Source of the DNA: a virus | DNA: 42,160 nucleotides | IMG/VR virus record: IMGVR_UViG_3300030104_005147 | Span: 1 to 42,160 of that record | Reading direction: 5' to 3' (one strand) | Shown here: in pieces, positions 1-42,160 of the stretch | How the letters are laid out: the number at the start of each line of letters is the position of its first letter | Position numbering within the stretch: position 1 is the stretch's first letter | The notes under the pieces: generated by a model | Database searches by the model: none | What the model saw: the letters and a program-made list of their open reading frames with translations, nothing else | What the model was told of the DNA's origin: nothing | Program-made: the position numbers and the translations under genes

Positions 1-1
1 T

Positions 2-169
2 AATGAACAAATAGGAGAATTATTAAGAGCATGTGAGAATTTAAGTGACATCAGTTGTGAATACTTTTGTGAAGAATTCGTGGTTGATGATAACACTGAA
101 ACAGACATACATGACCCTGATTACTTACACATTAATGAGGTTAATCGTATATACTATAATAACACATAA
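2..169 (+). CDS. C-terminal part of an unidentified acidic protein (5' end outside window)
   Basis: The frame is open from the first bases of the window and stops at TAA 167-169, giving the last 55 residues of a protein. The visible part is acidic (a run of D and E near the middle, for example FCEEFVVDDNTETD) and contains three Cys. I do not recognise the family. The stop is immediately followed by the ribosome binding site of the next gene, so the two are probably co-transcribed. Without the N-terminus no function can be given; it could still be a chance open frame, but the tight junction with the next gene argues for a real one. Confidence 0.6.
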   Translation, partial: NEQIGELLRACENLSDISCEYFCEEFVVDDNTETDIHDPDYLHINEVNRIYYNNT

Positions 170-173
170 GGAG
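168..173 (+). promoter_or_regulatory. Shine-Dalgarno site AAGGAG for the 60-aa gene
   Basis: A perfect AAGGAG lies 7 nt before ATG 181 and overlaps the stop codon of the upstream ORF. It fixes the start of the 60-aa gene. Most late genes in this window lack such a strong site. Confidence 0.8.
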
Positions 174-180
174 ACAGATT

Positions 181-363
181 ATGACATTACCTTATACACG
201 TCATGGTAGAAGTCCGTTAACTAATGAACATTTACATTCATTAGATTGTCTCTATCAAGCATATACTCAAGAGGGTATATCTGAAGGTGACAAAAGGTTT
301 TACTGGGCAAAGATTCAACAACTCACTAACACTTATACAGAGAGGAATAGAGGTACTGTTTAA
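181..363 (+). CDS. Small hypothetical protein, 60 aa
   Basis: Short soluble protein rich in Tyr, His and Thr (begins MTLPYTRHGRSPLTNEHLHS, ends ERNRGTV). It has no membrane segment and no motif I can assign. The start is well supported by an AAGGAG site 7 nt upstream, and the gene follows the preceding ORF by only 11 nt. It ends right at the edge of the DnaA-box-like cluster. Small genes of unknown function are common in the early and accessory regions of T4-like cyanophages; a host-takeover or regulatory role is possible but is inference only. Confidence 0.7.
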   Translation: MTLPYTRHGRSPLTNEHLHSLDCLYQAYTQEGISEGDKRFYWAKIQQLTNTYTERNRGTV

Positions 364-366
364 TAC

Positions 367-406
367 ATAGTTTTCCACAATTTTATACTTATCTGTGGAA
401 AACTAT
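367..406. repeat. 13-bp perfect inverted repeat containing two TTTTCCACA boxes
   Basis: ATAGTTTTCCACA (367-379) is repeated as its exact reverse complement at 394-406, with a 14-nt spacer. There is no T-tract after the right arm, so it does not look like a rho-independent terminator. The conserved core of each arm is a cyanobacterial-type DnaA box, so a paired protein-binding site is more likely. Confidence 0.85.
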
Positions 407-675
407 AAGGAAAAGTATTAATTAAGGGTTTAAAATGGTTAAATAAATAGTACCCTTCGTTATATAAGTTTTCCACAATGTTGTTAATAACTTGATGTAA
501 TTGTGTGGAAAAGTGTTAATAATGTGTGGAAATCTCTGTGGAAAGTATCATTTTGGTAGTGATCTAAGCGAGCGTATTATAACACAAACGCTCTGAAATA
601 TACAGAGATTCTTTATATTTTGTAATAAGATTGGTTTTTTTAGTTGTGGATAACTCACATAAATAAGACCACTAC

Positions 676-705
676 TTGACAATAATTCGATTATTATGTT
701 AGACT
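676..705 (+). promoter_or_regulatory. Sigma70-like promoter upstream of the 57-aa gene
   Basis: A perfect -35 TTGACA (676-681) is followed after 18 nt by TAGACT (700-705), a 4 of 6 match to TATAAT. Initiation would fall near 711-712, giving a leader of about 25 nt before ATG 736. The bases just after it, TAAGTAACACTCT (708-720), recur after the perfect promoter at 1184, which supports both as real start regions. Confidence 0.55.
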
Positions 706-735
706 ACTAAGTAACACTCTCACGGCACTAATCCC

Positions 736-909
736 ATGTCAGTTCTTTACAATCAAGAGGATAAGAGTAAGTATAGAATAACGCTGGAATTAGAGACACT
801 AAGTGACTTTAATCCCCACGATATTTCATGGGAGAAAGTATTTGAATTACAAGACAATGAGTGCTGCAAAAGTATTATCGAAGACTTGTCAATTCCTGTC
901 AGTTGGTAA
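736..909 (+). CDS. Small hypothetical protein, 57 aa
   Basis: ATG 736 opens a 57-codon frame ending at TAA 907-909; the product begins MSVLYNQEDKSKYRITLELE and ends EDLSIPVSW. It is acidic and soluble, with a Cys-Cys pair near the middle. I see no Shine-Dalgarno sequence, but the start lies about 25 nt after the predicted transcription start of the 676 promoter, so a short-leader transcript is plausible. The MSV start is shared with the next small gene. I do not recognise the family. Confidence 0.6.
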   Translation: MSVLYNQEDKSKYRITLELETLSDFNPHDISWEKVFELQDNECCKSIIEDLSIPVSW

Positions 910-1013
910 TACTAAGGGGGGTCGAATAAACTGTACTATTAGTATAAGTCCTGAGTAAGACTTTAAACTACTAATTGTAAACAACTCAACCCTAATTAGG
1001 AGTTAATTTTATT

Positions 1014-1148
1014 ATGTCAGTTACAGCAGATTACGCAAGCAATGTATCACCTAACTTTGCAGAATTTCTACTAGAAAATGCAAACAATGGTGCCGAAATC
1101 CTTGCAGTCCTCGATGATATTGTAGAGGTAGAAGATACAGCACTATAA
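1014..1148 (+). CDS. Small acidic hypothetical protein, 44 aa
   Basis: A 44-codon frame from ATG 1014 to TAA 1146-1148, preceded by TAGGAG at 997-1002, a good ribosome binding site 11 nt from the start. The product begins MSVTADYASNVSPNFAEF and ends EVEDTAL; it is acidic, with a likely amphipathic helix in the middle (EFLLENANNGAEILAVLDDI). A strong terminator-like hairpin follows 21 nt after the stop, so this gene probably ends the transcript started at 676. Function unknown; the RBS and terminator make it likely to be expressed. Confidence 0.65.
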   Translation: MSVTADYASNVSPNFAEFLLENANNGAEILAVLDDIVEVEDTAL

Positions 1149-1169
1149 GTAACAATTAGTAAAGCAAAT

Positions 1170-1201
1170 AAGGGGCAGAGTTATTGACACTTTGCCCTTT
1201 T
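1170..1201 (+). terminator. Rho-independent terminator after the 44-aa gene
   Basis: AAGGGGCAGAG (1170-1180) pairs with CTTTGCCCTTT (1190-1200) over 11 positions including two G-U wobbles, with a 9-nt loop and a short T run at 1198-1201. The loop contains the -35 box of the next promoter, so the two signals share the same DNA. Confidence 0.65.
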
Positions 1202-1212
1202 AATTGTATAAT
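1184..1212 (+). promoter_or_regulatory. Perfect sigma70 promoter TTGACA-17-TATAAT
   Basis: TTGACA at 1184-1189 and TATAAT at 1207-1212 with exactly 17 nt between them. Initiation is expected near 1219, just after the terminator's T run, and is followed by the TAAGTAACACTCT sequence also seen after the 676 promoter. The next good ORF starts at 1441, leaving a leader of roughly 220 nt. Confidence 0.85.
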
Positions 1213-1440
1213 AGTAAGTAACACTCTAGTAATGTAAATTAGCAGTCAATTTGTTATATCGTGAATCGGCAGTTGTTTGCGGTTCGTTTATATTTTGCGT
1301 CGGTTGCGTTGCCCCGTATATAAAAAAGGTAGAGACCCTAACCTACAGAGGTGACAGATCGAGATGTATATATAAAAATCTCCGAAAAATTTTTTCACCT
1401 TTTTTAGGTTTTCTATATAAAAAAATCCCCCATAAAAAAT
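1213..1440 (+). other. Long untranslated leader between a perfect promoter and the 75-aa gene
   Basis: About 220 nt with no convincing gene. It contains a locally GC-richer island (about 1252-1320) that contrasts with the surrounding AT-rich DNA, and a possible attenuator: AGGTGA (1349-1354) can pair with TCACCT (1395-1400), followed by TTTTT, enclosing an inner stem GAGAT (1361-1365) with ATCTC (1378-1382). The last 20 nt before ATG 1441 are A-rich without a Shine-Dalgarno site. A regulatory leader or small RNA is possible; I matched it to no known family. Confidence 0.35.
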
Positions 1441-1668
1441 ATGGAAGATACAACTTATCACATATATGCAAAAGATAAGGTATTGTATTGCAATTTAAGT
1501 AAGGATGATTTTGAGGAGAAATGGGAGATGTTACAAGTAATGGTAGATTTATTAGACAGTAGATATAGTAAGGAAGATTTAAGTTATATAAAATTAGGTC
1601 CAAAGTGCGGCGTTGGAGGACCAGGTAGGGTTATCCAGAAAGAGATGTGGGAAGAGGATTCCTATTGA
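1441..1668 (+). CDS. Small conserved-type cyanophage protein, 75 aa
   Basis: Begins MEDTTYHIYAKDKVLYCNLS and continues with an acidic helical stretch (KDDFEEKWEMLQVMVDLLDS) and a Gly-rich C-terminal part (GPKCGVGGPGRV). The pattern YHIYAKDK...EDLSY resembles, from memory, short hypothetical proteins common in T4-like cyanophages; their function is not known to me. The Gly-rich tail after LSYIKLG may be specific to this phage. There is no clear ribosome binding site; ATG 1441 is chosen because the family-like sequence starts there. Its stop TGA (1666-1668) lies inside the -35 box of the promoter for the glycosyltransferase gene. Confidence 0.7.
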   Translation: MEDTTYHIYAKDKVLYCNLSKDDFEEKWEMLQVMVDLLDSRYSKEDLSYIKLGPKCGVGGPGRVIQKEMWEEDSY

Positions 1669-1693
1669 CATATACATAATAACTTAGTATAAT
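1665..1693 (+). promoter_or_regulatory. Perfect sigma70 promoter upstream of the glycosyltransferase-like gene
   Basis: TTGACA (1665-1670) and TATAAT (1688-1693) with 17 nt between them, a second perfect consensus promoter in under 500 bp. Initiation near 1700 leaves a leader of about 16 nt before ATG 1716. The -35 box overlaps the stop codon of the preceding gene. Confidence 0.85.
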
Positions 1694-1715
1694 TGGTATG
1701 TAGCTACTAGGTATT

Positions 1716-2501
1716 ATGGCAAAAGGATTTACAGTAAAAGCAAATGCTCCCACTCAGAAAAAAGAAGAGTGGGATATTGCTGCTATTAAAGAAAGAATGA
1801 AAGGTAAGACTATAGTATTCTGCTTACCTGGTAGAGGATGTTCATTCATATTCTTAAAGAATTTTGTACAACTATGTTTTGACATGGTACAGAATGGCAT
1901 GAGTATTCAGATTAGTCAAGACTACTCATCAATGGTTAACTTTGCTCGATGCAAATGTTTAGGTGCGAATGTATTACGTGGACCTAATCAAATACCTTGG
2001 GATGGTAAACTACAATATGATTATCAGTTATGGATTGACTCGGATATTGTCTTTGACACTAACAAGTTCTGGCAATTATGTGATCTTGCAGTTCCTGCTG
2101 ATGATAAGGATGGTAATCCAGTTGATGAAAGAGAAATTACAGCAGGTTGGTATGCTACAGAGGATGGCAAGACTACATCTGTCGCACACTGGTTAGAGGA
2201 AGATGATTTCCGCAAGAATGGTGGAGTAATGAACCACGAAACTGTGGAATCGATCAGCAAGCGTAAGAAGCCTTTCACTGTAGACTACACAGGTTTTGGA
2301 TGGGTGCTCATTAAGAAGGGAGTCTTTGAGAATCTTGAATATCCTTGGTTTGCTCCTAAGATGCAAGTCTTTGAGTCAGGTAGTGTTCAGGATATGTGCG
2401 GAGAAGACGTATCATTCTGTTTAGATGCCAAAGAGAAAGACTATGAGATTTGGTGCGATCCTCGTATCAGAGTTGGTCACGAAAAGATGAGAGTTATCTA
2501 A
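1716..2501 (+). CDS. Glycosyltransferase-like protein (GT-A fold), 261 aa
   Basis: Predicted sugar-nucleotide-dependent transferase. A hydrophobic strand (KTIVFCLPGR, residues 31-40) is followed by an N-terminal nucleotide-binding-like half and by YQLWIDSDIVF around residues 103-113, where D108-S109-D110 is the DxD motif that holds the metal and sugar nucleotide in GT-A enzymes. A late His (H255, in VGHEKMRVI) suits the C-terminal metal ligand of this fold. GT-A-like proteins of this type are common in T4-like cyanophages, but their target (virion protein, DNA or host envelope) is not known to me. It has its own perfect sigma70 promoter, starts a small operon with the next two genes, and overlaps the next gene by one base (TAATG). 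Fold call fairly firm; substrate unknown. Confidence 0.75.
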   Translation: MAKGFTVKANAPTQKKEEWDIAAIKERMKGKTIVFCLPGRGCSFIFLKNFVQLCFDMVQNGMSIQISQDYSSMVNFARCKCLGANVLRGPNQIPWDGKLQYDYQLWIDSDIVFDTNKFWQLCDLAVPADDKDGNPVDEREITAGWYATEDGKTTSVAHWLEEDDFRKNGGVMNHETVESISKRKKPFTVDYTGFGWVLIKKGVFENLEYPWFAPKMQVFESGSVQDMCGEDVSFCLDAKEKDYEIWCDPRIRVGHEKMRVI

Positions 2502-2740
2502 TGAGTGACAAAGCCATTAAAGAGTGGATAGATCACCACTTACCTAATAAAGAGACTAGTGATTTATGGGACTTGCAAGCAGCAGTCCTTACAGAGTTAT
2601 CAAAGCGTGACTCGGTTCAATATAGAGTAAGAGCAGAACCTACCGTGGCTGCTCGAATGGCAAAACTAGATAGAGCACTTCGTTCAGGGCTCGATTCAGT
2701 AATAGATGATGAAGACACACACGATTCGGAGGGATGTTAA
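2501..2740 (+). CDS. Small hypothetical protein, 79 aa, coupled to the glycosyltransferase gene
   Basis: ATG 2501 overlaps the TAA of the preceding gene, indicating translational coupling. An in-frame extension to 2450 would lie inside the glycosyltransferase gene and is less likely. The product (begins MSDKAIKEWIDHHLPNKETS) is predicted helical, with an Arg/Ala-rich centre (RVRAEPTVAARMAKLDRALR) and an acidic tail (DDEDTHDSEGC). I do not recognise a domain. The linkage to the glycosyltransferase and the basic 47-aa protein suggests that the three are made together. Function unknown. Confidence 0.7.
   Translation: MSDKAIKEWIDHHLPNKETSDLWDLQAAVLTELSKRDSVQYRVRAEPTVAARMAKLDRALRSGLDSVIDDEDTHDSEGC
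2728..2733 (+). promoter_or_regulatory. Strong Shine-Dalgarno GGAGGG for the basic 47-aa gene
   Basis: GGAGGG lies 7 nt before ATG 2741, within the end of the upstream coding sequence. It fixes the start of the small basic protein and suggests strong translation. Confidence 0.8.
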
Positions 2741-2884
2741 ATGGCAAAAATGTTTAGCGGCGGTATCGCAGGTACAACATTAGAAAGTACGCCGAAAAAA
2801 ACTCGACAAGGAAAAGGCAAACACACAAGATATACGGCGACCTCTCGTAATAAAGCAAAGAAGAGAAGTCGGGGACAAGGTTAA
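2741..2884 (+). CDS. Small, very basic conserved-type cyanophage protein, 47 aa
   Basis: ATG 2741 directly follows the previous stop and has a GGAGGG ribosome binding site. The product has a short Gly/Thr-rich head (MAKMFSGGIAGTTLEST) and a strongly basic tail (KKTRQGKGKHTRYTATSRNK, then AKKRSRGQG). From memory, the KKTxQGxxxxTxYAATSRNKxKKxxRGQG pattern recurs as a tiny hypothetical protein across T4-like cyanophages. The composition suggests binding to nucleic acid or to another acidic partner, but no role is established. A strong terminator follows 18 nt after the stop, ending this operon. Confidence 0.8.
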   Translation: MAKMFSGGIAGTTLESTPKKTRQGKGKHTRYTATSRNKAKKRSRGQG

Positions 2885-2893
2885 AAAAACTAC

Positions 2894-2901
2894 AATAAAT
2901 A
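2894..2901 (+). promoter_or_regulatory. Candidate late promoter AATAAATA overlapping the terminator
   Basis: Matches the NATAAATA form of T4-like cyanophage late promoters. Its expected start (about 2906-2908) falls inside the left arm of the 2903-2929 hairpin, so transcripts starting here could not form the full terminator stem and could read into the 46-aa gene. A match this short in AT-rich DNA can arise by chance. Confidence 0.4.
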
Positions 2902-2902
2902 T

Positions 2903-2929
2903 AAAGGACTCTATTTGAGTCCTTTTTTT
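2903..2929 (+). terminator. Strong rho-independent terminator between accessory genes and late block
   Basis: AAAGGACTC (2903-2911) and GAGTCCTTT (2917-2925) form a perfect 9-bp stem with a 5-nt loop, followed by an uninterrupted run of seven T (2923-2929). It closes the operon of glycosyltransferase, 79-aa protein and basic 47-aa protein. Confidence 0.9.
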
Positions 2930-2947
2930 ATATCCTCAATTACTATC

Positions 2948-3088
2948 ATGGAAAAGCAACAAATGCTAAGAGAGATTGCGAATGATAAGATTACTCCTAA
3001 AAAGACTGATCGTAAAATAAATAATGACTTATATGAAGATGAGGGTCTAGATTATGATGAAACTGTTTATGCACCTTGTGATATATAA
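2948..3088 (+). CDS. Small acidic hypothetical protein, 46 aa
   Basis: ATG 2948 starts 18 nt after the terminator's T run; the frame ends at TAA 3086-3088. The product begins MEKQQMLREIANDKITPKKT, with a charged helix, and ends in an acidic Tyr-rich tail (LYEDEGLDYDETVYAPCDI). No obvious ribosome binding site. The stop codon lies inside a TATAAATA late-promoter match. I do not recognise the family; it may be transcribed only from the AATAAATA element at 2894. Confidence 0.55.
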   Translation: MEKQQMLREIANDKITPKKTDRKINNDLYEDEGLDYDETVYAPCDI

Positions 3089-3091
3089 ATA
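3084..3091 (+). promoter_or_regulatory. Late promoter TATAAATA upstream of gp25
   Basis: An exact T4 late-promoter octamer, 42 nt before ATG 3134 at the head of the structural gene block. A second match, AATAAATA, lies at 3104-3111. Their place at the start of the baseplate genes supports a late role. Confidence 0.65.
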
Positions 3092-3103
3092 TTAATTAAT
3101 CAT

Positions 3104-3111
3104 AATAAATA
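3104..3111 (+). promoter_or_regulatory. Second candidate late promoter AATAAATA upstream of gp25
   Basis: NATAAATA match 20 nt downstream of the exact octamer at 3084. Initiation near 3117 would leave a leader of about 17 nt before ATG 3134, which is also plausible for this start. Confidence 0.5.
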
Positions 3112-3133
3112 AAGTAAGGTTTAATATAATTTC

Positions 3134-3535
3134 ATGCCTTTACAAAGGGTAAGTCAAGGTTTTAAAGATATTAGCATGACTTTTCAGGCTAATCCACTTA
3201 ATGGTGACCTTATAGGACTTAAAAATGAAAATGCCATTGCACGGGCACTAAGAAACATTGTTTTTACCCTACCAGGTGAAAAATTTTTTGATGAAAACTT
3301 TGGATCTAATGTTTCTGCTTCTCTTTTTGAAAATGTTGATGATATTAATGCTTCTGCGATCAGAGATGAGATTATACAATCAATTAACAACAATGAACCA
3401 AGAGTAGATCTTCAAAATGTGAAAATAATTCCAAATTTTGATGAAAATCAATTTGATGTAATTATTAAATACCTTATTATAGGAGCAGAGATTCCTGCTC
3501 AAGAATTACAATTCGTTCTAGTACCAACTAGGTAA
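3134..3535 (+). CDS. gp25: Baseplate wedge subunit, T4 gp25-like, 133 aa
   Basis: In T4, gp25 sits in the inner baseplate wedge and joins gp6 and gp53 next to the hub, where sheath assembly starts. The length (133 aa) is close to T4 gp25 (132 aa). The family signature is visible: a DL head, then NAIARALRNIVFTLPGEK (residues 33-50) and the FDENFG turn (about 52-57), as in the GPW/gp25 domain where a PGE..f...FG motif follows a helix. It heads the late structural block behind two late-promoter matches and is followed after one base by gp6, its physical partner in the baseplate. Confidence 0.92.
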   Translation: MPLQRVSQGFKDISMTFQANPLNGDLIGLKNENAIARALRNIVFTLPGEKFFDENFGSNVSASLFENVDDINASAIRDEIIQSINNNEPRVDLQNVKIIPNFDENQFDVIIKYLIIGAEIPAQELQFVLVPTR

Positions 3536-3536
3536 G

Positions 3537-5576
3537 ATGCCATTAGTCAATTTCGCTAATCTTGACTTCGATCAAGTTAAAACAACACTAAAAGAGTATA
3601 TTCAGTCAAATTCCGATTTTACTGACTATGACTTTGAGGGTTCTAACCTCTCAACCATAATGGATGTGTTGGCATACAATACATACATCACTTCATACAA
3701 TGCCAACATGGTAACGAATGAAGTTTTTATTGATAGTGCGACATTAAGAGAGAATGTAGTCAGTTTAGCAAGAAATATTGGATATTTACCTCGTTCTAGA
3801 AAGGCATCGCAAGCAAATATAAGTTTTTTCGTTGATGTATCAGGTTTAAATCCTATACCATCAACACTTATACTAAAAAAAGGTCCAGTTGCGGCATCTC
3901 AAGGTGCTTTTGGTGGACAATCTTATGTTTTTTCAATTTGTGAAGATATTACAGTTCCTGTTGTCAATAATGTTGCAACATTTAACAGAATTCCCATTTA
4001 TGAAGGCACAGTTTTAACACAAAACTTCACATTTAACTCAAGAAATCCAAATCAGAGATTTATTTTACCAAATATTGGAATTGATACTGATTTATTAAAA
4101 GTTACAGTCGAACCAAACGCAAATGCTTCGACTACAACGTCAAAATTTAGTTATACACTTCAAGATAGTCTTTTAGACGTAAAATCTGACTCAAAAGTCT
4201 TCTATTTACAAGAAATTGAGAACGAACAATACCAAATTTTCTTTGGAGACGATATTTTTGGTAAAAAATTAGAAGATGGTAACTTTATAACAGTAGATTA
4301 TCTCGTTTCTAACGGAAGTGCAGGAAATGGAGCAAATGCTTTTGATTTTTCGGGTAGACTTGTCCATTTAGTAGCAGGTGCAGGTCAAGGAAGGACGGAA
4401 ACACCCATTACAGCAGGTATTTCACTCATAACAACCAATGTAAAAGGTACTGGTGGTGAAAGTATTGAGGCAGTTGAGTCTGTTAAGAAGTTTGCACCCC
4501 GAATTTATGCTTCTCAAAACAGGTGTTTGACAGCAAGTGACTATGAAACACTAATTCCAGCAAAAATTTATCCCGAAACAGAGTCAATTTCCGTTTTTGG
4601 GGGTGAAGATTTGATTCCACCTCAGTATGGAAAGGTTTTTATTAGTATAAAACCACGTTCAGGTGACTTTTTACCTAATTTGACAAAAGATAATATCAAA
4701 AATAAGTTGAAAAAGTATGCAGTAGCAGGAATTGTACCCGAAATTCTTGATTTGAAGTACCTTTACATTGAAGTTGAATCAAAAATTTACTATAATGGTA
4801 ATCTTGCACCTTCTGGAGGGATAGTTTCTACTATAGTTCAAAATAATACAAGCAAATATTCGGATTCGAGTGAGTTGAACAAGTATGGAGCAAGGTTTAA
4901 GTATAGTAAATTCCTTAATATTATCGATAATAGTCATGATGCTATCACTTCTAACATTACTACAGTCCAAATTCGTAGAGATTTAAGAGTAATATTGAAT
5001 TCTTTTGCAGAATACCAGATTGGATTTGGTAATGAGTTCTATATTAAACGTATGAGTGGGTTTAATATCAAGTCAAGTGCCTTTAGAGTGACAGGAATTA
5101 CCAATGATGTCTATATTTCCGATATTCCAAGTGGCAATAGAGTTACTGGATCCCTATTTTTATTCACTGTCCCATCTACAACCTCTTATTCTCCAACAAT
5201 TGTAAGAAGAAATATAGGAACTATCAATTATCAGCAGGGAATAATCACTATAAATCCTATAGTAGTTCAATCTGCAAAAATTAGGGATGGACAATCGGTA
5301 ATAGAATTGTCTGCTTGTCCTAAATCTAACGATGTTGTTGGATTACAGGATCTTTATTTGCAACTAGATATAAGTAATAGTACTTTTGAACCTATTATTG
5401 ATACTATTTCATCAGGATTAAATCCATCTGCATCAAATTATACAGTATCGTCTAGTTATATGAATGGTAATTTAGTCAGAGATGCTGCTACTACTAGCAC
5501 ATCACCCACATTAGGAACAACTTCATCTTCATCTTCATCAGCATCATCATCAACCTCAACAGGATCATCATACTAA
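3537..5576 (+). CDS. gp6: Baseplate wedge subunit, T4 gp6-like, 679 aa
   Basis: In T4, gp6 dimers form the continuous inner ring of the baseplate and change conformation with contraction. Here the N-terminus has the family features: DFEGSNLSTIMDVLAYNT (residues 32-49) followed by ATLRENVVSLARNIGYLPRS (68-87). The length is near that of T4 gp6 (660 aa). The start ATG 3537 is one base after the gp25 stop. The C-terminus ends in a low-complexity Ser/Thr tail of about 35 residues, encoded partly by a TCATCT-type short tandem repeat (about 5519-5570), which looks like a phage-specific addition. The giant protein gene starts 10 nt downstream. Confidence 0.92.
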   Translation: MPLVNFANLDFDQVKTTLKEYIQSNSDFTDYDFEGSNLSTIMDVLAYNTYITSYNANMVTNEVFIDSATLRENVVSLARNIGYLPRSRKASQANISFFVDVSGLNPIPSTLILKKGPVAASQGAFGGQSYVFSICEDITVPVVNNVATFNRIPIYEGTVLTQNFTFNSRNPNQRFILPNIGIDTDLLKVTVEPNANASTTTSKFSYTLQDSLLDVKSDSKVFYLQEIENEQYQIFFGDDIFGKKLEDGNFITVDYLVSNGSAGNGANAFDFSGRLVHLVAGAGQGRTETPITAGISLITTNVKGTGGESIEAVESVKKFAPRIYASQNRCLTASDYETLIPAKIYPETESISVFGGEDLIPPQYGKVFISIKPRSGDFLPNLTKDNIKNKLKKYAVAGIVPEILDLKYLYIEVESKIYYNGNLAPSGGIVSTIVQNNTSKYSDSSELNKYGARFKYSKFLNIIDNSHDAITSNITTVQIRRDLRVILNSFAEYQIGFGNEFYIKRMSGFNIKSSAFRVTGITNDVYISDIPSGNRVTGSLFLFTVPSTTSYSPTIVRRNIGTINYQQGIITINPIVVQSAKIRDGQSVIELSACPKSNDVVGLQDLYLQLDISNSTFEPIIDTISSGLNPSASNYTVSSSYMNGNLVRDAATTSTSPTLGTTSSSSSSASSSTSTGSSY

Positions 5577-5585
5577 TACTATAAA

Positions 5586-8500
5586 ATGACCGAAAAAAGA
5601 GTTCAATTTAGTAATATAGTTCAAAATCAACTTCCTGCATATGTTAGGAATGATTTTCCATTAATATCAGAGTTTCTAAAGCAATATTATATTGCTCAAG
5701 AATTTCAATCTGGTCCTATTGACCTGATTCAAAATATTGATAAGTATGTAAAAATTGATGAAACTACTAATTTAACAGAATCTGTAGTTTTAGGAGCAGA
5801 TGTTGGTGTAGAAAATACAACTATTAATGTTGATTTAATAGAATCAGAAGCAGGAACTGATGGATTTCCTGATTCCTATGGATTAATAAAGATTAATGAT
5901 GAAATAATAACATATACATCCAAAACAGCTAGTTCATTTCTTGGATGTATTAGAGGATTTGTCGGTACATGTGATTATAAGAGCGAATTAGACCCAGATA
6001 CATTAGTTTTTAAGACTTCAGTTGCTGGAGAACATAAGGAAGGTGATATAATTATTAATTTAAGTAATTTATTTCTTAAACAATTCTTATTAAAGAGCAA
6101 ATATCAACTTTTACCTGGTTTTGAAGGAAGAGCATTAAATATAGATCTTAATGAAAATGTTTTTATCAAACAAGCAAAAGATTTTTATCTAAGTAAGGGT
6201 ACTGATAGATCATTTGAAATTTTATTTAAAGCACTTTACAATGAAGATGTTAGTGTTTTAAAACCCAGAGAGCAGTTATTTACACCTTCTAATGCTGAGT
6301 ATAGGATTACAAAGGATCTGATAGTAGAACCCCTTACAGGCGATCCTACACACCTTAGAGACGCAACATTATATCAAGACGAATATGCTGATAATATTGG
6401 AAGTGCGTATGCTCCTATAACATCTGTCGAGCAATTAAATGTTGGTGCTGGTAAGACATTTTATAAGTTAAGTATCGATAGTGGTTATAATAGAGATAGT
6501 AGAGTAGAAGGGTCTATATATGGATCATTTGCATCAATTCCAAAAACTAAAATTATAGGAAAAGTATCTGCAGGAACTACTGTAATTGATGTAGATTCTA
6601 CACTTAGTTTTCCAAGTAGTGGTGAATTGTATGTAACATATGAAGATGAAAATGTTGGATTTGTTTCTTATACCTCAACATCTGTTAACCAATTTTATGG
6701 AGTTACTAATGTTTCTGGAATAATTTTAGATGGAACAATTTGTGGGATTAATACTTATGCATATGGAACTTCATCTGTAGATTCTTCAAAAGTTGAAGTT
6801 AGAATTACTAATATTTTAGAAAGTGTTAATTATCCTGATAATACATTTGGTCATAATAAGAATGAAACTGCAACAATTAATACTTTAGGTACTAAAAATA
6901 CATCATTTAAGTATAAGAATTGGGTTTATAATAATTCTCCAATTTATAGGATTAAGAACTTTGAATTAATTGATGTATCTAATTACACTTATAATGTTAA
7001 TTTAGATACCGAACATTATTTTAATTTAGGCGATACTGCTTCTATTATTACTTCTGGTCTAGAACTTGCAGAATCATACACAACTAAAATTGTTAATGTA
7101 ACTGGTGCAAAATCAATTACGATTCAAGGGCAAGGATTACTTCCTCCATTGAGTACCTATAATATTAAAAAATTAATATCAAGAACTGTTTCTAATCCTT
7201 TTCCTGAAGCATCAATTTATTCAACAAATGTTCAAAATGTTTATTCTAAACCTGTAGACATTCTTAACGGAAAACCATATGAAGGTCCAACCCATTTTCA
7301 TCCAGATACAAATAAGAAAATGGTTGGTGCAGAGCATGTAAGCACACCTCATGAAACTCTTACCACTATTAAAGGTTTAGATAAGATATTAGTTGCATCT
7401 CCATCTATACCTTCTTATGATTCTCAACCTATTAATGCGACTAAAAGATCTATCAGTTTTCAAGGATCATTTGGTGGAGATTTATTTGACATATCACATT
7501 TGTCTAATGGCACAACTATTGATGATCATGGATTTTACACTGGAGATGAGATATACTATACACCAGAAATAATAGAAAATACAGTAATTAGTCCAATTAC
7601 TGGAATTGCTGGAGTTACTACATCTATTAATTACTTACTTCCAAAAGAAGGTCTTTATTTTGTTAAAAGAATAGATTCTAGAACAGTACAATTTGCAAAT
7701 AGTCGTTCTAACATTTACAATAATCAATTTGTTTTTGTTCCAGCAAGAACTGTAACTAATCAAACAATAGAACCATATGAATTTAAGGATAAAACATTAC
7801 ATTCGCAAAAATTATTAAGAGAGATTGCTCCTCCTTCTAATGATGGTACTAAGACTAAAACTATTCATGGATTTACGGGAATATTGAATAATGGTGTTGA
7901 AATTTTAAATTATAAGTCTAAAGATATTGTTAGATATGGAGAAATTACTGATGTTGAGGTTTTAGCACCAGGAACTGATTATGATATAATTAATCCCACA
8001 GATATAAAGATTACAGATCAAGTAGGAACAGGTGCAACAGGATATCTTCATGTTAGAGGATCTTTAAAGGAAATAAGATTAAAAGATCAGGGTTATAATT
8101 ATGCAAGAGCACCTAAAGTTACTATTACTGGAGGTAATGGAAAGGGTGCAAAGGCAAGAGCAAATATGAAGTTGATTGCTAATCGTGCTACTTTTGTTGC
8201 TCAGGTTGTTAATAATAAAATAAATGTAGGTTTAGGTGCAACAAATTCTACAATTGGATTCTCTACATATCATAGATTTAATAATGGAGAAAAAGTTGTT
8301 TATATTTCAAATGGACAAAAAGGTGTTGCTGGATTATCTACAAACAATGAATATTTTGCTGGATTAAAAAATAGTACTAAAATAGCATTATACAATACCC
8401 AAAGTGATGCTCTTGCTGGTATTAATACAATTACACTAACTGATTATGGGGTAGGTACTCAATTTATTGAATCATTTAATAAAAAGTTAATTGTAGATTC

Positions 8501-11500
8501 TATTGTTATAGATGATGGTGGATTTGGATTTGCAAATAATAGAACTGCTACTCTTCCTGTTGGTATTAATACAGCATTAAATGAAATTAATATTAATAAT
8601 CATCATTATGAATCAGGGGAGACTATAAAGTATACTCCTGATGGAAGTGTTATTGGTGGATTAAATAGCGGAAATGAGTATATTGTAACGAAAGTCAATG
8701 ATAATATTTTTAAACTTTCAGCTTTTGGACCATCAAACGATAAAAACTTTAATTATAGAACTAAACAATATATTAATTTAACTACAGTTGGTGTTGGTAC
8801 ACATAATTTCAATTATCCTGAAATTAGTGTATCTCTAAGTGATGATGCAGAGCAAATTCAGGGAAGAAAGTATTCATGCGAAATTGATCCTATTTTTAGG
8901 GGTACTATTGCTTCATTTAATTTAACTGATAATGGTGTTGGGTATGGATCATCGGAAATTATTAATTTTGATAGACAACCCTTAATTGAACTTAGATCCA
9001 CAACTAATGCACAGGTAACACCTATTGTTAATGATGGAAAGATTATTGAGGTATTGGTTAATTATCCTGGAAATGGATATTATGCTTCCCCTAACGTAAC
9101 TATATCTGGTAGCGGAATAGGAGCAGAATTAGTTCCTATTATCGTAGAGGGAGTTATATCAGAAGTTAAGGTTATTAATCCAGGTGAGGGATATAATCAA
9201 AATGATATTAATGTAGCTATAACACCACCAGGAACAGGTGCTAGATTTAGATCTAATATTAAATCATGGAGAGTAAATTTAGTTAAAAAGAATTATGATA
9301 AGTTTACAGCAGATGATGGATTTATTACTACTCCAGTTAATGTTGATTATGGAGTTCAATATTCGCATTTATATGCACCTAGAAAATTAAGAGAGCAATC
9401 ATTTGCTGTCGGTATTAATACAGATACTGGGGAAACTTTATATGGTCAACCTGACTTAAAAATTCAAAATGGCGAAGAAGTTCCATCAACTTTCCATTCT
9501 CCTATTATTGGTTGGGCATATGATGGTCATCCCATTTATGGACCATATGGATATACGACTAAATCTGGTGGATCTATTAGTCAATTAAAATCTGGATATT
9601 CTATTAAAATAGGGGATAATAGACCTTCTATTGGTATTTTTCCCGAAGGATTTTTTATTGAAGATTATGTTTTTACAAAAACAACTGATGATACAATACT
9701 AGATGAAAATAATGGAAGATTCGGTGTTACTCCTGATTATCCAGAAGGAACATATGCTTATTTTGCAACAATTAATGATTCTGCAGCAGATTCTGATGGT
9801 CCTTTTGAAGGATTTAAGAGTCCTCAGTTTCCTTATTTTATAGGTGATAGTTATAATTCTAAAGTAAATGAATTTAATTTCAAAATAGGTTCTAATCAGG
9901 ATAATATTGATTTAAATACTGGCGAATGGTCAAGAAACACTACCCCTTATAATTTAATTGACGGAACTCTTCGATATGAATATCTAGATCTTCCTAATGA
10001 TTTAAAACAAACTGTTGACATTACTTCGACAACTCCTGGTGCTGTTGATAGTGTTGGAATCAGTACGGGAGGAGATTTTTATCGAATAGGTGAGTCGGTA
10101 ATATTTGAGAATAGTAGTACTCAAGGATCTGGTGCTGGTGCAAAAATATCAGTTGTTAAAGGTAAGCAAGTTAACAATATAAGTGTTGCTTCAAGTATTA
10201 TTTCAGGAGTAGAATTATATCCTTCATCTAAAGATGGTCAATGGGATATAATTTCTACCTATCCTCATAATTGGCAATTAAATGATCATATTATAGTTTC
10301 TGGATTATCTACAACTTCTACTGAATTAGGAGGTTCCTTTAATATAGGAATTACTACTAACAATTATGCTTTATCAGGATTAACAACAATTTCTACTGGT
10401 ATTGGTAATATTGCTGCAACTGGAATTGTTACTCATTTCAATGTTGAAGGAACAATCACTGCTAAACCTAATGATTTCTTTAAAATAGGATCTGAAATAA
10501 TAAAGGTTTTAAACCCAGAACCATCTAAGGCTAGGATTAGAGTTTTAAGAGGTCAGAATGGAACTGCAGGATCTGCACATACAGTAACTACTACTCTTTT
10601 TGAACAACAAAGAGAATTAAGTATTAATGTTGGATTTAATACTAATGATAATGTAAAACGTAATACTGAAATTTATTTCAATCCTTTAGAATCAGTTTCT
10701 GTTGGAGTGGGAATAGGAACAACACTTTCATTTGCTAATCCAGGAGCTGGAGTATCTGAACTCTTTGTTCCTTCCAAATCAATATACATACCAAATCATA
10801 ATTTAGAAACAGGAGATAAGTTAACATACAATGCAAATACTGGAACAGCTCTTTCTGTTAGATATACTGCAGGATCATCGATAGTATCATTAACTAATGG
10901 ACAAACACTTTATGCTGCTAAAATTAATTCTAATTTAATTGGAATATCTACAGTAGTTGTTGGATTAGGTTCTACAGGATCTTCTTTTGTTGGTATAGCA
11001 AGTGCTTATAAAGAATCTTCTACTTTATTCTTTAGTGGTATTGGAACTGGAGTTTATCATAGTTTTAAAACAAATTATGCTCCTATAACTGGAAAAATTA
11101 AGAGAAATTTAGTAACAGTATCAACTGCAAGTACTCATGGTTTGATAAGCGGAAACAATATTGAAGTCGATATAAATCCAGAAAATATTATTACCTATAA
11201 AGTAGTTTATAATGATTATAATAGGCGTATTGTAATTAATCAAAGATCTTTTGGTAATGCTGAAGTTGATGTTGATACTAATTCAATAACAATTCTTCAA
11301 CATGGGTACTATACTGGACAGAAGGTTATTCATACTGCTGCAACTCCTTCTGGAGGGTTATTAGATAATGGAATGTATTATGTTGTAGTAGTTGATGATG
11401 ATACTATTAAACTTTCAGATACTTTTTATAACTCTTCATTATTTAAACCATTTATTGTAGATATTACAAGTGCTTCTGCGGGAATAATAGGTCCAATTAA

Positions 11501-14500
11501 TCCATCTATTACTGGATACAAGAATTCTACAATTCAGTTTAATCTTTCTGATTCTTCTCTTGCATATTCTAAATTAACTACTTTATATTCTGCATTTGAG
11601 TTGAATTTCTATACTGATGAAAATATGACCACAATATGGGATAGTGGTAGTTCAGATGGAGAATTTTTTGTTAATAGAAACGGAAAGGTAGGTATAACTA
11701 CAGATGCAAATACTACTTTAAAAATTAATAGCGATACTCCATCTACATTATATTATAAATTTAGTCCTATATATGAATCTGATATTCCCGCAGTAAAAGA
11801 GCAAATTATAGTTGATAGAGAAAATGTTAAATCTAATCAGATTTATTCAGATGAAAGTAAGTTTAATGGAGAACATGCAATTACAGTTGGTGTTGGATCA
11901 ACAAATACATTTACATACACTTTAAGTGTTGATGCTGAAAAATCTTCTTATATTTCATCTACATCTGAAATTGATTATACTACTGATTCGGAATTTGCTT
12001 TAGGTCCAATATCTAAAGTTAAGATGATTTATGGTGGAAATAATTATTATAATCTTCCTGGTATTTCTACTATTAGTACTTTATTTGGAAAAAATGCCAT
12101 TGTTTATTCTGAAAGTACATCTATAGGAAAAATTAATCATACTGAATTGAATAGTGTTGGATTTAATTTTCCTACTGATAAAACTTTAAGTCCATCTTTG
12201 AATTTACCTCAAGTTATAAATGTTGATGCTCTTCAAGCTATTGAATCTATAGGAATTACATCTGTTGGAAGAGGATATTCTTCTGCACCTTCGTTACTTG
12301 TATTTGATGGTAAAACTGGTGAGCAAGTAAAAGGATTGGATTTATCTTATGATTTATCCACATCTTCAGTAACCATTTTATCAAATACTGCTGGTGTTAA
12401 TAATACTCCACCTAAAGTTTTGCCAGTTAGAAATAGCAATGGAGTAGGAATTAGTACTATTAGTTACAATGCATCAACAAGAGATGTAACAGTTAGTCTT
12501 GAAGTTGGATTTGGTACAGGAGTTGTATTCCCATTTGCTTATGGCGATAAAGTAATGATTGAGGGTGTGAGTGTAGGTGTTGGATCTACTGGTAAAGGAT
12601 ATAATTCTGAAAATTATGATTATCAATTGTTCTCTTTAACATCAGTTTCTCAAAATCCAGGTGGAATTGCAACAGTAAGATATAATATAAGTGAACATTT
12701 CCCTGATAGTATTACTACTCCAGGTACTATTGATATCTTTAATTCTTCAGGTAGAATTATTCCCGAAAAACATTTCCCATCTTTTAATGTTGAATTAAAA
12801 TCAAAAGAATATTTTGTAGGAGAAAATGTTACTTCAAACTCCGCTAGTGGTAGTGTTGAATCATGGAATTCTGTAAATGGAATACTAAATGTAACTTCTA
12901 ATGATAATTTCGCAGTTGGAGAAGTTATAATAGGATCTTCATCAGGAAGTCAAGGATTAGCTTCTTCAGTATCTTCTTATAATTCTAGTATTGAGTTAGA
13001 TTATTTCTCTGTAATTAAGAATGGATGGCAAAATGATTCTGGAGTTTTAAATAATAATCTTCAAAGACTTCAGGATAATGATTATTATCAGAATTTTTCA
13101 TATTCTCTTAAATCTAGAGTTCCTTCTGATACTTGGCAAGATGTTGTTGATTCTTTAAACCATACTTTAGGATTTAGAAATTTCTCAGATTTCCAAGCAG
13201 AATCATCTAATCTTGGATCATATGGTATAGTTGGTAGTCAAGTTCTTTTTGATGCGAGTGGGGGTGCTGATAAGAGTGGTATTAGCACTAATACCAGTGC
13301 TAACCCTCCTGGTGGTAAATGGGTAATGTCCAGTACTCAGGGTAGTGCTAATGTATCACAATCACCTATAACAGTAAGACCTATAAATGATTCAGGAATT
13401 ATTGATAGAATACAAGATTTAGTAGGTTACGCTAATTTAAATTCTGTTTATGATTTTGAAATTGGTACCGAAAATACTATAAATTCGGCAACAATTTCTA
13501 ATGAGATTGTTTTATCAGGATCTAGAGTTCTTACTGATTATTTTGAATCAATTGGTAATAGAGTTCTTTCAATCGATGATATAAGTAGTGAATTTAATAG
13601 TTCTCCACGAACAACAACATTTGGAGTTGTTTCCACTTTTGATTTAGAAGATGTTAGATCACAAAAGTTTATTACTTATGTTAAAGATAAGAGATTTTAT
13701 AATACAAGACAATTAATGATTGTTGATCTTGTTCATGATAATTATATTGGATATTTAAACCAATATGGTCGTCTTGAAAATGTTTACGATTTAGGATCAT
13801 TTGATTTTAATATTACTGGAACTCAAGGACAGTTATTATTCTATCCTAACAAATTCCAAGTCAATGATTTTGAAGTTACTGCATTATCATATAATATAAA
13901 TGATAATCTTTTAGGAATAGGTAATAGTTATTTTGGTGCTGCAGCAGAGATTAAAACCAGTAGTGTTAAAGTAGAGAGTACACCTACAACAATTGTTAGT
14001 CTTGCAAGTACTTATCGTGCAGCAAAAGTTTTAGTATCTCTTACTGCAGATAGCACTAAAATTGATGCAGGTGGAGAATTTGAATTTGATGAACTTAATA
14101 TTTTAAATAATGGAACAGATTTAGAAATAATTGAATATCCTCAATTAATTACAAGTCCATCCGCAAATAATCCTATACCAGGATTTGGAACATATTCTGC
14201 TTATATTGATGGATCATTAATGAAGGTTGATTTCCATCCACATACCAGTACAGTTGGAGTAGGAACAACATCTATTGTTAATACGATACAAGTTGCAATA
14301 AGTAGTGAAACTTCTACTGGAATTGGTACATTTGACCTTAAACATGCCAAGATCGAAGGTAGGTCAACATCTATTAGTTCTTCTGGATCTCCTACAGAAA
14401 ATGTAATTGGAAGTTATGTTAATGATTATGATGCAGCATATTTTGTAGTTCAAATATCAGACACTACTAATGATGCTTATTCATTCTCTGAAGTAATTAC

Positions 14501-17500
14501 TATTGATGATTATGATAGTTCAGATGGAAGTGGTGATACTTATAATACTGAATATGGAATTTTAGAATCTGTTGCTGGATTAGGTACTATTGGAACTAGG
14601 ATTACAGGAGCAGGAGCAGGTAATGATGCAGTAGTGGAATTGGTATTTACACCTCTTCCTAATATTGATACACATGTTAATGTGTTCATGAATGCATTAA
14701 GAATCCAAGATGATTCTAGAGATGTAATAAGTCTTGAGAATGCAACAATACAGACTGAATATGGCGAATACTTTGGTACAGAAAGAGATATTAAGAGAGC
14801 ATTTGGTCTTACTCATCAAACTAATCCTATTTTTGAAAGAAGTTTCACTGGAAACAGTACAGATGATGTTAATTTAACAACTGATACTATTCAGATAGCA
14901 AATCATTATTTTGTAACTGGTGAAGAACTTCAATACATCCATGCTGGAGCTGGCACAAGTCAAGCAATAGGAATTGCTTCTACTGATGGATTTGTTGGTG
15001 TAGGAACTACTGATAAATTACCTTCTAATGTTTTTGCTATCAAACTTAGTGAAGATAAAATAAAACTTGCAGCAACTGCTCAAAAAGCATTGATGGGTAT
15101 TCCTAATGCTGTTGATTTAACACATGTTGGTATTGGTACATCTCATAGATTTGTTTCCAAGAATCAGAATTCAAAAGTACTTGTAACTTTAGATAATATT
15201 ATTCAGTCTCCTATTGTATCTACAGCAGTAACTACTCATCTTAATGATCAAGTATTTACGACTAGTGATATTGTTGAATTTGCAGGAATTACTTCATTCT
15301 TTGGTGGAGATTTGATTAGAATTGGTAATGAAATAATGAAGATTGAGGGTATTGGAGTTGGTAATACAAATTCAATTAGAGTTAGGAGATCATGGTTAGG
15401 AACTTCACTTGCTGGATATAGTACAGGTGATGTTATTACTAAGGTTATTGGTAATTATAATATTGTTGAAAATACTTTGAATTTTGTAGAAGCACCTTAT
15501 GGAAATGTTCCAATAGGTAGCATCACTAATCCTCCTGATGATAGAGATTGGACTGGAATATCTACGGGTTCTCATTTCCAAGGTAGATCATTTATGCGTT
15601 CTGGTATACCTAATACCGCAACGGAAACATATGCTAGAAATTATATTTTTGATGATATTTCATCAGGATTTACTGGCACTGAAAGAGATTTTGCTTTAAC
15701 TTCTGCAGGATCAACAGTAACTGGCATTGAAAATGATAATGCTATAATTTTAATTAATGATGTATTCCAAGCACCAGGAAGAGATCCTAATGATTATTTA
15801 ATAGAAGAAACAGGATCAACAGGTATTACAACTATTTCATTTACAGGAACTGCATCTTCAATTGCTTCTGATGTTAATACATCTAACTTACCTGTTGGTG
15901 GAGTTATTGTTTCAGTCGGATCTACTGAAGGGTTTGGTTATCAACCATTAGTTGCTGCTGGAGGTACTGCTTTAGTATCTGCTGGTGGAACGATTTCATC
16001 TGTTTCTATTGGTAATAGTGGTTCTGGTTATAGATCTGGTTCTCAAATTGCTAATGTTGGTATTCAAACTCAAGATTTAAAGGGAACTACTATTATAGGA
16101 ATCGGAACTGCAGTAGTAGAGGGAGGACATGTTACTGGTATTGCAGTAACTAATTCTCAAGTATTTTATGCCCCAAGAGTGGTAACTAATGCTGAATATA
16201 ATAACTCTACTGGTCAGTTAATTGTAACTACATCTACTGTTCATGGATTAAATGTTGGTAGTGAAGTATTAGTATCTGGAATTGCATTTACTTGTACATA
16301 TTCAAGTTCTGCTCCAAGGGACATCTCTAATTTCACTTATAATAATGTAACAGGAAAAGCAGTTGTAACTACTTCTACTCCACATGCATTATCTGTAGGT
16401 AAGGATGTCATCTTTACTGGAATTGCAATGACATGTGGTTTGGACAATGGTTCATCTACACATGTATACCCAAGAACCACTGATCCTAATTATTCTGGTT
16501 CTGTAGTTACGGAAGTTGTTTCTCCTACAGAATTTGAAACTAATGTTGGTATTTCTACAGTGCCTACATTCTACCAGTCTGGAGGAACAGTACAAAGATC
16601 TTTAATGACCCCAAGAGCAACTGATCCTGCAGCAACAGGAACAGATGTTGTGCAAATATTAGATTCTACTACATTTGCTATAAATGTTGGTATTTCTACT
16701 ACATCACATCTTTATGCCAGAGGTGGTAGTGTTACAATGCCAATGGAAGTTGTTATCGATTCTCCACTTTCATACTCAAATATTCCTCTACAATATAGTT
16801 CTTCTTCTGTATCTGGAATTGGTTCTAATGCAACTATTGATGTGGTAGTTGGACAAGGATCAAGTGTTATTGATTTCACTATTAAAAATAGTGGATATGG
16901 ATATGGTAATAGTGAAATTTTAACTTTACCTATTGGGGGAACTACAGGAATACCAACTACTTCTGGATATAAAGAATTCCAAGTTAATATTGAAAATGTA
17001 TTTACTGATGAATTTACTGGTTGGTCGATAGGAGAATTGCAATCATTAGATGATATTTCCTATCTCTTTGATGGTGGTAGATTATTGTTCCCATTAACTC
17101 AGTCAGGTGAAGTTATTTCAATAAGAGCAAGTAAAGGATCTGTTATTAGTATTCAAGATACTCTTCTGATATTTGTAAATGATGTTCTTCAAACACCTGG
17201 TAAGGGTTATAAGTTTGATGGTGGAAGCACTATAACGTTTACTGAAGCACCTAAAGCAGGAGATACATGCAAGATAGTCTTCTATAAGGGTAGTGGTGGT
17301 CAGGATGTTAAGTTTAGAGATATTGAAGAACCTGTTGAAGTAGGTGATACTTTAGAATTATATGCAACTCCACCAACACCATCTTACTTAGATGAAGATC
17401 CAAGGGCAGTCACAAATATTAAATCTACTAATAATGTAGATACCATTGCTTATTATGGTCCAGGAATTGTAGGAGATCCTAATTTAGAAAGACCCGTTAA

Positions 17501-18632
17501 TTTAAATAGACAAACTGAGGATATAATCCTTAATGGAAAAGAAGTTGCAAAGGATAGATCATTATATGAACCACGAGTTGTCCCTTCAGCAAATATTATT
17601 AAGTCTGTTGAAGTAGGTTCAACTAAATTATATGTTGATAATGTAAGACCTATATTTGATTCTCAAAATGAAAGTGATTTAAATCTTAATTTCCAAAATA
17701 AAGTTACTCTTACATCCCAAGATGTAAAGGTAGGTGCTTCTGCTACTTCTGTAATTTCTACTGGGGGATCTGTTACATCTATTTCTATACTTGATGGTGG
17801 AAGTGGATATATATCTACTCCAAATGTAGTTATTTCAAATGCTGTTGGATTAGGATCTACTGCTATTGCTACTGCAACAGTATCTGCTGCAGGAACAATT
17901 AGCTCAGTAAATGTATCATATGCAGGTACAGGTTATACTGAAAATCCTCAAGTACTAATAGAACCTCCTGTAACACTCACTGAAACTAATGATGTTGATT
18001 CTTACATTGGTGATTATGGTGTTGTTGTAGGATTTGGAACTACAACATCTAGCAGTGTTGATAAGATGATTATGGATTTATACATTCCAGTATATTCTGA
18101 TCTAAGAGATACAAAATTAGTTGGAACTGCAGTTACTCTAAGTTCTTTAGATGTTGGAGATTACTTTATGGTCTTTGCATCTAATGCAGGGTCTGCGACT
18201 ACATCCATAACTTCTAAAGATGTGAATGGAAACACAATTGGTGTAGGAACACAATTCATTGATAACATATATCAAGTAAGTGCTTCTACTATTCAACAGA
18301 GAGATGTGGTAGGTGTAGGAACTACTGCTGTAAGAAGAGTTTATGCTAATATAAGTGGTCTTTCAACAGTTACTTTTGGAAGTTCTAATCTTACCTTTGA
18401 TTCTACCAACTTCACCTTTGATAATGATGGTGAGGGTGCTGGAAGTGGATTTGTTGGAGTTATGACAGCTTCTAACTTCTTTGGTAACTTTAGTTGGGGT
18501 AAGATTACCTTAACAGGAAGATCTGAAAGTACTCAATATAATACTTACCCTGATGATGGTATAAGTGGAATCTCTACATGGCCTGTAGTACAACGAACAT
18601 CTCCATTGAAGTCTGTTAATTATATTATCTAA
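5586..18632 (+). CDS. Giant virion structural protein, 4348 aa, in the gp7 position (baseplate/tail, multi-module)
   Basis: One uninterrupted 13-kb frame. The N-terminal ~290 residues look like a baseplate attachment domain, and the location after gp25-gp6 is where T4 has gp7 (1032 aa); gp7 equivalence is inference. Visible modules: 'IGxEII...RG' repeats (about 68-140, 325-385, 1621-1675, 3225-3290); an HxH...H....H cluster (H570, H572, H584, H589); 'HxxxTGExVxY' repeats (near 648, 896, 1005, 1737, 1905, 3106); GxGY beta repeats (near 836, 1162, 1200, 2228, 3479, 3770, 4071, 4115); a YHYH-like motif GWAYDGHPIYGPYGY (about 1309-1323); and a central block around 2495-2530 (NDYYQNFSYSLKSR). The repeats suggest an elongated beta-rich fibre. 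There is no signal peptide or membrane segment. It is probably an extended tail or baseplate appendage; adsorption is a guess. Confidence 0.85.
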   Translation: MTEKRVQFSNIVQNQLPAYVRNDFPLISEFLKQYYIAQEFQSGPIDLIQNIDKYVKIDETTNLTESVVLGADVGVENTTINVDLIESEAGTDGFPDSYGLIKINDEIITYTSKTASSFLGCIRGFVGTCDYKSELDPDTLVFKTSVAGEHKEGDIIINLSNLFLKQFLLKSKYQLLPGFEGRALNIDLNENVFIKQAKDFYLSKGTDRSFEILFKALYNEDVSVLKPREQLFTPSNAEYRITKDLIVEPLTGDPTHLRDATLYQDEYADNIGSAYAPITSVEQLNVGAGKTFYKLSIDSGYNRDSRVEGSIYGSFASIPKTKIIGKVSAGTTVIDVDSTLSFPSSGELYVTYEDENVGFVSYTSTSVNQFYGVTNVSGIILDGTICGINTYAYGTSSVDSSKVEVRITNILESVNYPDNTFGHNKNETATINTLGTKNTSFKYKNWVYNNSPIYRIKNFELIDVSNYTYNVNLDTEHYFNLGDTASIITSGLELAESYTTKIVNVTGAKSITIQGQGLLPPLSTYNIKKLISRTVSNPFPEASIYSTNVQNVYSKPVDILNGKPYEGPTHFHPDTNKKMVGAEHVSTPHETLTTIKGLDKILVASPSIPSYDSQPINATKRSISFQGSFGGDLFDISHLSNGTTIDDHGFYTGDEIYYTPEIIENTVISPITGIAGVTTSINYLLPKEGLYFVKRIDSRTVQFANSRSNIYNNQFVFVPARTVTNQTIEPYEFKDKTLHSQKLLREIAPPSNDGTKTKTIHGFTGILNNGVEILNYKSKDIVRYGEITDVEVLAPGTDYDIINPTDIKITDQVGTGATGYLHVRGSLKEIRLKDQGYNYARAPKVTITGGNGKGAKARANMKLIANRATFVAQVVNNKINVGLGATNSTIGFSTYHRFNNGEKVVYISNGQKGVAGLSTNNEYFAGLKNSTKIALYNTQSDALAGINTITLTDYGVGTQFIESFNKKLIVDSIVIDDGGFGFANNRTATLPVGINTALNEININNHHYESGETIKYTPDGSVIGGLNSGNEYIVTKVNDNIFKLSAFGPSNDKNFNYRTKQYINLTTVGVGTHNFNYPEISVSLSDDAEQIQGRKYSCEIDPIFRGTIASFNLTDNGVGYGSSEIINFDRQPLIELRSTTNAQVTPIVNDGKIIEVLVNYPGNGYYASPNVTISGSGIGAELVPIIVEGVISEVKVINPGEGYNQNDINVAITPPGTGARFRSNIKSWRVNLVKKNYDKFTADDGFITTPVNVDYGVQYSHLYAPRKLREQSFAVGINTDTGETLYGQPDLKIQNGEEVPSTFHSPIIGWAYDGHPIYGPYGYTTKSGGSISQLKSGYSIKIGDNRPSIGIFPEGFFIEDYVFTKTTDDTILDENNGRFGVTPDYPEGTYAYFATINDSAADSDGPFEGFKSPQFPYFIGDSYNSKVNEFNFKIGSNQDNIDLNTGEWSRNTTPYNLIDGTLRYEYLDLPNDLKQTVDITSTTPGAVDSVGISTGGDFYRIGESVIFENSSTQGSGAGAKISVVKGKQVNNISVASSIISGVELYPSSKDGQWDIISTYPHNWQLNDHIIVSGLSTTSTELGGSFNIGITTNNYALSGLTTISTGIGNIAATGIVTHFNVEGTITAKPNDFFKIGSEIIKVLNPEPSKARIRVLRGQNGTAGSAHTVTTTLFEQQRELSINVGFNTNDNVKRNTEIYFNPLESVSVGVGIGTTLSFANPGAGVSELFVPSKSIYIPNHNLETGDKLTYNANTGTALSVRYTAGSSIVSLTNGQTLYAAKINSNLIGISTVVVGLGSTGSSFVGIASAYKESSTLFFSGIGTGVYHSFKTNYAPITGKIKRNLVTVSTASTHGLISGNNIEVDINPENIITYKVVYNDYNRRIVINQRSFGNAEVDVDTNSITILQHGYYTGQKVIHTAATPSGGLLDNGMYYVVVVDDDTIKLSDTFYNSSLFKPFIVDITSASAGIIGPINPSITGYKNSTIQFNLSDSSLAYSKLTTLYSAFELNFYTDENMTTIWDSGSSDGEFFVNRNGKVGITTDANTTLKINSDTPSTLYYKFSPIYESDIPAVKEQIIVDRENVKSNQIYSDESKFNGEHAITVGVGSTNTFTYTLSVDAEKSSYISSTSEIDYTTDSEFALGPISKVKMIYGGNNYYNLPGISTISTLFGKNAIVYSESTSIGKINHTELNSVGFNFPTDKTLSPSLNLPQVINVDALQAIESIGITSVGRGYSSAPSLLVFDGKTGEQVKGLDLSYDLSTSSVTILSNTAGVNNTPPKVLPVRNSNGVGISTISYNASTRDVTVSLEVGFGTGVVFPFAYGDKVMIEGVSVGVGSTGKGYNSENYDYQLFSLTSVSQNPGGIATVRYNISEHFPDSITTPGTIDIFNSSGRIIPEKHFPSFNVELKSKEYFVGENVTSNSASGSVESWNSVNGILNVTSNDNFAVGEVIIGSSSGSQGLASSVSSYNSSIELDYFSVIKNGWQNDSGVLNNNLQRLQDNDYYQNFSYSLKSRVPSDTWQDVVDSLNHTLGFRNFSDFQAESSNLGSYGIVGSQVLFDASGGADKSGISTNTSANPPGGKWVMSSTQGSANVSQSPITVRPINDSGIIDRIQDLVGYANLNSVYDFEIGTENTINSATISNEIVLSGSRVLTDYFESIGNRVLSIDDISSEFNSSPRTTTFGVVSTFDLEDVRSQKFITYVKDKRFYNTRQLMIVDLVHDNYIGYLNQYGRLENVYDLGSFDFNITGTQGQLLFYPNKFQVNDFEVTALSYNINDNLLGIGNSYFGAAAEIKTSSVKVESTPTTIVSLASTYRAAKVLVSLTADSTKIDAGGEFEFDELNILNNGTDLEIIEYPQLITSPSANNPIPGFGTYSAYIDGSLMKVDFHPHTSTVGVGTTSIVNTIQVAISSETSTGIGTFDLKHAKIEGRSTSISSSGSPTENVIGSYVNDYDAAYFVVQISDTTNDAYSFSEVITIDDYDSSDGSGDTYNTEYGILESVAGLGTIGTRITGAGAGNDAVVELVFTPLPNIDTHVNVFMNALRIQDDSRDVISLENATIQTEYGEYFGTERDIKRAFGLTHQTNPIFERSFTGNSTDDVNLTTDTIQIANHYFVTGEELQYIHAGAGTSQAIGIASTDGFVGVGTTDKLPSNVFAIKLSEDKIKLAATAQKALMGIPNAVDLTHVGIGTSHRFVSKNQNSKVLVTLDNIIQSPIVSTAVTTHLNDQVFTTSDIVEFAGITSFFGGDLIRIGNEIMKIEGIGVGNTNSIRVRRSWLGTSLAGYSTGDVITKVIGNYNIVENTLNFVEAPYGNVPIGSITNPPDDRDWTGISTGSHFQGRSFMRSGIPNTATETYARNYIFDDISSGFTGTERDFALTSAGSTVTGIENDNAIILINDVFQAPGRDPNDYLIEETGSTGITTISFTGTASSIASDVNTSNLPVGGVIVSVGSTEGFGYQPLVAAGGTALVSAGGTISSVSIGNSGSGYRSGSQIANVGIQTQDLKGTTIIGIGTAVVEGGHVTGIAVTNSQVFYAPRVVTNAEYNNSTGQLIVTTSTVHGLNVGSEVLVSGIAFTCTYSSSAPRDISNFTYNNVTGKAVVTTSTPHALSVGKDVIFTGIAMTCGLDNGSSTHVYPRTTDPNYSGSVVTEVVSPTEFETNVGISTVPTFYQSGGTVQRSLMTPRATDPAATGTDVVQILDSTTFAINVGISTTSHLYARGGSVTMPMEVVIDSPLSYSNIPLQYSSSSVSGIGSNATIDVVVGQGSSVIDFTIKNSGYGYGNSEILTLPIGGTTGIPTTSGYKEFQVNIENVFTDEFTGWSIGELQSLDDISYLFDGGRLLFPLTQSGEVISIRASKGSVISIQDTLLIFVNDVLQTPGKGYKFDGGSTITFTEAPKAGDTCKIVFYKGSGGQDVKFRDIEEPVEVGDTLELYATPPTPSYLDEDPRAVTNIKSTNNVDTIAYYGPGIVGDPNLERPVNLNRQTEDIILNGKEVAKDRSLYEPRVVPSANIIKSVEVGSTKLYVDNVRPIFDSQNESDLNLNFQNKVTLTSQDVKVGASATSVISTGGSVTSISILDGGSGYISTPNVVISNAVGLGSTAIATATVSAAGTISSVNVSYAGTGYTENPQVLIEPPVTLTETNDVDSYIGDYGVVVGFGTTTSSSVDKMIMDLYIPVYSDLRDTKLVGTAVTLSSLDVGDYFMVFASNAGSATTSITSKDVNGNTIGVGTQFIDNIYQVSASTIQQRDVVGVGTTAVRRVYANISGLSTVTFGSSNLTFDSTNFTFDNDGEGAGSGFVGVMTASNFFGNFSWGKITLTGRSESTQYNTYPDDGISGISTWPVVQRTSPLKSVNYII

Positions 18633-18635
18633 ATA
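18629..18635 (+). promoter_or_regulatory. Candidate late promoter CTAAATA before the fibre gene
   Basis: CTAAATA overlaps the stop codon of the giant gene and lies 24 nt before ATG 18659, a spacing similar to the other gene borders with this motif. Confidence 0.55.
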
Positions 18636-18658
18636 CTTCTAAATCTAGTGCTGAATAA

Positions 18659-20527
18659 ATGGCAAAGTTAGGTATATCGACAGGAACCACACCAGATGAC
18701 GGAACAGGTACTAGTCTGTTAGTAGGTGCTGCAAGAATTAATAATAATTTTGATGAAATATATGATTATTTTGGAACTGGTACTAATCTTGATTTTGCGG
18801 GTGGTAGATTTGTAGAAACTGATGCTGGTATTCATACATTATCCAGTGTTGGTATAGGAACTACTAATCCAACGTATTCTCTCACGGTAAAAGGTAATAC
18901 TGAGGTAACTGGTCTTACAAGTTTTGTAAATCCAAATGATGGTACAGATAGATTAGAAGTAGCATATTATGCTCAACCTACTCTTAGATTCCTGTCTGGT
19001 AGTGCTATGGCAGGAACCATTGAAGGTCAAATGGGTGGGTTGCATTTAAAATCAGTTGCTACAAAGGCAATTGAAATTAATGACAATGCTGCAGTATTTG
19101 GTAGTGCTACAAACTATTATGATGTTCAATTAAATAAGGCTAATAATGGTTCTACAAAGGTTGGTGCAAATATTCAATTCCTTCCTTCAACGGGTATTGT
19201 AAGTGCAACATCATTTAGAGGTGATGGGTCACAATTAACTGGTATTTCTGCTAGTGGTACTGGTGGTAAGTTTGTTGCTAATGCTACTGGTATTCATACA
19301 TTATCAAGTGTTGGTATAGGAACTACAACTGCAACTGGTGCTGTTAATACAGGTAATACATCAGTATTAAATGTTGGTGTTGTAACTGCCAATAATTTTT
19401 ATGGTACTTTCAGAGGTGATGGAACTAATATTACTGGTATTGGTGTTACTAATGTTAAAAATGATGGTGGTGATGTAAAACTTCAAACTAATACTTCTGG
19501 TGTAAGTATTACGGGTATTGCAACTGCAACAAGTTTTGTTGGAGATGGATCAGGATTAACGGGTATTGTTGGTTCTGGTGCTGGTATTGTTGTTAAAGAT
19601 AGTGGTAGTGCAGTAGGAACAGCAGGAACAATTAACTTTGCTGAGAGTTTATCAGTAAGTGCTATTTCTGGTGCTGCTGTTACGGTATCATTTACTGGAG
19701 ATACTAATTATTGGGGCCAGAATGATACTGGTATTCATACTACAGGGAGTGTTGGTATAGGAACTACTAATGCTAGACCTGGATATCATTTAACTGTTGA
19801 TGGTAATTTAAAGTTAATTGGTGCGGGGCAAGGTGGTGGTACTGTTGGTGGGGGTAATCTTGATGTTACTGGTGTATCTACATTCCTGCAAACAGTAGAT
19901 TTTAAATCAGACTTTTATGTTCCTGATTCCAAAACAGCACAGTTTGGAGATAATAATGATTTATGGATATGGCATGATGCCACTGGTCATTCCATGATTA
20001 GGAATGGTGGAGGGGATTTAAGAATACGATCAAACTCGTTCAGAATTAGATCTTTTGATGACTCAACGGATTATTTAACGGCAGACTTAACTGGGGAGGT
20101 TTCTCTTTTCCATAATAACCAAAAGCGATTAGCAACTTCTGGAGTGGGAGTTACCGTTTATAGTGGAAGTTCTACTGAAGCAAAAGTTGATATTAAACCA
20201 GGTACTGGATCTTTCAATGGTGCTGTAGGTGCTGCTACAACTATTGATGAATGGAAGTTATCAGATAATGAGTTCAGATCTGCTGAATATCAACTTACTG
20301 TCACTAATTCTAATGGTGGATATGTACAATCACAGAAAGTTTTGGTAATGCATGATAATACTAATGCATTCTATAGCGAATGGGCAGTAATGTATGGTGG
20401 ACAAGGAGCTAGATTAGTTTCAGTTGGTGCAACTACATCTGGTGGTTATGTAAGATTAGAAGTTACTCCACAAGCAGGATATTCTGGTATAACCAGTTAC
20501 TTCTTCAGTAGAACTGCTATAGGTTAA
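18659..20527 (+). CDS. Tail-fibre-like structural protein, 622 aa
   Basis: The N-terminus (MAKLGISTGTTPDDGTGTSL, then ARINNNFDEIYDYFG) resembles the attachment end of marine phage fibres. Typical fibre repeats follow: SSVGIGTTNP (about 62-71) and similar copies, and three 'GDGSxLTGI' units (near 187, 252 and 295). A later block, FGDNNDLWIWHDATGHSMI followed by GDLRIRS, matches the 'FGDsnDLxIyHD' element common in marine phage fibres. The last ~90 residues (from about 530) form a globular-looking domain that recurs as the bulk of the 123-aa protein at 40516. No ribosome binding site is obvious. It is followed after one base by the protease-like gene. Role inferred: part of the tail appendages, possibly receptor binding. 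Confidence 0.8.
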   Translation: MAKLGISTGTTPDDGTGTSLLVGAARINNNFDEIYDYFGTGTNLDFAGGRFVETDAGIHTLSSVGIGTTNPTYSLTVKGNTEVTGLTSFVNPNDGTDRLEVAYYAQPTLRFLSGSAMAGTIEGQMGGLHLKSVATKAIEINDNAAVFGSATNYYDVQLNKANNGSTKVGANIQFLPSTGIVSATSFRGDGSQLTGISASGTGGKFVANATGIHTLSSVGIGTTTATGAVNTGNTSVLNVGVVTANNFYGTFRGDGTNITGIGVTNVKNDGGDVKLQTNTSGVSITGIATATSFVGDGSGLTGIVGSGAGIVVKDSGSAVGTAGTINFAESLSVSAISGAAVTVSFTGDTNYWGQNDTGIHTTGSVGIGTTNARPGYHLTVDGNLKLIGAGQGGGTVGGGNLDVTGVSTFLQTVDFKSDFYVPDSKTAQFGDNNDLWIWHDATGHSMIRNGGGDLRIRSNSFRIRSFDDSTDYLTADLTGEVSLFHNNQKRLATSGVGVTVYSGSSTEAKVDIKPGTGSFNGAVGAATTIDEWKLSDNEFRSAEYQLTVTNSNGGYVQSQKVLVMHDNTNAFYSEWAVMYGGQGARLVSVGATTSGGYVRLEVTPQAGYSGITSYFFSRTAIG

Positions 20528-20528
20528 A

Positions 20529-22994
20529 ATGTCAGATTTTACAGATTGGAAAGATACACTTACCAAAGAACCCGATTCTGGTAAAAAATACTATGCAGTT
20601 GGATGCGATAATGCGTCTGATTGGGTATGGATTGACTCTGTATTGAAACAAGATGGTAGTAATGAGGCAGGAGTACCCTCTGAGTCTATTACCTGTCCAG
20701 ATAGCAAATATCATAGTGAGACAAGGGCAATTTATCTTTTAACAGATGATGAAGCTGCTTTTCTTAGAAATAATCCTAAAGTAAAATTTGTCAATATAAG
20801 TCATGATCATTATCCTGGAACATATAGGGAAGATCCTGCTAATTTGATAGATGGATATAAAACTGATAGATATTCTGATACGGTTTATAATTATCGAAAT
20901 GCAACACCACCAGGATCTGCAAATAATGAATTAGAGCAGTATAGAGTAGGATATCAAATAAAAAGAGTACAACAAAAAGAAGATCCTTGGGAGTATTCAA
21001 CTATAAATGAAAAACTTCCTGATAGATTAAAATATTATGGAGATGGTTCAGATGTTGATATTATAGTTGGTGATACAAGATGTTGGTTTGGTCATGAGGA
21101 TTTTTTAAATACTTCATGTCAGGGAGATAATGCAAATCCTGCATGTACCCATGAAACAACTGGTATATCTTTTGGTCCTGACCAGAATCAAGGAATGAAT
21201 GCAATGTATAGAGCAGGAATTTCTACAACCTTTGGATATTGTGATGTTTTAGATTTGGTATTAGATGCTCCGTATTATATTGATCCAGATTACTTTAATG
21301 CAGATCCATCAAGGACTATAGTTAGATGGGATGGTACTACAACAGCAGCAGAGACACCTGCAAGACTTTGGTGGAGTGATAGTACCAAAAGGTCTGCAGC
21401 ATTTGCGGGTATAGGTGAAGTAAGCACAATTACAACATCTTATACCAGAGCAAATTGTAATGGAGATCCTGCTAATGATAATGCAAGTGGTTATCCAAAT
21501 TATCACGGAACATCTTGTGCTGCACAAGCATATGGTAAGACTAGTGGATGGGCATTCAATGCTAATAAGTGGTTCTGTAATATAATCGGTACAAGTAGTG
21601 TTGATCCTGAAGAGTATTACGATATGATGAAATTATTTCATCTATATAAACCTAATAGGAAATCTGACAATACTAAGAATCCAACAGTGTCAAGTAATAG
21701 TTGGGGTTCTAGAAAAGAACCTTTAAATTCAGGGTATTATTATTTCCGACAAGGGACAGATGGAAGTGCTGTTGGTACATATTATTCATCTAAACCTGCA
21801 TTTATGGCCAATTTTTCACAATCTACTATTAGATATGAATATGAAGATTGGAGTGCAACAGAAGCAGGTAAAGAGATGATAGATGCAGGAGTAATATTTG
21901 TATGTTCTTCAGGAAATACTAATCAAAAATTAGTAAAAGCAGATCATGCGGATTATAATAATTATTATGCATCTGGAACTTATACCCCATTAACTTCTGC
22001 TTATGATACTTCTGGTGGAATTAAAAGATATAATACTACTAGTAGACAAGGTTATCCTGGACAAATAGGAAAAACAGGAACTGGTAGTGATACTAAGTAT
22101 AGGACTATTCCAGTGGGTGCATTAGATGAAGACTATACAACATCTCCCCATAAGGAAAGAAAAGCAGATTATAGTAATATGGGCAATTTAGTTAGTCATT
22201 ATAGTCCAGGTAGAAATACTTTAGCATCAAGTTCTTTGTATGGAACAACTTACGCAAGATATAGATCTACCTATGAATCAACTGAAAAGGGTGGAAGTAC
22301 TACAAATTCTACTACCAGTTATGATAGAAAGTTTGGTGGAACCAGTTCTGCTTGTCCAACTTCTGCAGGATTAATTGCTACTAAACTTCAATATAATAGG
22401 GGATGGCTTGTAGAAGATGTATTGGCATGGATTGAGGCTGAATTGGGGAATATGGATTCCAGTGATATGTACGCAGGAACCGAATCATCTACCGCAACTG
22501 ATTCAAATTGGTCTGATGATTATTCTCTTGAAGGTGGTCCTCCAAGAATTCTTTGGGATGCCCCATCAGGTGGTGAACCTTCCGAAGCTATAATTATGTC
22601 GGGAGTTGTTATAGATAGTTTACCCTTAGCCACCTATACCTATGCAATTTCAGTAACTAGTAGTGGTTCTTCTGCTTACGTACTTAGTGGTGATCCTGGA
22701 GTTGTTGTTCCTGGTAATAATACAACAGTAAATTGTAGTGTTGGTGATACACTTAATTTTGCTGTCAATGCTTCAGGACATCCATTTTTTATTAGAGTAT
22801 CAAATGGAGGTGCAAATGTAAGCACTCCTGCAGCAACAAATCAGGGCACTCAAAATGGTACTGTCTCTTGGACACCTAACACTGCTGGCACTTACTATTA
22901 TCAGTGTGGAAATCACGCTGGTATGATTGGAACTATTCTTGTTGTTGCTGCTGTTAGTGATGGTGGTAACTTAACTATAGACTTGCAAACCTAA
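20529..22994 (+). CDS. Subtilisin-like serine protease (S8) with C-terminal cupredoxin-like domain, 821 aa
   Basis: Subtilase catalytic features appear in order: DIIVGDT (Asp182), YHGTSCAAQ (His326), VCSSGN (oxyanion Asn463) and FGGTSSACP (Ser606 in GTSxxxP). A stretch before the catalytic domain (LTDDEAAFLRNNPKVKFVNI, about 70-90) resembles the end of an I9-type propeptide. After about residue 690 comes a separate beta domain with GDTLNFAVNASGHPFF (His751) and YYYQCGNHAGMIGTI (Cys793, His796, Met799). That H...C-x2-H-x2-M spacing matches the type-1 copper ligands of plastocyanin-like cupredoxins. No signal peptide is seen. The gene sits inside the fibre/baseplate cluster, one base after the fibre gene, so it is probably a virion protein. 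Protease activity on a host surface or on phage proteins, and copper binding, are inferred. Confidence 0.85.
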   Translation: MSDFTDWKDTLTKEPDSGKKYYAVGCDNASDWVWIDSVLKQDGSNEAGVPSESITCPDSKYHSETRAIYLLTDDEAAFLRNNPKVKFVNISHDHYPGTYREDPANLIDGYKTDRYSDTVYNYRNATPPGSANNELEQYRVGYQIKRVQQKEDPWEYSTINEKLPDRLKYYGDGSDVDIIVGDTRCWFGHEDFLNTSCQGDNANPACTHETTGISFGPDQNQGMNAMYRAGISTTFGYCDVLDLVLDAPYYIDPDYFNADPSRTIVRWDGTTTAAETPARLWWSDSTKRSAAFAGIGEVSTITTSYTRANCNGDPANDNASGYPNYHGTSCAAQAYGKTSGWAFNANKWFCNIIGTSSVDPEEYYDMMKLFHLYKPNRKSDNTKNPTVSSNSWGSRKEPLNSGYYYFRQGTDGSAVGTYYSSKPAFMANFSQSTIRYEYEDWSATEAGKEMIDAGVIFVCSSGNTNQKLVKADHADYNNYYASGTYTPLTSAYDTSGGIKRYNTTSRQGYPGQIGKTGTGSDTKYRTIPVGALDEDYTTSPHKERKADYSNMGNLVSHYSPGRNTLASSSLYGTTYARYRSTYESTEKGGSTTNSTTSYDRKFGGTSSACPTSAGLIATKLQYNRGWLVEDVLAWIEAELGNMDSSDMYAGTESSTATDSNWSDDYSLEGGPPRILWDAPSGGEPSEAIIMSGVVIDSLPLATYTYAISVTSSGSSAYVLSGDPGVVVPGNNTTVNCSVGDTLNFAVNASGHPFFIRVSNGGANVSTPAATNQGTQNGTVSWTPNTAGTYYYQCGNHAGMIGTILVVAAVSDGGNLTIDLQT

Positions 22995-22997
22995 ATA
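22991..22997 (+). promoter_or_regulatory. Candidate late promoter CTAAATA before the 89-aa gene
   Basis: CTAAATA overlaps the protease-gene stop, 16 nt before ATG 23014. Same arrangement as at the 18629, 23286, 32906 and 35206 borders. Confidence 0.55.
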
Positions 22998-23013
22998 CTA
23001 AAAAAATAGTAAA

Positions 23014-23283
23014 ATGCCTCAAGGATACCCTAGAAATTTTGCAACTACTGAAGGATATAGTGTAATAGGTGCAGGTGGAACCCCCACTATTACCAGTCCT
23101 ACTAATGTTCATGTAAAGGTGGCAGTTGGTTCTACCATTAGTTTAGTTGGAATAGTTTCTACCACTAATGATGTGTATGTTGGAGTAGGAAATACTCAAG
23201 GTATGATATTAACATCTCCTAATGGAACTAAATATCGGGTTACTGTCGATAACTCTGGTAATCTCCAAACAGCCTCTGTTTAA
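23014..23283 (+). CDS. Small structural-type protein, 89 aa
   Basis: Begins MPQGYPRNFATTEGYSVIGA; mostly beta-prone and rich in Gly, Thr and Val. It ends in SPNGTKYRVTVDNSGNLQTA, a pattern I associate with the C-termini of marine phage fibre proteins. It lies between the protease and gp8, with CTAAATA motifs on both sides. Probably a small virion or fibre-associated protein; no specific role can be given. Confidence 0.65.
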   Translation: MPQGYPRNFATTEGYSVIGAGGTPTITSPTNVHVKVAVGSTISLVGIVSTTNDVYVGVGNTQGMILTSPNGTKYRVTVDNSGNLQTASV

Positions 23284-23285
23284 CC

Positions 23286-23292
23286 CTAAATA
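23286..23292 (+). promoter_or_regulatory. Candidate late promoter CTAAATA (tandem with AATAAATA) before gp8
   Basis: CTAAATA is followed at once by further AAATA units in a short tandem, 23 nt before ATG 23316. It is one of the clearer late-promoter candidates because it opens the gap before gp8. Confidence 0.6.
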
Positions 23293-23315
23293 AATAAATA
23301 AAAAGTTCTGTCAAA

Positions 23316-24866
23316 ATGTCTGCAATTATAACTGATCAGATTAGAATATTAAACGCAAAGAATTTTGTTGCTGGTGTTTCTTCCAGTTCTAATTCTTATT
23401 ATTCATTTATTGGTTTACCAAATCCAGTTGATCATCAATCTGATTGGGAGAAGAATCCTCCTGCACCTAAAGATAGTTTTGATGATGAGAATCAATATTG
23501 GGATGATATGATTGCATTGAAAAAAATCAATGCATCGGATGTTAGACAGGTGATACCGAAAAGAATGTGGACATCTGGTACAGTTTATGATATGTATAGA
23601 TCTGATTATACTAGATCTAATACTGCTAAAGTATCAGGTGCTACTAACTTATATAATGCATCTTATTATGTTATGAATGCGGATTATAGAGTTTATGAAT
23701 GTTTGCAGAACGGAACAACTCCTGAAACACCAAATGGAAAATCATCTTTAGATGAACCAACATTTATTGATTTAGAACCAAGAGCAGCAGGAACAAGTGG
23801 TGATGGTTATATATGGAAGTATTTGTATACTATCAAACCAAGTGATATTGTAAAATTTGATTCTACTAATTTTATTCCAGTACCTCCAAATTGGGAGACT
23901 AATTCAGATAATGCACCTGTTCGTAATAATGCAGTTAATGGATCTATTAAAATAGTTACTATCACTAATCGTGGAGTGGGTGTGGGTACTGCTAATAGAA
24001 CTTATACTAGAGTTCCTATTAGAGGAAATGGTACTGGAGGGGAATGTACTTTAGTTATTAATAATGATCAAACAGTTGATTCTGTAACTGTTTCTAGTCA
24101 AGGTTCTGGATATACCTATGGTAATATTGATTTAGCAGCAGGTGGAGTTCCTTCAGGAACAACATTACCAACTTTTGATGTTATAATTTCTCCTGAAGGA
24201 GGGCATGGTTCTAATATCTACAGAGAACTTGGAGCATATAATGTATTATTATATTCTCGTATCGAGAATGATGCTGAAAATCCTGATTTCGTTACAGGAA
24301 ATGAATTTGCACGAATAGGAATAGTAGAAAATCCACAATCTACTCCATCTTCATTACTGGTTTCTGATAAAGCAAGTGCACTATCTGCTTTAAAAATAAC
24401 TGGAGTGGGATATAGTAGTGCTATATTTACTCTTGACGCAGAATTTACCCAAACTGTTGCTGCAGGGTCTACTGCTGTTGGTAGAGTCGTTAGTTATGAT
24501 CAAACCACTGGAGTATTAAAATATTGGCAAGATAGAACTCTTGCTGGATTCAATACAGTTGGTACTGCACAAACTGATCCTACATATGGATATGAATTAG
24601 TTGATTTTACAAGTAATCCCAGTTCTCCTGGATCTTTAGCAATTAATCATGTTTCAACTTCTAATTTGAGCATAGATTCTGGTTTTAGTGGTATAAGTAC
24701 CGTAATAAATAATAGAACCTATTACCTGGGTCAAGCTTTTACGAGTGGTATTGGTAATGCCGAAGTCGAAAAGTACACAGGAAATATATTATATGTTGAT
24801 AATAGACCTTCTATTACTAGATCATCTAATCAAAAAGAAGACATTAAAGTCATTTTGCAGTTCTAA
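23316..24866 (+). CDS. gp8: Baseplate wedge subunit, T4 gp8-like, 516 aa (expanded)
   Basis: In T4, gp8 dimers sit in the peripheral part of the baseplate wedge between gp7 and gp10. The N-terminal ~200 residues carry the cyanophage gp8 pattern: AKNFVAGVSSSSNSYYSFIG (14-33), then LPNPVDHQSDW and, later, DGYIWKYLYTIKPSDIVKF. T4 gp8 is 334 aa; the extra length here includes a GxGY-type beta insert (about 215-285, with SSQGSGYTYG) and a C-terminal beta extension. It lies downstream of the giant protein, in the same relative order as T4 6-7-8, but separated by the fibre and protease genes. Confidence 0.85.
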   Translation: MSAIITDQIRILNAKNFVAGVSSSSNSYYSFIGLPNPVDHQSDWEKNPPAPKDSFDDENQYWDDMIALKKINASDVRQVIPKRMWTSGTVYDMYRSDYTRSNTAKVSGATNLYNASYYVMNADYRVYECLQNGTTPETPNGKSSLDEPTFIDLEPRAAGTSGDGYIWKYLYTIKPSDIVKFDSTNFIPVPPNWETNSDNAPVRNNAVNGSIKIVTITNRGVGVGTANRTYTRVPIRGNGTGGECTLVINNDQTVDSVTVSSQGSGYTYGNIDLAAGGVPSGTTLPTFDVIISPEGGHGSNIYRELGAYNVLLYSRIENDAENPDFVTGNEFARIGIVENPQSTPSSLLVSDKASALSALKITGVGYSSAIFTLDAEFTQTVAAGSTAVGRVVSYDQTTGVLKYWQDRTLAGFNTVGTAQTDPTYGYELVDFTSNPSSPGSLAINHVSTSNLSIDSGFSGISTVINNRTYYLGQAFTSGIGNAEVEKYTGNILYVDNRPSITRSSNQKEDIKVILQF

Positions 24867-24881
24867 GGAATACCAAGAATT

Positions 24882-27800
24882 ATGCCACAATCTACCAATT
24901 TAAATGTATCACCCTACTTTGATGACTTTAATGCTGCCAATGATTTTCATAAGGTATTATTTAAGCCTGGGTTCCCTGTTCAAGCAAGAGAACTAACTAC
25001 ATCTCAGTCCATACTCCAAAATCAGATTGAGAAGTTAGGACAACACTTTTTTAAAGAAGGTGCTAAAATAGTTCCAGGAAATACTACATACCAATCTAAT
25101 TATACGGGGATACAATTAAATAATACTTTTCAAGGAGTTCCTGTTGCAGCATATGCTAGTCAATTAATTGGTACAAAAATTACTGGTCAGATATCAGGTG
25201 TAACTGCATATGTTAAAAATATTATATTAGGATCTAATTCAGAGAATGGCAATTTAACTTTTTATGTAGATTATATAAGTTCAAGTACAGTTAATAATTC
25301 AACTTCAGAATTTAGTGATGGTGAAGAATTAACTTGTAATACTACCATTACTTCTGGATTACTTGGTAATTCTACAATTTCTGCTGGTACTCCATTTGCT
25401 TCTACGATACAATCAGGATGTTCTATAACAGGTACCGCATTTTCAATAGAAGAGGGTGTATATTTTTTACATGGTAATTTTGTTAATGTTGCAAGTGAAA
25501 CTCTCATATTAGATCAATATACAACATCTTCAAATTATAGAGTTGGTTTAAATATAAACGAAGAAATAATTACACCAGATATAGATCAAACTTTAAATGA
25601 TAATTCTCAGGGATATAATAATTTTGCAGCACCAGGAGCAGATAGATTAAAAATTACTGCATCTTTATTTAAAAAATCATTAGATGATTTAAATGATACT
25701 AATTTTGTAGAATTAGCAACTATTCAAACTGGAAATTTAAGAGGTCCAGAACCTACTTCAGCCAGTCCTTTTAAAAAGGAATTAAAAGATAGTATGGCAA
25801 AAAGAAGTTTTGAAACTTCTGGGGATTATACCATAGAGCCATTTGATACTACTGCAAAAGATTCTCTTAATGATAATGAAGGAAATGATGGATTATATGA
25901 TAGACAAACATTTACTTCACAAGGTAATATTCCAACAGAAGATACATTTGTATATAAAGTATCTGAAGGTGTTGCATTTGTAAAAGGATATGAGGTTAGA
26001 AAAGTAAGACCTACTCTTATCGATGTACCAAAGCCACGTACAACATTAACTATTGACGATGAATCTATAACTTATAATACTGGTCCTACTTTAAGATTGA
26101 ATAGAGTTTTTGGAACTCCAGGAATAACTACAGCTCATAATACTGTAGTTAGTTTGAGGGATAATAGAATTGGTGCAGGAAATACTATTGCTGCTGGTAA
26201 GGAAATAGGTGTAGCAAGAATTTATGATTTTTCACTAGAAAGTGGATCTTATAATGTTACATCTAATTTAAATGAGTGGGATATATCGTTATATGATATA
26301 CAAACAACTACTGAAATTACTTTAAATCAACCAAGTACATTTACAACTCCTACTTATATTAGAGGTGTTAATAGTGGTGCTACTGCATTCCTTTTTAAAC
26401 CTGTTACAGATAATGCTACTATAGAAGTTTATGAAACTAATGGTGATTTTATAAAAAATGAACCAATAGCAGTTAATGGCAATTTAAGTGGAAAAATTGC
26501 AATAGCAGTTACTTCTCATAGTATATCAGATGTAAAATCCATATTTAGTACTAGAGACGTAGGTTCTACACCATATACAGGTACTGTTGGTCTTTCATCT
26601 ATCTTCAATGCTGATGTAGTTCAATCAGTTTCAGTTAATATTGGTATTGCTACTATTAGTGCTGCTTCTGGTGGATTTAGTACTATTACAAGTCCTAACG
26701 AAAGATTTCCTGGTGATTTAGTTAAAGTAGATAATTTGGTTCAATTTAGTAATTCTGCTAAATCAAATGATCCTACTTATGGTAAAGTGACTGCAGTTGG
26801 AACAAATACTGTAACTATTACAAATGTTGCTGATGTTGATGGTATAGTTAATGGAGATTTACCAACTACCATTTTCGATGCTCAGGATCTTAAAGTATTA
26901 ACTACAGATATAACATCGTCGTCTGATAATACTTTATTTACTCATCTTCCTAAAGATAATATATCAAATGTCAATTTAACAAATGCAAGTCTTAGTATTA
27001 GAAGAGCATATACTGTTAATATTGTTGACGGCAAAACTAATATAGTTAATGCGGGAGAAAATGAAGTATATTTACCTTTTGATGCTGAAAGATATTCTTT
27101 AATAAGAACGGATGGAGTTACTGAAGTATTAACTGGGGATAAATTTATTATAACAAATGGTGGAAGGACATTACAAATTGGTAATTTAGGGTCTAATTCT
27201 AATAATGCAACTCTTGTTGCTACACTAACTAAGAGAACACCAACATCCAAAACTAAAATAAGAAATAGAGTTAATTCTATTATCGTAAATAAGTCTAAAT
27301 TAGCTGGATCTGGTATTGGATCAACTAGTTTAAATAATGGATTAGATTTTGGTAATTATCCTGTTGGTACACGAGTGGAAGATGAAATTATTTCTCTCAA
27401 TACTCCAGATGTAATTCAACTTCATGGTGTTTTTGAATCTGGAGATATTAATGATCCAACTGCACCAAAAGCAACCCTTAATACAATTAATAGTTCATCA
27501 ACAACTACTGCAGAATATGTTATTGGTGAAAAAATTACAGGGCAAACAACTAATGCCGTTGCAGTAGTAGCAAGTATTACAACTTCAAATCAAATTGAAT
27601 TTATATACAAAAATGATGGGGAGTTTGAAGAAGGAGAAACAATAACTTCAACGGAATCTAAAATAAATGCTGTTATAACAACCATAAATGAAGATAGTTT
27701 TGATATAACAGATAGGTATTCATTTGTTACTGGACAAGAATTAACTCAATATAATTATGGATATATTGTTAAAGATCCTAATGCAGATGCACCTGCTAAA

Positions 27801-30800
27801 AAAATAAAAATTTATTTCTTGAGTGCATATTATGATTCTAATGATACTGGTGATGTAACGACTGTAGATTCTTATGAGTCATTTGATTATGCTAAAGAAA
27901 TTCAATCCATTGATGGCATTAAGAATAGTAATATTATTGATATAAGACCAAGAGTTGATGAATATAATGTTACTGAAAATGTTAGATCACCATTGGAATT
28001 TTATGGAAGATCTTATGATGCTGCTGGTAATTCTGCTTCAACTATATTAGCATCAAAGGAATCTCTTCTAACTACATTTTCTCATTATGTTGGTAGAATT
28101 GATATTATTACTTTAAGTAAGACTGGTAAAATTGAATTGATAACAGGTGTCCCATCAGAAACTCCACAGAAGCCTGAGGTACCTACTGATTCTATAGAGA
28201 TAGCCACTGTTGATCTACCACCATTTCTTGCAAATGTGGAAGATGAAGTAACAACAGTGACTGAGAATAAGTTAAGATATACAATGGGTGATATTAGACG
28301 ATTAGAAAAGAGAATTCAAAGTTTAGAATATTATACAGCATTATCTTTATTAGAAAATGATACTTCCAATTTCTTTGTTCCTGATGCAGATGGATTGAAT
28401 AGATTTAAATCTGGATTCTTTGTTGATAATTTTGAAACTTTCCTTGCTCAAGATGATCGTTATATTAAGAATAGTATTGATACTAAGAATAAAGAGTTAA
28501 GGCCAAGTCATTATACAACTTCAGTTGATTTAATGTTTGGACCTGTAGTTAATGTAGATCCAACTCAAGATTCAACACTTGCTCCAATTGAAGGAGTTAA
28601 TGTTAGACGTAATAATGGTATTGTAACTTTAGATTATTCTGAAGTTGAATGGTTAAAGCAAAGTTTTGCTACTAGATCAGTTAGTGTAACACCATATATT
28701 GTTCCTTTCTGGAATGGTGTACTTATGTTAACACCACAATCAGATACTTGGACAGATACTGTTAGATTACAAGCAAGAACAATTGTAGAAGGTAATTTTA
28801 ATCAGCAAGTAGCAAGAGCACGTGCAATTTTAGGTAGAGATCCTCAAATTGGATTTGTTAATACTGCATGGGATGCTTGGAGAACAACATGGGCAGGACA
28901 GGTTACAACAAGACAAGTCGAGGATAGGTTTAGAACAAGAAGAGTAGGTAATTTCCAAAATCATGAAAGAGTTAGCACAACATTGACTGAGCAACAACAA
29001 AGGAGGGAAAGAAGTGGTAGAACAGTCTTAGTAACAGAAACTAGAACTGATGTTTCTATGGGTGACAGGTTAATAAGTAGGGATCTTATTACATTTGTAA
29101 GATCACGAAATATACACTTTAATGCTCAAGGACTTAAACCTTTAACTAGAATGTATGCATTCTTTGGTGGCAGAGAAGTATCACGTTTCTGTGTTCCTAA
29201 GTTATTGCAAATTACTATGTCTTCTGGAGCATTCCAAGCAGGAGAAACGGTAATTGGTAGAATGAATGGTGGAAATAGAAATGGATCTGCTGCTTATATT
29301 CAGTTTAGACTTGCAAATCCTAATCATAGAGATGGTGCATTTAATGTTCCAACAAATACTTTTAGTGATGATCCATATACACTATCTGCAATTCCCACAA
29401 CATATACTTCTAATTCCGTTTTATTGAATATTGATACTGCTAGTTTATCTGATATAACTCAAACTCAGTTCTATGGATGGGTTGCATCTGGAATGCAACT
29501 TTCAGGACAGACTAGTGGTGCTCGAGCTACTATAAGTGATCTTCGACTTGTTTCTGGTTTGAGTGGTGCTCTAATGGGATCATTCTTTATTCCTGATCCA
29601 AATAATAGCACATTCCCATCATTTGAAACTGGAACTAATATGTTTAGGTTGAGTAGTGATGCTGGTAATGCTGAAAATGCTACAACAGATGCTGAATTGA
29701 ATTATACTGCATCAGGAATGCTCAATACGATTAGAGAAGATATAGTTTCAACTAGAAATGCGAATGTAACAATAGGTTCTGTATCTCAAGCGACTAGTAG
29801 AACTGCATTACTTAATAGGGATACAAATGTTGAAGTATTGCAAAGAATACGGGTAAGTGATCCTTTAGCACAATCATTCTTTATTGATAATCTAGATGGT
29901 TTATTCATGACAAGATGTGACGTATTCTTTAGAACAAAAGATGATGATAATATTCCACTCAATTTCTCTATTAGAACAATAGAAAATGGATATCCTACAC
30001 AAGTAGTTGTTCCTATGAGTGAAGTGATATTGAGTCCAGATGATGTTATCTTATCACCAGACGGATCTCGACCAACAACTTTCCAATTCCAGGCTCCAAT
30101 TTATTTGGAGGGTGGAAAAGAATATGCCATAGTAATGTTGAGTAATTCTGCAAAATATAGTGTTTATATTTCAAGAGTTGGAGAAATTGATTTAATAAAT
30201 CAATCAATGGTTTCTCAGCAACCATATCTTGGATCATTATTTAAGTCTCAAAATGCTTCTACTTGGGAACCAAGTCAATGGGAAGATCTTAAATTTACTC
30301 TTTACAGAGCAGACTTTATAGAAAGTGGATCATTTGATGCTTATAATCCAAACTTAAATGTTTCAAATGGGCAGATTGCTAAATTAATGCCAGATTCTTT
30401 AAACTTTACTTCTAAGCAGATTAGAGTTGGTTTAAGTAAAACAATAAGTGATCAAGGATTAGAACTTGGAAATACTGTATTGCAAGGAGGTACACAAGCA
30501 ACGGCTGATTTTGTAGGATCTGCAGGAACTATAACTTCCATTGATATTACCAATGCTGGTTTAGGATACACTCCTGCATCTTCTGCATTAACTTTCAGTG
30601 GAGTTAATTTAGTTACTCTTACTGGTAATGGTAGAAATGCAACTGCAGACATTACTATCAGTAATGGATCTATTGTTGCATCTGGTGCTACTATTGTTAA
30701 TGGTGGACAAGGTTACCAACTTGGAGATGTTGTAGGAATATCAACCATTGGTGCCAATTCTATAGGAAGAAATGCTAAACTATCTGTCACATCAATTGGA

Positions 30801-32318
30801 AGTACATCTGAATTATTATTAGATAATATTCAAGGTAACTTTATCGTTGGTTCTGCTAATACTCTGAGTTATATTAATAATAGTGGTATTACAACAGTAT
30901 TAGACGATGCTAATAGTGGTAATGTTCAAATAAGTACTATTGTGGATGTTAATGATGGTTTACATATTAAGGTAAATCATAAGAATCATGGTATGTACTC
31001 TACTGTTAATAGAGTAGAAATAAGTCATGCCGAAAGTGATCTTGTACCTGCAAGATTAACCACTGCATTGCAAACTGGTAATGAAAGTCAAATTTCTGTT
31101 GGTGATGCATCTCAATTTACTACTTTTGAAGGAGTAGGTGTTGGAACAACTAATATAGGATATGCTACGGTAGGAGATGAAATTATTTCTTACACGAATG
31201 TTTCAGGAAATGTTTTAGGTAATGTTGTAAGATCTGTTCAAAAAGATGGATCCAATTCAGTTGGATTGATTGGAGGAATTCATCCTGTAGGAACACCTGT
31301 TGTTAAGTATGAATTAAATGGTGTTAATTTAATGAGGATTAACAAGCAACATGATGTAGTAGATGATATTAATTTTGATCATTATAATGTGAAGTTAGAT
31401 ATGTCTCAGAAATTTAATACTGAGAATGATGATAGAAGTAATGATCTTGGATATCCACAACTCTTTATTAATGAAACAAAATCAACTGGTGGAAATAAAA
31501 CAGAAGCAACTCAAAATATACCTTTTGAGATTATTACTCCAATAGTACAAAATGTCACTCTTCCTAATACAGAAGTAACTGCACAAGCAAGAACGATTAC
31601 TGGAACTAGTTTGGGTGGTAATGAAGTATCATTCCTTGATAATGGTTTTGAAACTATTGTCCCTAATAACATTAATTATTTAAGTACTCCTAGACTTATT
31701 GCGTCAAATATTAATTCTACCAATTCATTAAATACTCTTCCAGGTAATAAATCTTTAAATGTTAGATTTACACTTAATACATCTAATCCTTTATTATCTC
31801 CTGTTCTTGATGGAGAAAGAATGTCTGTTATATTAACTTCTAATAGAGTTAATACACCAATAACTAATTATATTGATAATGCTCAAGTTAGGACTATTGA
31901 TGATGATCCTAATGCATGTCAATATATTTCTAAAGAAATGGAATTAGAAAATTCCGCAACTTCTTTAAAGATAATATTGGATGCTCATATGAATGTTAAT
32001 ACTGATATTCGAGCATTCTATGCAATAAATCTTCAACCAAATATGGATCCAGTATTTATACCATTCCCTGGATATGTTAATTTAAATAGTGAAGGTCAAA
32101 TGATATCCTTTGAAGATAGTAGTGGTTTACCTGATAAATTTGTAAATAAGTCTAATGAATTTGGTTATGATGCTCAGGATTTAGATTATCTTGAATATAC
32201 ATTTAGTGGAGATCAGTTACCATCATTTAGATATTATAGAATTAAACTTGTTTTAACATCAACTACGCAGGTACATGTTCCTCGTGTAAGAAGATTGAGA
32301 GTGATGGCATTAGCATGA
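24882..32318 (+). CDS. Large DUF4815-type virion structural protein, 2478 aa
   Basis: The N-terminus, MPQSTNLNVSPYFDDFNAAN followed by HKVLFKPGFPVQARELTTSQ, is the hallmark of DUF4815 proteins in T4-like cyanophages. Further landmarks are a charged helical segment RRLEKRIQSLEYYTALSLL (near 1140), a Trp-rich part (FWNGVLMLTPQSDTWTDTV), and the block SDPLAQSFFIDNLDGLFMTR (near 1657). GxGY beta repeats (near 1885-1945) and an 'IGxEII' module (about 2065-2143) lie before a conserved-looking C-terminal beta domain. Start ATG 24882 lies 11 nt after a TAAGGA ribosome-binding-like sequence. It is directly downstream of gp8, where T4 has gp9 to gp11, so a baseplate-to-fibre connector is plausible but unproven. 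Confidence 0.85.
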   Translation: MPQSTNLNVSPYFDDFNAANDFHKVLFKPGFPVQARELTTSQSILQNQIEKLGQHFFKEGAKIVPGNTTYQSNYTGIQLNNTFQGVPVAAYASQLIGTKITGQISGVTAYVKNIILGSNSENGNLTFYVDYISSSTVNNSTSEFSDGEELTCNTTITSGLLGNSTISAGTPFASTIQSGCSITGTAFSIEEGVYFLHGNFVNVASETLILDQYTTSSNYRVGLNINEEIITPDIDQTLNDNSQGYNNFAAPGADRLKITASLFKKSLDDLNDTNFVELATIQTGNLRGPEPTSASPFKKELKDSMAKRSFETSGDYTIEPFDTTAKDSLNDNEGNDGLYDRQTFTSQGNIPTEDTFVYKVSEGVAFVKGYEVRKVRPTLIDVPKPRTTLTIDDESITYNTGPTLRLNRVFGTPGITTAHNTVVSLRDNRIGAGNTIAAGKEIGVARIYDFSLESGSYNVTSNLNEWDISLYDIQTTTEITLNQPSTFTTPTYIRGVNSGATAFLFKPVTDNATIEVYETNGDFIKNEPIAVNGNLSGKIAIAVTSHSISDVKSIFSTRDVGSTPYTGTVGLSSIFNADVVQSVSVNIGIATISAASGGFSTITSPNERFPGDLVKVDNLVQFSNSAKSNDPTYGKVTAVGTNTVTITNVADVDGIVNGDLPTTIFDAQDLKVLTTDITSSSDNTLFTHLPKDNISNVNLTNASLSIRRAYTVNIVDGKTNIVNAGENEVYLPFDAERYSLIRTDGVTEVLTGDKFIITNGGRTLQIGNLGSNSNNATLVATLTKRTPTSKTKIRNRVNSIIVNKSKLAGSGIGSTSLNNGLDFGNYPVGTRVEDEIISLNTPDVIQLHGVFESGDINDPTAPKATLNTINSSSTTTAEYVIGEKITGQTTNAVAVVASITTSNQIEFIYKNDGEFEEGETITSTESKINAVITTINEDSFDITDRYSFVTGQELTQYNYGYIVKDPNADAPAKKIKIYFLSAYYDSNDTGDVTTVDSYESFDYAKEIQSIDGIKNSNIIDIRPRVDEYNVTENVRSPLEFYGRSYDAAGNSASTILASKESLLTTFSHYVGRIDIITLSKTGKIELITGVPSETPQKPEVPTDSIEIATVDLPPFLANVEDEVTTVTENKLRYTMGDIRRLEKRIQSLEYYTALSLLENDTSNFFVPDADGLNRFKSGFFVDNFETFLAQDDRYIKNSIDTKNKELRPSHYTTSVDLMFGPVVNVDPTQDSTLAPIEGVNVRRNNGIVTLDYSEVEWLKQSFATRSVSVTPYIVPFWNGVLMLTPQSDTWTDTVRLQARTIVEGNFNQQVARARAILGRDPQIGFVNTAWDAWRTTWAGQVTTRQVEDRFRTRRVGNFQNHERVSTTLTEQQQRRERSGRTVLVTETRTDVSMGDRLISRDLITFVRSRNIHFNAQGLKPLTRMYAFFGGREVSRFCVPKLLQITMSSGAFQAGETVIGRMNGGNRNGSAAYIQFRLANPNHRDGAFNVPTNTFSDDPYTLSAIPTTYTSNSVLLNIDTASLSDITQTQFYGWVASGMQLSGQTSGARATISDLRLVSGLSGALMGSFFIPDPNNSTFPSFETGTNMFRLSSDAGNAENATTDAELNYTASGMLNTIREDIVSTRNANVTIGSVSQATSRTALLNRDTNVEVLQRIRVSDPLAQSFFIDNLDGLFMTRCDVFFRTKDDDNIPLNFSIRTIENGYPTQVVVPMSEVILSPDDVILSPDGSRPTTFQFQAPIYLEGGKEYAIVMLSNSAKYSVYISRVGEIDLINQSMVSQQPYLGSLFKSQNASTWEPSQWEDLKFTLYRADFIESGSFDAYNPNLNVSNGQIAKLMPDSLNFTSKQIRVGLSKTISDQGLELGNTVLQGGTQATADFVGSAGTITSIDITNAGLGYTPASSALTFSGVNLVTLTGNGRNATADITISNGSIVASGATIVNGGQGYQLGDVVGISTIGANSIGRNAKLSVTSIGSTSELLLDNIQGNFIVGSANTLSYINNSGITTVLDDANSGNVQISTIVDVNDGLHIKVNHKNHGMYSTVNRVEISHAESDLVPARLTTALQTGNESQISVGDASQFTTFEGVGVGTTNIGYATVGDEIISYTNVSGNVLGNVVRSVQKDGSNSVGLIGGIHPVGTPVVKYELNGVNLMRINKQHDVVDDINFDHYNVKLDMSQKFNTENDDRSNDLGYPQLFINETKSTGGNKTEATQNIPFEIITPIVQNVTLPNTEVTAQARTITGTSLGGNEVSFLDNGFETIVPNNINYLSTPRLIASNINSTNSLNTLPGNKSLNVRFTLNTSNPLLSPVLDGERMSVILTSNRVNTPITNYIDNAQVRTIDDDPNACQYISKEMELENSATSLKIILDAHMNVNTDIRAFYAINLQPNMDPVFIPFPGYVNLNSEGQMISFEDSSGLPDKFVNKSNEFGYDAQDLDYLEYTFSGDQLPSFRYYRIKLVLTSTTQVHVPRVRRLRVMALA

Positions 32319-32533
32319 TAAATGTAGAAGGTCATCCTGGTCTTGTAAGAGATCCTAATTCTAATTCTATTATTAATACGAACAATTCAGAATATCAAAA
32401 ATATCTGACACGTCGTAAATTGAAAAATAAAGAAAATGAAACTCTTGATAATATGAAAAATGATCTTGATAATATGAAAAATGAAATGAATGAGATTAAA
32501 TCCCTACTTAAAGAGCTAGTCAATGGCAACTAA
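32315..32533 (+). CDS. Small coiled-coil protein, 72 aa
   Basis: The start ATG overlaps the stop of the DUF4815-type gene (ATGA), indicating coupled translation. The N-terminal MINVEGHPGLVRDPNSNSII is followed by a Lys-rich stretch, and the second half is a clear coiled coil built on a near-repeat (LDNMKNDLDNMKNEMNEIKS, then LLKELV). The 'xVEGHPxLVRDxxxxAIINT' head is, from memory, common in small cyanophage proteins next to the neck genes. Possibly a tail assembly or chaperone-type factor; this is inference. Confidence 0.75.
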   Translation: MINVEGHPGLVRDPNSNSIINTNNSEYQKYLTRRKLKNKENETLDNMKNDLDNMKNEMNEIKSLLKELVNGN

Positions 32534-32909
32534 AAAGATTACATTTGATCCCACTGCAGGTGTCCCTGTAGCATCCAACTTAACCATTTATGGTGGAGCA
32601 AACTTTAATGCTACCTTTAATGTGGTAGATACTAGCAATACTTCATATGGATTTACCACTGCTTGGTCTGCATCTGCACAATTACAAAAAAGTGCAGGTA
32701 TAGGAGCAACTACAGTTCCTACAGCAACTTTTACTGCAGGAATTACTACAGGATCAATTACATTAGCACTTTCTTCTACTGATACTCAACCCATACCAGA
32801 GGGTAGATACCTATATAATGTTTTGATTAGTCCTGGTATAGGGCAAACCATTTATAATATTATAAATGGAAATATCTTGGTTTATCCAGGTATTTCTTCT
32901 TCTCCCTAA
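32523..32909 (+). CDS. Small beta-rich structural-type protein, 128 aa
   Basis: Starts within the last 11 nt of the preceding gene in another frame. The product begins MATKKITFDPTAGVPVASNL and is mostly beta-prone (Thr, Ala, Gly, Ile), with a late segment PIPEGRYLYNVLISPGIGQT and a hydrophobic end. No enzyme motif or membrane helix. The position just before the neck genes, and the composition, suggest a small virion protein; the specific role is unknown. Confidence 0.7.
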   Translation: MATKKITFDPTAGVPVASNLTIYGGANFNATFNVVDTSNTSYGFTTAWSASAQLQKSAGIGATTVPTATFTAGITTGSITLALSSTDTQPIPEGRYLYNVLISPGIGQTIYNIINGNILVYPGISSSP

Positions 32910-32912
32910 ATA
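32906..32912 (+). promoter_or_regulatory. Candidate late promoter CTAAATA before gp13
   Basis: CTAAATA overlaps the stop of the 128-aa gene, 21 nt before ATG 32934; an AAAAGGTAGAG purine stretch follows as the likely ribosome binding region of gp13. Confidence 0.6.
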
Positions 32913-32933
32913 ATAAAAAGGTAGAGTGTGTAA

Positions 32934-33776
32934 ATGGCACAACCAGCAAGTAGACAAGAATTTATCGACTATTGCAAAAGGCAACTGGGTGCTCCCGTGC
33001 TGGAGATTAATGTTGCTGATGAGCAAGTAGAGGATATCGTTGATGACGCTATTCAGTATTTTAATGAAAGACATTTTGATGGTGTTGGGCAGGTATATTT
33101 AAAATATAAAGTAACACAAGATGATATTGATAGAGGGAAGGGACCAGGACAATCTGGTAATAGTGGAATAACAACTACAACAGTAGATAAGAATGTTGGA
33201 TTAACTACTGAATTTAAATACGAAGAAAATCAAAATTATTTGCAAGTCCCTCCTTCTGTTATTGGAGTAACTAAAGTATTTCATTTTGATGGATCCAATA
33301 CTGTAACAAACAATATGTTCAGTGTTAAATATCAAATGTTTTTAAATGACATTTATTATTGGGGTGCGACTGAATTATTAACATATGCAATGACAAAGAC
33401 CTATTTGTCTGACATTGACTTTTTATTGACCACAGAGAAGCAAATAAGGTTCAATCAGAGGATGGATAGACTATATCTTGACTTTGATTGGGCTACATTA
33501 AATCCTGGTGATTATTTGATTATGGATTGTTTTAGAGCATTAAATCCAAATGATTATACTAGGGTTTGGAATGATTCATTTTTAAAGAAATATACAACTG
33601 CATTAATGAAGAAGCAATGGGGACAAAATTTACTTAAATTTCAAGGAGTTAAATTACCAGGTGGTATTGAGTTAAATGGAAGACAGATTTATGATGATGG
33701 TGAAAAAGATCTAGAAACCATCAGAGAAATGATGTCTAATACTTATGAAATCCCACCACTAGATATGATAGGGTAA
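32934..33776 (+). CDS. gp13: Neck protein, T4 gp13-like, 280 aa
   Basis: With gp14, gp13 closes the filled head and forms the collar to which the tail joins. The signature here is EFIDYCKRQLGAPVLEINVA (9-28) followed by DEQVEDIVDDAIQYFNERHF (29-48) and DGVGQVYLKY, matching the T4 gp13 start with its LGAPxxxVxLTxxQI...YFxEYHFDG pattern. T4 gp13 is 309 aa. The C-terminal part contains GVKLPGGIELNGRQIYDDGE, also typical. It overlaps gp14 by one base (TAATG), as expected for coupled partners. Confidence 0.92.
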   Translation: MAQPASRQEFIDYCKRQLGAPVLEINVADEQVEDIVDDAIQYFNERHFDGVGQVYLKYKVTQDDIDRGKGPGQSGNSGITTTTVDKNVGLTTEFKYEENQNYLQVPPSVIGVTKVFHFDGSNTVTNNMFSVKYQMFLNDIYYWGATELLTYAMTKTYLSDIDFLLTTEKQIRFNQRMDRLYLDFDWATLNPGDYLIMDCFRALNPNDYTRVWNDSFLKKYTTALMKKQWGQNLLKFQGVKLPGGIELNGRQIYDDGEKDLETIREMMSNTYEIPPLDMIG

Positions 33777-35209
33777 TGTTAAATCCATATTTTCAACAAG
33801 GTGCAAGATCTGAACAGAATTTAGTTCAGGATTTGATCAACGAACAGTTGAGAATGTATGGTGTTGAGGTGCATTACTTACCTCGTAAGTATGTAACAGA
33901 AAATAAGGTAATAAGAGAAGTAGTAGCATCTAGGTTTGATGATGCATATCCTATTGAGGCATATGTTGATACCTTTGATGGGTATGGGGAAAATCCTACA
34001 CTCTTAAGTAAGTTTGGTATTGAACAGACAAATGAGATAACACTTACAATATCAAGAGAAAGATTTGAAAATTACATTTCACCTTTGATGAAGAATGAGG
34101 CAGATGTAAAATTAACAACTAGACCCAAGGAAGGAGATCTAGTTTATTTTCCATTGGGAGATAGATTATTTGAGATTAAGTATGTAGAGCATGAGAAACC
34201 ATTCTACCAGTTACAAAAGAATTATGTTTATGAATTAAGATGTGAACTCTTCCGCTACGAAGATGAAATCATTGATACAGGTGTTGATGAGATTGATAAT
34301 GAGTTGGTAGGTGATAATGTTGATGGGACAACTGAAGATGGCATTCCAACTATCTTAGGACCAACTCAAACACTTACTTTGGTTGGAACTGGAGTTCAAG
34401 CATCTGCTGAAACCAGTATTATTGCTACAGGTGGTATTCGATATGTACAAATAACTGATAGGGGTGGTGGATATATTTACTCACCAACTATTGGTTTTTC
34501 TTCTGCACCTTCAGGAGGAGTTACAGGTATTGCTACCACAAGAATGATTGGTGGAATTTCTGTTTGTAATCTGAACGTAAATGCAATGGCAAAATCTGTT
34601 CAGAATATAGATTTGGTCAATCCAGGTGCTGGATATACAATTGCTCCTCTGGTAGAAATTACTGGGGGTGAGGGGGTAGGAGCAGCAGCTACAGCATATA
34701 TCGGTAATGGTCTGGTAGGTGTTATTACAGTGACATCAGGTGGTAGTGGATTTACCACAACACCAAATGTTAGTATAGCAGGTCCAGCAGGGGTAGGAAC
34801 TACTGCTACAGCTCATGCAGTTTTAAATACTGCAGGTACTATTACTGCTATTAATATTACTAATGCTGGTGCTGGATATACAACTATTCCAAGTATAACA
34901 ATATCTGATCCTTCAATGGATTCTGTTGGTAATTATATTTTCAATGAAAATGTTACAGGTTCCGTAAGTGGTGCCACAGGAAGGGTTAGATCTTGGGATT
35001 CTGTTACCAATGTCTTAGAGGTATCTTCAATATCTGGTACATTTAGTATTGGAGAAAATATAGTTGGATCTTCATCTAATGCGTCACATGCATTAAGAAT
35101 AGTAGACGTAGAACCTACAGACGATGGTTATGCAGATAATTTCAATATAGAAACCGAAGCAGATAAGATTTTGGACTTCACCGAACAGAACCCATTCGGA
35201 ATACCCTAA
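33776..35209 (+). CDS. gp14: Neck protein, T4 gp14-like, 477 aa, with inserted GxGY beta modules
   Basis: Partner of gp13 in the head-completion collar. The first ~165 residues carry the family pattern: MLNPYFQQGARSEQNLVQDL, then LPRKYV, a segment beginning SRFDDAYPIEAYVD, and LRCELFRYEDE. T4 gp14 is only 256 aa. The extra length comes mainly from a run of GxGY-type beta repeats (about 218-385: DRGGGYIYSP, NPGAGYTIAP, TSGGSGFTTTP, NAGAGYTTIP), followed by a short module and a C-terminal end (DFTEQNPFGIP) that resembles a gp14 terminus. A repeat block inserted in an otherwise compact neck protein suggests surface decoration of the collar. Confidence 0.88.
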   Translation: MLNPYFQQGARSEQNLVQDLINEQLRMYGVEVHYLPRKYVTENKVIREVVASRFDDAYPIEAYVDTFDGYGENPTLLSKFGIEQTNEITLTISRERFENYISPLMKNEADVKLTTRPKEGDLVYFPLGDRLFEIKYVEHEKPFYQLQKNYVYELRCELFRYEDEIIDTGVDEIDNELVGDNVDGTTEDGIPTILGPTQTLTLVGTGVQASAETSIIATGGIRYVQITDRGGGYIYSPTIGFSSAPSGGVTGIATTRMIGGISVCNLNVNAMAKSVQNIDLVNPGAGYTIAPLVEITGGEGVGAAATAYIGNGLVGVITVTSGGSGFTTTPNVSIAGPAGVGTTATAHAVLNTAGTITAINITNAGAGYTTIPSITISDPSMDSVGNYIFNENVTGSVSGATGRVRSWDSVTNVLEVSSISGTFSIGENIVGSSSNASHALRIVDVEPTDDGYADNFNIETEADKILDFTEQNPFGIP

Positions 35210-35212
35210 ATA
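35206..35212 (+). promoter_or_regulatory. Candidate late promoter CTAAATA before gp15
   Basis: CTAAATA overlaps the gp14 stop, 21 nt before ATG 35234, in the same geometry as at the gp13 border. Confidence 0.6.
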
Positions 35213-35233
35213 TAATATACCAGTAATATAACG

Positions 35234-36238
35234 ATGTTTGAGTATTTTTATAACGAAATTTTAAGGAGAACCATTATTTCTTTTGGTACTTTGTTTAATG
35301 GTATTACTGTTAAACAAACTGACTCTACAATAAGAGTCCCATTAGCATATGGTCCAACTCAGAAATTTTTAGCAAGATTAGAGCAATCTCCCGATTTAAA
35401 TAAATCAACGGCAATTACTTTGCCACGAATGTCGTTTGAGTTTACTGGACTTACTTATGATCCTTCTAGAAAAGTAACTACTACTCAGCAATTTATCGTA
35501 AAAGATCCAGTAAGTGGAGCAGATACTAAAAAGTCATATATGCCAGTTCCATATAATATGCAATTTGAACTTGCTATTATGTGTAAGATTAATGATGATG
35601 CACTTCAGATAACAGAACAAATATTACCATATTTCCAACCAGCATATAATGTAACTGTAGAATTAGTTGAGTCTATAAAGGAAAAAAGAGATATTCCTAT
35701 TGTATTGGAAAATATTACAATGCAAGATGATTATGAAGGAGATTTTGATAAAAGAAGAGTTCTTCTTTATACACTAAGATTTACTGCAAAAACATATCTA
35801 TTCGGACCTGTTTCCGATGCTACGAAGGATATCATCAAGAAGTCTACTGTTACTTACCTTGCTGGAGGTTCCAAGTCCACTTCCAGAGATATATCTTACT
35901 CTGTTACTCCAAGAGCAATTAAGAATTATACTGGTATTGTTCTTACCAATCTATCAGAAAATATTACATTAGGTGATACTGAAATTACAGTTGATGATGG
36001 ATCAAAGATTCCTGCAATTCCATCAGAAGGAAAATTATATTTGGATATTGGTGGAGAAGAGGTTCAGGTTACCAAAAAAGATGGTAATACTATAACAATT
36101 GAAAGAGGACAGGATTCTACTACGGCAGTTTCCCATATTAAAGGAACTGCTGTTAAATCCATTACTACCGCAGATAATGCTTCTATTGAAGTCGGAGATG
36201 ACTTTGGATTCGATGGAAATACTGAAGGTTGGTTATAA
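35234..36238 (+). CDS. gp15: Tail completion / sheath stabilizer, T4 gp15-like, 334 aa
   Basis: In T4, gp15 caps the finished tail, stabilises the sheath and joins the tail to the neck. The start MFEYFYNEILRRTIISFGTL matches the T4 gp15 head (MFGYFYN..FRR). The core also fits: QITEQILPYFQPAYNVTVEL and KRRVLLYTLRFTAKTYLFGP. T4 gp15 is 272 aa; here about 80 extra C-terminal residues form an 'IGxEEVxVT...IERGQDST' module (about 240-310) like those in the giant and DUF4815-type proteins. The tail ends in an acidic segment DDFGFDGNTEGWL. It lies between gp14 and gp16 as in T4. Confidence 0.9.
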   Translation: MFEYFYNEILRRTIISFGTLFNGITVKQTDSTIRVPLAYGPTQKFLARLEQSPDLNKSTAITLPRMSFEFTGLTYDPSRKVTTTQQFIVKDPVSGADTKKSYMPVPYNMQFELAIMCKINDDALQITEQILPYFQPAYNVTVELVESIKEKRDIPIVLENITMQDDYEGDFDKRRVLLYTLRFTAKTYLFGPVSDATKDIIKKSTVTYLAGGSKSTSRDISYSVTPRAIKNYTGIVLTNLSENITLGDTEITVDDGSKIPAIPSEGKLYLDIGGEEVQVTKKDGNTITIERGQDSTTAVSHIKGTAVKSITTADNASIEVGDDFGFDGNTEGWL

Positions 36239-36241
36239 ATT

Positions 36242-36652
36242 ATGTCTAAACAACTAGATAAAACTTTTGGTATAAATCCAGAAGTAGTAGAGGAAAAAAC
36301 TGAGGTTATTAAACCAGAAAAACCTGATAGATTGACTAAGGATGATATTACACGAGACTATGAATATACAAGAGGTAATCTTTATAGTATAATAGAAAAA
36401 GGACAAGAAGCAATTGATGGTATTCTTGAGATTGCTCAAGAAAGTGAAATGCCCAGAGCATATGAAGTTGCTGGTCAGTTAATTAAGAGTGTTTCTGATG
36501 CCACAGATAAATTAATAGATCTTCAGAAAAAACTGAAGGATGTTAATGAAGAACAAAGTAAAGGACCAACTAATGTAACTAATGCATTATTTGTTGGTTC
36601 TACTGCAGATTTAGCAAAATTAATTAAGCAGCAGAACACTCAAAAAGACTGA
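36242..36652 (+). CDS. gp16: Terminase small subunit, T4 gp16-like, 136 aa
   Basis: The small terminase recognises or regulates DNA for packaging and stimulates the gp17 motor. The signature is DITRDYEYTRGNLYSIIEKG (35-54), then QEAIDGILEIAQESEMPRAY (55-74) and EVAGQLIKSVSDATDKLIDL, an all-helical pattern typical of cyanophage gp16, followed by LQKKLKD. The length is close to that of T4 gp16 (164 aa). It starts 3 nt after gp15. Large-subunit gp17 is not adjacent here: five genes intervene, unlike the T4 16-17 arrangement. Confidence 0.9.
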   Translation: MSKQLDKTFGINPEVVEEKTEVIKPEKPDRLTKDDITRDYEYTRGNLYSIIEKGQEAIDGILEIAQESEMPRAYEVAGQLIKSVSDATDKLIDLQKKLKDVNEEQSKGPTNVTNALFVGSTADLAKLIKQQNTQKD

Positions 36653-36663
36653 TTTTTTTCTAA

Positions 36664-36671
36664 AATAAATA
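36664..36671 (+). promoter_or_regulatory. Candidate late promoter AATAAATA before the coiled-coil fibre gene
   Basis: NATAAATA match in the 42-nt gap between gp16 and the fibre gene, 23 nt before the GTG start at 36695. A T run precedes it (36652-36659), but I see no convincing terminator stem. Confidence 0.5.
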
Positions 36672-36694
36672 TTAAAATAGATGAGTAATATTCT

Positions 36695-39600
36695 GTGTCT
36701 TTAAGAAACCCCAACGATTTTTTCGAGCAAGAAAAGAAAGATGATTCAGCTCAGAAAAAGTTAGAGGAAGAAATTAGATTAAAGAATAAAAAAGTTGCTG
36801 GACCAAAACAATATTTTGGTGTAGAGGAAGAAGTAGTAGAAGAAATAGTTGAAGAAGTAAAACCTAAAAAATCTAATCCTCTTGCAAGAATAAGAGAGGA
36901 TATAAAAAAACTATCTAAATCAATTCCTGAGAAAACAGACCTTTCAGATGTATTTGGTAGAATTGAAGAGTTAAAAGAAAGGATTGATAATATTCCTGAT
37001 CAAGTTAGTTATGAAGGTCATCTTAATCTTTTACGTGCAGAAATAACAGAAGTAGAAGAGAGTATACCTGAACAGTTTGACCCAACTGATTTATACAATA
37101 ATCTATCGTCTCTTAAAGAGAATATTGAAAGAGTTCGTTCAGAGATACCTGTGGTTCCTGAACCTGTTCTTTATGATGACGAGTTAGATTCTATTAAAGG
37201 TTTAGTAGAGGAAGTTAGGAAGAGTATTCCTAAAGTTCCAGAAGTTAGATATTATGAGGATGAACTTAATCTATTAATTGATTCAATTGAACAGGTTCGT
37301 GAAGAGATACCTGTAATACCAGAAATTAAATATTATGATGATGAAATTTCTGACATTGAAAAAGGTATAAAGTTAATTGAGAAATCTATATCTAAATTAC
37401 CTAAAGTTAAGTATTATGATAAACAGATTAAAGAGATATTAGAATCTGTTAAAGATGTAAGGAAAGATATTCCTGAAATTCCTGAAGTAAAGTATTATGA
37501 TGAAGAAATAAAGGGATTAGAGGAAAAGATTTCTTCAGTAGAAGGTTCTATTCCAACAGTACCTGAAGTAAAATATTATGATGAAGATATCAAGGGTATA
37601 AACAAAGAAATTAGAGGTCTTTATAAGAAGTACACTTCTATAAGAATTCCTGATCAAGATCAGTATATATTAGAAGCAAAAAATTTATATTCTTCTTTTG
37701 AGAAAAAGAATCAAAAACTTCTTAAAAAAATTAATCATTTAGAAGAAGTTTTTAGTAAATTTAATGAGGAAGTTCTTACTGAAGGTCTCTTAAATATTCC
37801 CCCTAATGAAGATAATTCAGATCCATTAACCCCTCTTGATAAAAATTACGCAACTCTTGAAGATCTTCAAAATCAATATAAGATTTTTATTAATCGTATT
37901 CAGCAGCAATTATCAACCCTTGGCGGTGGTGGTATAGAAGATGCTCCTTACGATGGAGAAGCATATGTTCGTAAGAATTATAAGTGGGTTTTAAGTAGCA
38001 GTTCTGGTGGCGGTGGTGCTGCTGGACTATGGAGAACTGATGCTGTTGGAATTAATACTACATCTAATATTGGTATTGGAGCAGATGCAGCGATAGGAAA
38101 AAAATTATATGTAGATGGGGATGCTAGTTTTACTGGTAATGTATCCATTGGTGGAACTCTTACTTATGAAGATGTAAAGAATGTAGATTCTATTGGTGTA
38201 ATAACCGCCCGTGAGGATGTAAGGGTCGGTCAAAACCTCTCAGTTGTAGGGTTAACCACCCTTGGTTCTGCTAATGGAATAGGAACTGTTCATGTTGGTT
38301 TAGGGAATACCGCCCTATATGTTGATGGTGATGCAAGAGTTGTTGGTGTTCTTACTGTTGGTAGATCTTCTATTACTTTAGATGGTTCTCAAGAAACTAT
38401 TCAAGTTGGTATTGTTAGTATTACTAATACTAAAATTATACTTGGTGATAATGTAGAAATTAAATCATCTGCATCTGGTATTAACTCTGCACCTAATGTT
38501 CTTTATGTTGCTAAAGATGGTTTAGATAAAAATAATGGAACATCGATTGATAATGCATTTTTAACTATTAAAGCTGCTGTTAATGCTGCAGAAGAAGGTA
38601 CTACTATTAAAATTCTTTCAGGAAATTATACAGAAGATAATCCAATTGAAGTTCCTGCGTTTGTTGCTATTGTTGGAGATGACCAAAGAACTGTTACAGT
38701 TGCACCAAATAATAATACTTCAGATATTTTCCATGTAAGAAAGGGAAATAAATTAGCAAACATGACATTTGTAGGGCATCTATCTCCTTCTGCAGCGGTT
38801 GCTTTCCCAACAGGAGATGATATTGCAGAAAATGTAAATGGAGGTGCATGGAAAGGTCCATACGTTCAGAACTGCACCAGTAATACAACCACAGGAACAG
38901 GAATTTATATTGATGGTAATCAAGCAAGATCATTGAAAGCAATGAACGTAGACTCTTTTACACAATATAATCAAGGTGGTGTAGGAGTTGCTGTAACTAA
39001 TGAAGGGTTTGCTCAGTTAGTTTCCGTATTTACTATTTGCTGCGATGAAGCAATTTCATGTCATGAAGGAGGTCAAGCAGATTTAGCAAATAGTAATTGT
39101 AGTTTTGGTACAAAAGGATTAGTAGCAAAAGGAGTTGGTCCAACACAATATACAGGAATTATTACATCAACTTCTGTTGCTTCTCAAGATAAAGTGGAGA
39201 TGAGTGTTACTGCACCACTACATAATTTAACTAATTTTGCTTATGATAATATAAGTGGTATAGCAACTGTTACTACAAGCAGTTTTCATGGATTCCAAGT
39301 AGGAATGGGAGTTACTCTTTCCAGCATCTTAATGAATTGCAGTTATGGTAATAAGGTATATCCAGAAAAAGCACCTTATGTTTTTGAAGTGGAATCAGTC
39401 TCAAATGCTGGTAGAAGTTTTTCTATAAATGTTGGTGTATCTACTCTTGGTCATACTTATGTTTCTGGTGGTAGAGTACAACTTGATGTAGATAGACCTT
39501 ATGATGGTCAAGTAATTTATTTTGATCAGTTATATAATTCAGTTCAGACTATTGCGGTAGGTTCTGGAGGAACAGGATATAGTGCTACTCCATCTGTAAC

Positions 39601-40177
39601 AGTTGATAATCCAACTGGACCTAATGGACAAACTGCTACTGCATTTGCAACTTTAGAAGGGGACTCAGTTGCTTCTATTTCTATCATTAGTAGCGGAAGT
39701 CAGTATGTAGGAACTCCTAATGTGATAATTTCAGCACCTCAAAGTGGAAGTAATACTGCGACAGCGACTGCTAATATGTCACCCATTTATTACACGATAA
39801 ATAGTTCAACACCCCTTGTATCTGGAATAACCACAGTAACTTTAGATGAAAATCTAATTAATAATGTTGGTGTAGGAACTACAGCATATTTTGCTCAATC
39901 AAGTAGAATAGTTGCAAGTTCACATACATTTGAGTATGTTGGTTCTGGAAATGAGATTATAAACGCTACACCTAAACGAGGTGGAGTTACTAATCAGGCA
40001 AATGAAGTTGTAACCTTAAATGGTGGCAAAGTTGTTTATACCAGTACTGATCAATCTGGAAACTTTAGAATAGGTGATGGATTACAAATTAATCAAAATA
40101 CTGGTACAATTAGTGGAAGGTCGTTCACTAAGAGTTTGTTTACAGAAATGACACCATTTATTTTAGCACTAAGTTAA
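36695..40177 (+). CDS. Coiled-coil and beta-helix tail-fibre/spike protein, 1160 aa
   Basis: The start is GTG 36695; an in-frame stop just upstream excludes a longer form. Residues 1-100 are highly charged. Residues 105 to about 315 are eight 27-residue repeats of the form 'YYDxEIxxIxxxIxxVrexIPxvPEVK', with boundaries at 105, 132, 159, 186, 213, 240, 267 and 294, predicting a long segmented coiled coil. After a Gly-rich hinge come fibre repeats (GIGADAAIGKKLYVDGDASF) and a beta-helix-like domain (about 602-820, beginning VLYVAKDGLDKNNGTSIDNA) of the pectate-lyase type. Then follow the 'TTSxHGFxVG' module (about 845-932), GxGY repeats (about 953-1020) and a fibre-type end (VYTSTDQSGNFRIGDG). 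Probably a trimeric fibre or spike for host binding or surface-polymer degradation; the enzyme role is not shown. Confidence 0.82.
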   Translation: MSLRNPNDFFEQEKKDDSAQKKLEEEIRLKNKKVAGPKQYFGVEEEVVEEIVEEVKPKKSNPLARIREDIKKLSKSIPEKTDLSDVFGRIEELKERIDNIPDQVSYEGHLNLLRAEITEVEESIPEQFDPTDLYNNLSSLKENIERVRSEIPVVPEPVLYDDELDSIKGLVEEVRKSIPKVPEVRYYEDELNLLIDSIEQVREEIPVIPEIKYYDDEISDIEKGIKLIEKSISKLPKVKYYDKQIKEILESVKDVRKDIPEIPEVKYYDEEIKGLEEKISSVEGSIPTVPEVKYYDEDIKGINKEIRGLYKKYTSIRIPDQDQYILEAKNLYSSFEKKNQKLLKKINHLEEVFSKFNEEVLTEGLLNIPPNEDNSDPLTPLDKNYATLEDLQNQYKIFINRIQQQLSTLGGGGIEDAPYDGEAYVRKNYKWVLSSSSGGGGAAGLWRTDAVGINTTSNIGIGADAAIGKKLYVDGDASFTGNVSIGGTLTYEDVKNVDSIGVITAREDVRVGQNLSVVGLTTLGSANGIGTVHVGLGNTALYVDGDARVVGVLTVGRSSITLDGSQETIQVGIVSITNTKIILGDNVEIKSSASGINSAPNVLYVAKDGLDKNNGTSIDNAFLTIKAAVNAAEEGTTIKILSGNYTEDNPIEVPAFVAIVGDDQRTVTVAPNNNTSDIFHVRKGNKLANMTFVGHLSPSAAVAFPTGDDIAENVNGGAWKGPYVQNCTSNTTTGTGIYIDGNQARSLKAMNVDSFTQYNQGGVGVAVTNEGFAQLVSVFTICCDEAISCHEGGQADLANSNCSFGTKGLVAKGVGPTQYTGIITSTSVASQDKVEMSVTAPLHNLTNFAYDNISGIATVTTSSFHGFQVGMGVTLSSILMNCSYGNKVYPEKAPYVFEVESVSNAGRSFSINVGVSTLGHTYVSGGRVQLDVDRPYDGQVIYFDQLYNSVQTIAVGSGGTGYSATPSVTVDNPTGPNGQTATAFATLEGDSVASISIISSGSQYVGTPNVIISAPQSGSNTATATANMSPIYYTINSSTPLVSGITTVTLDENLINNVGVGTTAYFAQSSRIVASSHTFEYVGSGNEIINATPKRGGVTNQANEVVTLNGGKVVYTSTDQSGNFRIGDGLQINQNTGTISGRSFTKSLFTEMTPFILALS

Positions 40178-40178
40178 T

Positions 40179-40511
40179 ATGGCTCAGTTAGCACTTAATA
40201 GATTTCAAACAGTTACGAAAGAAATAACCACTAGTGAGCAGACAGTTTATACTGCTCCTACTGGTTATACTGCTATTGTGCTTTATGCTCATATTACCAA
40301 CTATGGTACTTCTGATTCTACAGTTACTATGACGCATAAAAGATCTAGTACTGATACAGAAATAATTAAAGGTGCTAATGTTCCTGTAGCAGATGCTTTT
40401 ATTCCTATGAGTGGTAAATTAGTATTGGAAACAAATGATTCTGTAACTATTGAAGCAGGTGCAAATAGCACTCTCAAGATAATACTTAGTCTTTTAGAAA
40501 CCGCTAATTAA
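40179..40511 (+). CDS. Small beta-sandwich-type structural protein, 110 aa
   Basis: Begins MAQLALNRFQTVTKEITTSE, then TVYTAPTGYTAIVLYAHITN, with beta-strand alternation throughout and the end LKIILSLLETAN. The 'VYTAPxGYTAIVLxAxxxN' pattern fits small phage proteins built as a single beta sandwich, often virion decorations or fibre tips. It starts one base after the fibre gene, suggesting that it is made with it. No catalytic motif; role inferred from context only. Confidence 0.72.
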   Translation: MAQLALNRFQTVTKEITTSEQTVYTAPTGYTAIVLYAHITNYGTSDSTVTMTHKRSSTDTEIIKGANVPVADAFIPMSGKLVLETNDSVTIEAGANSTLKIILSLLETAN

Positions 40512-40515
40512 TATC

Positions 40516-40887
40516 ATGCCATATATCGTCGGAGTTAAACCACCAATCTTCCAAACACTGGACACCAGTGCAGGTGTAATTCAATCAGGTATACTTACTA
40601 CTACATCAACTGGTATATCGACTTTAGTATCTGTTGAGTCTTCAAAATACAGATCTGTTAATTATCAGATTCAAGCAGTTCAAGGAAGTAATTATAATAA
40701 GACAACTATTAACGTAGTTCATGATGGGACTAATGCATATCTATCAGAATTTGGAACAATAAATCAACCAGTAGGAATAGCAACATTTTCTGTTGATGTT
40801 AGTTCGGGTAATTTAAGACTCTTAGGATTTCCTGCCTCTTCTAACTCAACAACTTTTAAGGTAATTTATACTGCTTTAGATACATAA
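40516..40887 (+). CDS. Small structural protein, 123 aa, stand-alone copy of a fibre C-terminal domain
   Basis: Residues about 43-123 (SSKYRSVNYQIQAVQGSNYN, then INVVHDGTNAYLSEFGTI) line up by eye with the last ~90 residues of the 622-aa fibre at 18659 (NEFRSAEYQLTVTNSNGG, then VLVMHDNTNAFYSEWAVM). The shared landmarks are RSxxYQ and VxHDxTNAxxSE. The head MPYIVGVKPPIFQTLDTSAG is short and different. It follows the 110-aa gene by 4 nt. Probably a virion protein that occupies the same kind of site as the fibre tip, or an assembly relative of it. Confidence 0.75.
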   Translation: MPYIVGVKPPIFQTLDTSAGVIQSGILTTTSTGISTLVSVESSKYRSVNYQIQAVQGSNYNKTTINVVHDGTNAYLSEFGTINQPVGIATFSVDVSSGNLRLLGFPASSNSTTFKVIYTALDT

Positions 40888-40890
40888 AAG

Positions 40891-40898
40891 CATAAATA
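40891..40898 (+). promoter_or_regulatory. Candidate late promoter CATAAATA before the Cys/Asn-Gly-rich gene
   Basis: NATAAATA match in the 33-nt gap after the 123-aa gene, 22 nt before ATG 40921. Its spacing agrees with the other late-promoter candidates here. Confidence 0.6.
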
Positions 40899-40920
40899 TA
40901 ACGTAGGTATTGATATTTTA

Positions 40921-41535
40921 ATGAAAAAGTGTCCTGAAGGAAAATATTATTGCAACACTAAAAAGAAGTGTATGCCAATTCCTAGTGGACATTATGTAAG
41001 TCGTGGAGGATGGTTAAGACCTGATCCTGACGAGAACGGTAAGAAAAAGAACGGCAACGGCAATGGCAACGGCAAAACTAACGGGGGTTCCAACGGCAAT
41101 GGAAGTAGTAACGGTCATTCTAATGGCGGTAACGGTGGTAATGGTGGTGCGAATGGCGGTGGAGGGATAGGTGAATCTAAGTCACTATCTCAATTCTTAG
41201 AGGATGTGAAGATAGATCATATTGATGGCGGTAGTACTACAGTCATTGATATAATTAAACCCGAACCAATGAAGTCCCCAAAAAATAATATACAATATAC
41301 AATACCAGAAAAAACAACTTATGTATCGAAAAAGACAGGAAAACTAATACATGTCTATTTGGCATGGAGAGGAAAGAACTACATCTTACAAATGTTCTTC
41401 CCCCAAGTCAAACTCCCTTCACGCAGAGAAGTACAGGATCAAGTGAGAAAAGTGTATCCTAATGCTAAACTCTGGAACTACCAAGTATCAGAATATGACC
41501 CAGGAGAACCACTCCTCCAAGTCGGAGGAAAATAA
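40921..41535 (+). CDS. Cys-motif protein with Asn-Gly-rich linker, 204 aa
   Basis: Three parts are visible. Residues 1-35 hold a Cys motif (MKKCPEGKYYCNTKKKCMPI; C4, C11, C17) with GHYVSRGGWLRPD after it; similar CxxGxYYC...KKCxPIPxG heads occur, from memory, in marine phage proteins. Residues 43-83 are a low-complexity Asn-Gly-Ser linker encoded by short AACGGC/AATGGC repeats that are GC-richer than the neighbourhood. The C-terminal part (TYVSKKTGKLIHVYLAWRGK, then MFFPQVKLPSRREV and PGEPLLQVGG) looks like a compact alpha/beta domain. The three Cys could bind metal or form a disulfide; this is inference. Function unknown; it sits just before the terminase. Confidence 0.78.
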   Translation: MKKCPEGKYYCNTKKKCMPIPSGHYVSRGGWLRPDPDENGKKKNGNGNGNGKTNGGSNGNGSSNGHSNGGNGGNGGANGGGGIGESKSLSQFLEDVKIDHIDGGSTTVIDIIKPEPMKSPKNNIQYTIPEKTTYVSKKTGKLIHVYLAWRGKNYILQMFFPQVKLPSRREVQDQVRKVYPNAKLWNYQVSEYDPGEPLLQVGGK

Positions 41536-41641
41536 AACTAAAGAACTAGAAAAGAAAGTACAGAATTTAGAAAAAATACTAGAATTGCAAAGGAGAACTA
41601 TAGAACATGACAAAAAATTTGGACACTATGAAATGATGTAG
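41495..41641 (+). CDS. Tiny coiled-coil protein, 48 aa, overlapping the preceding gene
   Basis: ATG 41495 lies 41 nt inside the 3' end of the preceding gene in another frame; the stop TAG 41639-41641 abuts the GGAG ribosome binding site of gp17. The product, MTQENHSSKSEENKTKELEK followed by VQNLEKILELQRRTIEHDKK, is a charged single coiled coil ending GHYEMM. The overlap on one side and the terminase RBS on the other leave no slack, arguing for a real, translationally coupled gene. Function unknown. Confidence 0.65.
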   Translation: MTQENHSSKSEENKTKELEKKVQNLEKILELQRRTIEHDKKFGHYEMM

Positions 41642-41650
41642 GAGATTATT

Positions 41651-42160
41651 ATGGCAGAACATGACATTTATCTAGGTAACCCCAATCTAAAACGGGCAAA
41701 TACTAGAATCGAATTTACTCAAGAACAAATTCTTGAGTTTATGGCATGTAAAAATGATCCCGTTTACTTTGCAAAGAAGCATGTAAAGATTGTTACTCTT
41801 GATGCTGGTTTGATGCCATTTGAACCTTACGATTTTCAAGAAGGTTTAATTAATAATTTCCATGAAAATAGATTTAATATTTGTAAGATGCCTCGTCAGA
41901 CAGGCAAATCTACAACTGTTATATCTTACTTATTGCATTATCTGCTATTTAATGATAGTGTAAATATTGGTATTCTTGCTAACAAGGCAGCAACCGCAAG
42001 GGAACTTCTTGGCAGACTACAAACTGCATATGAGAATGTTCCAAAGTGGATGCAACAAGGTGTCTTGTCTTGGAATAGAGGTTCATTAGAATTAGAAAAT
42101 GGTTCCAAAATCTTGGCTGCTTCGACATCTGCCAGTGCTGTTCGAGGAATGTCATTCAAT
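41651..42160 (+). CDS. gp17: Terminase large subunit, T4 gp17-like, N-terminal part (3' end outside window)
   Basis: The packaging motor ATPase and nuclease; only the first 170 codons lie in the window. The start ATG 41651 has GGAG 6 nt upstream. The N-terminal part (IEFTQEQILEFMACKNDPVY) leads to the ATPase domain with the Walker A motif MPRQTGKST (K86), close to the T4 gp17 SRQLGKTT-type loop. Further on, NIGILANKAATARELLGRLQ and GSKILAASTSASAVRG match the large-terminase strand-helix pattern after Walker A. Walker B and the nuclease domain would lie beyond the window end. Confidence 0.93.
   Translation, partial: MAEHDIYLGNPNLKRANTRIEFTQEQILEFMACKNDPVYFAKKHVKIVTLDAGLMPFEPYDFQEGLINNFHENRFNICKMPRQTGKSTTVISYLLHYLLFNDSVNIGILANKAATARELLGRLQTAYENVPKWMQQGVLSWNRGSLELENGSKILAASTSASAVRGMSFN

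Follow-up and report, generated by a model that had tools for sequence, protein, structure and literature searches.

With moderate confidence, we interpret a non-coding locus that carries a cluster of DnaA boxes beside a conserved promoter as a replication origin of T4-like cyanophages, at which host DnaA would be used. A more specific form of this reading is put forward tentatively: the locus may be a hybrid origin, in which an R-loop-type leftward promoter (element E) is fused to a near-consensus DnaA-box array, the phage initiates with host DnaA and outcompetes the host chromosome, and lineages acquire and lose the array. The literature found holds no experimental account of the replication start in the abundant marine T4-like cyanophages and one single-origin prediction (Syn9). 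No earlier description of DnaA boxes in cyanophages was found in the literature searched, in which subscription journals were thinly covered. A stretch of ~300 bp, a conserved promoter, and isolates with boxes (Syn9, S-PM2 and S-SM2) or without them (Bellamy and SynMITS9220M01) make this question directly testable. If the reading is true, T4-type phages tap the host initiator, unlike T4 as known, which suggests a simple route for infection to compete with host chromosome replication.

The window (the whole stretch of DNA that was analysed, 42,160 bp) is an IMG/VR fragment from a T4-like cyanophage. It carries the baseplate genes 25 and 6, tail genes and a terminase gene, and its closest records are Synechococcus phages, including Bellamy and S-SM2, together with a marine single-cell virus contig. 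The entire array and element E are located in one gap between two small open reading frames (Table 1). Rfam gave no match anywhere in the window, and none over 300-1720 even at an E-value of 1.

Table 1. Features of the locus, with positions in the window unless an isolate is named.
Feature	Coordinates	Strand	Basis and remarks
Left-flank ORF, 60 aa	181..363	+	no family match
Non-coding gap with the entire array and element E	364..735		372 bp; ORF end at 363, next plausible-ORF start codon at 736
DnaA box 1, TTTTCCACA, exact	371..379	+	kept in 13-sequence alignment
DnaA box 2, TTTTCCACA, exact, facing box 1	394..402	-	motif search, alignment
A+T-rich element GGTTAAATAAATAG, between both box pairs	437..450	+	conserved in alignment with relatives; holds AATAAATA
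DnaA box 3, TTTTCCACA, exact	469..477	+	motif search, alignment
DnaA box 4, TTTTCCACA, exact	504..512	-	motif search, alignment
DnaA box 5, ATTTCCACA, 21 bp from box 4	525..533	-	motif search, alignment
DnaA box 6, CTTTCCACA, 12 bp from box 5	537..545	-	motif search
Element E, conserved non-coding element, leftward sigma-70-type promoter	543..624	-	alignment, profile, promoter scoring
Element E, -10, TATAAT	576-581	-	TGn at 582-584
Element E, -35 position	599-604	-	weak in window copy, TTGACA in most relatives
DnaA box 7, TTATCCACA, E. coli-type	645..653	-	motif search
Right-flank small ORF, 57 aa	736..909	+	read from sequence; start region kept in close relatives (alignment)
PHROG 1574 gene, synteny anchor	1716..2501	+	unknown function; weak glycosyltransferase match
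Gene 25-type baseplate wedge gene, synteny anchor	3134..3535	+	gene annotation, locus comparison
Array in Syn9	52553-52597
Array in S-SM2	58050-58093
Array in S-PM2	19231-19264
Array in DSL-LC03	80123-80579
Box pair in P-TIM68	58194/58208		single exact pair

Seven TTTTCCACA-like 9-mers are located at 371-653, four of them perfect and three with one mismatch. The exact boxes form two pairs that face inward, 371(+)/394(-) and 469(+)/504(-), and boxes 1 and 2 are embedded in a perfect 13-bp inverted repeat (367-379/394-406). Over the window as a whole, 9-mers with no more than one mismatch are about as frequent as expected (21 vs 18.5); their clustering is unusual. Seven fall within 300 bp. Markov simulations of the whole window at orders 1 to 3 never gave more than three, and when the local sequence was modelled at first order, 3000 draws averaged 0.18 and reached 3 at most. 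In the viral collection, the real pattern returned 75 matches and the reversed-letter control motif returned 0. Chance was rejected on the basis of these simulations and this control. The preliminary description of this DNA had reported the extent of the box cluster, the split between exact and mismatched copies, the two inverted pairs and an E. coli-type box on the minus strand, and all of these were reproduced. The non-coding location within the gap at 364-735 was likewise upheld, and the further match that it mentioned near 22905 is real and isolated. Its term 'AT-rich' is only mildly true, with a G+C content of 30% vs ~29-38% in most 1-kb bins. That the inverted pairs are RNA hairpins or terminators, or a product of chance, is extremely unlikely. 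The perfect repeat at pair 1 speaks for a hairpin, but no terminator was called at this repeat. Spacing and orientation vary in helical steps among relatives while the 9-mers are fixed, which argues for a DNA-binding pattern rather than paired stems.

The array 9-mers are well supported as putative binding sites for host DnaA, and this is the part of the earlier interpretation, origin or DnaA sink, that stands. The assignment is based on the published box sequence, the oriC-like spacing, the mismatch positions, and the presence of dnaA in hosts, none having been found in cyanophages. The earlier identification of TTTTCCACA as the DnaA-box form of cyanobacterial origins agrees with the literature, in which assays confirmed predicted sites in Anabaena and Cyanothece (PMC4674748). 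Same-strand spacings up to 45 bp in the phage clusters among the matches listed are 9, 11-13, 19-23, 31-33 and 42-43 bp, and none was observed at 14-18, 24-30 or 34-41 bp. The corresponding spacings in 30 cyanobacterial oriC clusters beside dnaN are 9, 11-12, 20-23, 29-32 (one 34) and 43 bp. The boxes are therefore helically phased as in host oriC, and the two types of locus share TTTTCCACA boxes, same-strand spacings of 9, 11-12 and 20-22 bp, and divergent spacings of ~19 bp. Mismatches in the phage boxes are mostly at positions 1-3, like those of host oriC and unlike those of background matches. The dnaA gene was present in all 14 host-type genomes checked. A DnaA match occurs in 42 phage-collection records, whose organism tally names no cyanophage group. 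An initiator of the phage's own, as in iteron plasmid or phage origins with their own Rep/DnaA, was not found in a search that covered DnaA matches.

The phage locus also exhibits certain differences from cyanobacterial oriC. It is without dnaN, it is coupled to element E, and it contains many convergent pairs at 13 and 23-24 bp, which are common in phages and rare in host oriC. Its boxes are nearer the consensus: exact boxes account for ~60% (56/93) in phage clusters from loci fetched without regard to boxes, vs ~17% (20/116) at host-family oriC beside dnaN. The higher exact-box count of 271/345 is inflated because that phage set was partly selected by the exact pattern. A captured host oriC is not supported, since in a comparison made mainly at the box level the two have only box spacing in common and hosts seldom show the convergent pairs of the phages. 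The convergent pairs would fit a phage-encoded regulator whose sites merely resemble those of a DnaA-box binder. This explanation is very unlikely, given that sequence, spacing and mismatch positions are all as in host oriC and that the 9-mer is ascribed to cyanobacterial DnaA (PMC4674748). A triple-box pattern was also observed in 46 bacterial contigs (L281-L326), mainly from Clostridia, Acidobacteria and Spirochaetes with one cyanobacterium, where it possibly marks their own origins. Three host-type genomes of 1.6-1.7 Mb (L438-L440, 1501-1553) contain a single inward box pair with box starts 43-44 bp apart and similar intervening sequence; in G139, the one of the three that was checked, this pair is distant from dnaN.

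The array recurs in T4-like cyanophages (Kyanoviridae). In an alignment of the window with 12 relatives, the boxes are kept and the intervening DNA is mostly diverged. When loci were fetched through the neighbouring PHROG 1574 protein, and thus blind to the boxes, a cluster of at least three boxes was present in 25 of 80 loci, the window itself left out; among loci with at least 1.9 kb upstream, and with one exact box also required, the proportion was 11 of 27. A search for inverted box pairs found gene 25, gene 6 or PHROG 1574 on 58 of 118 stretches among the matches listed. All 95 distinct clusters among the matches listed, pooled from the PHROG 1574 set, the inverted-pair set and a triple-box scan, are 5´ of the anchor gene (gene 25 or PHROG 1574) at a distance of ~0.8-9 kb, although these loci are interrelated and do not represent 95 independent events. 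The one-sided position is real, since the downstream side of the anchors is present too in most loci. Two checks proposed with the preliminary description came out in favour of the array: it occupies the same place in relatives, and no comparable clusters occur elsewhere in six whole genomes, in which clusters of at least three boxes with at least two exact copies were found only at this locus. In most of the complete genomes examined, exact boxes are nowhere packed more densely than at this locus.

The array is missing at the locus in nine of 15 isolates (Bellamy, SynMITS9220M01, S-B05, S-CAM9, S-SSM7, P-SSM2, P-SSM4, S-T4 and ACG-2014f), and a tenth, S-SCSM1, has a partial array of one exact and one near box. 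Host DnaA thus cannot be universally required. Annotated genes overlap the array in two isolates, namely tRNA-Asn and tRNA-Leu genes in S-PM2 (L279 5178-5334, equal to S-PM2 19177-19333) and a 53-codon ORF in Syn9 (gp86; L278 5478-5636), and these annotations may be spurious. Dense clusters of 8-10 boxes were also observed on contigs without a link to T4-like genes (L151 6064-6200, L192 3445-3690 and L193 2485-2775); the L192 cluster is upstream of a primase-like ORF, and L193 has an integrase.

Element E emerged from the alignment with 12 relatives as another conserved block, to the right of the boxes. A profile of E matched once, and at the corresponding position, in all six whole genomes (five had supplied seeds, and the DSL-LC03 match is weak), and it also matched many loci that had been fetched only through their boxes. 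A sequence model searched against 16 whole records gave one strong match in 11 of 15 cyanophages (E-value 7e-6 or better), all 5´ of gene 25. It gave no match in T4, P-SSM2 or S-T4 and marginal matches in ACG-2014f and P-SSM4. When the viral collection was scanned for E first, 36 of 41 loci had at least three boxes no further than 320 bp away, and these loci are mostly from one sub-group; the background was at least two boxes in 1.2% of other windows.

The minus strand of E has the promoter layout TTGACA, 17 bp, TGn and a TATAAT/TAGACT-like -10, of the host sigma-70 type and pointing away from the genes. At least nine of 12 consensus bases are matched in 90% of copies vs 11% of shuffles, and TGn is present in 46 of 48. 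A rightward promoter was rejected, as nine of 12 was reached by 2% on the plus strand. The window copy combines a perfect -10 with a poor -35, and AGCGAG-type repeats overlap the promoter. E is retained in box-less isolates such as Bellamy, SynMITS9220M01 and S-B05, suggesting that E is the more fundamental component and the boxes a part that is gained and lost, and that DnaA is at most facultative.

Host DnaA could instead act as a transcription factor at E or at the late-type promoter described below, switching a non-coding or antisense early RNA on or off. Such a DnaA-controlled promoter is consistent with the placement of the boxes, mostly 20-220 bp downstream of the E start region, with the conservation of E even in the absence of boxes, and with the lack of an annotated gene leftward of E in most isolates. 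However, no conserved leftward gene under the control of E was found, up to seven or eight boxes in highly variable layouts exceed what most operators use, and the boxes are on both sides of E in some relatives. We regard this alternative as quite unlikely.

Within the A+T-rich element between the box pairs, AATAAATA is similar to the late-promoter-like motif of this phage ~30 bp ahead of structural genes. The element is a candidate for a late promoter, for a portion of an unwinding region, or for both, and its conservation may accordingly be transcriptional in part. Motifs of the form [AC]TAAATA are located ~25-30 bp before structural gene starts at 3104, 18629, 22991, 23286-23293, 32906, 35206 and 36664 of the window and are probable late promoters. 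The instability of the A+T-rich stretch is in the top 3-5% of the window (95-97th percentile), which is not extreme. A change of GC skew at the locus, suggested earlier as a sign to look for, did not appear: no switch was observed in Syn9, S-SM2, S-PM2, DSL-LC03, P-TIM68 or SynMITS9220M01, and GC skew was dropped as uninformative for the origin question.

T4 is not known to use host DnaA, and no DnaA-box cluster was found in the T4 genome. The T4 origins oriF and oriG consist of a promoter with an A+T-rich unwinding element just downstream, where the hybridised transcript primes synthesis (PMC3016281). The cyanophage locus resembles oriF/ori(uvsY) in its proximity to gene 25, in a promoter with A+T-rich DNA downstream (PMC3016281) and in the related replication proteins. 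It differs in that the T4 promoter is of the MotA-dependent middle mode, whereas E has a sigma-70 -35/-10 layout, and in that the T4 origin flanks gene 25 on the opposite side. For this reason, direct synteny with oriF was considered but retained as a loose link only. For the same phage group, a passage in a review (PMC2984593) gives a single theta origin as predicted for Syn9, which is similar in proposing a single origin.

The reading as an origin relies on the agreement of E and the A+T-rich element to its left with the oriF layout, with the boxes in the same stretch. Host RNA polymerase would fire from E early in infection, and the transcript would cross the boxes and the A+T-rich element. 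Together with host DnaA on the boxes, the transcript might melt the duplex so that the phage replisome can load. Lineages that keep E without boxes would initiate from the promoter alone. Several observations were counted against an origin: the array is absent from nine of the 15 isolates, several of which keep E, clusters of at least three boxes were found in 11 of the 27 loci that were fetched blind to the boxes and had enough upstream sequence, P-SSM2 and S-T4 are without E too, the A+T-rich stretch is unexceptional, the GC skew is silent, and the -35 in the window copy of E is poor.

The E. coli datA locus is a DnaA reservoir with dense DnaA boxes outside the chromosomal origin. The phage array is like datA in having dense boxes away from the chromosomal origin, and unlike it in being on a phage genome and adjoining a conserved promoter; titration here is conjectural. 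As a datA-like decoy, the array would have no role in phage replication, and rising phage copies would draw DnaA off host oriC and halt new host rounds. Boxes nearer the consensus than those of host-family oriC are consistent with such a sink, and the survival of array-less lineages is expected for an optional host-takeover function. In contrast, the locus has a fixed position, oriC-like same-face spacing and an adjoining conserved promoter, none of which a sink would require. We consider a pure sink unlikely; on the sequence comparisons, the conservation of E and the fixed place of the array point to an origin or a regulatory site instead. Under the origin reading too, the near-consensus phage boxes should compete with oriC for DnaA.

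Another conserved non-coding element lies at 1238-1394 of the window, before the PHROG 1574 gene, with a core CCCTAACCTACAGAGGTGACAAATCGA following a TATATAAAA stretch. Neither a conserved RNA structure nor an Rfam match was obtained for it. The profile of this element has 237 matches over the fetched loci; it shares the strand of E in 91 of 91 loci, at a median distance of 649 bp, and is also found in P-SSM2 and S-T4, both of which are without E. Two perfect 12/12 sigma-70 promoter matches are present on the plus strand before the PHROG 1574 region (1184-1212 and 1665-1693). The tail region contains two very large ORFs, at 5586-18632 (4348 aa) and 24882-32318 (2478 aa), the first of which occupies the position of the gene 7 baseplate protein.

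Follow-up and report, generated by a model that had tools for sequence, protein, structure and literature searches.

A subtilisin-like protease with an interchangeable cupredoxin domain in the tail module of a T4-like phage, probably a cyanophage

Subtilisin-like (S8) peptidases are already on record in cyanophages, both in the literature, where Sullivan et al. 2010 mention them (PMC3037559), and in databases, where they appear as T4-GC 292 with PF00082 or under the names 'subtilisin-like serine protease' and 'peptidase S8'. In PHROGs the fused family is phrog_9158, with its function listed as unknown. The records of this T4-like cyanophage family (T4-GC 292 / phrog_9158; PSSM2_297, SSSM7_232, S-H9-1) note PF00082, and those of PSSM2_297, SSSM7_232 and S-H9-1 leave the copper domain unannotated; we find a C-terminal cupredoxin in the proteases of S-H9-1, ACG-2014e/i/j and S-CAM4. 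Amicyanin, pseudoazurin, plastocyanin and rusticyanin share the fold, the four-ligand set and the profile match with the domain described here, and amicyanin also shares its C-x2-H-x2-M loop. From these type-1 cupredoxins the phage domain differs in three ways: it forms part of virion proteins, by fusion or insertion, its His is followed by Pro (GHPF), and it has no known redox partner. The same cupredoxin also occupies the C-terminus (positions 304-410 of the 412-position profile) of the gp9-like connectors of phrog_677 (baseplate wedge / tail fibre). These are not proteases, whereas in the stretch analysed here the gp9-like fibre protein lacks the cupredoxin and the protease has it. Marine Flavobacteriaceae Ig-repeat surface proteins (L078-L124) end in a cupredoxin that is 40-56% identical and has the same ligand motif, but these are cellular proteins and their loci contain no S8 family match. 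Ig-like and DUF285 repeats make up the longest of the proteins scanned. That the same cupredoxin closes large marine Flavobacteriaceae proteins suggests that domains have passed between phages and Bacteroidetes, or that both drew on a common source. In the open-access journal literature we found no paper on cupredoxins in phage virions and nothing relevant on virion subtilases in phage; the shuffling of copper domains between viral tail proteins appears to be undescribed.

The window, meaning the whole stretch of DNA analysed, is a complete IMG/VR virus record of 42,160 bases with a T4-like tail module:

3134-3535: gp25, tail module
3537-5576: gp6-like wedge, tail module
5586-18632: ORF of 4348 aa, tail module
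18659..20527, forward strand: fibre protein of 622 aa whose N-terminal part matches families of tail fibres and baseplate anchors
20529..22994, forward strand: protein under study, S8 protease with C-terminal cupredoxin, 821 aa
23014..23283, forward strand: 89-aa ORF, unknown, downstream of the protease gene
23316..24866, forward strand: baseplate wedge gp8, 73% identical to its best match, gp8 of S-SM2
After gp8: ORF of 2478 aa, then equivalents of gp13, gp14 and gp15, tail module

The first-pass annotation had placed the protease in a tail gene cluster, and gp25, the gp6-like wedge, the fibre, gp8 and the gp13-gp15 equivalents do surround it. The further claim that it sits between the fibre gene and gp8 is right in that both flank it, but the 89-aa ORF intervenes before gp8. 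The protease gene starts 1 nt past the end of the fibre gene. In the relatives' loci checked, the gene upstream of the protease encodes a fibre or gp9-like protein, and the T4-like cyanophage S8 family has the same tail neighbourhood and upstream fibre gene as the window. Since gp8 is closest to that of Synechococcus phage S-SM2, the window phage, an ocean phage, is a cyanophage or a near relative; going by phage kinship, the host is probably a cyanobacterium. Internal DNA repeats are present in the fibre gene, seen as several short additional BLAST matches at ~18800-19770, and the 4348-aa ORF holds a YHYH domain (PF14240, E 3e-22), a domain of unknown function, at residues 1301-1397.

The following features were assigned within the 821-aa protein, all on the forward strand:

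20589..20820: possible I9-like prodomain, ~residues 21-97, with AExLRxxPxVxxV as the consensus in the family
20982..22575: catalytic domain of subtilisin type, spanning residues 152-682
21072-21074: D182 codon
21504-21506: H326 codon
21915-21917: N463 codon
22344-22346: S606 codon
22613..22962: cupredoxin cassette; the collinear relatives L001 and L002 lack precisely this stretch, a net 348 bp (116 codons)
22779..22781: codon of the predicted copper ligand His751
22905..22925: predicted copper loop C793-G-N-H796-A-G-M799

We defined an S8 protease by Asp, His and Ser in DTG-like, HGT and GTSxA contexts together with an oxyanion Asn. The contexts at residues 182, 326, 463 and 606 are DTRCWFGHED, HGTSCA, SSGN and GTSSACP, so that the catalytic set proposed in the first-pass annotation lies exactly where it was read. 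The window protein itself gives no match to Pfam PF00082; each of the ten relatives that were scanned passes the cut-off of this family, with E from 2e-7 to 8e-31, and phrog_9158 matches over residues 18-805 (E 2e-107). A profile of the S8 family matched 129 PDB sequences, and all 60 of those listed are subtilases; aqualysin was matched at E 1.5e-17. The AF2 model of the full-length protein is poor (pLDDT 55.8, too low for triad geometry), and its first Foldseek matches are proteinase K-like enzymes (1s2n at 7.9e-6). In the computed alignments the four catalytic residues line up in every one of the 32 distinct relatives in the first set, loosely in L025, and belong to the 23 invariant columns of an alignment of 22 sequences; they are identical between the window protein and the T4-like cyanophage family. 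The wider set retains all four in 98 of its 107 rows, the others having Glu at the Asp column (4) or a gap (5). Judged from sequence, the S8 assignment is beyond chance, and proteolytic activity would be expected because the catalytic residues are conserved across relatives. In L025 (731-3865), three cupredoxins in tandem precede an S8-like region that has diverged, with poor alignment of its Asp.

The protein starts without a signal-peptide-like sequence. I9 propeptides are common among secreted S8 members but not universal. Matches to Inhibitor_I9 are seen in three of ten relatives scanned, under the Pfam cut-off (E 0.018-0.11), and the AF2 model shows a beta-alpha / alpha-beta pattern in this stretch at low pLDDT. 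An I9-like prodomain ahead of the catalytic domain, suspected already at first reading, is thus plausible rather than proven.

The cupredoxin follows the S8 domain at ~residues 700-811. The type-1 ligand pattern suggested earlier (H751, C793, H796, M799) is present at those positions, and the structure prediction of residues 690-821 that had been proposed as a check points to a cupredoxin fold. The AF2 model of this region is confident (pLDDT 90.1). Its Foldseek matches, with rusticyanin and plastocyanin among the top ones, further include amicyanin, laccases and the cupredoxin domains of nitrite reductase. Superposition on rusticyanin 2cal with VIA-align gives Z 10.7 and rmsd 2.2 over 93 residues, with 30% identity. 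A profile of 37 relatives matched 49 PDB sequences, every one a cupredoxin or a cupredoxin-containing copper protein. The PF00127 score of the window domain is 16.6 bits against a gathering cut-off of 21.2, which is passed by relative L025 (32.4 bits) and by three scanned Flavobacteriaceae proteins where PF00127 is listed (23-25). By profile and model alike, the cupredoxin assignment is beyond chance. A chance motif match was ruled out for both domains, as fold, profile and conservation are concordant.

The domain had been called plastocyanin-like, which is apt for the fold but not for the copper loop. The plastocyanin loop is C-x2-H-x4-M, longer than that of amicyanin (CTPHPFM), and alignment with PDB sequences together with established knowledge gives the window loop, C-x2-H-x2-M, the amicyanin length. 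Plastocyanin proper (PetE) is defined by the longer loop and by being a soluble lumenal protein; the window domain, fused to a protein of the tail module, falls outside this class. The HCHM ligand set is found in 78 of 92 distinct cupredoxin domains and in 39 of 45 non-redundant ones, and the ligand columns rank 1-4 of 111 in conservation. Without the domains that hold the DNA-scan pattern they rank 1, 2, 6 and 7 of 108, and 27 of 31 domains keep all four ligands. Since the four ligand columns are the best conserved of 111, the site appears to be under selection for metal binding, and as the complete type-1 site is retained, the cupredoxin most likely binds copper.

The cupredoxin behaves as a mobile cassette. 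In the closest relatives of the window, L001 and L002 (flanks of 6.1 and 5.0 kb with DNA identity of 83% and 80%, respectively), the site is empty, with the frame kept and the C-terminal tail shared (VSDGGNLTIDLQT in the window, MSGDLTLNFQT in L001/L002). Copper would thus not be needed for the conserved protease, which exists in these phages without the cassette; the copper domain is a cassette that can be dispensed with, not a component of the protease machine. Besides the proteases named above, a C-terminal copy is found in AG-345-P14. In other phages the cupredoxin lies ahead of the catalytic part (L005, L205-L209), within the protease (AG-345-F15, L037, L049, L244, L252), or in an adjoining gene (gp9 of S-SSM7; a 168-aa product annotated 'PetE' in S-SCSM2R). 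It also occurs in other tail proteins, i.e. the proximal fibre of P-SSM2 and giant proteins of P-HM1 and MED4-213. Fusions or adjacent pairs of protease and cupredoxin are thus present in many phages, so the combination is not singular; some of the proteases were already annotated as subtilisin-like or S8. Nor is it an artefact: a unique or artefactual fusion was ruled out by the empty site in L001/L002 and the other arrangements in many relatives.

In a tree of the cupredoxins, the window domain belongs to a group of 26 with good support, most of whose members come from proteins other than the protease; its nearest neighbours there are L005 and L008. The protease-fused domains are scattered, requiring up to 8 label changes, of which 2 are forced by starred branches; the 111 columns are too few to resolve more than these 2. 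A single origin of the protease-fused cupredoxins was considered and set aside on these grounds. Cyanophages are not the only carriers of the module, as a cupredoxin match is found in an actinobacterial phage (Actinomycetia phage DSL-LC01, OQ999401.1, 104010-104348; 35% identity, E 3e-5).

We surveyed the linkage of the two domains in 80 viral-contig loci retrieved by the S8 protease alone, regardless of cupredoxin. A cupredoxin ORF lies within 150 nt up- or downstream of the S8 gene in 33 of the 80, usually 2-25 nt away, although independent cases are fewer than 33 since some loci are near copies. A more distant cupredoxin is seen in 3 loci; 2 S8 ORFs contain one, and 49 S8 ORFs have none. 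Where an S8 locus holds a cupredoxin, it is almost always the immediate neighbour of the protease. This suggests that the two act in the same place, probably in the same sub-assembly.

Several relatives point to the virion as that place. In S-SCSM1, SSCSM1_228 (L063 5236-9468; 1411 aa, with S8 and lectin-like Laminin_G_3 domains) and the cupredoxin-bearing SSCSM1_231 are both labelled 'virion protein'. The label is selective, the terminase subunits and the baseplate protein SSCSM1_17 lacking it. We count 48 such labels and the S-SCSM1 paper reports 45 proteins detected by MS (PMC9602691), so the label is probably, but not certainly, an MS result. In S-SZBM1, MS detected a baseplate protein of 498 aa, S-SZBM1_206, through 9 peptides at 24.9% coverage (PMC9146016); the last 106 residues of this protein form the same cupredoxin as in the window. 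Its neighbour S-SZBM1_207, a candidate S8 protein, was dropped because the S8 profile finds no match in it. In S-TIM54 (L060 6013-12432) a 2140-aa annotated virion structural protein combines esterase-like (BD-FAE/COesterase), S8, Ig and cupredoxin domains. A virion location of window-type proteases is supported by these relatives, and by analogy the window protein would be placed there too.

We propose that the protein is a virion-borne zymogen protease that acts at the host surface and carries an interchangeable copper-binding beta-sandwich, a reading to which we give about an even chance. The protease would be made in the host cytoplasm without a signal peptide, probably as a zymogen with its I9-like prodomain, expressed together with the fibre protein of the adjoining upstream gene, and built into the baseplate or the fibre periphery of the tail. 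Outside the cell it would cut host-surface proteins during adsorption. This last step is the leading reading because of the company the domain keeps, lectin-like in S-SCSM1 and esterase-like, Ig and cupredoxin in S-TIM54, which favours an exterior, surface-directed enzyme. A serious rival, which we hold to be possible at a distinctly lower level of confidence, is a maturation protease that cleaves its own prodomain and the neighbouring giant fibre and baseplate proteins during assembly and leaves the host untouched. The prodomain-like stretch, the position of the gene within the baseplate gene order, and its adjacency to and tight coupling with a fibre gene in most loci would all suit such a role; the fusions to lectin-like, Ig and esterase-like domains fit an exterior enzyme better. 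To our knowledge, the S8 gene is missing from classical T4 baseplates, which argues that tail assembly does not generally need such a protease.

In the proposed virion-borne protease, the cupredoxin would most likely be a metal-stabilised exposed or adhesive module beside the enzyme, an interchangeable beta-sandwich that phages shuffle among tail proteins. Its high mobility and dispensability, the degraded ligand sets of some copies (FCYY, HLFT, HAYQ) and the use of Ig domains at similar places in other phage tail proteins would suit a purely structural Ig-like spacer with a vestigial metal site, but the conservation of the four ligand columns makes this unlikely. It is hardly credible that the cupredoxin carries electrons for host photosynthesis as a soluble-type protein, in the manner of phage petE. 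The domain does match PetE of phrog_515 distantly, and the S-SCSM2R copy stands alone under that name, but the cupredoxins are fused to or adjoin tail genes and are closer to the Flavobacteriaceae surface-protein domains. S-SCSM1 moreover has petE as a gene apart, alongside PTOX, gnd and zwf; this, the location and the loop length rule out identity with the auxiliary photosynthesis gene. It is conceivable, although improbable, that the copper centre serves as a virion sensor or switch, in which copper or redox state at or outside the cyanobacterial envelope would gate the protease or fibre adhesion. If this were true, marine phage tails would widely contain blue-copper sites as active elements that have so far gone unrecognised.

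Little is known of receptor processing or proteolytic maturation in cyanophages, and the conserved S8 enzyme offers a concrete candidate for a protease of either kind. Were copper to be bound, the virions of marine cyanophages would count as metalloprotein particles, which would bear on cell-surface copper chemistry and on how cyanophages breach their hosts.
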